Shown here: positions 1-50,838 of the stretch, piece after piece
Position numbering within the stretch: position 1 is the stretch's first letter
Layout: each line of letters starts with the position of its first letter
Assembly (NCBI GenBank): GCA_947473125.1
Contig: CANJDH010000026.1
Span: forward strand, 1-50,838
Origin: Burkholderiales bacterium
Lineage (GTDB): Bacteria; Pseudomonadota; Gammaproteobacteria; Burkholderiales; JAEUOS01
Reading direction: 5' to 3'
Length of the DNA: 50,838 bases
Made by a program: the position numbers and the translations under genes
Notes under the pieces: model-generated
Told to the model about the DNA's origin: nothing
Seen by the model: the letters and a program-made list of their open reading frames with translations, nothing else
Database searches by the model: none

Positions 1-241
1 GCGTCGTTCGGTTCGTCGCAAGCGCCGACCGACGCCGTGGACAACTCTGCCCCTTACCCCACCCTCCCAGAATCCACTTATAAATCGGGGAAAGTTGTTC
101 AAACGAACGGAGCCACTTCTAAGCGCCAGAAATGAAGGGTATTCCCACTAAGGTTGACCTATCTCAAGCGCTTGGGCCCCCGGGGAAAGGAGGTCCTTGA
201 ACGCGCAGGTTGCGCGCCGGACATCTGCAAGCCGGTACCGG
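1..241. other. Left-edge region without a recognised gene
   Basis: No convincing gene lies here. One frame is open from the left edge to a TGA at 133-135 and could be the last 44 codons of a gene starting outside the window. It resembles nothing I know, and with so short a stretch chance is an equal explanation. The first 150 bases look less GC-rich than the genes that follow. An AT-rich TTATAAAT lies near 78-85, but no -35 partner is evident. Confidence 0.3.
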
Positions 242-1384
242 CTACCAGCCGGAGAACCGCTCCCAGAGCTCTTCTACGGCCGGTTCCGCCCCGCGCACGA
301 GGTGGTAGCGGCCATGCTGCGCTGCCGTGGCGCAGGCATGGTTGGGCAGGATGCGCAGTTGTGTGCCTACCTTGATCATGGGCAATTTGGCGGGATCGCC
401 GCTACGATGCGAGACGATGCCGTGCTCCTGGTTGGCGTCGGACATGACGAGGCCCTCGATCGGCACGCCGGCGGCGTCGCAGACGATGCCGTAGCCCTGG
501 TCGGTTTTCTGCTTCGCTGTGCCACGGTCGCGCGACATCGCCATCCAGCCTGCGTCGGTGATCAGCCAGCCCTTGTCGCGCTGGTGGCCGATCACGGTGG
601 CGAGCACCGACAGGGCGATGTCGTCGACCTGGCAGACCTCGATGCCGGCCATGACGAGGTCGAAAAACACGAACACCCCGGCGCGCACTTCGGTGACGCC
701 ATCGAGCTTCTCGGCGTAAGTGGCGGTCGGGGTCGAGCCGACGCTGACGATGGCGCAGGGCAGGCCCGCGGCGCGCAGGCGTTCGGCGGCGCGCACCGTG
801 CGCGCGCGCTCCTGCTCGGCCATCGTGCGGATCGCCACGATCGAAGTGCAGTTGTAGGACTCGCCTGCGTGCGTCATCACGCCGGCCAGCGAACCGTCGT
901 CGGCCAGCACCCGGCCGATGACGAGCAGTTCATCGGCTTCGGGCTTGACGCCGGCACGGTGGTCGTCCGAATCGATTTCGATCAGGGTCGGCAGCGGCCG
1001 GCCAAGCTGGCGCGCATACGCGGCAACCGCTTCTGCCGACTCGAGGTTGTCGAGGATGATCTTGAGGTCGCAGCCGCGCGCGCGCAAGTCGGCCACGTGC
1101 TTGAGCTTGTTCTGCGCGATGCCGACCGCGTAAAGGATGTCGGTAAACCCGTGGCCGAAAAAATAGTCGGCTTCCTTCAGGGTCGAGACCGTGACCGGGC
1201 CGCTGCTGTTTTTCGGATCCCCGGCAAACAGGCGGCGCGTCACATCGATGCTCTTGCCGGTCTTCAGGTGCGGGCGAAAGGCGACGCCCAATCCGGCGAG
1301 CCGCGCCCGCATGCGCGCGATGTTGCGGTCCATCTTGGGCGCGTCGAGCAGCAGCGCCGGGGTTTCGAGGTCTTCAAGTTGCAT
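242..1384 (-). CDS. DSD1-family PLP enzyme (D-threonine aldolase / D-serine dehydratase-like)
   Basis: This 380-residue protein has the fold-type III (alanine racemase-like) layout of the DSD1 family, which cleaves or dehydrates D-3-hydroxy amino acids such as D-threonine or D-serine. The PLP-binding lysine is probably K41 in RPHLKTGKS. The C-terminal NHACATA motif supplies H349 and C351, which match the metal-binding His-x-Cys pair of the family. Length is normal. The start is the ATG at the head of MQLEDLETPALLLD, the usual N-terminus of the family. The gene is transcribed away from the BrnT module. Its last codons run through a short repeat also found at 2063-2093. The exact substrate cannot be read from sequence; D-threonine aldolase is the most common annotation for this subgroup. 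Confidence 0.87.
   Translation of the reverse strand: MQLEDLETPALLLDAPKMDRNIARMRARLAGLGVAFRPHLKTGKSIDVTRRLFAGDPKNSSGPVTVSTLKEADYFFGHGFTDILYAVGIAQNKLKHVADLRARGCDLKIILDNLESAEAVAAYARQLGRPLPTLIEIDSDDHRAGVKPEADELLVIGRVLADDGSLAGVMTHAGESYNCTSIVAIRTMAEQERARTVRAAERLRAAGLPCAIVSVGSTPTATYAEKLDGVTEVRAGVFVFFDLVMAGIEVCQVDDIALSVLATVIGHQRDKGWLITDAGWMAMSRDRGTAKQKTDQGYGIVCDAAGVPIEGLVMSDANQEHGIVSHRSGDPAKLPMIKVGTQLRILPNHACATAAQHGRYHLVRGAEPAVEELWERFSGW
251..281 (+). repeat. Short dispersed repeat, copy 1 (end of the DSD1-family gene)
   Basis: These 31 bases match 2063-2093 at 29 of 31 positions. They share the CCGCTCCC core with copies near 7216, 13724, 15384 and 42121. This copy lies inside the last codons of the DSD1-family gene, read on the opposite strand. 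Its internal palindrome is weaker than in the 2063 copy. Confidence 0.6.
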
Positions 1385-1529
1385 CGGTCGGGTAGGCGTG
1401 TTTCTGACCCCGCCAAGGGTACCAGCTTGGCGCGGCCTGACGCCAAAGTGTGGACCAGCAAGACGGTAAAAGCAGTGCTACCATTAATTCCATGATTGAT
1501 TGGTCTTCCTGCAGCGTAGTTATTGACGA

Positions 1530-1799
1530 ATGAAATTCGAGTGGGATCTCGCGAAGGCTGCGGCGAATCTGCGCAAGCATGGAGTTGCTTTTGAGTCGGC
1601 GGCACGAGCTTTTGAGGACGAACTATCCGCAACGTTTCCTGATCCGGATCATTCTTTGGGCGAGGGCCGCCTCATTACCTACGGATTGGGCTCTAACGGA
1701 AAATTGCTGGTGGTCTCACACACCGAAAGAGGCGGTACCATCCGGATCATCAGTGTCCGTGAAGCAACCAGCAAAGAGAGAAAACGCTATGAAGGCTAA
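1530..1799 (+). CDS. brnT: BrnT family type II toxin
   Basis: This 89-residue protein carries the hallmarks of BrnT, an RNase-like type II toxin with a RelE-like fold. It opens with the FEWD start, followed by AAANLRKHGV, a central Asp/His pair before SLGEGR, and the closing RIISVREA-ERKRYE block. Family members cleave RNA and arrest translation until bound by the antitoxin. The length is typical. No clear Shine-Dalgarno sequence precedes the ATG. The downstream gene overlaps its end by 11 bases, as expected for a translationally coupled toxin-antitoxin pair. Known BrnTA pairs repress their own promoter; no clear operator is visible here. Confidence 0.9.
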   Translation: MKFEWDLAKAAANLRKHGVAFESAARAFEDELSATFPDPDHSLGEGRLITYGLGSNGKLLVVSHTERGGTIRIISVREATSKERKRYEG

Positions 1800-2055
1800 A
1801 CCACGAAGCACGGCAAAAGACGAATTGCGAGCGGAATACGAATTTGACTTTTCCAAAGCGGATCGTGGGCGTTACGCCCGCCGGTTGAAAGTCGAAGGGT
1901 CCAACCTGGTATTGCTCGAACCGGACCTGGCCAAATCATTTCCCGATTCCGCAGCCGTGAATGCGGCGTTGCGCTCGGTCGTCGAATTTGCGCAGATGTC
2001 TGCTGGCCTGACGCGGCGTGTAGGCAGTCGCGTGGCAAAGCGGCGCGCCGCTTGA
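1789..2055 (+). CDS. Antitoxin partner of BrnT (non-classical, BrnA position)
   Basis: This 88-residue basic protein starts at the ATG at 1789, inside the last codons of brnT. The frame is open further upstream, but the overlap start gives the size expected of an antitoxin. It has an acidic/aromatic EYEFDFSKADRG segment, then NLVLLEPDLAKSFPDSAAVNAALRSVV, then a basic tail. The middle part resembles the short strand plus two helices of DNA-binding antitoxins (DPDVAKxFPDSxxVNxAL type), not the classical BrnA sequence. Assignment rests mainly on that motif and on coupling to brnT. It would bind and neutralise the toxin and probably repress the operon. Confidence 0.75.
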   Translation: MKAKPRSTAKDELRAEYEFDFSKADRGRYARRLKVEGSNLVLLEPDLAKSFPDSAAVNAALRSVVEFAQMSAGLTRRVGSRVAKRRAA

Positions 2056-2062
2056 GGTAACA

Positions 2063-2093
2063 GGAGAACCGCTCCCAGAGCGCTTCTCCGGCC
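2063..2093 (+). repeat. Short dispersed repeat, copy 2: palindromic hairpin between convergent genes
   Basis: This copy forms a near-perfect 12-base-pair stem (2063-2074 with 2078-2089, one mismatch) around a CCA loop. It sits between the antitoxin stop (2055) and the convergent CMD-family gene (stop at 2113). It could serve as a bidirectional terminator, although no T-run follows. It is a 29/31 match to 251-281. Confidence 0.6.
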
Positions 2094-2112
2094 TGCTTCC
2101 CCGCGCGACGCC

Positions 2113-2658
2113 TTAGTTGTGCGCCTTCAGGGTGCCAGTCTCATGCGGCATCTGCACCGCTTCGAGAAACCGCGACACCATGTTGTAGCCGCCGATGATG
2201 GTGGTGAGTTCGACCATTTCGCGGTCGTCAAAATGCGTTCGCACGGCGGCGAACACCGGGTCGGGCACGCGGATGTTGCGCGTCATCGTGTCGGTGTAGG
2301 CAAGGACGGCGCGCATCTTGCCGGGAAAAGCGTCGCTGATTGTCCAGGCCGGTAATGCGTCGATCTGCTCTTGCGTCATGCCGGCCTTGAGCGCGAACGG
2401 GACATGGGCCTTGTATTCGTACTCGGCGCCGTTGAGGATGGCGACTTCCATGATGGCCAGTTCGCGCGAGAGGTCGTCGAGTTTGCCTTTCTGGCGCAGC
2501 TCGGTGAACAGGTGCAGCCAGCCTTCGGCCACGCCGGGGCTGTGCGCGAGGGTGCGATACAGGTTCAGGAAGCGCCCGCCGCGTTCCGCCTTGATCTTGG
2601 CGATCAGGGGGGCCAGTTCGGGGTGTTCGGATTCTTCGATCAGAGGGATGCGTGACAT
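2113..2658 (-). CDS. Carboxymuconolactone decarboxylase family protein
   Basis: This 181-residue protein belongs to the CMD/AhpD-like all-helical family. Supporting segments are the ELAIMEVAILNGAEYEYKAHVP core (around residues 85-106), FALKAGMTQEQIDAL, and the C-terminal VELTTIIGGYNMVSRFLEA. The Cys-x-x-Cys of AhpD peroxidases is absent, so a thiol peroxidase role is unlikely. It groups with uncharacterised single-domain members often found beside aromatic or acyl catabolism genes. The ATG at 2658 was chosen over upstream in-frame codons because homologous sequence begins there and the upstream part would run into the divergent monooxygenase. It is divergent from the monooxygenase across 64 bases that must hold both promoters. 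Confidence 0.85.
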   Translation of the reverse strand: MSRIPLIEESEHPELAPLIAKIKAERGGRFLNLYRTLAHSPGVAEGWLHLFTELRQKGKLDDLSRELAIMEVAILNGAEYEYKAHVPFALKAGMTQEQIDALPAWTISDAFPGKMRAVLAYTDTMTRNIRVPDPVFAAVRTHFDDREMVELTTIIGGYNMVSRFLEAVQMPHETGTLKAHN

Positions 2659-2722
2659 GGGTCGGGTGTTTTCTTGGTGGTGGGACAGGTAAAGGGGATG
2701 CAGGTGCGGTATTCTCGCACGC

Positions 2723-3952
2723 ATGGTAGCAAGCGATAAACAAGCCTCTGAGAAACGGATGCTGATTGCCGGTGGCGGCCCGGTCGGTCTGGTGACGGCA
2801 CTGGCCCTGGCGCGGCAGGGCATTCCGGTCACGGTGTTCGAGGCCGAGCCGGTGCTGGCGATAGACCAGCGCGCCGGCAGCTTTCACCCGCCCACACTCG
2901 ACATGCTCGAACCGCTGGGCATCACCGCTGAAATGGAAAAGCGCGGCCTGCGGATTCAGCGCTGGCAGATTCGCGATCGCAAACAGGGGCTGATCGTCGA
3001 GTGGGACCTCGGCGTGCTCGCCGACCTCACGCGCCACACCTATCGCCTGCACCTGGAGCAGCACCGGCTGACGCCGATCGTGCTCGACCTGCTCAAGGCG
3101 CATGCGCATGCCGAGGTGCGGTTCAGCCACGAGGTGGCCGGGGTCGAAGCCGGAGAAGATCGCGTGACGGTGACTTGCAACACGCCTACCGGCGAAGCGC
3201 GCTTTTCCGGCGCGTGGCTGGTGGGTTGCGATGGCGGCAAGAGCGCGGTGCGCAAGTGGATGGGCACCGAATTCGAAGGCTTTACCTGGCCCGAGCGCTT
3301 CATCGTGATCTCGACGCCTTACGACATCGGCCAGCACGGCTACACCGGCAACGCCTACATCGCCGATCCCGAAGAGTGGATCGCCATTTTCCAGATGCCG
3401 CACGAAGGCGCGCCGGGGCTGTGGCGTTTTGCGATGCCGGTGGTGCCGGAACACAGCGACGCATTCGCGCTCTCGCCCGCAGAAGTACAGCGCCGCCTGA
3501 AGGGTTTTTTGCCGGCGGAGCGGGGCGATTACGAGGTGCCGTATTGCGGCATCTACAAGGTGCACCAGCGCGTTGCCAAAGAGTGGCGCCGTGGGCGCGT
3601 GGTGCTGGCCGGCGACGCGGCGCACATCAACAACCCGCTGGGGGCCTTCGGCCTCAACGGCGGGCTGCATGATGCGATCAACCTGGCCGGCAAGCTCGGC
3701 GCAGTGTGGCACGGCCGCGAGGGCGAGGAACACCTCGATCTTTACGTGCGCCAGCGCCGCACGGCCAACATCGAGTTCGTGCAATCGAACTCGATCCGCA
3801 ACAAGGAAATGCTGGAAGAGAAAGACCCGGCAAAGAAGCAGGCGCGCTTCGACGCACTGCGCGCCACCGCCGCCGACCCGCAGCTGGCGCGCCAGGCCAT
3901 GCTGGTAAGCTCGATGATGGCAAGCGTGCGACGTGCCGCAGAAATCACATAA
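2723..3952 (+). CDS. FAD-dependent aromatic monooxygenase (PHBH/PheA-like flavoprotein)
   Basis: This 409-residue class A flavoprotein monooxygenase has the three diagnostic motifs: the FAD-binding GGGPVG at residues 17-22, the DG motif in GCDGGKSAVR (about 168-177), and the GD motif in LAGDAAHINNPLGAFGLNGG (about 295-314). Enzymes of this type hydroxylate aromatic rings using NAD(P)H and oxygen. The family is broad, and the substrate cannot be inferred. It is about 100 residues shorter than phenol-hydroxylase types, so it lacks their C-terminal thioredoxin-like domain. It heads a rightward unit with two Bug receptors and an acyl-CoA dehydrogenase, which suggests a dedicated aromatic or cyclic acid pathway. 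Confidence 0.9.
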   Translation: MVASDKQASEKRMLIAGGGPVGLVTALALARQGIPVTVFEAEPVLAIDQRAGSFHPPTLDMLEPLGITAEMEKRGLRIQRWQIRDRKQGLIVEWDLGVLADLTRHTYRLHLEQHRLTPIVLDLLKAHAHAEVRFSHEVAGVEAGEDRVTVTCNTPTGEARFSGAWLVGCDGGKSAVRKWMGTEFEGFTWPERFIVISTPYDIGQHGYTGNAYIADPEEWIAIFQMPHEGAPGLWRFAMPVVPEHSDAFALSPAEVQRRLKGFLPAERGDYEVPYCGIYKVHQRVAKEWRRGRVVLAGDAAHINNPLGAFGLNGGLHDAINLAGKLGAVWHGREGEEHLDLYVRQRRTANIEFVQSNSIRNKEMLEEKDPAKKQARFDALRATAADPQLARQAMLVSSMMASVRRAAEIT

Positions 3953-3976
3953 AACGCACAACACAGGAGACACACC

Positions 3977-4951
3977 ATGATGAAGAAAATGTTCGCCGCG
4001 CTGCTGCTGGCCCCGCTGGCACTCGCCGTGACGGCGCAAACCGCCTTCGCGCAGGCCTACCCGAACAAGCCGATCCGCGTGCTGGTGGGCTACGCCCCGG
4101 GCGGCTCGGCTGATGCCGGGATTCGTCCATTGTCCAGGGTGCTCGAAAACCTGATGGGCCAGCCGATCATCATTGAATACAAGCCGGGCAACGCCGGCGG
4201 CGTGGCGATGGAGCAGATTGCCAAGATGCCGGCCGACGGCTACTCGCTGTACTACTTTGACAGCGGGCCGCTCACGGTGGCGCCGCACATCAGCAAGGTG
4301 GGTTACAACATCCTGACATCGTTCACTCAGCTTGGCCACGTGTGCGGCAGCGGCAGCATGCTCGCGGTGCACACGGCCACGCCGTTCAAGAACCTGAATG
4401 ACGTGATCGCCATGTCCAAGGGGGAACCGTCCAAGTGGAGCTATGGCACATCGGGTGTCGGCGGGCCGCACCATTTGTCGGGCGAATATTTCAAGAGCGT
4501 CAGCGGCGCACAACTTCTGCACATTCCCTACAAGGGCGGCGGCCCGGCCATGACCGACCTGATGGGCGGCCAGGTGCCGATGCTGTTTACCTCGCTGGGG
4601 CCGGCAGTCGGTGCGGTCAAGGCCGGCAAGATCCGTGCGCTGGGGGTGACCTCGCTCAAGCGCTCGGCGGCGTTCCCCGACGTGCCGACCTTCGACGAGC
4701 TCGGCCTCAAGGGTTTCGACTCGAACGCCTGGTACGGTTTGGTCGGCCCGGCCGGTTTGCCGCAGGAAGTGGTGACGCGCCTCTCGGCTGCGCTGCAAAA
4801 AGCGGGGCAGGACAAGACCCTGATCGACCAGATCAACGCCACCGGCTGCGATACCGAAGTCCTCACGCCGGCGCAGACGGTCGAGAAGGTCAAGGTCGAT
4901 GCAGCCAAGTGGGGCAAGGTAGTCAAGGACGCCAACATGAAGGCCGAGTGA
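3977..4951 (+). CDS. Bug-type periplasmic receptor (tripartite tricarboxylate transporter family), paralogue 1
   Basis: This is a 324-residue secreted solute receptor. A signal peptide (MMKKMFAALLLAPLALAV, cleavage probably after AFA or AQA) is followed by the Bug/TctC signature PNKPIRVLVGYAPGGSAD, then GQPIIIEYKPGNAGG and the HIPYKGGGPAMTDLMGG block. AGGAGA lies 9 bases before the start. It begins 24 bases after the monooxygenase. Bug proteins bind small carboxylates and feed TctAB transporters or signalling systems, but no tctA or tctB lies in this window. It is a close paralogue of the next gene. Confidence 0.92.
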   Translation: MMKKMFAALLLAPLALAVTAQTAFAQAYPNKPIRVLVGYAPGGSADAGIRPLSRVLENLMGQPIIIEYKPGNAGGVAMEQIAKMPADGYSLYYFDSGPLTVAPHISKVGYNILTSFTQLGHVCGSGSMLAVHTATPFKNLNDVIAMSKGEPSKWSYGTSGVGGPHHLSGEYFKSVSGAQLLHIPYKGGGPAMTDLMGGQVPMLFTSLGPAVGAVKAGKIRALGVTSLKRSAAFPDVPTFDELGLKGFDSNAWYGLVGPAGLPQEVVTRLSAALQKAGQDKTLIDQINATGCDTEVLTPAQTVEKVKVDAAKWGKVVKDANMKAE

Positions 4952-4980
4952 CCACGCTGCAAACCTGACGGGAGACGACC

Positions 4981-5964
4981 ATGTGGAAGCGGTGCGTAAT
5001 GTGCGTAACGTGTGTGACGGTGGCGCTGCTGCTGGCGGGCCTGCAGGCCGCGCCGGTGCTGGCACAGGGATATCCGAACAAGCCGATTCGCGTCTTCCTC
5101 GGCTATACCGCCGGCGGCGCGTCGGACGGCGCGATGCGCCCGCTTGCCAAGGTGCTTGAGGGCATCCTCGGCCAGCCCATCGTCATCGAGCCCAAGCCCG
5201 GCGCTGCCGGTGCGGTGGCGGCCGACCAGGTGTCGAAGGCTGCCGCCGACGGCTACACGCTGTACTTCGCCGATAGCGGGCCGCTCACCGTGGGCCCGCA
5301 CCTGACCAAAGTGGCGTACAACCCGGTGGCCTCGTTCACACACCTGGGCTCGGTGTGCATACTGCCGAGCATTCTGGTGGCGCACCCCTCGGTGCCGGCG
5401 CAGACCGTGGCGGAGCTGGTGGCGTTGTCGAAACGCGAGCCCGCCAAGTGGAGCTACGGTACCTCGGGCATCGCCGGGCCGCACCACATGTCGGGCGAAT
5501 ACTTCAAGAGCTTCACTGGCGCGAGCCTGCTGCACATTCCGTACAAGGGCGGCGCGCCGGCGATGACCGACCTGATGGGCGGCCAGGTGCCGTTGATGTT
5601 TTCGTCATTGGGCCCGGCCGTGGGGCCGGTGAAAAATGGCCGCATCCGGGCGTTGGCTGTGACCTCGGCGAAGCGCTCGGGTGCGTTCCCCGAAGTGCCG
5701 ACCCTTGATGAAGCGGGTCTGAAGGGCTTTGAGTCGTCAGCGTGGTTCGGCCTGGTGGGGCCGGCCAACCTGCCGCCTGAAGTGGTGCAGCGCCTTTCAC
5801 AGGCCTTGCAAAAAGCCGGCGAAGACAAGGCACTGCTGGAAAACTTCAGGCAGCAGGGATGCGACCCGGATTTTCGCAATCCGGCCGCCACGCTGGAAAT
5901 GGTCAAGGCGGACTTCACCAAGTGGGGCAAGGTCATCAAGGACGCGAACATCAAGGTCGACTGA
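4981..5964 (+). CDS. Bug-type periplasmic receptor, paralogue 2
   Basis: This 327-residue receptor has a signal peptide ending near VLAQG, the YPNKPIRVFLGYTAGGASD signature, and the HIPYKGGAPAMTDLMGG block. Over the last 180 residues it is roughly two-thirds identical to the preceding gene by eye, so the pair arose by tandem duplication. A GGGAGA ribosome-binding site precedes the ATG, and the gap to its neighbour is only 29 bases. The divergence between the copies suggests two related ligands. Both proteins carry a single cysteine near residue 295 (TGCDTE and QGCDPD). Confidence 0.92.
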   Translation: MWKRCVMCVTCVTVALLLAGLQAAPVLAQGYPNKPIRVFLGYTAGGASDGAMRPLAKVLEGILGQPIVIEPKPGAAGAVAADQVSKAAADGYTLYFADSGPLTVGPHLTKVAYNPVASFTHLGSVCILPSILVAHPSVPAQTVAELVALSKREPAKWSYGTSGIAGPHHMSGEYFKSFTGASLLHIPYKGGAPAMTDLMGGQVPLMFSSLGPAVGPVKNGRIRALAVTSAKRSGAFPEVPTLDEAGLKGFESSAWFGLVGPANLPPEVVQRLSQALQKAGEDKALLENFRQQGCDPDFRNPAATLEMVKADFTKWGKVIKDANIKVD

Positions 5965-5995
5965 CCGATCACCGTCGTTTACGGAAAGGCATGCA

Positions 5996-7159
5996 GTGGA
6001 TTTTTCATTCAGCGAAGACCAGAAGGCGATCATCGAGGCGGTGGGGCGCACCTGCGCCGGGTTCGGCGATGCCTACTGGCTGAAGCACGACCGCGAAGGC
6101 GGCTTTCCCCACGAGTTCCACAAGGCGATGGCGGCGGGTGGCTGGCTCGGCATCGCCATGCCGGAAAAGTATGGCGGTGCCGGCAAGGGAATCCTCGAAG
6201 CCGCGCTGGTGATGCAGACCGTGGCGGCCTCGGGTGCGGGCTTCTCGGGCGCGTCGGCGATCCACATGAACATCTTCGGCCTGCACCCGGTGGTGGTGTT
6301 CGGCACGGCCGAACAAAAGGCACGCTGGCTGCCGCCGCTGATCCGCGGTGAACACAAGGCCTGCTTTGCCGTGACTGAGCCTTCCACCGGGCTCAACACC
6401 CTGAAGCTGAAAACCTTTGCGCGCTTCGAAGGCGACCGCTATGTGGTCAACGGCCAGAAGGTGTGGATCTCCACCGCGCAGGTGGCGCACAAGGTGCTGC
6501 TGCTGGCGCGCACCGCGCCGGCTGAAACCTCGAAGCCGGGCGAAGGGTTGTCGCTGTTCTATACCGACCTCGATCGCAGCAAGATCAGTGTGCGCGAAAT
6601 CGAGAAGATGGGACGCAAGGCAGTCGACTCCAACGAGTTGTTCATCGACGGGCTGGAAATTCCCCTGGCCGACCGCATCGGAGTAGAGGGCCAGGGTTTC
6701 AAATACATTTTGCACGGCATGAACCCGGAGCGCATCCTGATCGCCGCCGAAGCGGTGGGCCTGGGCGAAGTGGCGCTCGAGCGTGCCGGCAAATACGCGG
6801 GCGAGCGCATTGTGTTCGACCGGCCGATCGGCCAGAACCAGGGCGTGCAACACCCACTCGCGGAGCGCTGGATCGAGCTCGAAGCGGCCGAGCTATTGGT
6901 GTATCGCGCGGCATGGAAATACGACCGCGGCGAGCCCTGCGGCGCCGATGCCAACGCCGCCAAGTTTTACGCCGGGGAGGCCGGGTTTCGCGCCTGCGAG
7001 ACCGCGCTGTTGACGCATGGCGGCATGGGCTACGCCAAGGAATACCACGTCGAGCGCTGGTTTCGCGAGAGCATGATCGCGCGCATCGCCCCGGTGAGCC
7101 CGCAACTGATCCTCAGTTTCCTTGCCGAGAAGGTGCTGGGGTTGCCGAAATCCTATTAG
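5996..7159 (+). CDS. Acyl-CoA dehydrogenase (IVD/LCAD-type active site)
   Basis: This 387-residue FAD enzyme would oxidise an acyl-CoA to the enoyl-CoA, passing electrons to ETF. It has the N-terminal helical domain (FSEDQKAIIEAVGR), the FAD-binding FAVTEPSTG (about 124-132) and VNGQKVWIST (151-160), and the C-terminal HGGMGYAKEYHVERWFRE block. The catalytic glutamate of the medium-chain type (YEGT) is replaced by APVS at 365-368. E245 in NPERILIA matches the alternative base used by isovaleryl- and long-chain enzymes. The start is a GTG at 5996 behind GGAAAGG; the nearby ATG at 5991 is out of frame. It ends the unit begun by the monooxygenase. Confidence 0.9.
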   Translation: MDFSFSEDQKAIIEAVGRTCAGFGDAYWLKHDREGGFPHEFHKAMAAGGWLGIAMPEKYGGAGKGILEAALVMQTVAASGAGFSGASAIHMNIFGLHPVVVFGTAEQKARWLPPLIRGEHKACFAVTEPSTGLNTLKLKTFARFEGDRYVVNGQKVWISTAQVAHKVLLLARTAPAETSKPGEGLSLFYTDLDRSKISVREIEKMGRKAVDSNELFIDGLEIPLADRIGVEGQGFKYILHGMNPERILIAAEAVGLGEVALERAGKYAGERIVFDRPIGQNQGVQHPLAERWIELEAAELLVYRAAWKYDRGEPCGADANAAKFYAGEAGFRACETALLTHGGMGYAKEYHVERWFRESMIARIAPVSPQLILSFLAEKVLGLPKSY

Positions 7160-7183
7160 GCGACGGGCCGGACAGCTTCTCCA

Positions 7184-7222
7184 GGAGCGGGTTTCCTGGG
7201 TGAGTGGCCTGCGATCCGCTCC
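7184..7222. terminator. Candidate bidirectional terminator between convergent genes
   Basis: GGAGCGG at 7184-7190 pairs perfectly with CCGCTCC at 7216-7222 across a 25-base loop. It lies between the acyl-CoA dehydrogenase stop (7159) and the convergent aldo/keto reductase stop (7234-7236). There is no T-run on either strand, so termination is inferred from position only. The right arm belongs to the dispersed repeat. Confidence 0.35.
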
Positions 7223-7240
7223 CACCAAGGATTTCAGGGC
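7216..7240 (+). repeat. Short dispersed repeat, copy 3
   Basis: This copy carries the fullest core, CCGCTCCCACCAAGG, followed by TTTCAGGGCT. It overlaps the stop codon of the leftward aldo/keto reductase. It is 23/29 identical to the copy inside glcE. Confidence 0.55.
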
Positions 7241-8187
7241 TCCGCGCTCGCCAGATTCAGTACGCTGATGTCTTCAGCGCTCAATTGCACGCGCGTCGCC
7301 TCGATCAGATCATGCAGTTGCGCCAAATTGGTGGCGCTGGCGATCGGTGCGGTCACGCCGGGTCGTGCCATCGGCCAGGCGAGCGCAATGCGCGTCGGGT
7401 TGGTGTGGTGTGCGGCGGCAACCTGGTCGAGTGCGGCGAGGATGCGCAAGCCACGCGGGTTGAGGTAGCTTGCCGCCGTGGCGGCGCGTGGGCTGCCGCT
7501 GGCAATCGAGCCGGGCCGGTATTTGCCCGAGAGGAAACCGCTCGCCAAAGAGTAGTAGCCGATCACGCCGACGTTTTCACGGCGGCACAGGGGTTCGAGC
7601 TCGGTCTCGTAGCCGGCGCGCTTGTAGAGGCTGTATTCGGGCTGCAGGCTGACGTAGGCCGGAAGTTTGTTCGCGCGCGCCACGCTGAGCGACTCGGCCA
7701 GCCGTGCGGCGCTGAAGTTGGATGCGCCGATGAAGCGCACCTTGCCCTGCTTGACGAGGCGCGCGTAGGTATCGAGCGTTTCGGCGATCGGCGTTGCGGC
7801 ATCGTCGGTATGCGACTGGTACAGGTCTACATAATCGGTTTGCAGGCGCTTGAGCGAGGCTTCGATCGAGCGCGTGATGTGCGCGCGCGACAGGCCGGCG
7901 CCGACGTTCGGCATCTCCATCCCGGCCTTGGTGGCGATGATCAACTGGTCGCGGCCGCCGCGGCGCTTGAGCCAGTTGCCGATGATGGTTTCGGATTCGC
8001 CGCCCTGGTGGCCGGGCGCCCACTTGGAGTAGACGTCGGCCGTGTCGATGAAATTGCAGCCCGCCGCGGTGAAAGCGTCGAGCAGCTTGAACGACATGGC
8101 GGCATCGGCGGTCCAGCCGAACACATTGCCGCCGAAGCAGATGGGGGAAACCTTCAGGGTGGAGTTGCCGAGTGTGCGTTTGATCAT
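7234..8187 (-). CDS. Aldo/keto reductase
   Basis: This 317-residue NADPH-dependent oxidoreductase has the AKR (beta/alpha)8 barrel. The catalytic tetrad is visible as D48 and Y53 in FIDTADVYSKW, K87 in IATKAG, and H126 in YQSHTDD. The C-terminal cofactor-binding region ends in PIASATNLAQLHDL. It looks like the YajO/Tas-type subgroup that reduces aldehydes or ketones of unknown identity. The ATG giving MIKRTLGNSTLKVS was chosen because that is the family N-terminus; the frame is open 60 bases further upstream. It is convergent with the acyl-CoA dehydrogenase and divergent from the next gene across 102 bases. Confidence 0.9.
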   Translation of the reverse strand: MIKRTLGNSTLKVSPICFGGNVFGWTADAAMSFKLLDAFTAAGCNFIDTADVYSKWAPGHQGGESETIIGNWLKRRGGRDQLIIATKAGMEMPNVGAGLSRAHITRSIEASLKRLQTDYVDLYQSHTDDAATPIAETLDTYARLVKQGKVRFIGASNFSAARLAESLSVARANKLPAYVSLQPEYSLYKRAGYETELEPLCRRENVGVIGYYSLASGFLSGKYRPGSIASGSPRAATAASYLNPRGLRILAALDQVAAAHHTNPTRIALAWPMARPGVTAPIASATNLAQLHDLIEATRVQLSAEDISVLNLASAEP

Positions 8188-8289
8188 GGGAGCGTGTGAA
8201 GTTTCGTAAAGTTGTGGTGCGCAAAGGTCGGGCGGCGCGCGGTGCATGCTACTGTGGGGGCAACGTTTTCCACTTTACCGGAGTTCCCC

Positions 8290-8658
8290 ATGCCACGCCC
8301 GATCCTCGACGAAGCCCATATCCACCCTGCGATTCGCGACACCGTAGCCGGCCACGAGCAGGACATCGTACGGGAAGTGCAGGCCGTGATCGCCGCCCAC
8401 CCGGTGGTGGTGGTCGGCATGAAGATGAACCCGTTCCCGAAGATGGCGTGCAAGCTGCTCGCCGCCGAGGGCATCGCGTACCAGTACCTCGAGTACGGCA
8501 GCTACTTCGGCGAGTGGCGCCGCCGCAATGCGCTCAAGCTCTGGAGCGGCTGGCCGACCATGCCGATGGTGTTTGTCAAGGGCGTACTGATCGGCGGCGC
8601 GAACGACCTCAAGGCGCTGCTGAAGAACGGCGAGCTAAAAAAGATGCTGGCAGGCTAA
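8290..8658 (+). CDS. Glutaredoxin-fold protein lacking the CxxC/CGFS active site
   Basis: This 122-residue protein follows the monothiol glutaredoxin pattern. It has an N-terminal helix, VVVVGMKMNPFPKMACKLLAAEG, then the cis-proline strand WPTMPMVFV (88-96), the IGGANDL turn (101-107) and a final helix LKNGELKKML. The active-site block, normally CGFS or CPFC, reads NPFP (47-50), so both redox cysteines are gone. The only cysteine is C54, one helical turn later. Classical thiol-disulfide exchange therefore looks impossible by the usual mechanism; a glutathione- or iron-sulfur-binding role, or use of C54, is conjecture. The ATG at 8290 was chosen because similarity starts there. It is monocistronic and convergent with the next gene. 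Confidence 0.8.
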   Translation: MPRPILDEAHIHPAIRDTVAGHEQDIVREVQAVIAAHPVVVVGMKMNPFPKMACKLLAAEGIAYQYLEYGSYFGEWRRRNALKLWSGWPTMPMVFVKGVLIGGANDLKALLKNGELKKMLAG

Positions 8659-8660
8659 GA

Positions 8661-8685
8661 GGCTCTCGCACCAATGGTTTCAGGG
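8661..8685 (+). repeat. Degenerate copy of the dispersed repeat between convergent genes
   Basis: The sequence around GCACCAATGGTTTCAGGG resembles the second half of the 7216 copy. It fills most of the 43-base gap between the glutaredoxin-like gene and the convergent acyl-CoA dehydrogenase. It is clearly more diverged than the others. Confidence 0.3.
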
Positions 8686-8701
8686 TGGAGGCATTCCCGG
8701 G

Positions 8702-9883
8702 CTAGACCATCCGCTTCGCGATCTCTTCGAGCATCACCTCGGTGGCGCCACCACCAATCGACTGCACCCGCGCGTCCCTCGCCATGCGCTCGATCGCCGA
8801 TTCGCGGATGTAGCCTGCGCCGCCATGGAACTGCAGGCAGTCGTACATCACCTCGTTGACCAGCTCGCCGGCGAGCGCCTTGATCATCGACACTTCCTTG
8901 GTCACGGTCTGGCCCTGCGCGTCGCGCCAGGCGGTGTTGGTGATCAGCGCCTTCACGGCTTCGACGCGGGCGCTCAACATCGCGAGGCGATGGCGCACGG
9001 TCTGCTTGTCCCACAGGGTTGCGCCAAAGGCCTTGCGCTGCGTGACCCAGTCGAGGGTAATCTCGAGCGCGCGTGAGGCTTCGCCCATCGCCTGCGCGCC
9101 GAGCACGATGCGCTCGTTTTGCAGGTTTTTCATCAGCGAGTAGAAGCCCTTGTTCTCCTCGCCGAGCAGGTTTTCTGCGGGGATGCGGCAATCTTCGAAC
9201 ACCAGCTCTGCCGTGTCGCTGGAGAGCCAGCCGTGTTTTTTCAGCGGCCGGGCCACGCGAAACCCCGGCGTGCCTTTTTCGACGATGAACATGCTCACCT
9301 GGTGGTTGCGCCCCGGTGCGCCGGTCTTGGCGGCGACAAAGTAGATGTCGCCGTGCACGCCGTTGGTGATGTACATCTTGCTGCCGTTGAGCACCCAAAA
9401 ATCACCGTCACGTTTTGCCGTGGTGCGCATCGAGGCGAGGTCCGAGCCGGCGTCGGCTTCGGTCATGGCCACGGCGGCGATCTTGTTGCCGGCGATCAGG
9501 TCGGGCAGGTATTTCTTTTTCTGCGCCAGCGTGCCGGCGTTGGCCAGGTGCGGCGAGGCCATGTCGGTATGCACCAGCACCGTGACGGCAAAGCCGCCGT
9601 AGGTGCTGCGGCCAAGCTCTTCGGCCAGCACCACGGTGGAGAGCGTGTCGAGTGCCGACCCGCCATATTCTTCGGGATAGCGGATGCCGAACAGGCCGAG
9701 ATCACCCATGCCCTGCAACACATGGCGCGGCACGTAGCCTTCCTCTTCCCAACCGTGGGCGTGCGGCAGCACGCGCTCTTCGATGAAGCGGCGGATCGTC
9801 TCGCGCAGCATCTCGTGGTCGGAGGTGAGCACCGGGGTGGCGCGGTGGTCACGCGGTGTGCTGGGGGCGAGCGAGGCGTTCAT
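8702..9883 (-). CDS. Acyl-CoA dehydrogenase, LCAD/IVD-like
   Basis: This 393-residue enzyme has the FAD-binding AMTEADAGSDLASM and LNGSKMYITNG motifs, and a C-terminal QFHGGAGYIRESAIERMARDAR block. The usual medium-chain catalytic glutamate is replaced in IGGGATE. The glutamate of NLQNERIVLG sits at the position used by isovaleryl- and long-chain acyl-CoA dehydrogenases. The substrate is thus probably branched, long or alicyclic, although this is inference. It is the last gene of a leftward unit and begins one base after the short-chain dehydrogenase gene ends, so the two are co-transcribed. Confidence 0.92.
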   Translation of the reverse strand: MNASLAPSTPRDHRATPVLTSDHEMLRETIRRFIEERVLPHAHGWEEEGYVPRHVLQGMGDLGLFGIRYPEEYGGSALDTLSTVVLAEELGRSTYGGFAVTVLVHTDMASPHLANAGTLAQKKKYLPDLIAGNKIAAVAMTEADAGSDLASMRTTAKRDGDFWVLNGSKMYITNGVHGDIYFVAAKTGAPGRNHQVSMFIVEKGTPGFRVARPLKKHGWLSSDTAELVFEDCRIPAENLLGEENKGFYSLMKNLQNERIVLGAQAMGEASRALEITLDWVTQRKAFGATLWDKQTVRHRLAMLSARVEAVKALITNTAWRDAQGQTVTKEVSMIKALAGELVNEVMYDCLQFHGGAGYIRESAIERMARDARVQSIGGGATEVMLEEIAKRMV

Positions 9884-9884
9884 G

Positions 9885-10814
9885 TCAGATCGGGTCCCAG
9901 GTGAAGACGTCGCCTGAGCGGTCCAGGTCGTAGAAAGATGCCTTGAGCGCCGGCAGGGCGTGGCTCAGCACCGACTCGGGCGTCCAGCCTTCGCCGCGAT
10001 GCACCGAGCGCACCGGGCGCGGCTGGCTCATCAGGAAAATTTCGTTGTTGCGCACCGCGAAGATCTGCCCGGTGACATCGCTTGAGGCCGGGCTCGCGAG
10101 CGCCACCGCGAGCGGCGCGATCTTGGCGGGCGTCATCTGCTTGATGCGCTCGACACGCGCTTTTTCGGCATCGGTTTCGGTGGGAATCGACCCGATCATG
10201 CGGCTCCAGGCAAACGGCGAAATGCAGTTGGAACGAACCTTGAATTTTTGCATGTCGAGGGCGATCGATTTCGACAGCGCGACGATGCCGAGCTTGGCGG
10301 CCGAGTAGTTGGCCTGGCCCAGATTGCCGATCAGGCCCGAGGTGGAAGTCATGTGCACGAAGCAGCCAGACTCCTGCTCCTTGAAGTGGTTGGCGGCGGC
10401 GCGGCTCACGTAATAGGCGCCGTAGAGATGTACCTTGATCACGGCGTCCCATTCGTCGACGCTCATCTTGTGGAAAAAGCGGTCGCGCAAAATGCCGGCG
10501 TTGTTGACCACGCAATCGATGCGGCCGAAGGCGTCGAGCGCGGTACTGATGATGCGCGCCGCGCTGGAGGCATCGGCAACACTGTCGGTGTTGGCCACTG
10601 CGGTGCCGCCGGCGGCCTGGATTTCGGCGACGACCTTTTGTGCCGGGCCGGCGTCATTGCCTTCACCAGCGACCGAGGCGCCGATGTCGTTGACCACCAC
10701 TTTCGCGCCCTGCGCGGCGAACGCCAGCGCCATGTCGCGCCCGATGCCGCCGCCGGCGCCGGTGACCACCACTACCTGATCCCGCACCATGCCGCTTGCA
10801 GTTTTGCTTGTCAT
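9885..10814 (-). CDS. Short-chain dehydrogenase/reductase (MFE-2-like 3-hydroxyacyl-CoA dehydrogenase type)
   Basis: This 309-residue NAD(P)-dependent enzyme has TGAGGGIGR (18-26), NNAG (104-107), and the catalytic S157/S159, Y170 and K174. After the Rossmann domain comes a tail of about 60 residues (SHRGEGW-like segment through DVFTWDPI) found in single-domain relatives of peroxisomal multifunctional enzyme 2. That would place it in beta-oxidation as a 3-hydroxyacyl-CoA dehydrogenase. An alternative start at the internal methionine 9 (10790) is possible. Pairing with the acyl-CoA dehydrogenase supports a shared pathway. Confidence 0.9.
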   Translation of the reverse strand: MTSKTASGMVRDQVVVVTGAGGGIGRDMALAFAAQGAKVVVNDIGASVAGEGNDAGPAQKVVAEIQAAGGTAVANTDSVADASSAARIISTALDAFGRIDCVVNNAGILRDRFFHKMSVDEWDAVIKVHLYGAYYVSRAAANHFKEQESGCFVHMTSTSGLIGNLGQANYSAAKLGIVALSKSIALDMQKFKVRSNCISPFAWSRMIGSIPTETDAEKARVERIKQMTPAKIAPLAVALASPASSDVTGQIFAVRNNEIFLMSQPRPVRSVHRGEGWTPESVLSHALPALKASFYDLDRSGDVFTWDPI

Positions 10815-10859
10815 GCCGTCGTTCCCCTTGATTGATCAACGCGAGAGTGTAGCCGCCGG

Positions 10860-10878
10860 GTGCGCCCGATCGGCGCAC
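10860..10878. other. Intercistronic hairpin upstream of the short-chain dehydrogenase gene
   Basis: GTGCGCC (10860-10866) and GGCGCAC (10872-10878) form a perfect 7-base-pair stem with a 5-base loop. It lies in the 83-base gap between the M24 peptidase and the dehydrogenase. No T-run follows on the coding strand, so an RNA-processing or stabilising element is as likely as a terminator. Confidence 0.35.
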
Positions 10879-10897
10879 GGCCCCTGCGCATGGCACC

Positions 10898-12193
10898 TCA
10901 ATTCGGCCCGAAGCCCCATGAAAACAGCGGACGGCTGTGCTGTGCGCCGATGTGCACGATTTCTTCCAGCCACCAGCGCGTGCTTTCTCCGCCGGGAACC
11001 AGCAGGTGCAGCGGCACCACCATGTCGGGCTCAAGCATCCAGTCGCCATTGGGCTTGCCATCGGCGGTACGGGTGGGCAGGTCCATGTGCGACAGGCCCA
11101 GGCCATGGAAAAAGGCAATCGTATGGTCTGCATCGTGGACGCCACACTTGCGATAGGTGTCGCGCGCCAGCTGCTGCAAGCTGCTCACGCGCACCCCGGG
11201 CCGCATTGCGGCAATCATGGTTTCAGCGACCTTGGCGGTGGCATCGGCATGCAGTTTTGCCACACCCTCCGGCTGGCCATCCACCACCCAGGTCTTGCCG
11301 CCATCCCAGCAGTACAGATCGATGATGCCGTGGCAGTCGAACATGACGTTGGTGCCGCGCCGCACTTCGTCCGTCTCGAACCCGGTCTGCAATTGAATCG
11401 CGGGGTCGGTCCCGGTGGGGTGGCCCCACACCATGCCGCCGGGGTCGTGCACAAATCCGCCCAGGTCGACGACCGCCTTGGCGTAGGTGTGGCCCAGATC
11501 GCGCCAGTTGCAGCCGGGTTGCCAGGCAGCGATGGTTTGCAGGATCGCTGCTTCGTTGAGCGCGGCAGCGCGTTCGAGCATGGAGATTTCAATGTCGGTC
11601 TTGATCGCGCGGGCGTCCATGAGTACGTCGTAGCCATCCGCCAACGTCGCCGACTCCAGCCCGAGCGACATGCCATAGCCCAGATCGTCGAATGCGATGC
11701 GCGACGTGGCCAGGCCGAGGTCGGCAATCGCGCCGCGCACTGCACTGGCTTTGTCAAAGCTGAAGTGCTGACGCGCGCCAGCGGTCCACGCCAGCCCGTG
11801 CGCGTTGCGCGGCAGAAAGCGCTCGATGTCGCCGGGTGTGGGCGCCACGTCCATTGGCATCATGACGGCCCGATAGGGCCTGATGTCAGCCACCCAACTC
11901 GGTTGCGCGACCAGCGTGCCGACGTAGTAATCCGCCATGACCAGCACCGGGCGATCGGGCGCATGGCGCGACAGCACCACCGCATAGGGGCGCGGCTCAT
12001 CCGATTTGTGGGCAATCGGGTTGAAGCCGGTGAGGTAATAGACGTTGTTGGCACCGGAGGCCACAATGCCGTCAATGCCACGCGCGGTCATGACGGCTAC
12101 CAGCCGATCCAGATTGCACAGGCGGCCGGCAAGGGGCTTGCGGGTCGGGGTGTTGTATGCGTTGTTGTGTTTTTCCATCTCGTTCCGGATCAT
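10898..12193 (-). CDS. M24 family metallopeptidase (Xaa-Pro aminopeptidase-like)
   Basis: This 431-residue protein has the creatinase/prolidase two-domain layout: an N-terminal domain (about 25-190), then a pita-bread catalytic domain. Likely metal ligands are D286 (MFDCHG), D297 (CWDGGKTW), H363 (FFHGLGLSHMD) and glutamates near 403 and 410-411. Related proteins hydrolyse Xaa-Pro peptides or act as creatinase/DMSP lyase-type enzymes, so the substrate is open. The first ATG is used; an internal ATG five codons later is also plausible. It heads the leftward unit with the dehydrogenase and acyl-CoA dehydrogenase. It is divergent from the D-lactate dehydrogenase-like gene across 89 AT-richer bases that contain TATACT at 12236. 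Confidence 0.85.
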   Translation of the reverse strand: MIRNEMEKHNNAYNTPTRKPLAGRLCNLDRLVAVMTARGIDGIVASGANNVYYLTGFNPIAHKSDEPRPYAVVLSRHAPDRPVLVMADYYVGTLVAQPSWVADIRPYRAVMMPMDVAPTPGDIERFLPRNAHGLAWTAGARQHFSFDKASAVRGAIADLGLATSRIAFDDLGYGMSLGLESATLADGYDVLMDARAIKTDIEISMLERAAALNEAAILQTIAAWQPGCNWRDLGHTYAKAVVDLGGFVHDPGGMVWGHPTGTDPAIQLQTGFETDEVRRGTNVMFDCHGIIDLYCWDGGKTWVVDGQPEGVAKLHADATAKVAETMIAAMRPGVRVSSLQQLARDTYRKCGVHDADHTIAFFHGLGLSHMDLPTRTADGKPNGDWMLEPDMVVPLHLLVPGGESTRWWLEEIVHIGAQHSRPLFSWGFGPN

Positions 12194-12282
12194 GATCGGT
12201 GTCTCTCCATGCGAGTAAAAAGCCCAGACTGAGAATATACTTGGCGGACGCTAAAATCGCCTATCGATTCCGGAAAATAATC

Positions 12283-13692
12283 ATGAACCAGCCCATCGCT
12301 TCGAAATTTCTGCGTCGCCAGTTCCCTGCGGCGCTCCAGGATGAACTCCAGGCACTGCTCGGCGTCGGGCGTGTGTCGACCGCCCATGCAGTGCGCGAGC
12401 ATCACGGGCATGATGAATCGCACTTTCCCGATGCGTTGCCTGACGTGGTGGTGTTTCCCGAGACGACCGAAGAAGTGGTCGGCGTGGTCAAGGCGTGCGC
12501 CAAACACAAGTTCCCGGTGATTCCGTATGGCACCGGCACTTCGCTCGAAGGCCATATCCTGGCGATCCATGGCGGCGTATCGCTTGATCTGTCGCGCATG
12601 AACCACGTGCTCGACGTGCATGCCGAAGACCTGGATGCCGTGGTGCAGGCCGGCGTGACGCGCAAGGCCTTGAATGCCCATATCAAGGACACCGGTCTGT
12701 TCTTTCCGATCGATCCCGGTGCCGATGCCTCGATCGGCGGCATGAGCGCCACGCGCGCATCCGGCACGGCAGCGGTGCGCTACGGCACGATGAAAGAAAA
12801 CGTGCTGGCCCTGACGGTGGTGCTGGCCGATGGCCGCATTGTCAAGACCGGTCGCCGCACCAAGAAATCGTCGGCCGGCTACGACCTGACGCGCCTGTTT
12901 GTCGGCAGCGAAGGTACGCTCGGCGTGATCACCGAAGTCACGGTCAAGCTCTATCCCCAGCCCGAGGCGATGTCGGCGGCGGTGTGCTGCTTCCCCAATA
13001 TGGTGGCGGCCGCCAACACCGTGATCCAGTCGATCCAGATGGGCGTGCCGGTGGCGCGCTGTGATTTTGTTGACCCGCTGTGCATCAAGGCGATCAATCA
13101 CCACAGCAAGACCACGTTTCAGGAAAAACCCACCGTGTTTTTCGAGTTTCACGGCAGCGAGAGTAGTGTCAAGGAGCAGGCCGAGACGGTGCAGGCGATC
13201 GCTGCTGATCAGGGGGCCGAAGAGTTTCAATGGGCCACCAAACCGGAAGAGCGCAGCAAGCTATGGCAGGCGCGCCACGATGCCTACCTCGCCTGCCTGC
13301 AGTTGCAACCCGGTTCGCGCATCATTTCCACCGATGTCTGCGTGCCGATTTCGCGACTGGCCGAGTGCCTCGAAGAGACCGAAAAAGACATCACCGCATC
13401 GGGCCGCCTGGTGCCGGTGCTCGGACATATCGGCGACGGCAATTTTCACCTCTGCATCATCATTGATCCGAACAATCCGGATGACATCCTGGTTGGTGAG
13501 CAAATGAACCATCGCCTGGTCGAGCGGGCGATTGCGATGGAAGGCACCTGCACCGGCGAGCACGGCATCGGCTGCGGCAAAATGGAGTTCATGGATGTCG
13601 AGCATGGGGACGGTGTCGATGTGATGCGCATGATCAAGCGCTCGATGGACCCGGACAACATCATGAACCCCGGAAAAATATTCGCAATGTAA
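12283..13692 (+). CDS. FAD-linked D-2-hydroxyacid (D-lactate type) dehydrogenase
   Basis: This 469-residue flavoprotein resembles mitochondrial-type D-lactate dehydrogenase (cytochrome). The PCMH FAD domain is marked by PYGTGTSLEGH, DPGADASIGGM and LFVGSEGTLGVITEV. The C-terminal FAD-oxidase domain is marked by GHIGDGNFH and the closing CTGEHGIGCGK and MNPGKIF. It oxidises a D-2-hydroxyacid and passes electrons to the respiratory chain. It has no iron-sulfur module of its own. The ATG at 12283 was chosen because the family N-terminus starts there; an upstream in-frame ATG at 12199 lies almost against the divergent gene. It sits just before glcDEF, whose first subunit is a paralogue of this protein. 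Confidence 0.9.
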   Translation: MNQPIASKFLRRQFPAALQDELQALLGVGRVSTAHAVREHHGHDESHFPDALPDVVVFPETTEEVVGVVKACAKHKFPVIPYGTGTSLEGHILAIHGGVSLDLSRMNHVLDVHAEDLDAVVQAGVTRKALNAHIKDTGLFFPIDPGADASIGGMSATRASGTAAVRYGTMKENVLALTVVLADGRIVKTGRRTKKSSAGYDLTRLFVGSEGTLGVITEVTVKLYPQPEAMSAAVCCFPNMVAAANTVIQSIQMGVPVARCDFVDPLCIKAINHHSKTTFQEKPTVFFEFHGSESSVKEQAETVQAIAADQGAEEFQWATKPEERSKLWQARHDAYLACLQLQPGSRIISTDVCVPISRLAECLEETEKDITASGRLVPVLGHIGDGNFHLCIIIDPNNPDDILVGEQMNHRLVERAIAMEGTCTGEHGIGCGKMEFMDVEHGDGVDVMRMIKRSMDPDNIMNPGKIFAM

Positions 13693-13723
13693 TCCGGCAC
13701 TTGCCGCGGATTGGCCCGCAGAG

Positions 13724-13752
13724 CCGCTCCAGTCAAGGGTTTTCGGGCTATG
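13724..13752 (+). repeat. Short dispersed repeat, copy 4, upstream of glcD
   Basis: This 29-base copy begins CCGCTCC and ends CGGGCTATG. It is 23/29 identical to the copy inside glcE at 15384-15412. It fills much of the 76-base gap before glcD. Confidence 0.5.
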
Positions 13753-13768
13753 GAACAAGAATGAAACG

Positions 13769-15259
13769 ATGAACGCGCCCGTCACCAACTCGCTGATCGA
13801 CGTATTGCGCCAGACCCGTGTGGTGGCCGCGTTGCGCGCCTTCATGCCCGAGGCGCAGGTGCTGTTCGACGCCGAAGACACGCGGCCCTACGAATGCGAC
13901 GGCCTTTCCGCCTATCGTCAGGTGCCGATGGTGGTGGCACTGCCCAATACCGAGGCGCAGGTCGCGCGCATTCTCAAGACCTGCCATGAGCTCGATGTGC
14001 CGGTGGTGCCGCGCGGTGCCGGCACCGGCCTCTCGGGTGGGGCGCTGCCGATGGGTGACGGCGTGCTGCTTTCGCTGGCCAAATTCAACAAGATTCTTTC
14101 AGTCGATGCGCTGGCGCGCACGGCGCGCGTGCAGCCGGGCGTGCGCAATGCGGCGATTTCCGAAGCGGCCGCGCATCTGGGTTTGTACTACGCGCCCGAT
14201 CCGTCGTCGCAGATTGCCTGCAGCATTGGCGGCAACGTGGCCGAAAACTCGGGTGGCGTGCACTGTCTGAAATACGGATTGACGGTGAATAACGTGCTGC
14301 GCGTGCGCGGCTACACCATCGAAGGCGAATCGGTCGAGTTCGGCTCCGAGGCGCTCGATGCGCCGGGATATGACCTGCTCTCGGTGATCATCGGCAGTGA
14401 AGGCATGCTGGCCGTGACGACCGAAGTTACCGTCAAGCTGGTGCCCAAGCCGGAAAAGGCGCAAGTGATCCTGGCTTCGTTCGACAGCGTCGCGAAGGCC
14501 GGCAATGCCGTTGCCGACGTAATCGGCGCGGGCATCATTCCGGCGGGCCTGGAAATGATGGACAAGCCGGCCACGGCGGCGGTCGAGCAATACGTGCATG
14601 CCGGCTATGACTTGAATGCCGAGGCGATCCTGCTGTGCGAATCGGACGGCACGCCCGAAGAGGTCGAAGAAGAAATCGGCCGCATGAAGGCAGTGTTGTC
14701 GAAATCGGGCGCAACGCGCCTGACAGTGTCGCAAAACGAGGCCGAGCGCCTCAATGCCTGGGCCGGACGCAAGGCGGCGTTTCCGGCGGTGGGGCGCATC
14801 TCGCCCGATTACTACTGCATGGACGGCACGATCCCGCGCAAGGCGCTCGGCACCATCCTCACGTTCATCGCGATGATGGAGAAAAAGTACGGCCTGCGTT
14901 GCCCCAATGTGTTTCACGCCGGCGACGGCAACCTGCATCCGCTGATCCTGTTCGACGCCAACGACCCGGATGAAATGCACCGCACCGAGGAATTTGCCAA
15001 CGAGGTTCTGTTGAAATGCATCGAGCTCGGCGGCACCGTTACCGGCGAGCACGGCGTCGGCATCGAGAAGATCAACCAGATGTGCGTGCAGTTTGGCGCG
15101 CAGGAACTGGCGGCATTTCGTTCGCTCAAGACCGCGTTCGATGCCAAGGGCCTGCTCAATCCGGCCAAGAACATTCCGACGCTGCATCGCTGCGCCGAAT
15201 ACGGCGGCATGCACATCAAGGGCGGCAATCTGCCGCATCCCGAGTTGCCGAGGTTCTGA
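13769..15259 (+). CDS. glcD: Glycolate oxidase/dehydrogenase subunit GlcD
   Basis: This 496-residue FAD subunit oxidises glycolate (and often D-lactate) to the 2-oxoacid. The FAD domain has VPRGAGTGLSGGALP, DPSSQIACSIGGNVAENSGG and IGSEGMLAVTTEV. The C-terminal domain has FHAGDGNLHPL and the histidine-bearing TGEHGVGIEK. Length matches E. coli GlcD (499). The gene overlaps glcE by one base (TGATG), giving the standard glcDEF coupling. The complex sits at the inner membrane and feeds electrons to quinone. Confidence 0.95.
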   Translation: MNAPVTNSLIDVLRQTRVVAALRAFMPEAQVLFDAEDTRPYECDGLSAYRQVPMVVALPNTEAQVARILKTCHELDVPVVPRGAGTGLSGGALPMGDGVLLSLAKFNKILSVDALARTARVQPGVRNAAISEAAAHLGLYYAPDPSSQIACSIGGNVAENSGGVHCLKYGLTVNNVLRVRGYTIEGESVEFGSEALDAPGYDLLSVIIGSEGMLAVTTEVTVKLVPKPEKAQVILASFDSVAKAGNAVADVIGAGIIPAGLEMMDKPATAAVEQYVHAGYDLNAEAILLCESDGTPEEVEEEIGRMKAVLSKSGATRLTVSQNEAERLNAWAGRKAAFPAVGRISPDYYCMDGTIPRKALGTILTFIAMMEKKYGLRCPNVFHAGDGNLHPLILFDANDPDEMHRTEEFANEVLLKCIELGGTVTGEHGVGIEKINQMCVQFGAQELAAFRSLKTAFDAKGLLNPAKNIPTLHRCAEYGGMHIKGGNLPHPELPRF

Positions 15260-16341
15260 TGAGCACCGAGCAGATCGTCGATGCGGTGAAGCAGGCCGCG
15301 GGTGCGCAGCGTGCCTTGCACATCACGGGTGGCGGCTCGAAAGCGTTTTACGGCCACGCGGTCCAGGGTGAGGTGCTCGAAACCCGCTCCCACCAAGGCA
15401 TTGCGGGCTATGAGCCGACTGAACTGGTGATCACGGCGAAATGCGGCACGCCTCTAGCGAAAGTCGAAAAGGCGCTCGCGGAGAACGGACAGATGCTTCC
15501 GTTTGAACCGCCGCACTTCGGTGGTGCGGCTACCTTCGGCGGCGCCGTTGCCGCGGGGCTGTCGGGCCCGCGCCGCGCCGCCAGCAACGGTTACTACGGG
15601 GCGGTGCGCGATTTCGTGCTCGGTTGCAAGATCGTCGATGGCCGTGGCGACGTGCTCAGCTTCGGCGGCCAGGTGATGAAGAACGTGGCGGGCTACGATG
15701 TGTCGCGCATGATGGCGGGCTCGATGGGCACGCTGGGTGTACTCCTTGAGGTCTCGCTCAAGGTGCTGCCCACGCCGGTGGCATCACGCACCGTCATGCT
15801 CGGCCTGCGCGATCCGGCCGACGTGATCCGCCGTTTCAACGAATGGGGCGGCAAGCCCTGGCCGATCACGGCGATGGCCTGTTGCGATGATGAGATCGCG
15901 GTACGCCTCGAAGGCGCCGAGGCGGCGGTGGCATCTGCCGCCAAGAAGCTCGGTGGTGAATTGACCGGCGAGGCTGAGGCCGCGCAATGTTGGCTCGGCC
16001 TGCGCGACCAGACCCACGTATTTTTCAATGGGCCCGAGCCATTGTGGCGCGTATCGGTGCCTTCGACCACGGCGCCGCTGGACCTGCCGGGCCGGCAACT
16101 GGTCGAATGGGGCGGGGCGTTGCGCTGGTTGAAAAGCGATGCGCCGGCGGATTCGATTCGTGCGGTGGCCAGGCAGGTCGGCGGCCACGCCACCCTGTTT
16201 CGCGCCGACGGCGCAACCAAGCGCGCGGCCGGGGTGTTCACGCCTCTCGACCCGGTGCTGGCGCGCATCCACAAAAACCTCAAGGCGACGTTCGACCCGC
16301 ACGGCATTTTCAACCGCGGCCGCATGTACCCGGACTTCTGA
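15259..16341 (+). CDS. glcE: Glycolate oxidase FAD-binding subunit GlcE
   Basis: This 360-residue subunit carries a second FAD domain (ITGGGSKAFYG, then PTELVITAKCGTPLAKVE, GGAVAAGLSGPRR and DVSRMMAGSMGTLGVLLEVSLKVLP). It starts at the ATG at 15259, which overlaps the glcD stop by one base; the frame is open upstream but that is glcD coding sequence. It ends five bases before glcF. Oddly, bases 15384-15412, encoding the conserved TRSHQGIAGY stretch, match the dispersed repeat found at intergenic sites in this window. Confidence 0.94.
   Translation: MSTEQIVDAVKQAAGAQRALHITGGGSKAFYGHAVQGEVLETRSHQGIAGYEPTELVITAKCGTPLAKVEKALAENGQMLPFEPPHFGGAATFGGAVAAGLSGPRRAASNGYYGAVRDFVLGCKIVDGRGDVLSFGGQVMKNVAGYDVSRMMAGSMGTLGVLLEVSLKVLPTPVASRTVMLGLRDPADVIRRFNEWGGKPWPITAMACCDDEIAVRLEGAEAAVASAAKKLGGELTGEAEAAQCWLGLRDQTHVFFNGPEPLWRVSVPSTTAPLDLPGRQLVEWGGALRWLKSDAPADSIRAVARQVGGHATLFRADGATKRAAGVFTPLDPVLARIHKNLKATFDPHGIFNRGRMYPDF
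15384..15412 (+). repeat. Dispersed repeat copy in frame inside glcE
   Basis: The stretch has the full CCGCTCCCACCAAGG core followed by GCGGGCTATG. It is read in frame as part of GlcE. It matches the copies at 7216 and 13724 at 23 of 29 positions each. GlcE homologues keep a similar peptide here, so the resemblance could be partly fortuitous. Confidence 0.4.
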
Positions 16342-16346
16342 CGACC

Positions 16347-17627
16347 ATGCAGACCGAACTGGCACCGGCATACAAAGGCACGCGTGACGGCGAAGAGGCC
16401 GAAGCGATTTTGCGCAAGTGCGTGCATTGCGGCTTTTGCACCGCCACCTGCCCGACCTACCAGCTGCTTGGCGACGAGCTTGACGGGCCGCGCGGCCGCA
16501 TCTACCTGATCAAGCAGGTGCTCGAAGGCCGGGCTGCCACGGCGAAGACGCAATTGCACCTGGACCGCTGCCTGACCTGCCGTAACTGCGAGACCACCTG
16601 CCCCTCCGGCGTGCAGTACGGGCGCCTGGTCGACATCGGTCGCAAGATCGTCGACGCGCAGGTCGAGCGGCCACTGGCCGGCAGGCTCACGCGCATGGCG
16701 CTTGCCAAGGGCCTCAACAGCCCTCTGTTCGCCCCGGCGATGGCGCTCGGGCAGGCGCTGCGCTGGGCGGTACCGGCGTCGCTGCAGGCCAAGGTGCCGC
16801 AGAAGCAGGAGGTCGGTGTGCGCCCGACCGCGCGGCACGCCCGCAAGATGCTGCTGCTCGAAGGTTGCGTGCAGAACGCGATGATGCCCAACATCAACAG
16901 CGCCGCCGCGCGCGTGCTTGACAAGCTTGGCGTGTCGCTGGTGCCGGCGCCGAAGGCCGGCTGCTGCGGCGCGCTCAACTACCACCTCGATTTTCAGGAA
17001 GCGGGCCTTGATAACATGCGCCGCAACATCGACGCGTGGTGGCCGATGATCGAAGCGGGTGAGGTCGAGGCGATCGCGATGACCGCTTCCGGCTGTGGCG
17101 TGATGGTCAAGGAGTACGGCCACCTGCTGGCGTATGACCCGGCCTATGCGGTGAAAGCACAGCGCGTGTCGGAGATGACGAAAGACCTTTCGGAACTGGC
17201 ATTGGCCGAAGAAGCGCTGCCGGAGCTGCTCGCAGCGGCCAATGACCGGAAAGTGGCTTCCACCAAGAGTTTTGGCGATGGGGCCGCGAAAGAGGCAGTG
17301 AGAATCGCCTATCACCCGCCGTGTACGTTGCAGCATGGCCAGCAGCTACGCGGCAAGGCGGAGCAGATTTTGCAGGATGCGGGCTTTGTGCTGACGGCGG
17401 TGGCGGATTCGCACCTGTGCTGCGGCTCGGCGGGCGCCTACTCGGTGCTCAACCCGGAAATCGCCGGGCAGCTCAAAGAGCGCAAGCTGGCCAGCCTCGA
17501 AGCCGGCAAACCGGATGTGATCTGCTCGGCCAACATCGGCTGCCTGACGCATTTGCAAAGCGGCACCGGGACGCCGGTGAAGCACTGGGTCGAGGTGATC
17601 GACGAGCTCCTCTCGGAGGCGGCGTAG
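16347..17627 (+). CDS. glcF: Glycolate oxidase iron-sulfur subunit GlcF
   Basis: This 426-residue subunit has two ferredoxin-type 4Fe-4S motifs, C25/C28/C31/C35 (CVHCGFCTATCP) and C75/C78/C81/C85 (CLTCRNCETTCP). Two CCG-type cysteine-rich domains follow (AGCCGALNYH and HLCCGSAGAYS), as in heterodisulfide reductase D and GlpC. It relays electrons from GlcDE to the quinone pool. The ATG at 16347 gives the normal MQTELA start. A GGCGGC/GCCGCC inverted repeat spans the stop codon (17618-17640) but lacks a T-run. Confidence 0.95.
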   Translation: MQTELAPAYKGTRDGEEAEAILRKCVHCGFCTATCPTYQLLGDELDGPRGRIYLIKQVLEGRAATAKTQLHLDRCLTCRNCETTCPSGVQYGRLVDIGRKIVDAQVERPLAGRLTRMALAKGLNSPLFAPAMALGQALRWAVPASLQAKVPQKQEVGVRPTARHARKMLLLEGCVQNAMMPNINSAAARVLDKLGVSLVPAPKAGCCGALNYHLDFQEAGLDNMRRNIDAWWPMIEAGEVEAIAMTASGCGVMVKEYGHLLAYDPAYAVKAQRVSEMTKDLSELALAEEALPELLAAANDRKVASTKSFGDGAAKEAVRIAYHPPCTLQHGQQLRGKAEQILQDAGFVLTAVADSHLCCGSAGAYSVLNPEIAGQLKERKLASLEAGKPDVICSANIGCLTHLQSGTGTPVKHWVEVIDELLSEAA

Positions 17628-17657
17628 CGGTTGTGCCGCCGGTTGCGGAGGCGTGTC

Positions 17658-17715
17658 TATAATTGTTCCCATGGTGTGGTCAACGGGTGGCTGCCCCTTT
17701 TCATACAAACCCGTT
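17658..17715 (+). promoter_or_regulatory. Candidate promoter and interrupted palindrome upstream of the ABC receptor gene
   Basis: A perfect -10 hexamer TATAAT occupies 17658-17663. The best -35 candidate, TTGTGC at 17631, is 21 bases away, so the match is imperfect. Downstream, AACGGGT (17682-17688) and ACCCGTT (17709-17715) form a 7-base interrupted palindrome that would lie in the leader and could be an operator or hairpin. The gap from glcF is 108 bases and is more AT-rich than its surroundings. Confidence 0.4.
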
Positions 17716-17735
17716 CCTTTTCAGGAGACAAGGCA

Positions 17736-19037
17736 ATGAAACAAACCTCCCGCGCCCTGCGGCGCACTGCCACGGTACTCGCCCTCGGCGCATGTTTTGC
17801 GTCCGGCGGCGCGCTGGCGCAAGAAACCTTCAAGGTCGGCATCGTCAGCTTCCTGTCGGGCCCGGCGGCCGAGAGCTTTGGCGTGCCGGCGGTCAATGGC
17901 GCCAAGGTGGTGATCGAGGCCTTCAACAAGGGTGCCGCGCCGGCGCCATACAACAAGGTGGGATTTGCCGGCATGAAGATCGAGCCGGTGTATGTGGACG
18001 AAAACGGCGGCGCCACCAAGCAGGTGCAGGAGCTGCGTAACCTCTACGACCGCGAGAAGGTCGATGCGGTGGTCGGCTATGTCGGTTCGGGCGATTGTCT
18101 GGCGGTGGCGCCGGTGGCTGAGGAGATGAAGAAATTCCTGATTCTCTACGACTGCGGCACGCCGCGCATTTTCGAGGACAAGCAGTACAGCTACGTGTTT
18201 CGCACTGCGGCCCACGCCGCGATGGACAACATCTCGCTGGCACGCTACCTGAAGGCGCGTAACATCAAGGCCGGCAGCATCAACTACATCAACCAGGATT
18301 ACGCCTGGGGCCATGATTCACGCAAGGATTTCCAGGCGGCGATGGGCAACCTGTATCCGGGCAGCAAGACCGAAGCCGACCTGCTGCCCAAGTTCGGCGC
18401 GGGACAGTACGGCACCGAAATTTCGGCGCTGCTGTCGAAGACCGCCGACGTCACCCATTCGAGCCTGTGGGGCGGCGACCTGCAGGCATTCATCCTGCAA
18501 GCCGGGCCGCGTGACCTGTTCAAGAAGACCCAAGTGGTTTTCTCGGCCGCCGACCACGTGTTGCCGGGTCTGGGCGACAAGATGCCCGACGGCGTGATCC
18601 TCGGGGCGCGCGGCGCCTACGGCCTGATGTCGCCCAAGAGCGCCCTCAACGACTGGTGGTGGAAGACGTATGAGACCGCCAACAAGATTTATCCGGTGCA
18701 GGCCCCGTACCGCATGGTGCAGGCACTGCTCGGCCTGAAACTGGCGGTGGAGAAGGCAATGGCGGCCAACGGCGGCAAGAAGCCGACGGCGGAGCAGCTT
18801 GCCGCAGCGCTGCGCAACTCGGAGTGGGATTCTCCCGCCGGCAAGATCCGCATGGTGTTGGGTGGCGGCCATCAGGCGATCCAGGAAACCGCGATCGGCC
18901 GCACCAAGTATGACGCGGCGAAAAAGATGGTGATGCTCGAGGACATCCAGCGCTTTCCGGCCGAATGTGTCAATCCCCCGGCCAACGTCAAGTCGGAAGA
19001 CTGGATCAAGGCCGGCATGCCTGGTGCCAAGTGCTGA
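17736..19037 (+). CDS. ABC transporter substrate-binding protein, LivJ/LivK type
   Basis: This 433-residue periplasmic receptor of the hydrophobic/branched-chain amino acid transporter family has a signal peptide (basic start, then VLALGACFASGGALAQ). The type 1 periplasmic-binding fold begins FKVGIVSFLSGPAAESFG. AGGAGAC precedes the ATG; the frame is open upstream but lacks that site. Relatives bind leucine-type amino acids, amides, urea or aromatic acids, so the ligand is unknown. It is followed by a terminator and then the permease and ATPase genes, an order expected when receptor must exceed membrane components. The acyl-CoA synthetase at the end of the unit hints at a carboxylic acid ligand. 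Confidence 0.9.
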   Translation: MKQTSRALRRTATVLALGACFASGGALAQETFKVGIVSFLSGPAAESFGVPAVNGAKVVIEAFNKGAAPAPYNKVGFAGMKIEPVYVDENGGATKQVQELRNLYDREKVDAVVGYVGSGDCLAVAPVAEEMKKFLILYDCGTPRIFEDKQYSYVFRTAAHAAMDNISLARYLKARNIKAGSINYINQDYAWGHDSRKDFQAAMGNLYPGSKTEADLLPKFGAGQYGTEISALLSKTADVTHSSLWGGDLQAFILQAGPRDLFKKTQVVFSAADHVLPGLGDKMPDGVILGARGAYGLMSPKSALNDWWWKTYETANKIYPVQAPYRMVQALLGLKLAVEKAMAANGGKKPTAEQLAAALRNSEWDSPAGKIRMVLGGGHQAIQETAIGRTKYDAAKKMVMLEDIQRFPAECVNPPANVKSEDWIKAGMPGAKC

Positions 19038-19058
19038 TGACGGCGCATGACGTCTGAG

Positions 19059-19095
19059 GCGGAAGGGGTGGCGCAGGCTGCCCCTTCTGCTTTTT
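19059..19095 (+). terminator. Rho-independent terminator between receptor and permease genes
   Basis: A 10-base-pair stem with one G-T pair (19059-19068 with 19081-19090, containing GAAGGGG/CCCCTTC) and a 12-base loop is followed directly by TTTTT at 19091-19095. It probably stops most transcription after the receptor gene and lets part through to the permeases. Confidence 0.8.
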
Positions 19096-19123
19096 GTGTG
19101 AACCCACGTCACGGAATGGTTGC

Positions 19124-20020
19124 ATGAGTACCCTGGTCACGATCCTGGTCGACGGCGTCAGCTATGCCTCGTGGCTATTCATTGTCGCGTTGGGGCTGAC
19201 GCTGGTATTCGGCGTGCTCAAGATCCTCAACATTGCGCATGGCAGCTTCTATGCGGTGGGCGCTTATGTGGCCGCGTCCTTCGTGAACTGGTTCGCCGGC
19301 TGGCAATTGCCGCCCTGGATGTCGATCATCGCATTGCTGTGCGCGGCCCTTGCCGTCGCCGCATTGCTGGCGCCGCTGGTCGAGCGCGGGCTGCTGCGCG
19401 TGTTTTACGGACGCGATGAAGTGTTGCTGGTGCTCGTAACCTATGCGCTGTTCCTGATCCTGGAAGATGTGACCAAACTCATCTGGGGGGCGAATCCGTA
19501 CTTTGTGAGCGCCCCCTACAGCCTGTTCGGCAACGTGGCGGTCGGCGCGCAGACCTACGTGGGTTACGACTTCATGCTGATCGGCGTCGCGGTGTTCTGC
19601 GGTGTCGGCGTGTGGTGGGGGCTGAACCGCACGCGCATCGGCAAGGTCGTGCTGGCGGTGATCCACAGCGCCGAGGTGGCGTCGTCGATGGGCGTGAACA
19701 TTTCGCGCGTGTATACGTTTGCATTCATGTTCGGGATCCTGCTGGCGGCACTCGGCGGGGCGCTGACGGCGCCGATGATTTCGGTGCAGCCGGGCGTATC
19801 GGTAGGTGTGGTGATCGTATCGTTCGCGGTGGTGATCATCGGCGGCCTGGGGTCGATCCAGGGGGCGGCGATCGGCGCGCTGATCGTCGGCCTGGCGCGC
19901 GCGCTGGCGGTGCATACCTGGCCGCCGGCCGAATTGTTCAGCATTTATGTGGCGATGGCGATCGTGCTGGTGTTCCGCCCCGAAGGCCTGTTCCAGCAGG
20001 TCCAGGCGCGCAAGATATGA
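19124..20020 (+). CDS. livH: Branched-chain amino acid-type ABC transporter permease (LivH family)
   Basis: This 298-residue inner-membrane permease has about eight hydrophobic segments and the LivH hallmark LNIAHGSFYAVGAY near residues 32-45. Other family matches are LGVNISRVYTFAF-like and GGLGSIQGAAIGALIVGL. The ATG at 19124 gives the usual short N-terminus. Its stop overlaps the livM start by four bases (ATGA). With LivM it forms the membrane channel. Confidence 0.92.
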   Translation: MSTLVTILVDGVSYASWLFIVALGLTLVFGVLKILNIAHGSFYAVGAYVAASFVNWFAGWQLPPWMSIIALLCAALAVAALLAPLVERGLLRVFYGRDEVLLVLVTYALFLILEDVTKLIWGANPYFVSAPYSLFGNVAVGAQTYVGYDFMLIGVAVFCGVGVWWGLNRTRIGKVVLAVIHSAEVASSMGVNISRVYTFAFMFGILLAALGGALTAPMISVQPGVSVGVVIVSFAVVIIGGLGSIQGAAIGALIVGLARALAVHTWPPAELFSIYVAMAIVLVFRPEGLFQQVQARKI

Positions 20021-20973
20021 AGCGGCTGTTGGCGCACCCGGTATGGGCCGGCGTGGCCGGTATGGCGCTGCTCCTGGCGCTGGGTGCGGCCCTGCCGCGG
20101 TGGTTGCTGTTCCTTTGCACCATGTCGGCCGCCAACGGGATCGTGTCGCTTGGCATCGTGCTGTTGATGCGTGGCGGCGTGGTGTCGTTCGGTCAGGGCC
20201 TGGTATTTGCAGGCGGCGGCTATGCCGTGGCGCTGATGGCCAACAAGTTGGGCGTGACCGATGCCTTGCTGCTGACCTTTGCGGGAGGCGTGGTGGCGGC
20301 CTTGATGGCACTGCCGTTTGCGGCGTTACTGGCGCGCTACCGCGGCATCTTCTTCTCGATGCTGACACTGGCCTTGTCGATGGTGCTGTACGGCGTGCTC
20401 GTCAAGACCGAATCGCTGGGCGGCTCGGACGGCTTCAACATGAGTCGCCCGACCATACTGGGGATGCGCATTGCCGATGCCTGGTCGGGCTACGTGCTGT
20501 ACGCGCTCGCGGTGGTGGTGTCAGGCGTGCTGGCGATTCTGGCGCGCATTTATTTCGAGTCGGCGCGCGGCCTTGTGTCGCTGGCGATCCGCGAAAACGA
20601 GCTGCGGGTGGAGTACCTCGGCGCGTCCACCTCGCGCGTGATGGCGGCCAACTTCGTGATTGCAGCCTTCATGGGCGGTGTCGGCGGCGCATTGGCGATC
20701 ATGGCGTTGGGCCACATCGAGCCGCAGTTCAGTTACTGGACCACCTCCGGCGAATTTGTGTTCGTGTCGATCCTGGCGGGGCACTACAGCGTATTCGCGG
20801 TGTTCGTCGCTTCGTTCATCCTGGAACTGGTGCGTTCGTTTTCGAGCGCGTATTTTCCGAATACCTGGCAGATGGTGCTCGGCATCTTCCTGCTGATCGT
20901 GATTCGCTTCCTGCCGCGCGGCATCGGCTCGGTGTGGGTCGGCTGGCAGGCGCGCAAGGAGGGGCGTTCATGA
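20017..20973 (+). CDS. livM: Branched-chain amino acid-type ABC transporter permease (LivM family)
   Basis: This 318-residue multi-spanning permease matches LivM. It has VVSFGQGLVFAGGGYAVA, the FFSMLTLALSMVLYGVLVK segment, AIRENELRVEYLG and the C-terminal FLLIVIRFLPRGIG. The start is the ATG overlapping the livH stop, and the end overlaps livG by four bases. It pairs with LivH. Confidence 0.92.
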   Translation: MKRLLAHPVWAGVAGMALLLALGAALPRWLLFLCTMSAANGIVSLGIVLLMRGGVVSFGQGLVFAGGGYAVALMANKLGVTDALLLTFAGGVVAALMALPFAALLARYRGIFFSMLTLALSMVLYGVLVKTESLGGSDGFNMSRPTILGMRIADAWSGYVLYALAVVVSGVLAILARIYFESARGLVSLAIRENELRVEYLGASTSRVMAANFVIAAFMGGVGGALAIMALGHIEPQFSYWTTSGEFVFVSILAGHYSVFAVFVASFILELVRSFSSAYFPNTWQMVLGIFLLIVIRFLPRGIGSVWVGWQARKEGRS

Positions 20974-21716
20974 CCCCGATCCTGTCGGCGCGCGGCCTCA
21001 ACAAGCGCTTTGGCGCGGTGGTGGCGGCCGACCATGTCTCGATCGATATTGTGGCGGGCGAGCATGTCAGCCTGATCGGCAGCAATGGTGCCGGCAAGAC
21101 CACCTTCGTGAACATGATTACCGGCTACCTCAAGCCGGACCGGGGCGAAATTTTCCTTGAGGGCCGCGATGTCACCGCCCTCGGGCCACGCCAGATCACG
21201 CAACTGGGCGTGGCGCGCTCATTCCAGATTCCGCAGTTGTGTGCCGAGATGAGCGTGCTCGACAACATGCTGGTGGCGGCGGCTTGCGGCGACGGCGCAC
21301 TGTCGTTCTGGAGGCCGGCCCATACCCGGGACAAGCTGGATCGTGCCGCCGCCCTGCTCGAACGCTTCGGCCTGCACCTGCATTCTCGGCGGCGTGTGGC
21401 CGAGTTGCCGGGCGGCGTGCGCAAGCTGCTCGATATTGCGATGGCGCTGACGCACCGGCCGAAGATCCTGCTGCTCGACGAGCCGACCAGCGGCGTGTCG
21501 GCCGATGAGAAATTCCCGATGATGGACACTGTCACGGCGGCGCTCGGCAGCGAAGACGTGACGGTGCTGTTCGTCGAGCACGACATGGACATCGTGACGC
21601 GCTACGCCTCGCGCGTGGTGGCGTTTTACAGCGGCCGCATCCTCGCCGACGGCGCGCCGGACCAGGTGCTCGTCGATGAGGAGGTGAAGCGCTATGTCAC
21701 CGGTTCGGCGCATTGA
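20970..21716 (+). CDS. livG: ABC transporter ATPase (LivG family)
   Basis: This 248-residue ATPase has Walker A GSNGAGKT (37-44), Walker B ILLLDEPTSG and the switch histidine in FVEHDMD. The ABC signature reads LPGGVRKLLDI, where the usual LSGGQ is altered. LivG proteins often have a degenerate signature here, so activity is still likely. It begins within the livM stop (ATGA overlap) and ends 10 bases before livF. Confidence 0.92.
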   Translation: MTPILSARGLNKRFGAVVAADHVSIDIVAGEHVSLIGSNGAGKTTFVNMITGYLKPDRGEIFLEGRDVTALGPRQITQLGVARSFQIPQLCAEMSVLDNMLVAAACGDGALSFWRPAHTRDKLDRAAALLERFGLHLHSRRRVAELPGGVRKLLDIAMALTHRPKILLLDEPTSGVSADEKFPMMDTVTAALGSEDVTVLFVEHDMDIVTRYASRVVAFYSGRILADGAPDQVLVDEEVKRYVTGSAH

Positions 21717-21726
21717 AGGTGGGCAC

Positions 21727-22377
21727 ATGACACTGCTCAAGATTGACGACATCCACGTATCGATTGCCTCGGTCGAGGTGTTGCGCGGCTTGTCACTGCA
21801 GGTCGGCGCTGGCGACATGGTCGGCCTGGTCGGGCGCAACGGCGCGGGCAAGACCAGCCTGATGCGTTCCGTGATGGGGCACTTGTCAGCGGCGCGCGGC
21901 ACGATCAGCTTTGACGGCGCCGACCTGTCGCGCGTGCCGCGCCACGGGCGCGCCGCCTTGGGCATCGGCTATATGCCGGAAGATCGCGGACTGGTGCCGG
22001 ACCTGACGGTCGAGGAAAACATCCTGGTGCCGGTGTGGGTGTCAAAGACGCTCAAGGCGCAGGATCGACTGGGGTTGGTTTATCAGGTGCTGCCCGAACT
22101 CAAAGAGATGCGCGACCGTCGTGCGATGCTGCTTTCCGGAGGCCAGCAGAAGCTGGTGGCGCTGGCGCGTGCGCTGGCGGTGGGGACGCGCCTGCTGCTG
22201 CTGGACGAACCGTTTGAAGGAGTTGCTCCGGCCTTGTCGCAGCGCCTTGCCGAAGTGATTGCCGGCTTGCGCAGCACCACGCTGTCCGTTCTCATCGCGC
22301 AGTCCGACCTCAACCATTCGCGCGCACTGATCCAACGTGAAGTGGTGATCGAGCGCGGCGCCAACCTTACGCCATGA
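21727..22377 (+). CDS. livF: ABC transporter ATPase (LivF family)
   Basis: This 216-residue ATPase has Walker A GRNGAGKT, a canonical LLSGGQQKLVALARAL signature, and Walker B LLLLDEPFEG. It is slightly shorter than E. coli LivF (237). The ATG at 21727 follows GAAGGTGGG and matches the family N-terminus MTLLKIDDIHV; an in-frame codon at 21694 would overlap livG. Its stop overlaps the start of the acyl-CoA synthetase by four bases. Confidence 0.9.
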   Translation: MTLLKIDDIHVSIASVEVLRGLSLQVGAGDMVGLVGRNGAGKTSLMRSVMGHLSAARGTISFDGADLSRVPRHGRAALGIGYMPEDRGLVPDLTVEENILVPVWVSKTLKAQDRLGLVYQVLPELKEMRDRRAMLLSGGQQKLVALARALAVGTRLLLLDEPFEGVAPALSQRLAEVIAGLRSTTLSVLIAQSDLNHSRALIQREVVIERGANLTP

Positions 22378-23969
22378 TCCACTGGTACGGTTACCCGCTC
22401 CCGGCGATGCGTCGCGAGTCCCACTTCGGCGATCGCATCGTGGCCTGTTTTGCGGAGCGGCCGCGAAGTATGCATGCGATGTTTGCGGCGACTGTCGCGA
22501 CGCACGGCGCCCGTGAAGCCATGGTGTTCGAGGGGCGACGCTGGTCATATCGCGAGCTCGACGATGTGTCTTCGCGCGTGGCGACCGGTTTTGCCGCATG
22601 CGGTATCAGGCAAGGCGACCGCGTGGTGTTGTTTCTGGGCAATCTGCCCGAATTCATGATGGCGCTGTACGCGCTGCAGCGATTGGGGGCAGTGGCGGTG
22701 CCGGTGAGCGTGCGCGAGCAGCGGCCGGGGCTGGAGTACATCGTCAACCAGTGCGGAGCCCGGGCGATCGTGTACGAGACGACGCTGGCCGAGCGTCTGC
22801 CCGACGCGCCGGCGGCGCCTGCTCTGGCACTGCGTCTCGCAGCAGGGGCCGAGTTCGACGCGCTGATCCGGAATGAACCCATGGCGACTGCAGCGCATGT
22901 TCACGAGGAAGACACGGCGCTGATCCTTTACACCTCGGGCACGACGGGCCGACCCAAAGGTGCCATGCTGACGCATTTCAACGTGGTGCATTCGGCCATG
23001 CATTTCGAGGCCTGCATGCGCTTGACCTGCCAGGACCGCTCGGCACTCGCGGTGCCGGCCAGCCACGTGACCGGTGTGGTGGCAGTGCTCGCGACAATGG
23101 CGCGCATCGGCGGCGCCGTGATCGTGATGCGCGAATTCAAGGCGTCGGCCTATATCCGCGAGGCGGCCGCCGAGCGGGTGACCTACACCGTGCTGGTGCC
23201 GGCCATGTACAACCTGATCTTGCTGCAGCCCGAGTTTGACCGGCATGATCTGTCGCACTGGCGTGTCGGTGGTTATGGCGGGGCGCCGATGCCGGTGACG
23301 ACCATTGATGCGCTCGCGCAGAAATTGCCCAGCCTGATCCTGACCAACGCCTATGGCGCAACCGAATCGACTTCGCCGGCGACGATCATGCCGGTGGGCG
23401 ATACGCGCGCGCACGTCGATACGGTCGGGGTGACGGTGCCGTGCGGCGACATTCGCATCATGGATGACGCGGGCTGCGAAATGCCGCGCGGCGAAACTGG
23501 CGAGATCTGGATCGGCGGGCCGATGATGGTCAAGGGATACTGGGACAACCCGGAGGCGACAGCCCGTGAATTCACCGGCGGCTACTGGCATTCGGGTGAC
23601 CTTGGTGCGATGGATGAAGCCGGCTACGTGCGCATTTTCGATCGCAAGAAAGACATGCTCAACCGCGGCGGCTTCAAGATCTACAGCGTGGAGGTGGAAA
23701 ACGTCCTGATGAGCATCGCCGGCGTGGTGGAAGCGGCCGTGGTCGGCGTGCCGTGCCCGGTGCTTGGTGAGCGGGTGCACGCGTTTGTCAACGCCCCGGC
23801 AACGGCGTCGATATCGCCTGCGCAGGTGCGTGCATTTTGCGCCGAGCGCCTCGCCGACTACAAGGTTCCCGAGGCGGTCACGATGGTTGACGCACCGCTG
23901 CCGCGCAATGCCAACGGCAAGCTGTTGAAGCGCGTGTTGCGCGAGCAGGTGGCTGACGGGGCGGCGTGA
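22374..23969 (+). CDS. Acyl-CoA synthetase (AMP-forming, class I adenylating enzyme)
   Basis: This 531-residue ligase activates a carboxylic acid as acyl-AMP and then acyl-CoA. Motifs in order are the P-loop LYTSGTTGRPKGAML, the YGATEST (A5) motif, the HSGDLGAMDEAGYVRIFDRKKDM (A7-A8) block, and the C-terminal lysine region PRNANGKLLKR. It is translationally coupled to livF (ATGA), so the imported ligand may be the acid it activates. Chain length or aromatic preference cannot be read. Its stop overlaps the next start (TGATG). Confidence 0.9.
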   Translation: MIHWYGYPLPAMRRESHFGDRIVACFAERPRSMHAMFAATVATHGAREAMVFEGRRWSYRELDDVSSRVATGFAACGIRQGDRVVLFLGNLPEFMMALYALQRLGAVAVPVSVREQRPGLEYIVNQCGARAIVYETTLAERLPDAPAAPALALRLAAGAEFDALIRNEPMATAAHVHEEDTALILYTSGTTGRPKGAMLTHFNVVHSAMHFEACMRLTCQDRSALAVPASHVTGVVAVLATMARIGGAVIVMREFKASAYIREAAAERVTYTVLVPAMYNLILLQPEFDRHDLSHWRVGGYGGAPMPVTTIDALAQKLPSLILTNAYGATESTSPATIMPVGDTRAHVDTVGVTVPCGDIRIMDDAGCEMPRGETGEIWIGGPMMVKGYWDNPEATAREFTGGYWHSGDLGAMDEAGYVRIFDRKKDMLNRGGFKIYSVEVENVLMSIAGVVEAAVVGVPCPVLGERVHAFVNAPATASISPAQVRAFCAERLADYKVPEAVTMVDAPLPRNANGKLLKRVLREQVADGAA

Positions 23970-24547
23970 TGGCACTGGATCTGGACCCGGCAGTGAGCAA
24001 GAAAATCACCAAATACGCGCTGATGGCCTACATGGTGATGTTTTTCATCTCGCCGGTGCAGCCGCTGGCGGGCTCGACCCTGATGGGACTTGCCGCGATC
24101 GTGCCGATCATGCTCGGGCCCAACCCGCTGCGCATCCTCGGCCTGATGGCGTTCGCGCTGGCCGGCTATTTTTTCTGGCCCGAGTTCCAGGAGTCGAAGA
24201 AACTGCCGGCCCGTCTGGCGGTGCGCGAAGCCCTGGCGCTGACCGACCCGCTCAAGGCGGCGGTGGCGGCGCACGTGGCGAAGGAAAAGCGACTGCCGGC
24301 CGAGGGCGAGCTGGCCTTGAAACTGCCGGCGAGCAGCCAGGCTGCAGTCGAGGCGGTTGCGTCGGGCGGCTTCCGGTTGCGCCTCAAGTTCGCGCCGCTG
24401 GAAGGGCGCACCCTGCGCGAAATGCCGCAACTTGCCGGCGACAAGCTCTCCTGGCAATGCGTCAGCGACGACATCGAGCAGAGTTACCTGCCGCGCCAGT
24501 GCCGCAATGCGGAAAACCTGCGCCGGGCGCGCGCCGGCGCCAAGTGA
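23969..24547 (+). CDS. Multi-spanning membrane protein with C-terminal type IV pilin-like domain
   Basis: This 192-residue protein has hydrophobic segments at about 16-29, 37-50 and 55-70. A soluble region follows that reads like the globular part of a type IV pilin. VREALALTDPLKAAVAAHVA (85-104) matches the second half of the pilin alpha-1 helix, followed by KEKRLP (pilins have G-WP here). GFRLRLKFAP and LEGRTLREMPQ match the beta-strands. LSWQC (C164) to LPRQC (C178) matches the disulfide-bounded loop ending LP-CR. There is no prepilin cleavage motif. The ATG at 23969 overlaps the ligase stop; a GTG one codon earlier is possible. It lies 80 bases before mshE, so a pilus-related role is likely but unproven. 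Confidence 0.75.
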   Translation: MALDLDPAVSKKITKYALMAYMVMFFISPVQPLAGSTLMGLAAIVPIMLGPNPLRILGLMAFALAGYFFWPEFQESKKLPARLAVREALALTDPLKAAVAAHVAKEKRLPAEGELALKLPASSQAAVEAVASGGFRLRLKFAPLEGRTLREMPQLAGDKLSWQCVSDDIEQSYLPRQCRNAENLRRARAGAK

Positions 24548-24627
24548 CGGCGCCGGCCGTCGATTGAGCCGGCGCGCCAAATTGCAATAGACTGTCGGGA
24601 TGATCCGGATACGGGGGTAGAACAACA

Positions 24628-26334
24628 GTGGCACGTCCCGAGAAAGTGCGGCTTGGCGACCTTCTGGTGCGCGAGAAGCTGATCACCGACGAGCAGTTGC
24701 AGTCTGCCCTGGAAGAACAGAAACGCAGCGGGCGCCGCCTCGGCCGAGTGCTGATCGACTCTGCAGTCGTTACCGAGGAGCAAATCGCAAACGCGCTGGC
24801 GGGCCAGTTTCGCGCGCCCTTCATCAACCTCAAGACCTTCAACATTGATCTCAAGACGGTGCCGCTGCTGTCGGAGACCCAGGCACGGCGCCTGCGCGCG
24901 ATGGCACTTGAGGAGACGCCGCTCGGGGTGCGCGTCGGCATGGCCGACCCGACCGACCTCGCCGCCTATGACGAAATCGTGCGCCTGGTCAAACAGGAGG
25001 TGCTGATCGCGGTGGTGACCGAATCGGCCCTGCTGGCAACCATTGACCGAGTCTACCGGCGCACCGGCGAAATCGACGGCCTGGCGCAACAGCTCCAGGC
25101 GGAGTTGTCGACCGGCAGCAGTGATTTCGGCGCTGACCTGGGCCTTTCGCCTGGCACCGAAGACGCACCGGTCGTCAAGTTGCTCCAGACCATTTTCGAG
25201 GATGCGATCGGCGCGCGCGCTTCCGACGTGCACATCGAGCCGCAGCAAAGCGGCCTGCAGATCCGATTGCGGATTGACGGCGTGCTGCATGCCCAGACCG
25301 AAGCGGACATCAAGATTGCCACGGCGCTGGCATTGCGCCTCAAGCTGATGGCCGGACTGGACATTTCCGAGAAGCGCCTGCCGCAGGACGGGCGCTTCAA
25401 CATCAAGGTGCGCGACAACCGCGTCGATGTCCGGATGTCGACCATGCCGACCCAATACGGCGAGTCGGTGGTGATGCGCCTGCTGGTCAACAACACTTCG
25501 CTTCTCAGCCTTGAACGGCTCGGCATTTCGCATGACATGCTGGTACGCATCCGTAGCATCCTGGCGAACCCGCATGGCATGCTGCTGGTGACCGGGCCGA
25601 CCGGCAGCGGCAAGACCACCACGCTGTACGCGGCGTTGAACGAACTCAATACCGCGAGCCGCAAGATCATCACTGTCGAAGACCCGATCGAATACCGCTT
25701 GCCCGGGATCAACCAGGTGCAGGTGCATGAAAAGATCGGGTTGACCTTCGACCGGGTACTGCGCTCCACCTTGCGCCAGGATCCGGACGTGCTCCTGATC
25801 GGCGAGATGCGCGACAAAGACACGGTGGAAACCGGCCTCAGGGCGGCGATGACCGGCCACCTGGTGCTGTCTACGCTGCACACCAACGATGCGGCCTCGA
25901 CCCCGATCCGCCTGATCGACATGGGCGCGCCAAGCTACATGGTGGCGATGTCGCTGCGCATGGTGCTGGCACAGCGTCTGGTGCGCGCGGTGTGCGACGT
26001 GTGCCGCGTCAAGTATGAGCCGAAACCGCAGGAGCGGGAATGGCTCGCATCGCACCTCAGCGACGACATCGACGTCAGCCAGTGCGTCCATGGCAGCGGC
26101 TGCAACCAGTGCAGTGGCACCGGCTACGTCGGGCGCACGGGCGTGTACGAACTGCTGGAAATGAACCAGCGCCTGGTCAAGGCGGCCAATCGTGGTGACG
26201 CCGAAGAATTTGCGCTGGCAGCGCGCGAGCAGATGCTCGGGCATACGCTGGGGCGGCATGCGGCGCGCCTGGCGATAACGGGAAAAACGACCGTGGAAGA
26301 GGCGATGAATGTCAGCTCGCAACTGGCCGACTGA
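24628..26334 (+). CDS. mshE: MSHA pilus extension ATPase MshE (GspE/PilB family)
   Basis: This 568-residue hexameric ATPase powers pilus assembly. The N-terminal MshEN region has the paired motifs RLGDLLV (8-14) and RRLGRVLI (36-43), which bind cyclic di-GMP in characterised homologues. The ATPase core shows Walker A GPTGSGKTT (323-331), Asp box ITVEDPIEY (348-356), Walker B LLIGEM (389-394), His box HLVLSTLHTN (411-420) and a zinc tetracysteine C456/C459/C492/C495. The start is a GTG (MARPEKVRLG). MshE opens the locus, with mshG 72 bases downstream. Confidence 0.93.
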   Translation: MARPEKVRLGDLLVREKLITDEQLQSALEEQKRSGRRLGRVLIDSAVVTEEQIANALAGQFRAPFINLKTFNIDLKTVPLLSETQARRLRAMALEETPLGVRVGMADPTDLAAYDEIVRLVKQEVLIAVVTESALLATIDRVYRRTGEIDGLAQQLQAELSTGSSDFGADLGLSPGTEDAPVVKLLQTIFEDAIGARASDVHIEPQQSGLQIRLRIDGVLHAQTEADIKIATALALRLKLMAGLDISEKRLPQDGRFNIKVRDNRVDVRMSTMPTQYGESVVMRLLVNNTSLLSLERLGISHDMLVRIRSILANPHGMLLVTGPTGSGKTTTLYAALNELNTASRKIITVEDPIEYRLPGINQVQVHEKIGLTFDRVLRSTLRQDPDVLLIGEMRDKDTVETGLRAAMTGHLVLSTLHTNDAASTPIRLIDMGAPSYMVAMSLRMVLAQRLVRAVCDVCRVKYEPKPQEREWLASHLSDDIDVSQCVHGSGCNQCSGTGYVGRTGVYELLEMNQRLVKAANRGDAEEFALAAREQMLGHTLGRHAARLAITGKTTVEEAMNVSSQLAD

Positions 26335-26352
26335 TCCGCCTCTGTGCGGATC
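26333..26352 (+). other. Hairpin across the mshE stop codon
   Basis: GATCCGC (26333-26339) pairs with GCGGATC (26346-26352) around a 6-base loop, starting within the mshE stop codon. No T-run follows. It may tune mshE/mshG expression or protect the transcript. Confidence 0.35.
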
Positions 26353-26406
26353 CATGGACTGCATGGGTTGTCGAGATTCGTTTAGCGTACCCGGAGGGGC
26401 GCGCTG

Positions 26407-27645
26407 ATGGCGTTGTTTGCCTACCGCGGTCGCAACGGCAGCGGCGACCTGGTCGAAGGGACCCAGGAAGGCGCGGATGCCGGCGAAGCGGCGGCCCTGC
26501 TGATGGCTGGCGGCGTCACGCCGGTTTCCATCGACGCGGTGTCGGGCGGCGCGGCGGGGGGGGGGCGTCCCTTTGGCGAGGCGTTTGCCGATTTTTTCCG
26601 GCCCAAGGTGACCGACGAAGAACTGATGCTGTTTTGCCGGCAGCTGTATGCGCTGCTCAAGTCGGGTGTGCCGATCATGCAGGGCCTGGCCGGGTTGCAA
26701 CAGTCTGCTACCAGCCCCACCTTTGGTGCCGTGATCCAGCGGGTGCGCGCCAGCCTCGATGCGGGGCACGAATTTTCGGCCGCGCTGGCACGCGAGGCGC
26801 CGGTGTTCTCCGAGTTTTTTGTCAACATGGCGAGGGTGGGTGAAACTTCCGGCAAGCTTGAGGAAGTGCTGCTGCGCATGTACGAGCACATCGAATTCAG
26901 CCTGTTCATGCGCAACCAGGTGAAATCGGCAACGCGCTATCCAATCTTCGTGATTGGTGCGATGGTGATCGCCATCGTGGTGATCAACCTGTTGGTGATC
27001 CCGGCGTTTGCCAACGTGTTCAAGAGCTTCAATGCGCCGCTGCCGCTGATGACGCAGATATTGATCGGTTTTTCCGACTTCATGGTCGCCTATTGGTGGT
27101 TGATGGGCGGTGCTGCGGTGGCGGCCGGGTTCATGTGGCATTCGTGGTTGTCGACGCCGGCCGGGCGCCTTGTCTGGGATGAATACAAGCTCAAGATCCC
27201 GATCGCCGGCAAGATCATCAGCAAGGCCACCCTGGCGCGCTTTGCGCGCAGCTTCGCGCTGGCCTCGCGCAGCGGCGTGCCGATCATCCAGGGCCTGTCG
27301 CTGGTGGCGCGCACCGTGGAAAATGCATTCATTGCCGAGCGCGTCGACAAGATGCGGGTAGGGGTCGAGCGCGGCGAGTCGGTGCTGCGCACCGCGATTG
27401 CCGCAAAGATCTTCACGCCGATGGTGCTGCAGATGGTGCAGGTGGGTGAGGAATCCGGCCAGCTCGACGCGATGATGGAGGATGTCGCGCAGATGTACCA
27501 GCGCGAAGTCGAATACGAGCTCAAGACGCTGTCGGCGCAGATCGAGCCGATCCTGATCGTGTTCCTGGGCGCGCTGGTGCTGGTTCTCGCGCTCGGCATC
27601 TTCCTGCCGATGTGGGACCTTGGCAAGGTCATGATCAAGCGGTGA
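26407..27645 (+). CDS. mshG: MSHA inner-membrane platform protein MshG (GspF/PilC family)
   Basis: This 412-residue protein has two GspF domains (about 70-195 and 275-398), the first opening FCRQLYALLKSGVPIMQGL and the second FARSFALASRSGVPIIQGL. Membrane segments lie near 176-200, 220-242 and 376-400. It is the platform on which MshE acts. GGAGGGG precedes the ATG. A run of ten G at 26556-26565, encoding the glycine stretch near residue 50, is a possible slippage site: loss or gain of one G would truncate the protein. Its stop overlaps the next start by four bases (GTGA). Confidence 0.94.
   Translation: MALFAYRGRNGSGDLVEGTQEGADAGEAAALLMAGGVTPVSIDAVSGGAAGGGRPFGEAFADFFRPKVTDEELMLFCRQLYALLKSGVPIMQGLAGLQQSATSPTFGAVIQRVRASLDAGHEFSAALAREAPVFSEFFVNMARVGETSGKLEEVLLRMYEHIEFSLFMRNQVKSATRYPIFVIGAMVIAIVVINLLVIPAFANVFKSFNAPLPLMTQILIGFSDFMVAYWWLMGGAAVAAGFMWHSWLSTPAGRLVWDEYKLKIPIAGKIISKATLARFARSFALASRSGVPIIQGLSLVARTVENAFIAERVDKMRVGVERGESVLRTAIAAKIFTPMVLQMVQVGEESGQLDAMMEDVAQMYQREVEYELKTLSAQIEPILIVFLGALVLVLALGIFLPMWDLGKVMIKR
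26556..26565 (+). repeat. Poly-G tract (10 G) inside mshG
   Basis: An uninterrupted run of ten G lies in the 5' part of mshG, between the short N-terminal region and the first GspF domain. In the given sequence the frame stays open through it. Confidence 0.95.
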
Positions 27646-28187
27646 GCAATCTCCAGCATTCCGTGGCATTTGTCACGCCGCTGCGCAACGAGCGTGGTTT
27701 CACTTTGTTCGAACTGATCGTGGTGATCGGAATCTTCAGCATTCTGGTCGGCTACCTGCTCGACAAGTCGTTCGACAACCTGGAACTGGGCGAGAAAGCC
27801 GCGATGGAAACCCAGCGATTGATGATGCGTGCAGGCATGGACCTGCAGATCGCGGGCCTGATCTCGTCGGGGCGCGAGCGCGACATTGCGAAGCTGGCGG
27901 GGCGCAACCCGGCCGACTGGCTGCGTGAAAAACCGGCCAACTACCTGGGGGCGTTCGCAGGGGCGCCGTCCGGATCGAATGCGGACAGCGGCTGGTACTT
28001 CGACAGCAGCGCCGGTGAACTGGTGTATCTACCGAAGCGTCACGCCAATCTCAAGCCGGATCGAAGCGGCCGGTTTCGCATTCGCTTCCATGTCACGCTG
28101 TCTGCGCAAGACGAATCTGCAGGGGGGGCGGTGCGAACCTCCGAATGGCCCCGTCTGGTGTCGGTGGAACCTTATGTCTGGTTCTGA
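27642..28187 (+). CDS. MshF-like prepilin-type protein
   Basis: This protein of about 181 residues has a prepilin cleavage motif, RG/FTLFELIVVIG, with the conserved glutamate at mature position 5 and a hydrophobic helix. The globular part contains NPADWLREKPANYLGAF and a WYFDSS-x-GELVYLP segment. That matches what I recall of MshF, and the position between mshG and the pilin gene is that of mshF in Vibrio. The GTG at 27642 overlaps the mshG stop; a GTG at 27663 would give a shorter leader. There is a run of seven G at 28132. It is probably a minor pseudopilin. The name is less certain than for its neighbours. Confidence 0.75.
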   Translation: MSNLQHSVAFVTPLRNERGFTLFELIVVIGIFSILVGYLLDKSFDNLELGEKAAMETQRLMMRAGMDLQIAGLISSGRERDIAKLAGRNPADWLREKPANYLGAFAGAPSGSNADSGWYFDSSAGELVYLPKRHANLKPDRSGRFRIRFHVTLSAQDESAGGAVRTSEWPRLVSVEPYVWF

Positions 28188-28350
28188 GTCTGTTTAGTTA
28201 TGGGTAGTTGACGCGCCGGCTCCGGCGGTTACGGACGGACGGCCAACTGCGGCAGATGGGCGGGCGAAACACAAGCTGACACTTGCAATTGTTAACAGAT
28301 GGGTGCGATAAACTAAGGCATACTTGATGCACTTGTCATACGGGAGTTGA
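28188..28350 (+). promoter_or_regulatory. Upstream region of the major pilin gene with weak promoter candidate
   Basis: This 163-base gap turns AT-rich in its second half. TTGCAA (28283-28288) or TTGTTA (28289-28294) and TAAACT (28309-28314) are the best -35 and -10 candidates, but spacing is 20 or 14 instead of 17. CGGGAG precedes the pilin ATG. A pilin-specific promoter here is plausible, since major pilin is needed in excess. Confidence 0.3.
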
Positions 28351-28800
28351 ATGATGGAAACGCAAAAAGGCTTTACCCTGATCGAACTGATCGTCGTGAT
28401 CGTGATTCTGGGAATTCTGGGTGCAATTGCGCTGCCCAAGTTTGTCGACGTCGGTACCGATGCACGCAGTGCAGTGGTCAAGGGCGTGGCAGGCGCGATG
28501 GCCGGCACTAACGCGATGATCTATTCGAAGGCGTCGCTCACGGCAGGTGCACTGGGCGCGGGCCCGACCAACGTCACCATCAACGGTGCCGCAGTGTCGG
28601 TCGTCAACGGTTTTGCAGCGACGACGGCCGCGATGCTACCCTTGCTGGACCTGAATCCGGCGACGGACTTCAACACCGTTACGGCCAACCAAATCCGCCA
28701 CGCGAACGCCAAGACGGTGGGCGCCACTTGCGGCGTCACCTACACGCCAGCCACGGCAACCTTGCCGCCGGTCTACACGGTGAACGTCACCACTTGCTAA
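28351..28800 (+). CDS. mshA: MSHA-type major pilin (MshA-like type IV prepilin)
   Basis: This 149-residue type IVa prepilin has a 7-residue leader and cleavage at KG/FTLIELIVVIVILGILGAIALPKF, the MshA/MshB hallmark including IALPKFVDVGTDAR. The mature protein ends with two cysteines (C in GATCGVTY and the C-terminal residue) that can close the pilin disulfide loop. The rest is Ala/Thr-rich and variable, as expected for an exposed pilin. An ATG one codon later is an alternative start. Vibrio has both mshB and mshA here; this locus has one such gene, so it probably supplies the fibre subunit. Confidence 0.88.
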   Translation: MMETQKGFTLIELIVVIVILGILGAIALPKFVDVGTDARSAVVKGVAGAMAGTNAMIYSKASLTAGALGAGPTNVTINGAAVSVVNGFAATTAAMLPLLDLNPATDFNTVTANQIRHANAKTVGATCGVTYTPATATLPPVYTVNVTTC

Positions 28801-28868
28801 GCGATCCGCATTCGGGCGCCGGCGAGAGCCTGCACCCGGATGGTCGGCAACCTGGCATGTCACGTTGT

Positions 28869-28883
28869 GCAACCGGGGGTTGC
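28869..28883 (+). other. Hairpin before mshC
   Basis: GCAACC (28869-28874) and GGTTGC (28878-28883) form a perfect 6-base-pair stem with a GGG loop. It lies 69 bases after the pilin stop and immediately before an in-frame ATG at 28886. It would hide a ribosome-binding site there and could separate pilin translation from that of the minor pilins. Confidence 0.45.
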
Positions 28884-28954
28884 CCATGGAACAGGGCGGG
28901 TGCGGAAAGCTAGTTCGATGCCGGGCATTGCCTGCCAGGACCTTGCCAGGCCGG

Positions 28955-29401
28955 GTGCCATGGCGCAACGGCCAAGTGGGTTTTACCCTCACCGAAATGA
29001 TTGTCGTGGTGATCCTTCTGGGGATTCTCGCGGCTACCGCAGCACCGCTGTTGTCCACGACGGTGATTGACGAGGTCCGGTTCTACAACGAAACCCAGGC
29101 TTTTTTGCGATACGCCCAGAAAACCGCGATTTCGCAGCGGCGCAATGTTTGCGTCACCTTCACCGCCAAGACCGTTACGGCGACCGTTTCCCCTGCCTTT
29201 GGTGGCGCCTGCAGCACGGCGCTAGACGGCCCCGGAGGCGTCAGCCCCTACGCCGCGACAGCACAAAACAATGCCGGCTTCACCGCCGTTCCGGCTGCGA
29301 TCACGTTTGACGCCAGCGGCGCACCGGACAATCCGCAGACACTCCTGCTGTCGGGCTCGAGCTCGATCGTGGTCGAGTCCGGGAGCGGCTATGTGCACTA
29401 G
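28955..29401 (+). CDS. mshC: Minor prepilin MshC
   Basis: This prepilin-like protein has cleavage motif VG/FTLTEMIVVVILLGILAATAAP and a GspH/FimT-type body (YNETQAFLRYAQKTAISQRRNVCV), matching MshC. The GTG at 28955 gives a normal 9-residue leader (MPWRNGQVG). An in-frame ATG at 28886 would give a 32-residue leader and sits beside a hairpin, so I prefer the GTG although its ribosome-binding site is weak. With the GTG the protein has 148 residues. It overlaps mshD by 11 bases. Such minor pilins prime or tip the fibre. Confidence 0.82.
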   Translation: MPWRNGQVGFTLTEMIVVVILLGILAATAAPLLSTTVIDEVRFYNETQAFLRYAQKTAISQRRNVCVTFTAKTVTATVSPAFGGACSTALDGPGGVSPYAATAQNNAGFTAVPAAITFDASGAPDNPQTLLLSGSSSIVVESGSGYVH

Positions 29402-29861
29402 GCGCCAGCGCGGCTTTTCCCTGGTCGAGCTGCTGGTGTCGATGATTGTCATCGGCGTCGGCTTGGCCGGGCTGATGAGCGTGATCCCGGTCGCGATTCG
29501 CACCAGCACCGACCCGCTGATCACCAAGCAGGCGCTGACCATCGCCGAGGGCATGCTCAGTGAAATTTCCGGCAAGCCCTTCGCCAACCCCACCAACGGC
29601 TTTGCCGGCGCCGCCACCCAGGCCAACCGCGCGCTGTTCGACGACGTGTCGGACTACAACGGCTACAGCAGCGTCGGGGCCTATGCGATCGCGGGGGGAG
29701 CGCCGATCGCGGGCCTGACCGGCTATAACGTGTCGGTCAGCGTCGCCGGGACCGCGTTGAGCGGCGCCACCGCGGTCGACAGCCTGCTGATCACGGTCAC
29801 GGTCACCTACCAGGGCGGCACCTCGGTGAGCGTGTCCGGATACCGGCTCAACTATGGCTAG
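29391..29861 (+). CDS. mshD: Minor prepilin MshD
   Basis: This 156-residue prepilin-like protein has leader MCTRRQRG and cleavage before FSLVELLVSMIVIGVGLAGLM. The body includes ITKQALTIAEGMLSEI, typical of PilV/MshD. The ATG at 29391 overlaps the mshC end by 11 bases. It overlaps mshO by eight. The position in mshC-D-O-P-Q order supports the name. Confidence 0.85.
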   Translation: MCTRRQRGFSLVELLVSMIVIGVGLAGLMSVIPVAIRTSTDPLITKQALTIAEGMLSEISGKPFANPTNGFAGAATQANRALFDDVSDYNGYSSVGAYAIAGGAPIAGLTGYNVSVSVAGTALSGATAVDSLLITVTVTYQGGTSVSVSGYRLNYG

Positions 29862-30741
29862 GCGCGCCCAGCGGGGCTTTTCGTTGCTTGAGGCCATCGT
29901 GGTCCTGGTGGTGCTGGGCATCATCGGGGCCAGCATCGGCATGTTCATCACCGGGCCGATGCGCAGCGCAGCCGACCTCGCCGCGCGCGCCGACCTCGCC
30001 GATTCCGCCGATACCGCGATCCGCCGCCTGGAGCGCGACGTGCGCCGCGCATTGCCCAACAGCCTGCGCGTGACCAGCGTGGGTTCGATCGTGTACCTGG
30101 AGTACCTGGAATTGCGCACCGCCGGGCGTTACCGGGTGGCGCCGAGCGGCGCCGCGACCGGCGCTTCCACCTGCCCCGATACCAACAGTGACGGCTTTGC
30201 CGATGAGGATATCCTCGATTTCACCGGCACCGACACCTGCTTTCGCTCCACCGGCGACCTGCCCAATTTCGCCAGCATCGTGGCCAACAACGACTATCTG
30301 GTGATCTACAACCTTGGCGCCGGCATTGCCGGCAGCAATGCCTACGAATTTGCCGGCACCGGCGGCAACAAGTCGCTGATCAGCGCCGCGTCGGTCGCCG
30401 CCGCCAGCGAGAACCGCATCAGCTTCGCTTCGATCGCGTTTCCGTTCGCGTCGCCGGGCAACCGCTTCCATGTGGTTTCCGGCCCGGTCACCTATTCCTG
30501 CGACCCGGTCGCCGGCCAGTTGCGGCGCCTGTCCGGATACGCGATCAGTACGGCGCAGGCGACGCCGCCCGGCGGCCCGACCGCCAACAGCCTGGTGGCA
30601 AGCAACATATCGGCTTGCGCCTTCACCTATGTGGCAACCGCCAATGAACGCGCCGGGGTGCTCGCCGCCACTCTGGGCATGACGCGCAACACCGAAACCA
30701 TCACCCTCTACCATGAGACGTCGATCAACAATGCGCCGTAA
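29854..30741 (+). CDS. mshO: Minor prepilin-like protein MshO
   Basis: This 295-residue protein has leader MARRAQRG and cleavage before FSLLEAIVVLVVLGIIGASIG. The PilW-like body has ADTAIRRLERDVRRALPNSLRV, the usual MshO block, and several cysteines (TCPDTN, DTCFRS, YSCDP, SACAF). It overlaps mshD and mshP. MshO is one of the larger minor subunits thought to cap the fibre with MshP and MshQ. Confidence 0.88.
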   Translation: MARRAQRGFSLLEAIVVLVVLGIIGASIGMFITGPMRSAADLAARADLADSADTAIRRLERDVRRALPNSLRVTSVGSIVYLEYLELRTAGRYRVAPSGAATGASTCPDTNSDGFADEDILDFTGTDTCFRSTGDLPNFASIVANNDYLVIYNLGAGIAGSNAYEFAGTGGNKSLISAASVAAASENRISFASIAFPFASPGNRFHVVSGPVTYSCDPVAGQLRRLSGYAISTAQATPPGGPTANSLVASNISACAFTYVATANERAGVLAATLGMTRNTETITLYHETSINNAP

Positions 30742-31180
30742 CCGCACTGCGGCCATTGCCGGGCGCCTGCGCCAGCGCGGCGTTTCGCTGGCGACGGCGA
30801 TTTTCGTGCTGCTGCTCCTGTCTGGCGTGGCGGCTTACATCGCGTCGCTCTCGGGCAGCCAGCATGCCGGCACCAGCATGGATGTCATCAGCTTGCGCGC
30901 CTACCAGGCGGCGCGTTCCGGCGCCGAATACGGCGTGTGGAACGCGGTCAAGAACAATGCCTGTCCGGCTTCGCAGACCCTGGCGGCGGGGTCGATGACG
31001 GGGTTGCTCTCGACCTATACGGTTGCCGTGGCCTGCACCACCACCAGCCATGTCGAGGCGGGCGTTACGATTCAGGCCTACAGCCTGACTGCCACTGCCT
31101 GCAACAGCGCGACTTGTCCTGCAGCCGCCCCTGGCGCAAACTACGTCGAACGGCAGGTCACAATGACGGCATGGAAATGA
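30731..31180 (+). CDS. mshP: MSHA biogenesis protein MshP (PilX-like)
   Basis: This 149-residue protein has an N-terminal RGVSLATAIFVLLLLSGVAAY segment in place of the standard prepilin motif, lacking the glutamate, as is usual for MshP/PilX proteins. AYQAARSGAEYGVWN follows, the conserved block of that family. The ATG at 30731 overlaps the mshO stop by 11 bases, and its own stop overlaps mshQ. It probably acts with MshO at the fibre tip. Confidence 0.85.
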   Translation: MRRNRTAAIAGRLRQRGVSLATAIFVLLLLSGVAAYIASLSGSQHAGTSMDVISLRAYQAARSGAEYGVWNAVKNNACPASQTLAAGSMTGLLSTYTVAVACTTTSHVEAGVTIQAYSLTATACNSATCPAAAPGANYVERQVTMTAWK

Positions 31181-34101
31181 ACCCGGTGAGGAAGCCCCTG
31201 TACTCGAACACGGCCTGGTGCGCCCGGCTTGGCAGCGCCCTGCGCCAGGTGTGGGGCGTGCTGCTGGTTTGCGCCCTGCTGCCGGCCCATGCCCAGATAA
31301 CCTATGTGGCCAATCGCACGGCCGCCGCCAATTCGAATGCGGTCACGATCACCAAGCCGGTCGGGGTTGCCACAAACGATCTGCTGATCACTACTCTGGG
31401 CCAACGGGGTCAAAGCGCCACCCCGTTTCTCCGGGTCACCCCTGCCGGCGCGCCGGCTGGATGGACGCGCATCACCGGCGTCAGCTCAGGCGCCAACCTC
31501 GGGATCGACGCCTACTGGAAGCTGGCCACCGCCACCGAGCCGGCTTCGTATACCTGGACCCTGAACCGGTCGGACCGAACCGTGGGCTCGATCGTCGTGT
31601 TCCGGGGCGTGGACACCACCATACCAGCCGTGGTCCAGGGGACGCAGCACAACGTCACCGCGTCGACCACCTATACGGCGCCGTCGATCAATACCGGTGC
31701 CGTTGCCAACACCATGCTGCTGGCCCTGTACGGCATCGCCGATGGTCGCCGCACGATCAACGGGGCCACCGGGATGACCCAGATCTTTTCTGCGTCCTCG
31801 AACAATGCAGCCTCGGGCCTCGCGCTCGGCGCCTCGTACGCAGCGCAGGCAGCGCCGGGCGCCACGGGGACGCGCCTGTCTGCGGGCAACACGTCCCTGG
31901 TCAATCTGGGCATGCTGGTTGCACTGCGCACCGCAACGCCGGTCGCCAGTTTCAGCGTCAATACCGGCGGCGCGACCGGCAATACCTGCCAGCCAAAAAA
32001 CATCACGATCACGGCGCGCGATGCGGGTGCCGGCACGCTCACTGGCTACGGCGGCACGATCAATCTCACCACCTCGACCGCCCATGGAAACTGGGCCAAG
32101 GTGACCGCGGCAGGCACGCTCACCGGCGGCGCCGCCAACAACGGTACGGCGAGTTACACCTTTGTCCCCGCCGACAACGGCGTGGTCAAGCTGGCACTGA
32201 GCAATACTTCGCCCGACGCGGCACTTACGGTCAACGTGGTCGACAGCCTGATCCCGGCGTCGAGCACCACGTCAACGGCGATTGCGTTCTCCGATAGTGC
32301 CTTCGTGTTTACGCTTGATCCGGTGCAGGTGGCGGCGCGCAACCAGGCCATCAGCGTGGCACTGTGGGCCAAGGACAGTGCCACGGCTACGACCTGTTCG
32401 ATCGTTACCTCCTACAGTGGTGCGAAAAACCTCAAGGCCTGGATTACCCGGGACGTTGCCGACCCGGGCGGTGCTGCGCCCGCCATTGGCGCACTCAGCC
32501 TGCCCAACGCGCAGCCCGGGGCGAACAACTTGAGCACGCTCACTTTCGCGAGCGGCAGCGCCAGCTTCAACCTGGCGAGCACCGACGTGGGCAAGTACGT
32601 CCTCAACCTACGCGACGATAGTTCCGCCTTCACCACGGTGCCGTTCGGTGCGTCGAGCAGCATCACTACCCGGCCGTTCGGTCTTGGATTCACCAACATC
32701 ATGAAGGGAGCGACGAGCAACCCGGGTGGCAGCGCCACAGCTGGCGGCAGCTTCATCGCGGCGGGCGACACCTTCCAGGCGACCGTGTCGGGCTTCCTCT
32801 GGGCGGCGGCCGACGACGTCAACAACGACGGCGTTCCCGATGCCGGCGCCAACATTACCGACAATGGCGTCACGCCATCCTACAAGTGGGCGACGACGCT
32901 GTCCGCAGTTGCGCCGTTCACGCCAGCGGCCGGCACGCTCGGCGCGCTTGGCGGTACCACTTCGATTCCCCAGGCGAGTTTCGCCGCCGGCACCACGACG
33001 GTGATCGACTTGACCTACTCCGAAGCCGGCAGTGTCACGTTGCAGGCGAGCGCCGCCAATTACCTGGGCACTGTGGGCGCCAACCTTGCTACCAGCAGCG
33101 GCGTGGTCGGCCGTTTCTTCGCAGACCATTTCGCGTTGCTGGCCGGTGCGTCAGTCAGCGCCGGTTGCGGGGCCTTCACTTACATGGACCAGGCGTTGCT
33201 AGGGCTCTCGTTCACCATCGAGGCGCAGTCGAAGGGCAACAGCCGCCTCAATAACTACCATACCGCCGCCAACAGCTTTGCGGTTGCCACGGTCAGCGTT
33301 CTGGCCGAGGATACGGCTGTCGGGAATGACGGCACCGACCTGAGCGTGCGGGTCTCGGGCGTGGTGGTGCCGGCGCCGGCCTGGGTTTCCGGCCGCTACA
33401 CCAGCACCACCGCCGCTGCCAGATTTCTCCGTGTCGCCAACCCGGACGGCCCCTATGACGCGTTGCAACTCGGGGTGCGGGTCGGCGGCGACCCGAACGG
33501 CGCGCTGCTCTCGGGAACCAACATGAATCCGGCCACTGCCGGCACCTGTAGCGGCGCTGGTTGCAACGGCGTAAAGCTCAACGCCGGTCTCGCCTCGGTC
33601 CGCTATGGCCGGATGCGTCTGGTTAACGGCACCAGTTCGCAATTGCTGCCGGCCACGCTCATTGCCGAGGCACAGTATTACCTCAAGTCGGCTGGCGGCT
33701 TTACCACCAATACCTCCGACGCGTGCACCTTGCTGACGGCAGCCAATTTCAGCCTCGGAAATGGCCAGGGCATTGCGACGGCGACCTTGCAGATCAACAT
33801 GGCGGCCGGCACGCTGACCAGCGGACGCAAGACCTTGACGGTATCCAGGGCCGGCAGCGCCACCCAGGGACCGGGCGGCACCACCAAGGGCAGCGTCGAC
33901 GTCGGGCTCAACCTCGGCTCGACCACCAGCGGTCAATATTGCAGCGGTTCATTTGCCCTCAACACCGGCGCTGGGCTGGCGCATTTGCGCGCGCGCTGGT
34001 GCGCCGTGCCAGGCACCTGGGATCGCGATCCGGTGGCGCGCGCCGTGTTTGGGGTGTATCCGGGGTCGGATACGCTCCTGATGCTGCGCGAAAATTATTG
34101 A
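31171..34101 (+). CDS. mshQ: Large secreted adhesin-like protein MshQ (DUF6701-type C-terminus)
   Basis: This protein of about 976 residues has a signal peptide (VWGVLLVCALLPAHAQ). Residues about 40-220 form a beta-rich domain (VTITKPVGVATNDLLI, SIVVFRGVDTT), then Ig-like Thr/Ser/Gly-rich segments. The C-terminal region is of the type annotated DUF6701 in MshQ (GRFFADHFALLAGASV, YGRMRLVNG, LIAEAQYYLKS, NTSDACTL). In Vibrio MshQ a LamG-like domain occurs instead of the N-terminal domain seen here. The ATG at 31171 or the ATG at 31177 (ATGA overlap with mshP) may be the start. It is the probable surface-exposed tip or adhesin of the pilus. Confidence 0.85.
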   Translation: MEMNPVRKPLYSNTAWCARLGSALRQVWGVLLVCALLPAHAQITYVANRTAAANSNAVTITKPVGVATNDLLITTLGQRGQSATPFLRVTPAGAPAGWTRITGVSSGANLGIDAYWKLATATEPASYTWTLNRSDRTVGSIVVFRGVDTTIPAVVQGTQHNVTASTTYTAPSINTGAVANTMLLALYGIADGRRTINGATGMTQIFSASSNNAASGLALGASYAAQAAPGATGTRLSAGNTSLVNLGMLVALRTATPVASFSVNTGGATGNTCQPKNITITARDAGAGTLTGYGGTINLTTSTAHGNWAKVTAAGTLTGGAANNGTASYTFVPADNGVVKLALSNTSPDAALTVNVVDSLIPASSTTSTAIAFSDSAFVFTLDPVQVAARNQAISVALWAKDSATATTCSIVTSYSGAKNLKAWITRDVADPGGAAPAIGALSLPNAQPGANNLSTLTFASGSASFNLASTDVGKYVLNLRDDSSAFTTVPFGASSSITTRPFGLGFTNIMKGATSNPGGSATAGGSFIAAGDTFQATVSGFLWAAADDVNNDGVPDAGANITDNGVTPSYKWATTLSAVAPFTPAAGTLGALGGTTSIPQASFAAGTTTVIDLTYSEAGSVTLQASAANYLGTVGANLATSSGVVGRFFADHFALLAGASVSAGCGAFTYMDQALLGLSFTIEAQSKGNSRLNNYHTAANSFAVATVSVLAEDTAVGNDGTDLSVRVSGVVVPAPAWVSGRYTSTTAAARFLRVANPDGPYDALQLGVRVGGDPNGALLSGTNMNPATAGTCSGAGCNGVKLNAGLASVRYGRMRLVNGTSSQLLPATLIAEAQYYLKSAGGFTTNTSDACTLLTAANFSLGNGQGIATATLQINMAAGTLTSGRKTLTVSRAGSATQGPGGTTKGSVDVGLNLGSTTSGQYCSGSFALNTGAGLAHLRARWCAVPGTWDRDPVARAVFGVYPGSDTLLMLRENY

Positions 34102-34151
34102 TGTTGTCGACCCTGGGAGCCCTCGGCACGGCACGTCTGGCGCGTTCAGGT

Positions 34152-34171
34152 GGTATTTTCCTGAGAATACC
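34152..34171 (+). terminator. Inverted repeat after mshQ
   Basis: GGTATT (34152-34157) and AATACC (34166-34171) pair around an 8-base centre that can extend the stem by two or three pairs. It lies 50 bases after the mshQ stop and before the promoter of the mshI unit. No T-run follows, so terminator function is uncertain. Confidence 0.35.
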
Positions 34172-34244
34172 CGGGCCGTTCAGTCAACCTGCTAGTCTCG
34201 TGTTTGGCGCGATGCGGATAGTTGATTAAATCTAGAAAAACGAT

Positions 34245-34273
34245 TTGACAACAATGGGTTATTGCTATATTTT
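34245..34273 (+). promoter_or_regulatory. Sigma-70-type promoter for mshI-mshN
   Basis: A perfect -35 TTGACA (34245-34250) is followed by TATTTT (34268-34273) at 17 bases, or the better -10 TATATT (34266-34271) at 15. The region is strikingly AT-rich for this window. It lies 27 bases before the mshI ATG. It probably starts a second transcript covering the secretion half of the locus. Confidence 0.65.
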
Positions 34274-34299
34274 GATTTGAATTATTGCTCGGCGTCTGC

Positions 34300-35235
34300 A
34301 TGAAACTTTCGTTTCGTCCACAAGCTCTCTCCGGCTGGCTCGCCTTGCGCCAGCGGGGCGACGAAATTGATGCCGCCCACATTGAGCGGCGCGGGAGTCG
34401 ATTGCAGGTTTCCCTGTGCGAAACCTATCGCGCCGGCGGCGACATCATTGGTGTGCTGTCACGCCTGCGCCGCGACAAGGGTTGGCGGCGCTACCGTTGC
34501 ACCATGCTCCTCGGCGGCGATCAGTACCAGCTCCATAGCTTCGACGCTCCCAAGGTGCCTGCACAAGAATTGAAGAGCGCGGCACGCTGGCGCGTCAAGG
34601 ACTTGATCGATTACCCGCTGGACGACGCGATGGTCGACATTCTCGACATCCCGGTCGACGCCAATGCCCGCAACCACGCAGTGTTTGCGGTGTCGGCACG
34701 CAATGAAGTTCTGCAGCGTACCGTGCGACGCTGCCAGGATGCGGGCATTGCGCTGGCCGCGATCGACATTCCGGAAGTTGCCCAGCGCAACGTCTCGGCA
34801 CTGTTCGAGGAGGACAATCGCGGCCTGGCGTTCCTGGCTTTTGACGAATCCGGCGGGCTCTTGACCGTGACCTTTCGCGGCGAACTCTATCTGACGCGGC
34901 GCATCGACATTCCGCTGGCAAAACTGCTCGACAAAGACCCCGAATCGCGCGCCCAGTTGCACGAGCGGATTGCGCTTGAGGTGCAGCGCTCGCTGGACCA
35001 TTTTGATCGGCAATACAGCTTCATCACCATCTCGCGCCTGATGCTGGCACCGCTTCCGGCACAAACAGGGTTGGCCGAAAGCCTGGCGGCGAACATCTAT
35101 TTGCGCGTCGATCTGGCCGACATCTGCGAAGCGCTCGATTGCCAGGGCATTCCGGAGCTGTCGGACCCTGCACGGCAAGGCCTGTGTTTGCAGATTTTGG
35201 GCGCGGCACTGCGCGACGAGAAGGCCGCAGTGTGA
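34300..35235 (+). CDS. mshI: MshI (PilM-like actin-fold pilus assembly protein)
   Basis: This 311-residue cytoplasmic protein resembles MshI/PilM. It has an N-terminal actin-like fold start (GWLALRQRGDEIDAAHI), ELKSAARWRVKDLIDYPLDDAMVD, and LEVQRSLDHFDRQYSFI. It would bind the N-terminus of the PilN-like partner at the inner membrane. The ATG at 34300 was chosen over an in-frame TTG at 34285. Its stop overlaps the next start (GTGA). Confidence 0.88.
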   Translation: MKLSFRPQALSGWLALRQRGDEIDAAHIERRGSRLQVSLCETYRAGGDIIGVLSRLRRDKGWRRYRCTMLLGGDQYQLHSFDAPKVPAQELKSAARWRVKDLIDYPLDDAMVDILDIPVDANARNHAVFAVSARNEVLQRTVRRCQDAGIALAAIDIPEVAQRNVSALFEEDNRGLAFLAFDESGGLLTVTFRGELYLTRRIDIPLAKLLDKDPESRAQLHERIALEVQRSLDHFDRQYSFITISRLMLAPLPAQTGLAESLAANIYLRVDLADICEALDCQGIPELSDPARQGLCLQILGAALRDEKAAV

Positions 35236-35921
35236 CGCAGCAGATCAATCTCTACCACCCGGGTTTCCTGCGCCGCAACCCGTTCCTGGAGCCGGGCGCC
35301 CTGCTGGGCTATGCACTTGCGCTGCTGCTGCTGCTGGCTTTGGGCGCGTCCGCTGTGGCGCGCAGCCAGCGAGTAAGCCTTGCGGAAGAGGCGGCGGCGA
35401 TCGAGGCGCACATCAAGGGCCAACAGGAGCAAAGCGTTGTGCTGGCCAGCCAGAAGGCGGCGCGGGTGAGGGATCAGGCGCTGGAAGCCGAGGTGGGTCG
35501 CCTCGAAACGCTGGTGCGCCGGCGTGGCGAAAGCCTGGCCGTGATCAGCGGCGGTGCACTCGGTAGTACCAACGGCTTTTCGGCGCACATGCGTGCTCTG
35601 GCCCGGCAGTCGGTGGGCGGGCTCTGGCTTACCGGGGTTTCGATTGCCAATGGCGGCAGCGAAGTGACCCTGCGCGGACGCATGCTCCATGCCGACCTGC
35701 TGCCGCGTTTTCTCGGGCGTCTCGGGACGGAAAAATCGTTCGAGGGCCGCGGCTTCCGGTCGCTGGCGATTGATCAGCCCAAACCGGCTGAAGCGGCTTC
35801 GCCTGTTGCGACTGCGCCTGCAGCAGTCCAAGCGGCCCCAGCCTACCTGATGTTCGAAATCGCCACGCTTGATGTGGCGAGCCGCGGGGCTGGCGCTGCT
35901 GCCGGGGGAGTGTCCAAGTGA
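35232..35921 (+). CDS. PilN-like inner-membrane alignment protein of the MSHA system
   Basis: This 229-residue protein begins with the PilN signature QINLYHPGFLRRNPF. One membrane helix follows (about 22-43, ALALLLLLALGASAVA), then a periplasmic coiled coil (45-100) and a ferredoxin-like domain (GFSAHMRALARQSVGGLWLTGVSI). The QINLY segment is the part that binds PilM-type proteins, here MshI. The GTG start overlaps the mshI stop; no other start keeps the QINLY motif near the N-terminus. It overlaps mshJ. Confidence 0.85.
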   Translation: MTQQINLYHPGFLRRNPFLEPGALLGYALALLLLLALGASAVARSQRVSLAEEAAAIEAHIKGQQEQSVVLASQKAARVRDQALEAEVGRLETLVRRRGESLAVISGGALGSTNGFSAHMRALARQSVGGLWLTGVSIANGGSEVTLRGRMLHADLLPRFLGRLGTEKSFEGRGFRSLAIDQPKPAEAASPVATAPAAVQAAPAYLMFEIATLDVASRGAGAAAGGVSK

Positions 35922-36652
35922 AGCAGGCATGGGCGCGCTATAGCCATTGGTTCAACGCACTCAAGCCGCGTGAGCGCAACCTGGTGGTGGTGGCTGTGCT
36001 CGCGCTTGCAGGATTTGTTCCCTATTCGCTTGCCATCGAGCCGCAACTCCGCGAGAGCCGGCGGCTATCTGCCCAGATCGAGACCCAAGGGAAATTGCTC
36101 GCGTCCATTCGCAGCGATGTCGCCGCGCTGGCGGCATCCAACGTCGATCCGGATAGTGCCAATCGCGAGCGCGTAGCGCAGCTGACGCGCCAGCTGCGCA
36201 CCCTGGACGAAGGCATGCGTGCCACGCAAAAAGGGCTGGTGCCGGCCGACCAGATGGCAAAAATGCTGGAAAGCCTGCTCGATCGCAACCGCGGCTTGCG
36301 GATTGTTGCTCTTCGCACCTTGCCGCCGGCACCGTTGCTTGATCGTCCGGCTGCCGCACCTGGGCAATCGGACGCCACGACCAATTCGGCTCCACCTTCC
36401 GCCGGCACGCCTGCGCCGGGTGCCAAAGCGGCGCAAGGGCAGGGGACGGGTGCGGGCATCTACCGGCATGGGGTCGAGCTGGTGCTTCAGGGCGGCTACG
36501 CCGAGCTTTCAGCCTACCTGGAGCAAATCGAGCGTCTGCCCACGCAGGTGTTTTGGTCAAAAGCAGTGCTGGACGCAGAGGCCTACCCGCGCGTCACGCT
36601 TACGCTATCGATATTCACCATTGGACTGGAAGCGGCGTGGCTGTCGGTATGA
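35918..36652 (+). CDS. mshJ: MshJ (PilO/GspM-like)
   Basis: This 244-residue protein has a short cytoplasmic part (WFNALKPRERNLVVV), one membrane helix (about 21-39) and a coiled coil. A Pro/Ala/Gly linker (about 143-176) follows, then the conserved GIYRHGVELVLQGGYAELSAYLEQIE domain and a tail VFWSKAVLDAEAYPRVTLTLSIFT typical of MshJ. The GTG start overlaps the PilN-like stop. It would pair with the PilN-like protein in the periplasm. Confidence 0.88.
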   Translation: MKQAWARYSHWFNALKPRERNLVVVAVLALAGFVPYSLAIEPQLRESRRLSAQIETQGKLLASIRSDVAALAASNVDPDSANRERVAQLTRQLRTLDEGMRATQKGLVPADQMAKMLESLLDRNRGLRIVALRTLPPAPLLDRPAAAPGQSDATTNSAPPSAGTPAPGAKAAQGQGTGAGIYRHGVELVLQGGYAELSAYLEQIERLPTQVFWSKAVLDAEAYPRVTLTLSIFTIGLEAAWLSV

Positions 36653-37056
36653 GGGTGAACAGGGCCAACCGCCGACTACTGCAGTCGGTAACATGGGCAT
36701 TGCTGTCGGTGGCGGTGGGCATCACACTCGCTGCTGGCGAGTCGGTGCTCCCCGACCCGACACGGCCGCCGGACGGCATGATTGGTTTGCCCGCCACGGG
36801 CGAGCCTGCCGTGCCAGCGGAGCCGAGGCTGCAATCGGTATTGATCGGCAGCGCCGGGCGAAGCGCTATCATTGACGGACAGCGATACAAGGTGGGAGAT
36901 AGAGTGGGCGATGCGCGTCTGGTCAAGATATCCGAGAATGAAGTGATACTGACCAATTCGGGTGGGCGGCAAACCATGCGTCTGTTCCCGGCGGTCAAGA
37001 AAACGTCGCCAGAGCGGGCCACCCCCGCACGCCGCGGCGCATCAAGGAATCCCTGA
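36649..37056 (+). CDS. mshK: MshK (PilP-like)
   Basis: This 135-residue protein has an N-terminal hydrophobic segment, the conserved LPDPTRPP, then LQSVLIGSAGRSAIIDGQRYKVGDRVGDARLVKI and EVILTNSGG, the MshK/PilP pattern. It probably links the inner-membrane PilN/O-like complex to the MshL secretin. The ATG at 36649 overlaps the mshJ stop (ATGA); upstream in-frame codons lie inside mshJ. Confidence 0.87.
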   Translation: MRVNRANRRLLQSVTWALLSVAVGITLAAGESVLPDPTRPPDGMIGLPATGEPAVPAEPRLQSVLIGSAGRSAIIDGQRYKVGDRVGDARLVKISENEVILTNSGGRQTMRLFPAVKKTSPERATPARRGASRNP

Positions 37057-37057
37057 C

Positions 37058-38944
37058 GTGAACAAATCAGCTGTCCTGTCGGTGGTCTGCTGCATCGCTT
37101 TTGCCGGATGCGTCAGCAAGACCATCGGGCCCGACAATACCCTTGATCGTATTTCCAGCGAGATTCGCAAAGCCACGGAGCCGCGCCAGGTGCAGCAACA
37201 ACCGCCGCCCGAAGCGGTGCGGCAGGCCTTGCTCCCGCCGGTGGTGGTGGATACCCCCAGTGCCGGCCAGACGTCGGAGCCCCGCTTCAACCTGGTCGTC
37301 AACAACCTGCCGATCAATCAGGTGCTGATGGCCATGGTGTCCGACACCCGCTATAGCATGCTCGCGCATCCCGATGTACGCGAGCCGATTACCATCAATT
37401 TGAAGGACGTGACCATGCGCGAAGCGCTGGACACGTTGCGTGAACTCTACGGTTACGACTACAAGATTCAGGGCAACCGGATTTTCGTGCAGGCCCCGGG
37501 GCTGCAAACGCGCGTGTTTCAGGTCAACTACCTGACCGGCCGGCGCGTCGGCCGTGCCGATGTACGGGTGACGTCGGGTTCGATCCAGACGCCGTCTTTC
37601 AGTGCCCCGGCACAGATATCGACGACGCCGGGTGTGGCGCCGCTGGCGGCCGCGGGCGGTTCCACGCCGCAGTCGGTCGAGAGCAGCCGGATTACCACCA
37701 CCTCCGACAACGACTACTGGCGCGACCTGATCGATGCGCTTAACGCGATACTGGGCATCAGTGTGGCGCAGGTGGGCGGGGGCGCGCCGGCCGCACCGAA
37801 TGCGCCCAACGCGCTGCCCCAGATCGAGCGTCGCGCGGTGGTGGTCAATCCGCAGGCCGGCGTGGTGGTGGTGCGCGGGTATCCGGCCGACATGCGCAAT
37901 GTCGAGGCCTTCCTCAAGGCGATGTCGCTGGTGGTGGAGCGCCAGGTGATGCTCGAAGCCAAGATCATCGAAGTTTCGCTCAGTGACGGGTTTCAGGCGG
38001 GGATCAACTGGGGCACATTCAGTGCCGGCAACAACAGCCGTTTCAGTGCCGGCGTGCTTACGCCCGGATCCACCCTGCGCACCGACGGCGGGATGACCAC
38101 GCCGACCACGCGTGCGCCGGACGGTTCGATCCTGGCCGGCGCGGCGTTTAGCTCGGACCCGGCACGGCCGATGGTGACGTCACCCGATCCGCTTGGCGGC
38201 CTGAGCGCCGGCACCGCCAGCAGCATCATGCAACTGGGCGCCAACGCCGCCGGCGGGGTCTTCGGCCTGGCACTGCAGACCAGCAGTTTTGCGGCACTGC
38301 TCAACTTCCTCGAAACCCACGGCAAGGTCCAGGTGCTGTCGAGCCCGCGCATTGCCACCATGAACAACCAGAAGGCGGTTCTCAAGGTCGGTACCGACGA
38401 ATTCTTTGTCACCAACGTCACGACCACGACCACCACGTCGGGCACCAGCACGATCGTCTCACCGACGATCACCACCCAGCCGTTTTTCTCCGGCATCGCA
38501 CTTGACGTGACGCCGCAAATTTCCGAAGACAACCGCATTACGCTGCACATCCATCCGTCGGTGAGCCTGGTGACCGACAAGGCCAAGACCATCAACCTGG
38601 GGACGCTGGGCAATTTCACGGTGCCGCTGGCGTCGAGCAGCGTCAACGAAAGCGACACCATCGTGCGCGTCGACGACGGCAGCATCGTCGCCATCGGCGG
38701 GCTGATGCGCCAGGCGCAAAATGCGGTGCGCTCGCAGGTGCCGGGAATCGGTGACCTGCCCGGCATCGGCGATTTGTTCCGCAACCGGGCGGACGGATTG
38801 TCGAAGAGTGAACTGGTGATCCTCCTTAAGACCTCGGTGATTCATGGAGAGTCGTCGTGGCAGCAGCAGGCGCAGGAGGTCGGTGACCGGGTTCAGGCGA
38901 ATCAGCGCGCGCCGGCGCCGGCGCCGCGCAAGCCGGGGGAGTAA
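37058..38944 (+). CDS. mshL: Outer-membrane secretin MshL
   Basis: This 628-residue secretin is probably lipid-anchored: the lipobox AFAGC ends at residue 17. A secretin N-domain follows (PRFNLVVNNLPINQVLMAMV through EALDTLRELYGYDYKI, about 69-133), then a second N-domain (VVNPQAGVVVVRGYPADM). The beta-barrel core has VQVLSSPRIATMNNQKAVLKVG and a C-terminal SELVILLKTSVI. It forms the gated outer-membrane channel for the pilus. The start is a GTG one base after the mshK stop. Confidence 0.92.
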   Translation: MNKSAVLSVVCCIAFAGCVSKTIGPDNTLDRISSEIRKATEPRQVQQQPPPEAVRQALLPPVVVDTPSAGQTSEPRFNLVVNNLPINQVLMAMVSDTRYSMLAHPDVREPITINLKDVTMREALDTLRELYGYDYKIQGNRIFVQAPGLQTRVFQVNYLTGRRVGRADVRVTSGSIQTPSFSAPAQISTTPGVAPLAAAGGSTPQSVESSRITTTSDNDYWRDLIDALNAILGISVAQVGGGAPAAPNAPNALPQIERRAVVVNPQAGVVVVRGYPADMRNVEAFLKAMSLVVERQVMLEAKIIEVSLSDGFQAGINWGTFSAGNNSRFSAGVLTPGSTLRTDGGMTTPTTRAPDGSILAGAAFSSDPARPMVTSPDPLGGLSAGTASSIMQLGANAAGGVFGLALQTSSFAALLNFLETHGKVQVLSSPRIATMNNQKAVLKVGTDEFFVTNVTTTTTTSGTSTIVSPTITTQPFFSGIALDVTPQISEDNRITLHIHPSVSLVTDKAKTINLGTLGNFTVPLASSSVNESDTIVRVDDGSIVAIGGLMRQAQNAVRSQVPGIGDLPGIGDLFRNRADGLSKSELVILLKTSVIHGESSWQQQAQEVGDRVQANQRAPAPAPRKPGE

Positions 38945-38947
38945 GCC

Positions 38948-39841
38948 ATGTATGAGTCGCATTTCGGCCTGCGCGAAATGCCTTTCAGCATTACGCCCGA
39001 TACCAGCTTTGCCTTTGCCGGCCGGCAGCACCAGAATGCGCTCAATACCCTGCTGGTCGCGGTGCGCAACCTTGAAGGCTTCATCAAGATCACCGGCGAG
39101 GTGGGCACCGGGAAAACCTTGCTGTGCCGGCGCTTTCTGGCCATGCGGGATGCGAATTGGGCGACGGCGTACATCCCGAACCCGTTCCTCGAGCCGGCGT
39201 CGTTGTTACTCGCGATTGCAGAAGAGCTGGGCATTGCGCTGCCACGCGACCTTGAACAGCACCAGGTGCACAAGCACCTGACCTCGGGTTTGCTCGGGCT
39301 GGCCGGCGCAGGCAAGAACGTGGTCCTGTGTATCGACGAAGCCCAGGCGATGCCGCTTGAAACGCTTGAGACCCTGCGACTTTTGACCAATCTCGAAACG
39401 GAGAAGCGCAAGCTGATTCAGGTAGTGTTGTTTGGCCAGCCGGAACTCAATGAGAAGCTGGCGGACCCGCGGGTACGGCAGTTGCGCCAGCGCATCACGT
39501 TCCAGTTCCATCTTGGCAACCTGGCCCCGGACGAAGTAGCCCACTACGTTGACCACCGGCTCCGGGTGGCCGGGCATGGTGGCGGAGAGGTGTTTACGCG
39601 CAAAGCCGTAATGGCGCTATATCGCGGTTCCGGCGGGTTGCCGCGACTGATCAACATCCTTGCCCACAAATCGATGATGCTGGCCTACGGAGAAGGCTCC
39701 ATCCAGGTACGGCCACAGCACGTGCGCGCCGCCGCGTCCGATACCCCCGCAGTCGTGAGCTCAATGAACCTGCGCCGCTGGCTGGCGCTGGCGCTGTCCT
39801 GTGCTTCCGTGGCCGGCTTCGCCTGGGTATTGCTGCCATGA
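38948..39841 (+). CDS. mshM: MshM (ExeA/GspA-like AAA ATPase)
   Basis: This 297-residue AAA ATPase begins MYESHFGLREMPFSITPD, the family signature. It has Walker A GEVGTGKT (50-57), Walker B VVLCIDEAQ (125-133), the LRLLTNLETE sensor region and GSGGLPRLINIL. A C-terminal membrane helix lies at about 279-296. ExeA-type proteins help the secretin cross peptidoglycan. The start is three bases after mshL, and the end overlaps mshN. Confidence 0.92.
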   Translation: MYESHFGLREMPFSITPDTSFAFAGRQHQNALNTLLVAVRNLEGFIKITGEVGTGKTLLCRRFLAMRDANWATAYIPNPFLEPASLLLAIAEELGIALPRDLEQHQVHKHLTSGLLGLAGAGKNVVLCIDEAQAMPLETLETLRLLTNLETEKRKLIQVVLFGQPELNEKLADPRVRQLRQRITFQFHLGNLAPDEVAHYVDHRLRVAGHGGGEVFTRKAVMALYRGSGGLPRLINILAHKSMMLAYGEGSIQVRPQHVRAAASDTPAVVSSMNLRRWLALALSCASVAGFAWVLLP

Positions 39842-41010
39842 GCGTCATCAACACCATGCTTCAGGATCTTGAGCGCCGCAGAGTGGATCTGGGCCATTCG
39901 GGGGCGTTGCGGCATGTGCGTTCGCTGCCGCAAGGACGCGCTTGGCGGCCTGCGCATTTCGTACTGGCATTGCTGGTGGGCCTGGTGCTGGCCGCAGGCG
40001 TGTGGTTCGGGCCGAATCTGTGGAACGCGTCTTCTCGTGGACCGATGCAGATGCCGCGTGCCGCTCCCGGTGGTGCTGCTCCGGCGGTGTTGTCGGGAGT
40101 CCTGTCGGCGCGGGATCCTGACGTGTCCGGAGCACAGGGATTGGCGCTGACCGTGAGCCGCGAGCTGCTCTGGCGCGAGTCGCCCTCAGCCGAAATACTA
40201 CCGCCGCGTACTGCGCCCGCCACGCCCGCCGCGGCGCGCATCGGCGGCGTACCGGCACGGAGCACAGTTCCCGCGCCGGTCGCTGAAGCGAAGACGCCGG
40301 AAAATGGCGAAAAAGCGCGCACCGCAGCTGGTGATCTTTCATCCACCCCGCTGGTGCGAGCACAGTCGTTGAGTCTTGAGAAGGGCGTGCCGGCGGTTCC
40401 TGCGCAGGCTGCACCCGGCGCCGAAATCAAGCAGGTGAATTCGCAGCAGCGCGCCGAAAACGAACTGCGTCGCGGCAATGATTTGTTGAATCAGGGCCGG
40501 ACCGTACAGGCGATGGAGGCCTTTGCGCAGGTGTTGGCGTGGGATCCGATGCAGGATGCGGCACGGCAGGCGCTGGTGGTCGCGTTGCTTCGTTCGAAAA
40601 ATAGCGCAGAGGCCGAGCGGCTCCTGGTAGAACGGCAGGCGCTGGCACCCAAGAGCGCCGGGTTTGCCATGATCCTGGCGCGCCTCCAGGCCGAACGGGG
40701 GGACAACGACCTAGCCCTGGAAACACTGCGGTTGGGCCTGTCGGTCGCGGGTGCCAATCCGACTTACCATGCCACCATGGCAGCCCTCCTGGCACGCGTC
40801 GGGCAGCACGCCCAAGCAGTCGCGCAATACCAGGCGGCGCTGCGGCTGTCCCCGCAGTCGGGTGTATGGTGGATGGGGCTGGGGCTTTCCCTGCAGGCCG
40901 TGGGCAGCTTGACCGAGGCGCAAGAAGCGCTGCGGCGAGCGCGGGCCAGCGACAACCTGTCGCCGGAATTGGCCGCATTCGTGGAACAGCGACTGAAGCA
41001 GTTCCATTAG
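39838..41010 (+). CDS. mshN: MshN (TPR protein)
   Basis: This 390-residue protein begins with MSVINTMLQDLERR, the conserved MshN start. It has one membrane helix (about 40-58), a Pro/Ala-rich spacer (70-200) and at least four tetratricopeptide-like repeats (about 205-390). The ATG overlaps the mshM stop by four bases. It is the last gene of the pilus locus, probably a periplasmic scaffold acting with MshM and MshL. The gene just downstream is on the opposite strand. Confidence 0.9.
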   Translation: MSVINTMLQDLERRRVDLGHSGALRHVRSLPQGRAWRPAHFVLALLVGLVLAAGVWFGPNLWNASSRGPMQMPRAAPGGAAPAVLSGVLSARDPDVSGAQGLALTVSRELLWRESPSAEILPPRTAPATPAAARIGGVPARSTVPAPVAEAKTPENGEKARTAAGDLSSTPLVRAQSLSLEKGVPAVPAQAAPGAEIKQVNSQQRAENELRRGNDLLNQGRTVQAMEAFAQVLAWDPMQDAARQALVVALLRSKNSAEAERLLVERQALAPKSAGFAMILARLQAERGDNDLALETLRLGLSVAGANPTYHATMAALLARVGQHAQAVAQYQAALRLSPQSGVWWMGLGLSLQAVGSLTEAQEALRRARASDNLSPELAAFVEQRLKQFH

Positions 41011-41036
41011 GATCAGATCTGCCCGGGCTCACCTGC

Positions 41037-41074
41037 CGAAGGCACCGTCACGTTGCGAAGGCACCGCCACGTTG
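41037..41074 (+). repeat. Tandem 19-base direct repeat after mshN
   Basis: Two adjacent copies of CGAAGGCACCGYCACGTTG (41037-41055 and 41056-41074) differ at one base. They lie in the 116-base gap between convergent mshN and the Bug receptor gene. I see no gene or clear terminator in this gap. Confidence 0.8.
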
Positions 41075-41126
41075 GGCGCGAGTGGCACCGAGCTTTGCCG
41101 GGCCTTACCTGGCAGGCAGTGCGGTC

Positions 41127-42098
41127 TTACTCCCCGGCCTTGATCTTGTTGTCGCGCACCACCTTGGCCCAGCGATCCACTTCCATGGCAATGAATTTTC
41201 CGAGATCCTCCGGCGAGGACGCCGTCATGTCGATACCCATCTCGGCGATACGCGATTGAACCGCGGGAATCCTGAGCACCTTGACCATCTCGGCATGCAT
41301 GCGCGCCATGATGGGCTGGGGGATGCCGACCGGGGCCAGCATGCCCCACCAGGCCTGCGCTTCGAAGCCAGGCACGCCCAGTTCGATCATCGTCGGCACG
41401 TCCGGCAACTGCGCCATCCGTTTGGTGGATGTCACTGCGAGCGGGCGCAGCCGGCCTGACGCGAGGTGTGGCGCCCACAAGGCATAGGTGGCCATCGTCA
41501 CGGGTACGTGGCCGGCGATGCCGTCGCTGGCGAGCGGGCCGCCCCCTTTGTAGGGGATGTGGGTCCAGTCGGCCTTGAGCTGGGCGCCGATGGCCGTCAT
41601 CGCAAGGTGTGCCAGGCTCCCCGAGCCGATCGTGCCGTAGTTGATTGCCCCGCTTTTGCTGCGCGCCACCTGCAACATGTCGTTGAAGCTCTTGTAGGGG
41701 GTGCTTTGATGCGCCGTGATGACCATCGCACCTTTGCCGATCAACATGACCGGTGCAAGATCCTTGAGCGTGTCAAACGGCATGCTCGGGATCAGGCTTG
41801 GGTTGACGCCATGGGTATCAAAAACGAACAGCCAAGTGTAGCCGTCGGGGTTGGCTTTCGCAGCCACTGCCGAGCCGATCGAGCCCGATGCGCCGGCGCG
41901 GTTCTCGACAATGATGGTCTGGCCCAAGGCCTGTTGCAAGTGCGGCTGAATCAGCCGCACGATCTGGTCAACGGTCCCGCCGGGAGGGAACGGCGCAATG
42001 AAGCGGATCGGCTGGTTGGGCCACTGGGCATGTGCTGCGCCGGCGAGCACGAGCAGGGCGCAACCGAGGACTTTCCTGAACAGGTTGATGGACATCAT
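41127..42098 (-). CDS. Bug-type periplasmic receptor, orphan
   Basis: This 323-residue receptor has a signal peptide (GCALLVLAGAAHAQ), the Bug signature WPNQPIRFIAPFPPGGTVDQ, GQTIIVENRAGASGSIG and THIPYKGGGPLASDGIAG. It is only distantly related to the pair at 3977-5964. No tctA or tctB lies nearby. The first ATG is used; a second follows one codon later. It lies downstream of pntB on the same strand, separated by 136 bases that include a copy of the dispersed repeat, so it may have its own promoter. Confidence 0.92.
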   Translation of the reverse strand: MMSINLFRKVLGCALLVLAGAAHAQWPNQPIRFIAPFPPGGTVDQIVRLIQPHLQQALGQTIIVENRAGASGSIGSAVAAKANPDGYTWLFVFDTHGVNPSLIPSMPFDTLKDLAPVMLIGKGAMVITAHQSTPYKSFNDMLQVARSKSGAINYGTIGSGSLAHLAMTAIGAQLKADWTHIPYKGGGPLASDGIAGHVPVTMATYALWAPHLASGRLRPLAVTSTKRMAQLPDVPTMIELGVPGFEAQAWWGMLAPVGIPQPIMARMHAEMVKVLRIPAVQSRIAEMGIDMTASSPEDLGKFIAMEVDRWAKVVRDNKIKAGE

Positions 42099-42120
42099 TG
42101 TCTCCTGATATGGTCTTAAA

Positions 42121-42136
42121 CCTTTGGTGGGAGCGG
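42121..42136 (-). repeat. Dispersed repeat copy upstream of the Bug receptor gene
   Basis: On the minus strand this reads CCGCTCCCACCAAAGG, the core of the repeat seen at 7216 and 15384 with one extra A. It sits 22 bases upstream of the receptor ATG. Confidence 0.5.
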
Positions 42137-42234
42137 TTCTTATGAATATTTCCGGCTGTGGCGAGATTCAATTTTTGTGAGGCCGAGAACCTGCGTGCGC
42201 TCGGGGCTCGCCCCCAAAGACCTGGCACGAAAGT

Positions 42235-43665
42235 TTACAAATTGTCGAGTGCCTTGCCCATGTCTTCGAGCACCTTTTTCGCATCCCCAAACACCATCAT
42301 CGTCTTGTCCATGTAGAACAGGTCGTTGTCGAGGCCGGCGTAGCCGGACGCCATCGAGCGTTTGTTGACGATCACGGTACGCGCCTGATGCGCTTCAAGG
42401 ATCGGCATGCCGAAGATCGCGCTGCCCGGTGTTTTCGCGGCGGGGTTCACCACATCATTGGCACCCAACACCAGGACCACGTCGGTCTGTTTGAAGTCGG
42501 CGTTGATGTCCTCCATCTCGAATACCTGGTCGTAGGGAATTTCCGCCTCGGCCAGCAGCACGTTCATGTGCCCGGGCATCCTGCCTGCCACCGGATGGAT
42601 CGCGTAACGCACGTTGACGCCTTTCTCACCGAGCTTGTGGGCCAGTTCCTTCAAGGCGTGCTGGGCGCGCGAAACTGCGAGGCCGTAGCCAGGTACGATC
42701 ACCACGGTTTCGGCGTTGCTCATCATGAACGCGGCGTCGTCGGACGAACCGCTCTTGACCGGGCGCTGCTCCTGTTTTCCCGCCACGGTACCGCCGTCCT
42801 GGCCGAAGCCACCGAGGATCACGTTGAAAAACGAACGGTTCATCGCCTTGCACATGATGTACGAAAGAATCGCGCCGGAAGACCCGACCAGCGAACCGGC
42901 GATGATCAGCATCGCGTTGTTGAGCGAGAAGCCGATGCCGGCCGCAGCCCAACCCGAATAGGAATTGAGCATCGACACCACCACCGGCATGTCGGCACCG
43001 CCGATCGGGATGATGATCAGCACGCCCAGGATGAAGGCAATGATCGTCAGTATGATGAACGGCGTCCAGTCTTGGGTGACCGCAAACCAGATGCCGCAGC
43101 CGAGCATTCCCAACCCGAGAATGGCATTCAAGGTGTGCTGGCCCGAGAAGGTGACCGGGGCGCCCTGGAACACGCGCAGTTTGTACTTGCCCGACAGCTT
43201 GCCGAAGGCAATCACCGAGCCTGAGAAGGTAATGGCACCCACAAAAGTGCCGATGAACAGTTCGATCCGGTTGCCGATCGGCAGCAACGCCGAGCCCTTG
43301 GCCGAAATGCCGAATGCCGAGGGTTCGGCGACTACCGCGATGGCGATGCACACCGCAGCCAGGCCAATCATCGAATGCATGAATGCCACCAGTTCCGGCA
43401 TTTTTGTCATCTCGACGCGTTTGGCCATGATCGCGCCTGCCGTACCGCCGACCAGCAGGCCGCTGAACACGTACACCATGCCGGCCGCTTTTGAATCAGC
43501 CAGCTTGACGATGAGTGCTGCCGTGGTAAACGCGGCCAATGCCATGCCGACCATGCCGAACACGTTACCGCGGCGTGCCGTGGTGGGATGCGACAGGCCT
43601 TTGAGCGCCTGGATGAAAAATACCGAGGCGACCAGATACAGCAGGGTGACGACGTTCAGGCTCAT
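42235..43665 (-). CDS. pntB: NAD(P) transhydrogenase subunit beta PntB
   Basis: This 476-residue inner-membrane subunit of proton-translocating transhydrogenase transfers hydride from NADH to NADP+ using the proton gradient. About nine membrane helices precede the NADP-binding domain III, which shows VIVPGYGLAVSRAQHALKEL, HPVAGRMPGHMNVLLAEA and the late KRSMASGYAGLDNDLFY. Length matches E. coli PntB (462). Its ATG overlaps the end of pntAB by four bases. It provides NADPH for biosynthesis. Confidence 0.96.
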   Translation of the reverse strand: MSLNVVTLLYLVASVFFIQALKGLSHPTTARRGNVFGMVGMALAAFTTAALIVKLADSKAAGMVYVFSGLLVGGTAGAIMAKRVEMTKMPELVAFMHSMIGLAAVCIAIAVVAEPSAFGISAKGSALLPIGNRIELFIGTFVGAITFSGSVIAFGKLSGKYKLRVFQGAPVTFSGQHTLNAILGLGMLGCGIWFAVTQDWTPFIILTIIAFILGVLIIIPIGGADMPVVVSMLNSYSGWAAAGIGFSLNNAMLIIAGSLVGSSGAILSYIMCKAMNRSFFNVILGGFGQDGGTVAGKQEQRPVKSGSSDDAAFMMSNAETVVIVPGYGLAVSRAQHALKELAHKLGEKGVNVRYAIHPVAGRMPGHMNVLLAEAEIPYDQVFEMEDINADFKQTDVVLVLGANDVVNPAAKTPGSAIFGMPILEAHQARTVIVNKRSMASGYAGLDNDLFYMDKTMMVFGDAKKVLEDMGKALDNL

Positions 43666-43994
43666 TTGTGCGCTCCCGCTTTTGCTGCGGTGTCAGTAGC
43701 CGGTTTGTCTTTTTTCTTGAACATCTCGAGCATGCGTTTGGTGACCAGGAAGCCGCCGAAAATGTTGACCGACGCCAGCGCCACAGCGGCGGTGCCCATC
43801 CAGCGCGACAGGTCGCCCTCGGTGAGCGCTGCGGCCAGCATCGCGCCGACGATGATCACCGCCGACAGTGCGTTGGTCACCGCCATCAGTGGTGTATGCA
43901 GCGCCGGCGTCACGGTCCAGACGACGTGGTAGCCGACGTAGATCGCCAGTACGAAAATGATCAGGTTGACGACGGTGGGGGAGATGGTTTCCAT
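43662..43994 (-). CDS. pntAB: NAD(P) transhydrogenase subunit alpha, membrane part (PntAB)
   Basis: This 110-residue protein has three membrane helices (NLIIFVLAIYVGYHVVW, TNALSAVIIVGAMLAAAL and VALASVNIFGGFLV), matching the C-terminal part of E. coli PntA. In this three-subunit arrangement it is a separate polypeptide. It lies 23 bases after pntAA and overlaps pntB. Confidence 0.93.
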   Translation of the reverse strand: METISPTVVNLIIFVLAIYVGYHVVWTVTPALHTPLMAVTNALSAVIIVGAMLAAALTEGDLSRWMGTAAVALASVNIFGGFLVTKRMLEMFKKKDKPATDTAAKAGAHK

Positions 43995-44017
43995 GAGTAG
44001 TCCTGGTGGCGTGCAAC

Positions 44018-45133
44018 TTATTTTTTGACGACCTGGCCGGCTTCGGTCATCAGGCAGGCGGCGACGATTTCGTCTTCCTTGTTGATTGCAAGCTGGCCTT
44101 CCTTGTCGACAATCAACTTGAGGAAATCGATGACATTGCGCGCGTACAGGGCCGACGAATCGGCCGGTATCAGCGCCGGAAAATTGGTGTGCCCGATCAG
44201 GGTGACGCCATGCTTGACCACGACCTTGTCTTTCTCGGTCAGCGGGCAGTTGCCGCCCTGCTCGGCCGCCATGTCGACGATGACCGAACCCGGTTTCATG
44301 GTCTTGACCATCTCTTCGGTGACCAGCACCGGGGCCGGCCGCCCCGGGATCAGTGCGGTGGTAATCACAATGTCCGCCTGCTTGACGCGCTCGGCAATCA
44401 GGGTCGCCTGGCGTTTCTTGTAGTCGTCGCCCATTTCCTTGGCGTAGCCGCCCTGGCCCTTGGCAAGTTCTTTTTCTTCATCGGTCAAGGGCACTTCGAT
44501 AAATTTTGCGCCCAGTGATTCGACCTGTTCCTTGGTATCGGGGCGTACGTCAGTGGCTTCCACTACCGCACCGAGGCGTTTGGCGGTGGCAATCGCCTGG
44601 AGGCCGGCGACGCCGACGCCCATGATGACCACGCGCGCCGCCTTCACGGTACCGGCCGCTGTCATGAACATCGGCATCACTTTCGGGTAATGCGTGGCCG
44701 CAGTCAGTACCGCCATGTAGCCGCCCAGGTTCGCCTGGCTCGAAAGCACGTCGAGGGATTGGGCGCGCGAGATGCGTGGCGCCGCTTCCAGGGCAAAGCC
44801 GGTGACGCCCTGTTTCGCAAGTGCTTCCAGACCCGCCGCGTCAAACCGGTTCAGCGTGCCGATCAGCACCTGGCCGCTTTTCATTTTGGCCACTTCATCG
44901 GGTTGCGGAGGGCGCACCTTGAACAGCATCTCGGACTGGCCGTACACCTCGGCAGCGGATACCACCTGCGCACCCATCGACGCATAGTCGGCGTCGGGAA
45001 TGTGCGCGCCGGCACCGGCACCGGCTTCAACCAGTACGGTATTCTTGCCGGCAATGAGCTTTTTGACCGTTTCGGGCGTGGCGGCAACGCGTGTTTCGCC
45101 CGCACGGGTCTCGCGCGGAATCCCAATTTTCAA
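44018..45133 (-). CDS. pntAA: NAD(P) transhydrogenase subunit alpha, NAD-binding part (PntAA)
   Basis: This 371-residue soluble domain I resembles alanine dehydrogenase. It starts KIGIPRETRAGETRVAATPETV, has the NAD-binding VVIMGVGVAGLQAIATAKRLGA-type fold, and shows GTLNRFDAAGLEALAKQG. No ATG fits. The family N-terminus is reached with a TTG at 45133, behind GAGGAG at six bases, so I take TTG as the start. It is first in the pntAA-pntAB-pntB operon and divergent from the SIMPL gene across 142 bases. Confidence 0.93.
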   Translation of the reverse strand: MKIGIPRETRAGETRVAATPETVKKLIAGKNTVLVEAGAGAGAHIPDADYASMGAQVVSAAEVYGQSEMLFKVRPPQPDEVAKMKSGQVLIGTLNRFDAAGLEALAKQGVTGFALEAAPRISRAQSLDVLSSQANLGGYMAVLTAATHYPKVMPMFMTAAGTVKAARVVIMGVGVAGLQAIATAKRLGAVVEATDVRPDTKEQVESLGAKFIEVPLTDEEKELAKGQGGYAKEMGDDYKKRQATLIAERVKQADIVITTALIPGRPAPVLVTEEMVKTMKPGSVIVDMAAEQGGNCPLTEKDKVVVKHGVTLIGHTNFPALIPADSSALYARNVIDFLKLIVDKEGQLAINKEDEIVAACLMTEAGQVVKK

Positions 45134-45275
45134 ATGAATCTCCTCGGTGCTGCGTGCGGTAGTGTGCCGCACGCCGTTTTGGTCTTGCACGGTGGCCCAA
45201 CGGAATAGGCTAGAGTATAGCCGCTTGCAGGGGTGCATCCGCATCAGAAAAATGGCTCTACTTCCAGAGGCTACG

Positions 45276-45974
45276 ATGAAAATATCACCGCATTGCGCCG
45301 CCTTCCTGGCAGGTATGTCGCTCGCGTCCGTGCTCGGCGCCCAACCGGCGCCGGCGCAACGCTACAACGTCGTGGAACTGTCCGCCAACGTGCAGCGTGA
45401 GGTCGCGAACGACCTCATGACCGCCCAGTTGTTTGCTGAATTGTCTGATGCGAATCCGGCGCAACTTGCCAACCAGCTCAATCGCACCCTTGCCGACGCT
45501 GTACGCATTGCCAAGGACTACCCGCAAATCAAGGTCCGCACCGGCAACAACCAGACCTACCCGGTGTATGGGCGCAACAACCAGGCGCAGGGCTGGCGCG
45601 GACGCGCCGAATTGCGCCTTGAAACCCGGGATTTTGCAGCGGGTGCGGCACTGGTGGGCAAGCTTCAAGCCGGCTTGCAACTCGGGGGCATCCAGTTCGC
45701 CATTTCGCCGGAGGCGCGCCAAAAGATCGAGAATGAACTGATCGCCGAGGCGTTTGCGGCGTTTCGTTTGCGCGCCGAGATTGCCCGGAACGCCCTCGGC
45801 GGCAAGGCATATAAGGTGCAGCGCATCGGCATCAATACCGGCGGCAGCTCGCCGGCACCGCGTCCCATGCTACGTGCCGCGCTGGCCTCGGAGTCTTCCA
45901 TGGCGGCGCCGCCGGTCGAGGCCGGCGAGAGCGTGGTGTCGGTCAATGCCAACGGCGCCGTGGAAGTGGACTGA
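45276..45974 (+). CDS. SIMPL domain (DUF541) periplasmic protein
   Basis: This 232-residue exported protein has a signal peptide (AAFLAGMSLASVLGAQPAPAQ). The SIMPL/BP26 pattern follows: VELSANVQREVANDLMTAQLFAE, KVRTGNNQTYPVYG, GWRGRAELRLETRDF, ISPEARQKIENELIAEAF and KAYKVQRIGI. Family members form periplasmic oligomers of unclear function, linked to envelope stress in some bacteria. The ATG at 45276 has AGAGG eight bases upstream; an in-frame ATG at 45252 is less well placed. Confidence 0.88.
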   Translation: MKISPHCAAFLAGMSLASVLGAQPAPAQRYNVVELSANVQREVANDLMTAQLFAELSDANPAQLANQLNRTLADAVRIAKDYPQIKVRTGNNQTYPVYGRNNQAQGWRGRAELRLETRDFAAGAALVGKLQAGLQLGGIQFAISPEARQKIENELIAEAFAAFRLRAEIARNALGGKAYKVQRIGINTGGSSPAPRPMLRAALASESSMAAPPVEAGESVVSVNANGAVEVD

Positions 45975-46107
45975 GCCGGGGTCGGGCTTGAGGACGGGTA
46001 CACACCGCGAATTGCTGGAATTTTTGCGCGCTATTCAGGGCATTGCATAAACCGGGTGAAAGTTATCGTCACGCATGGGCCACATAACGCGCCTGGCGCG
46101 CTTCTCC

Positions 46108-46572
46108 ATGAAACCTGCTCTGATTCTGCTGTGCCTGGCGCTGGCCGCGTGCGACCAGATCGCCGAGCTTGACGGCAGCAAGGCCGCCGAGGCCGATGGC
46201 AAGGCGGTGGGCGGCGCGTGCCGTCATGCCGGCCGTGCCCTTGAAGACTGCTACGCGCTCAACGAGCGCGCCTCCAGATCGGCCGTCTTCACGGGATGGC
46301 GCGAGATGAACGACTATATGACGCAGAACAAGATTGACGTCGTGTCGCCGCAGATACCTAAAAAACCACGTGCCAGGCAGGAAGACCCGACGGCGAAGGC
46401 GGAGGGCCATTCCGATCCCCTCCCGCTCAAGGATCAGGCAGGGTCCAAGGATGTCGGTGCGACCAAGGCGACCGCAGGCGCGAAGCCGTCCGCTGCGGCA
46501 AAGGAATCCGCTTTGCCTTTTCAACTGCCGCCGGGCATACCGCCTACGACGCCTGAGAAGACCGGGCACTGA
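46108..46572 (+). CDS. Small lipoprotein of unknown function
   Basis: This 154-residue protein has a lipoprotein signal peptide ending LALAAC, so the mature protein starts at that cysteine (residue 15). A short conserved-looking part (ACRHAGRALEDCYALN, FTGWREMNDYM) contains two further cysteines and precedes a low-complexity Pro/Lys/Ala-rich tail. An in-frame ATG at 46075 would lengthen the signal by 11 residues. I do not recognise the family. It may be co-transcribed with the next gene 61 bases downstream. Confidence 0.7.
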   Translation: MKPALILLCLALAACDQIAELDGSKAAEADGKAVGGACRHAGRALEDCYALNERASRSAVFTGWREMNDYMTQNKIDVVSPQIPKKPRARQEDPTAKAEGHSDPLPLKDQAGSKDVGATKATAGAKPSAAAKESALPFQLPPGIPPTTPEKTGH

Positions 46573-46633
46573 CCGGGCACCAAAGTCGAGGCAGTACGGC
46601 GCGGCGCGACGCAGAGGGCAGTAAAATTGCTCG

Positions 46634-47296
46634 ATGTACTGCATCACGCGTCGCGTCGCGTACCCCCGGTACGCCAGCGCACAGAAAACCGCGACCCCCA
46701 AGCCACGCCGTGCCGGCCTGCTCCTGAGGTTTGCACTGGCACTTTGTCTGCTCCCCGTATCGGTGCCGCCGAGCATCGCGGAGGGCGTGGCGGTGCGCGT
46801 GTGCTTCGACTATGCATGTGCCCACGAAGCCCAAGCCCGTTTTGATGCCGCGACGCTGCAATCGGTGGCGCGCGTTGTTTCGTCTGCCCGGGATGCGCAG
46901 GAGGAGCGTAGCCGCATCGCCCACGCGGTAGCGGAGCTGTATGTTGCGGCGGGCAGGCAGACGCCGATCTGGCGCGATCGTGGCGGCAACCGCAACGACG
47001 ATACTGACGTGGCCGGTGCGATGGATTGCATTGACCATGCGACTAACACCACCGAATTTCTGCGCGTCATGGCGCATGCAGACATGCTGCGCTACCACCG
47101 TGTCGGCGCGCCGGCGCGGCGCGTGCGATTTTTCGTTGCCGAACACTGGTCTGCTAGCGTCATCGAGTCTGCGACGGGCGACGCGTATGCGGTTGATTCC
47201 TGGTTTTTCGACCTCGGAACGCCTGCCGTGGTGATGCCGCTGCAGGCCTGGCGCGATGGCGCAGCGCCAGTTCCGCTACAGGTAAAGCTCCCGTGA
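46634..47296 (+). CDS. Exported protein with transglutaminase/cysteine-protease-like Cys-His-Asp pattern
   Basis: This 220-residue protein has an N-terminal hydrophobic segment (about 28-49) that could be a signal peptide or anchor. In the rest, C132 in [11 protein letters not shown]171 in [11 protein letters not shown] and D188 in AYAVDSWF follow the order and spacing of the catalytic triad in bacterial transglutaminase-like cysteine proteinases (Cys on a helix, then H-W and a final V/I-D on strands). The enzyme class is an inference from this pattern, and the substrate is unknown. Its stop overlaps the mnmA start by four bases (GTGA), so the two are translationally coupled. Confidence 0.7.
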
Positions 47297-48372
47297 GTAC
47301 CGTGGTGGTGGGCATGTCGGGAGGTGTTGACTCGTCCGTTGCGGCGCTGCTGCTCAAGCGCGAGGGACACAGGGTCATCGGCCTCTTCATGAAGAATTGG
47401 GAAGATGATGATGACGGCGAGTACTGCTCGACCCGCGAAGACCTGGTCGATGCGGCATCGGCTGCCGATGTGGTGGGCGTGGAGTTTGAAGCCGTCAATT
47501 TTGCGGCGGAATACAAGGATCGCGTGTTCGCCGATTTCCTGCGCGAATATTCCGCCGGGCGCACGCCCAATCCCGATGTGTTGTGCAACGCCGAAATCAA
47601 GTTCAAGGCATTCCTGGACCACGCCATCAAACTGGGCGCCGAGAAAATAGCCACCGGCCATTACGCCGGCGTACGCGAACGTGACGGCCGTACCGAGCTG
47701 CTGCGTGCGGCTGACACCTCCAAGGACCAAAGTTATTTCTTGCACCGTCTGAACCAGTCGCAACTCGCGCGCGTGATGTTTCCCCTGGCAGAACTGAAAA
47801 AACCGGAGGTGCGACGCATCGCCGCCGAGGCCGGGCTGGCGAATCATGCGAAGAAGGATTCGACCGGGATCTGCTTCATCGGCGAGCGTCCGTTTCGCGA
47901 ATTCCTCAATCGCTACCTGCCGAAAAAACCGGGGCCGATGCTTGACGAGAACGGCCGGGTGGTCGGCGAGCACATTGGCTTGATGTTCTACACCATTGGG
48001 CAGCGCAAGGGCGTCGGCATTGGCGGCACCAAGACCGGCAGCGGCGAACCCTGGTTTGTGGCGCGCAAGGACATGGCGGCGAACAGCCTTACGATTGTGC
48101 AAGGCCACGAGCATCCGTGGTTGAAGGCGGCGCATCTTGCTGCGGAGAACGCGAGTTGGGTTGCCGGCGTGCCGCCAGAAGCGTCTTCGGCCTATGGCGC
48201 CAAGACGCGCTATCGGCAAAGCGATGCGGCCTGCCATTTCAGCGGATCGCCGAATGGTGCGTTCGGGCTTGCTTTCGATGCGCCGCAGTGGGCGGTGGCG
48301 CCCGGGCAGTCGGCGGTGGTGTACGAAGGTGACGTGTGCCTGGGTGGCGGCATCATCACCGCATCGAATTAG
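47293..48372 (+). CDS. mnmA: tRNA-specific 2-thiouridylase MnmA
   Basis: This 359-residue enzyme makes the 2-thio group of U34 in tRNAs for Lys, Glu and Gln. It has the PP-loop SGGVDSS (9-15), the catalytic cysteine C98 (NPDVLCN) and the persulfide cysteine C194 (TGICFIG). Other conserved blocks are TGHYA, KDQSYFL and [13 protein letters not shown]. Length is normal. The start is a GTG overlapping the upstream gene. The stop codon lies inside the first copy of a 15-base tandem duplication. Confidence 0.96.
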
Positions 48373-48395
48373 CCGGTCTCGAATTAGCTGGTCTC
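48366..48395 (+). repeat. Tandem 15-base duplication at the mnmA stop
   Basis: GAATTAGCCGGTCTC (48366-48380) is followed by GAATTAGCTGGTCTC (48381-48395). The first copy contains the mnmA stop codon. It lies in the 85-base gap before the convergent GST gene. Confidence 0.85.
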
Positions 48396-48457
48396 AATTG
48401 TCGGCCTGCCGGCTGACTTCGCGGCGCAACGGGTTGCCGCTGCTTCAGCCCGCTGCT

Positions 48458-50838
<2,381 letters not shown>

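Follow-up and report, generated by a model that had tools for sequence, protein, structure and literature searches.

The question raised by this locus is what a protein that combines a type IV pilin head with several membrane helices could be doing in the inner membrane, immediately before the genes of the MSHA pilus. The gene concerned, P0001, lies in a window (the whole stretch of DNA analyzed, 50,838 nucleotides from a Burkholderiales bacterium) together with a branched-chain amino-acid transporter cluster and the MSHA locus (Table 1). The start of P0001 shares one base with the stop of the acyl-CoA synthetase gene (TGATG), whereas its end is 80 bp before mshE on the same strand, and its codon-position GC (0.68/0.46/0.86) is like that of the neighbouring genes. 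A promoter scan of positions 22200-24800 found none, a result which carries little weight in a GC-rich genome. The MSHA locus is genuine, because mshE carries the MshEN and c-di-GMP motifs and MshL scores above its cut-off; it is complete (24628-41010) and apparently absent from the four other genomes of the family. The mshM of this locus also matched, below the cut-off, a model of an XrtA/PEP-CTERM-associated ATPase.

Table 1. Coordinates of P0001, its parts, and the neighbouring genes in the window.
Feature	Position	Strand	Basis or remark
P0001, tethered pilin-domain protein, 192 aa	23969..24547	+	ATG 23969, stop 24547, frame intact
N-terminal hydrophobic region of P0001, residues 16-70, probably three membrane helices	24014..24178	+	Hydropathy, models
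Type IV pilin globular domain of P0001, residues 84-179	24218..24505	+	PF00114, DNA-level PF00114 match, fold
C-terminal disulfide loop of P0001, C164 to C178 (WQC ... LPRQCR)	24458..24505	+	Sequence, invariant columns
Acyl-CoA synthetase (long-chain fatty-acid CoA ligase type)	22374..23969	+	Closes branched-chain amino-acid ABC transporter cluster; transporter named from sequence
mshE, MSHA extension ATPase	24628..26334	+	MshEN and c-di-GMP motif
mshG, GspF/PilC-like platform protein	26407..27645	+	
MshA-like prepilin	28351..28800	+	Normal N_methyl signal, without PF00114 match
mshL, secretin	36962..38944	+	TIGR02519, 256.8 bits, cut-off 250.2

The C-terminal half of P0001 is a type IV pilin domain. 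The protein has a single Pfam match, PF00114 (Pilin), which scores 38.8 bits (cut-off 22; E 2e-9). Its two cysteines, C164 and C178, correspond to those of the pilin disulfide, and an alignment of 30 pilin domains shows no variation at W162, C164, P175, or C178. When this alignment was given to AlphaFold2, the model had a mean pLDDT of 82.5 (85-96 over residues 81-180) and showed a long alpha1 with a break (residues 71-106), four strands (125-129, 135-139, 148-156, and 159-165), and the C-terminal loop, in agreement with the pilin arrangement in which alpha1C packs against an antiparallel sheet. Type IV pilins were the first ten Foldseek matches of the model, and its best-scoring solved relatives in a structural aligner were all type IVa pilins, many of them with Z of 10-11 (e.g., K122-4 pilin, 11.3; Francisella tularensis PilE, 10.7; Neisseria gonorrhoeae pilin, 10.7; Burkholderia cenocepacia PilA, 10.1), whereas the MshA pilus structure reached a Z of only 3.1. 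As the alignment given to AlphaFold2 included pilins, the modelled fold and the sequence match do not count as independent evidence; the single-sequence model was poor (mean pLDDT 50) and did not recover the pilin fold. An earlier sequence-only reading had recognized both a pilin domain in this half and its W-x-C to LP-x-CR disulfide loop, and the profile search and the structure comparison of residues 81-180 agree with it on both counts. The genome's own PilA aligns with P0001 in the C-terminal loop (E 5e-6), whereas its own MshA has neither meaningful similarity to P0001 nor a PF00114 match; the head of P0001 is PilA-type, not MshA-type. Elsewhere in the genome, four nearly identical PilA-type prepilin genes stand in tandem (G000:C32:28891-31409).

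Pilins are usually treated as filament subunits and are defined by their signal motif. Neither a prepilin motif nor a class III signal was found in P0001 by a regular-expression search, the prepilin N-terminus model TIGR02532 matches the MSHA pilins of the window and not P0001, and no NCBIfam model matches the protein even at E 10. The third helix ends in FFWPEFQ, comparable to the AIPAYQ of pilins (FWPEFQ for IPAYQ), and is probably the pilin's own alpha1N; with P71 taken as pilin Pro22, positions -1, 1, and 5, which in pilins are G, F, and E, are occupied by L, G, and L. A polymerizable type IV pilin has a single N-terminal membrane helix, whereas in P0001 one or more extra helices precede alpha1. 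The absence of a prepilin cleavage site, as first read from the letters, is thus confirmed, and with this absence and a multi-helix anchor P0001 would not be expected to polymerize like a normal pilin, as had also been supposed. The count of membrane helices is less settled: hydropathy and the low-confidence single-sequence model (helices at 7-27, 32-49, and 53-77) suggest about three, the number proposed earlier, but the alignment-based model shows only two (7-27 and 53-68) and leaves residues 28-52 unresolved. Lysines 11, 12, and 15 precede the first helix and R55 (in LGPNPLRI) is between the second and the third, a placement which under the positive-inside rule would put the head in the periplasm, where the cysteine pair would also require it to be.

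A pilin head without the prepilin signal, behind an unrelated membrane part, recurs in about two dozen genomes from many proteobacteria. The architectures confirmed by Pfam are GYF_2-RDD-Pilin, TM2-Pilin, RDD-Pilin, DUF2628-Pilin, and DUF4190-Pilin; in other frames the anchor consists of three to four helices, a single helix, or a large N-terminal domain that Pfam does not recognize. When P0001 was searched against 399 genomes of the order, 18 gave matches, and reading of the frames revealed the match to be a signal-less protein in 12 of these, the window's own genome counted; the class sample supplied additional tethered relatives. Among about 100 PF00114 matches in 90 genomes of the order, only six were without the signal (two in the window's genome and one each in G001, G013, G041, and G059), a rough share obtained by sorting by motif and by eye. 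With a signal-less background of about 6% against 12 of 18 matched genomes, P0001 is nearer to the tethered set than to ordinary pilins. The Gly-Phe-Glu signature at -1, 1, and 5 was missing in every tethered relative that could be aligned there. The second tethered pilin of the genome (G000:C28:3763-4449, L300, minus strand) has TM2 followed by Pilin and is located amid Sel1-repeat genes. L272 (G041:C1:4017552-4018830) has a pilin head, one membrane helix, and a long coiled-coil spacer, without a prepilin signal. L236, a pilin-like gene of G043 with one helix, was dropped from the tethered set because its G-ISKVE is a normal divergent prepilin signal. No close orthologue of P0001 was found in the other genomes of the family, the 399 from the order, or 369 from the class, nor by a peptide-pattern scan of genome contigs, which detects close relatives only. 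The domain tree was weakly resolved, although the tethered head of G001 and the PilA of the window's genome were joined with 99/96 support; label counts on the tree gave at least two changes for both the ordinary and the 4TM groups, which is compatible with a repeated origin within the limits set by long branches.

Comparison with known systems indicates how such a protein might work. In two-hybrid assays TfpY, a protein with three membrane helices and a periplasmic domain, gave signals with PilA, PilE, and FimU, the weak ones of which are to be read with caution according to the authors; TfpY is absent from sheared pili and has been proposed as a helper of the start of assembly (PMC11841053). 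P0001 would resemble TfpY, TfpX, and TfpZ (FimB-like) in layout, with about three putative N-terminal helices and then a C-terminal domain predicted to be periplasmic; TfpY-type proteins are not filament subunits, and P0001 is likewise proposed to act on pilins. However, TfpY-like heads are described as forming a three-stranded mixed sheet that includes a beta2-alpha-beta3 motif and as containing no recognized domain (PMC11841053), whereas the head of P0001 is a true PF00114 domain and P0001 matches no NCBIfam model. Membership of P0001 in the TfpX/TfpY/TfpZ family was rejected, as it has no NF041437 match and the genome's TfpZ-like protein has no meaningful similarity to it. The TfpZ-like protein itself, encoded in the pil region about 8 kb from pilM, is what NF041437 picks up (G000:C63:14155-14880, L334; 145 bits, E 4e-42, under the cut-off of 200). 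With the type IVa pilins PilA and PilE (PF00114), P0001 shares the head fold and the disulfide loop, but it is without the class III signal peptide, Phe1, and Glu5 and has extra N-terminal helices, by which the known processing and polymerization would be impossible. MshA and the MSHA minor pilins are genomic neighbours of P0001, yet they have the normal N_methyl signal, no PF00114, and no meaningful similarity to it. In modular pilins, of which PilB of Streptococcus sanguinis is an example, the pilin part is N-terminal with an intact signal and carries an extra module to the filament (PMC8179133). P0001 also joins a pilin module to another module, as modular pilins do in many architectures, but the order is reversed and the IPR012902-type signal motif is lost.

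Our preferred reading, to which we give a probability of only about 0.4, is that P0001 is an inner-membrane mimic of a pilin, tethered and non-polymerizable, that acts on type IVa pilins in a TfpY/FimB-like role. Two extra N-terminal helices would have been fused before a nearly complete type IVa (PilA-type) pilin, with the loss of the leader, the cleavage site, and Glu5. The head would be in the periplasm, where its disulfide would be formed; prepilin peptidase would be unable to release the protein, and the anchor would block its extraction into the filament. The pilin-pilin contact surfaces could still let P0001 touch pilins or the platform protein, and it may act on the pool of unassembled pilins as a chaperone, a priming adapter, or a competitive brake, by which assembly could be either aided or restrained. 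A docking or regulatory role is plausible by comparison with TfpY-like proteins, whose layout is the same and for which pilin binding has experimental support (PMC11841053). The partner would likelier be a PilA-type pilus than MSHA.

Gene neighbourhoods bear on whether the role is specific to MSHA. P0001 is at the start of the MSHA locus, close to mshE and on its strand, and could be a factor that docks or regulates MshA and is expressed with mshE. We regard this as distinctly unlikely, since none of 109 other mshE loci (29 examined over 1.5 kb of upstream sequence and 80 over up to 6 kb) had a pilin-like frame upstream of mshE, the usual neighbours in the 29 being trmL, gpsA, and secA. The PilA-type head, in a genome whose own MshA has no PF00114 match, also speaks against it; the special tie to MSHA that the position of the gene had suggested is not supported. 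The four other genomes of the family had no close mshE (best about 38% identity) and no P0001 match. Tethered relatives were mostly amid housekeeping genes and away from pilus genes, which comes close to refuting a link of the homologues to pilus genes, but in G152 (L121 5130-7227) and its congener G249 (L302), RDD-pilins 62% identical to each other are located directly after, and apparently overlapping, pilU and before dapE. PilM was over the cut-off in 25 of the 26 genomes with tethered pilins (G737 included on frame length alone), the exception being a 64% complete genome, against 165 of 229 class-sample genomes (one-sided Fisher p 0.003), a difference for which genome size is a confounder, and so is pilin presence itself, as pilin domains in general track with pili. 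These two observations keep a general link to pili alive.

The same scatter among unrelated genes also fits a different history, in which the pilin head now serves as a general-purpose periplasmic module (e.g., for binding a ligand or a partner) in a membrane protein linked to the transport and acyl-CoA neighbours, with no pilus role. The start codon of P0001 is coupled to the acyl-CoA synthetase gene and not to a pilus gene, which is a point against a pilus role, and RDD, TM2, and DUF2628 anchors are not known as pilus parts. Nevertheless, P0001 retains its disulfide loop and pilin core, and the PilM count and the two pilU-linked cases argue against it, which makes such re-use somewhat unlikely in our estimate. 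It is unlikely that P0001 is a degenerating pilin paralogue, functionless though its frame is still open. The lack of an orthologue and the long branch in the domain tree would suit this, as would the broken or truncated pilin copies that seem to be present in the family (G001:C61 and G002:C345); against it are the intact frame, whose codon GC pattern is that of the genome, the retention of all key pilin residues, and the existence of a second tethered pilin in the genome and of many elsewhere.

The tethered pilin mimic that we prefer may belong to a wider set. It is possible, though doubtful, that there are convergent reverse modular pilins, in which the signal was lost and unrelated modules (TM2, RDD, DUF2628, DUF4190, or three to four helices) came to stand in front, through a repeated conversion of pilins into proteins that sense or gate assembly from the inner membrane. 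The modular pilins already described have an intact signal and begin with the pilin. The reversed, signal-less order was not found in the open-licence papers searched, which contained nothing relevant on TM2, RDD, or multi-pass pilins, although Pfam architecture listings may show it. The published modular-pilin survey demanded an N-terminal IPR012902 motif and would thus not have counted tethered pilins (PMC8179133); any search that starts at the N-terminal signal motif would miss them by design. If the design is recurrent, pilin heads on other membrane modules would mean that the pilin fold also serves as a part outside the filament. Tethered pilins would then be natural non-polymerizable probes of the poorly understood early steps of pilus assembly, from the recognition of pilins in the membrane through their priming to their delivery to the motor.
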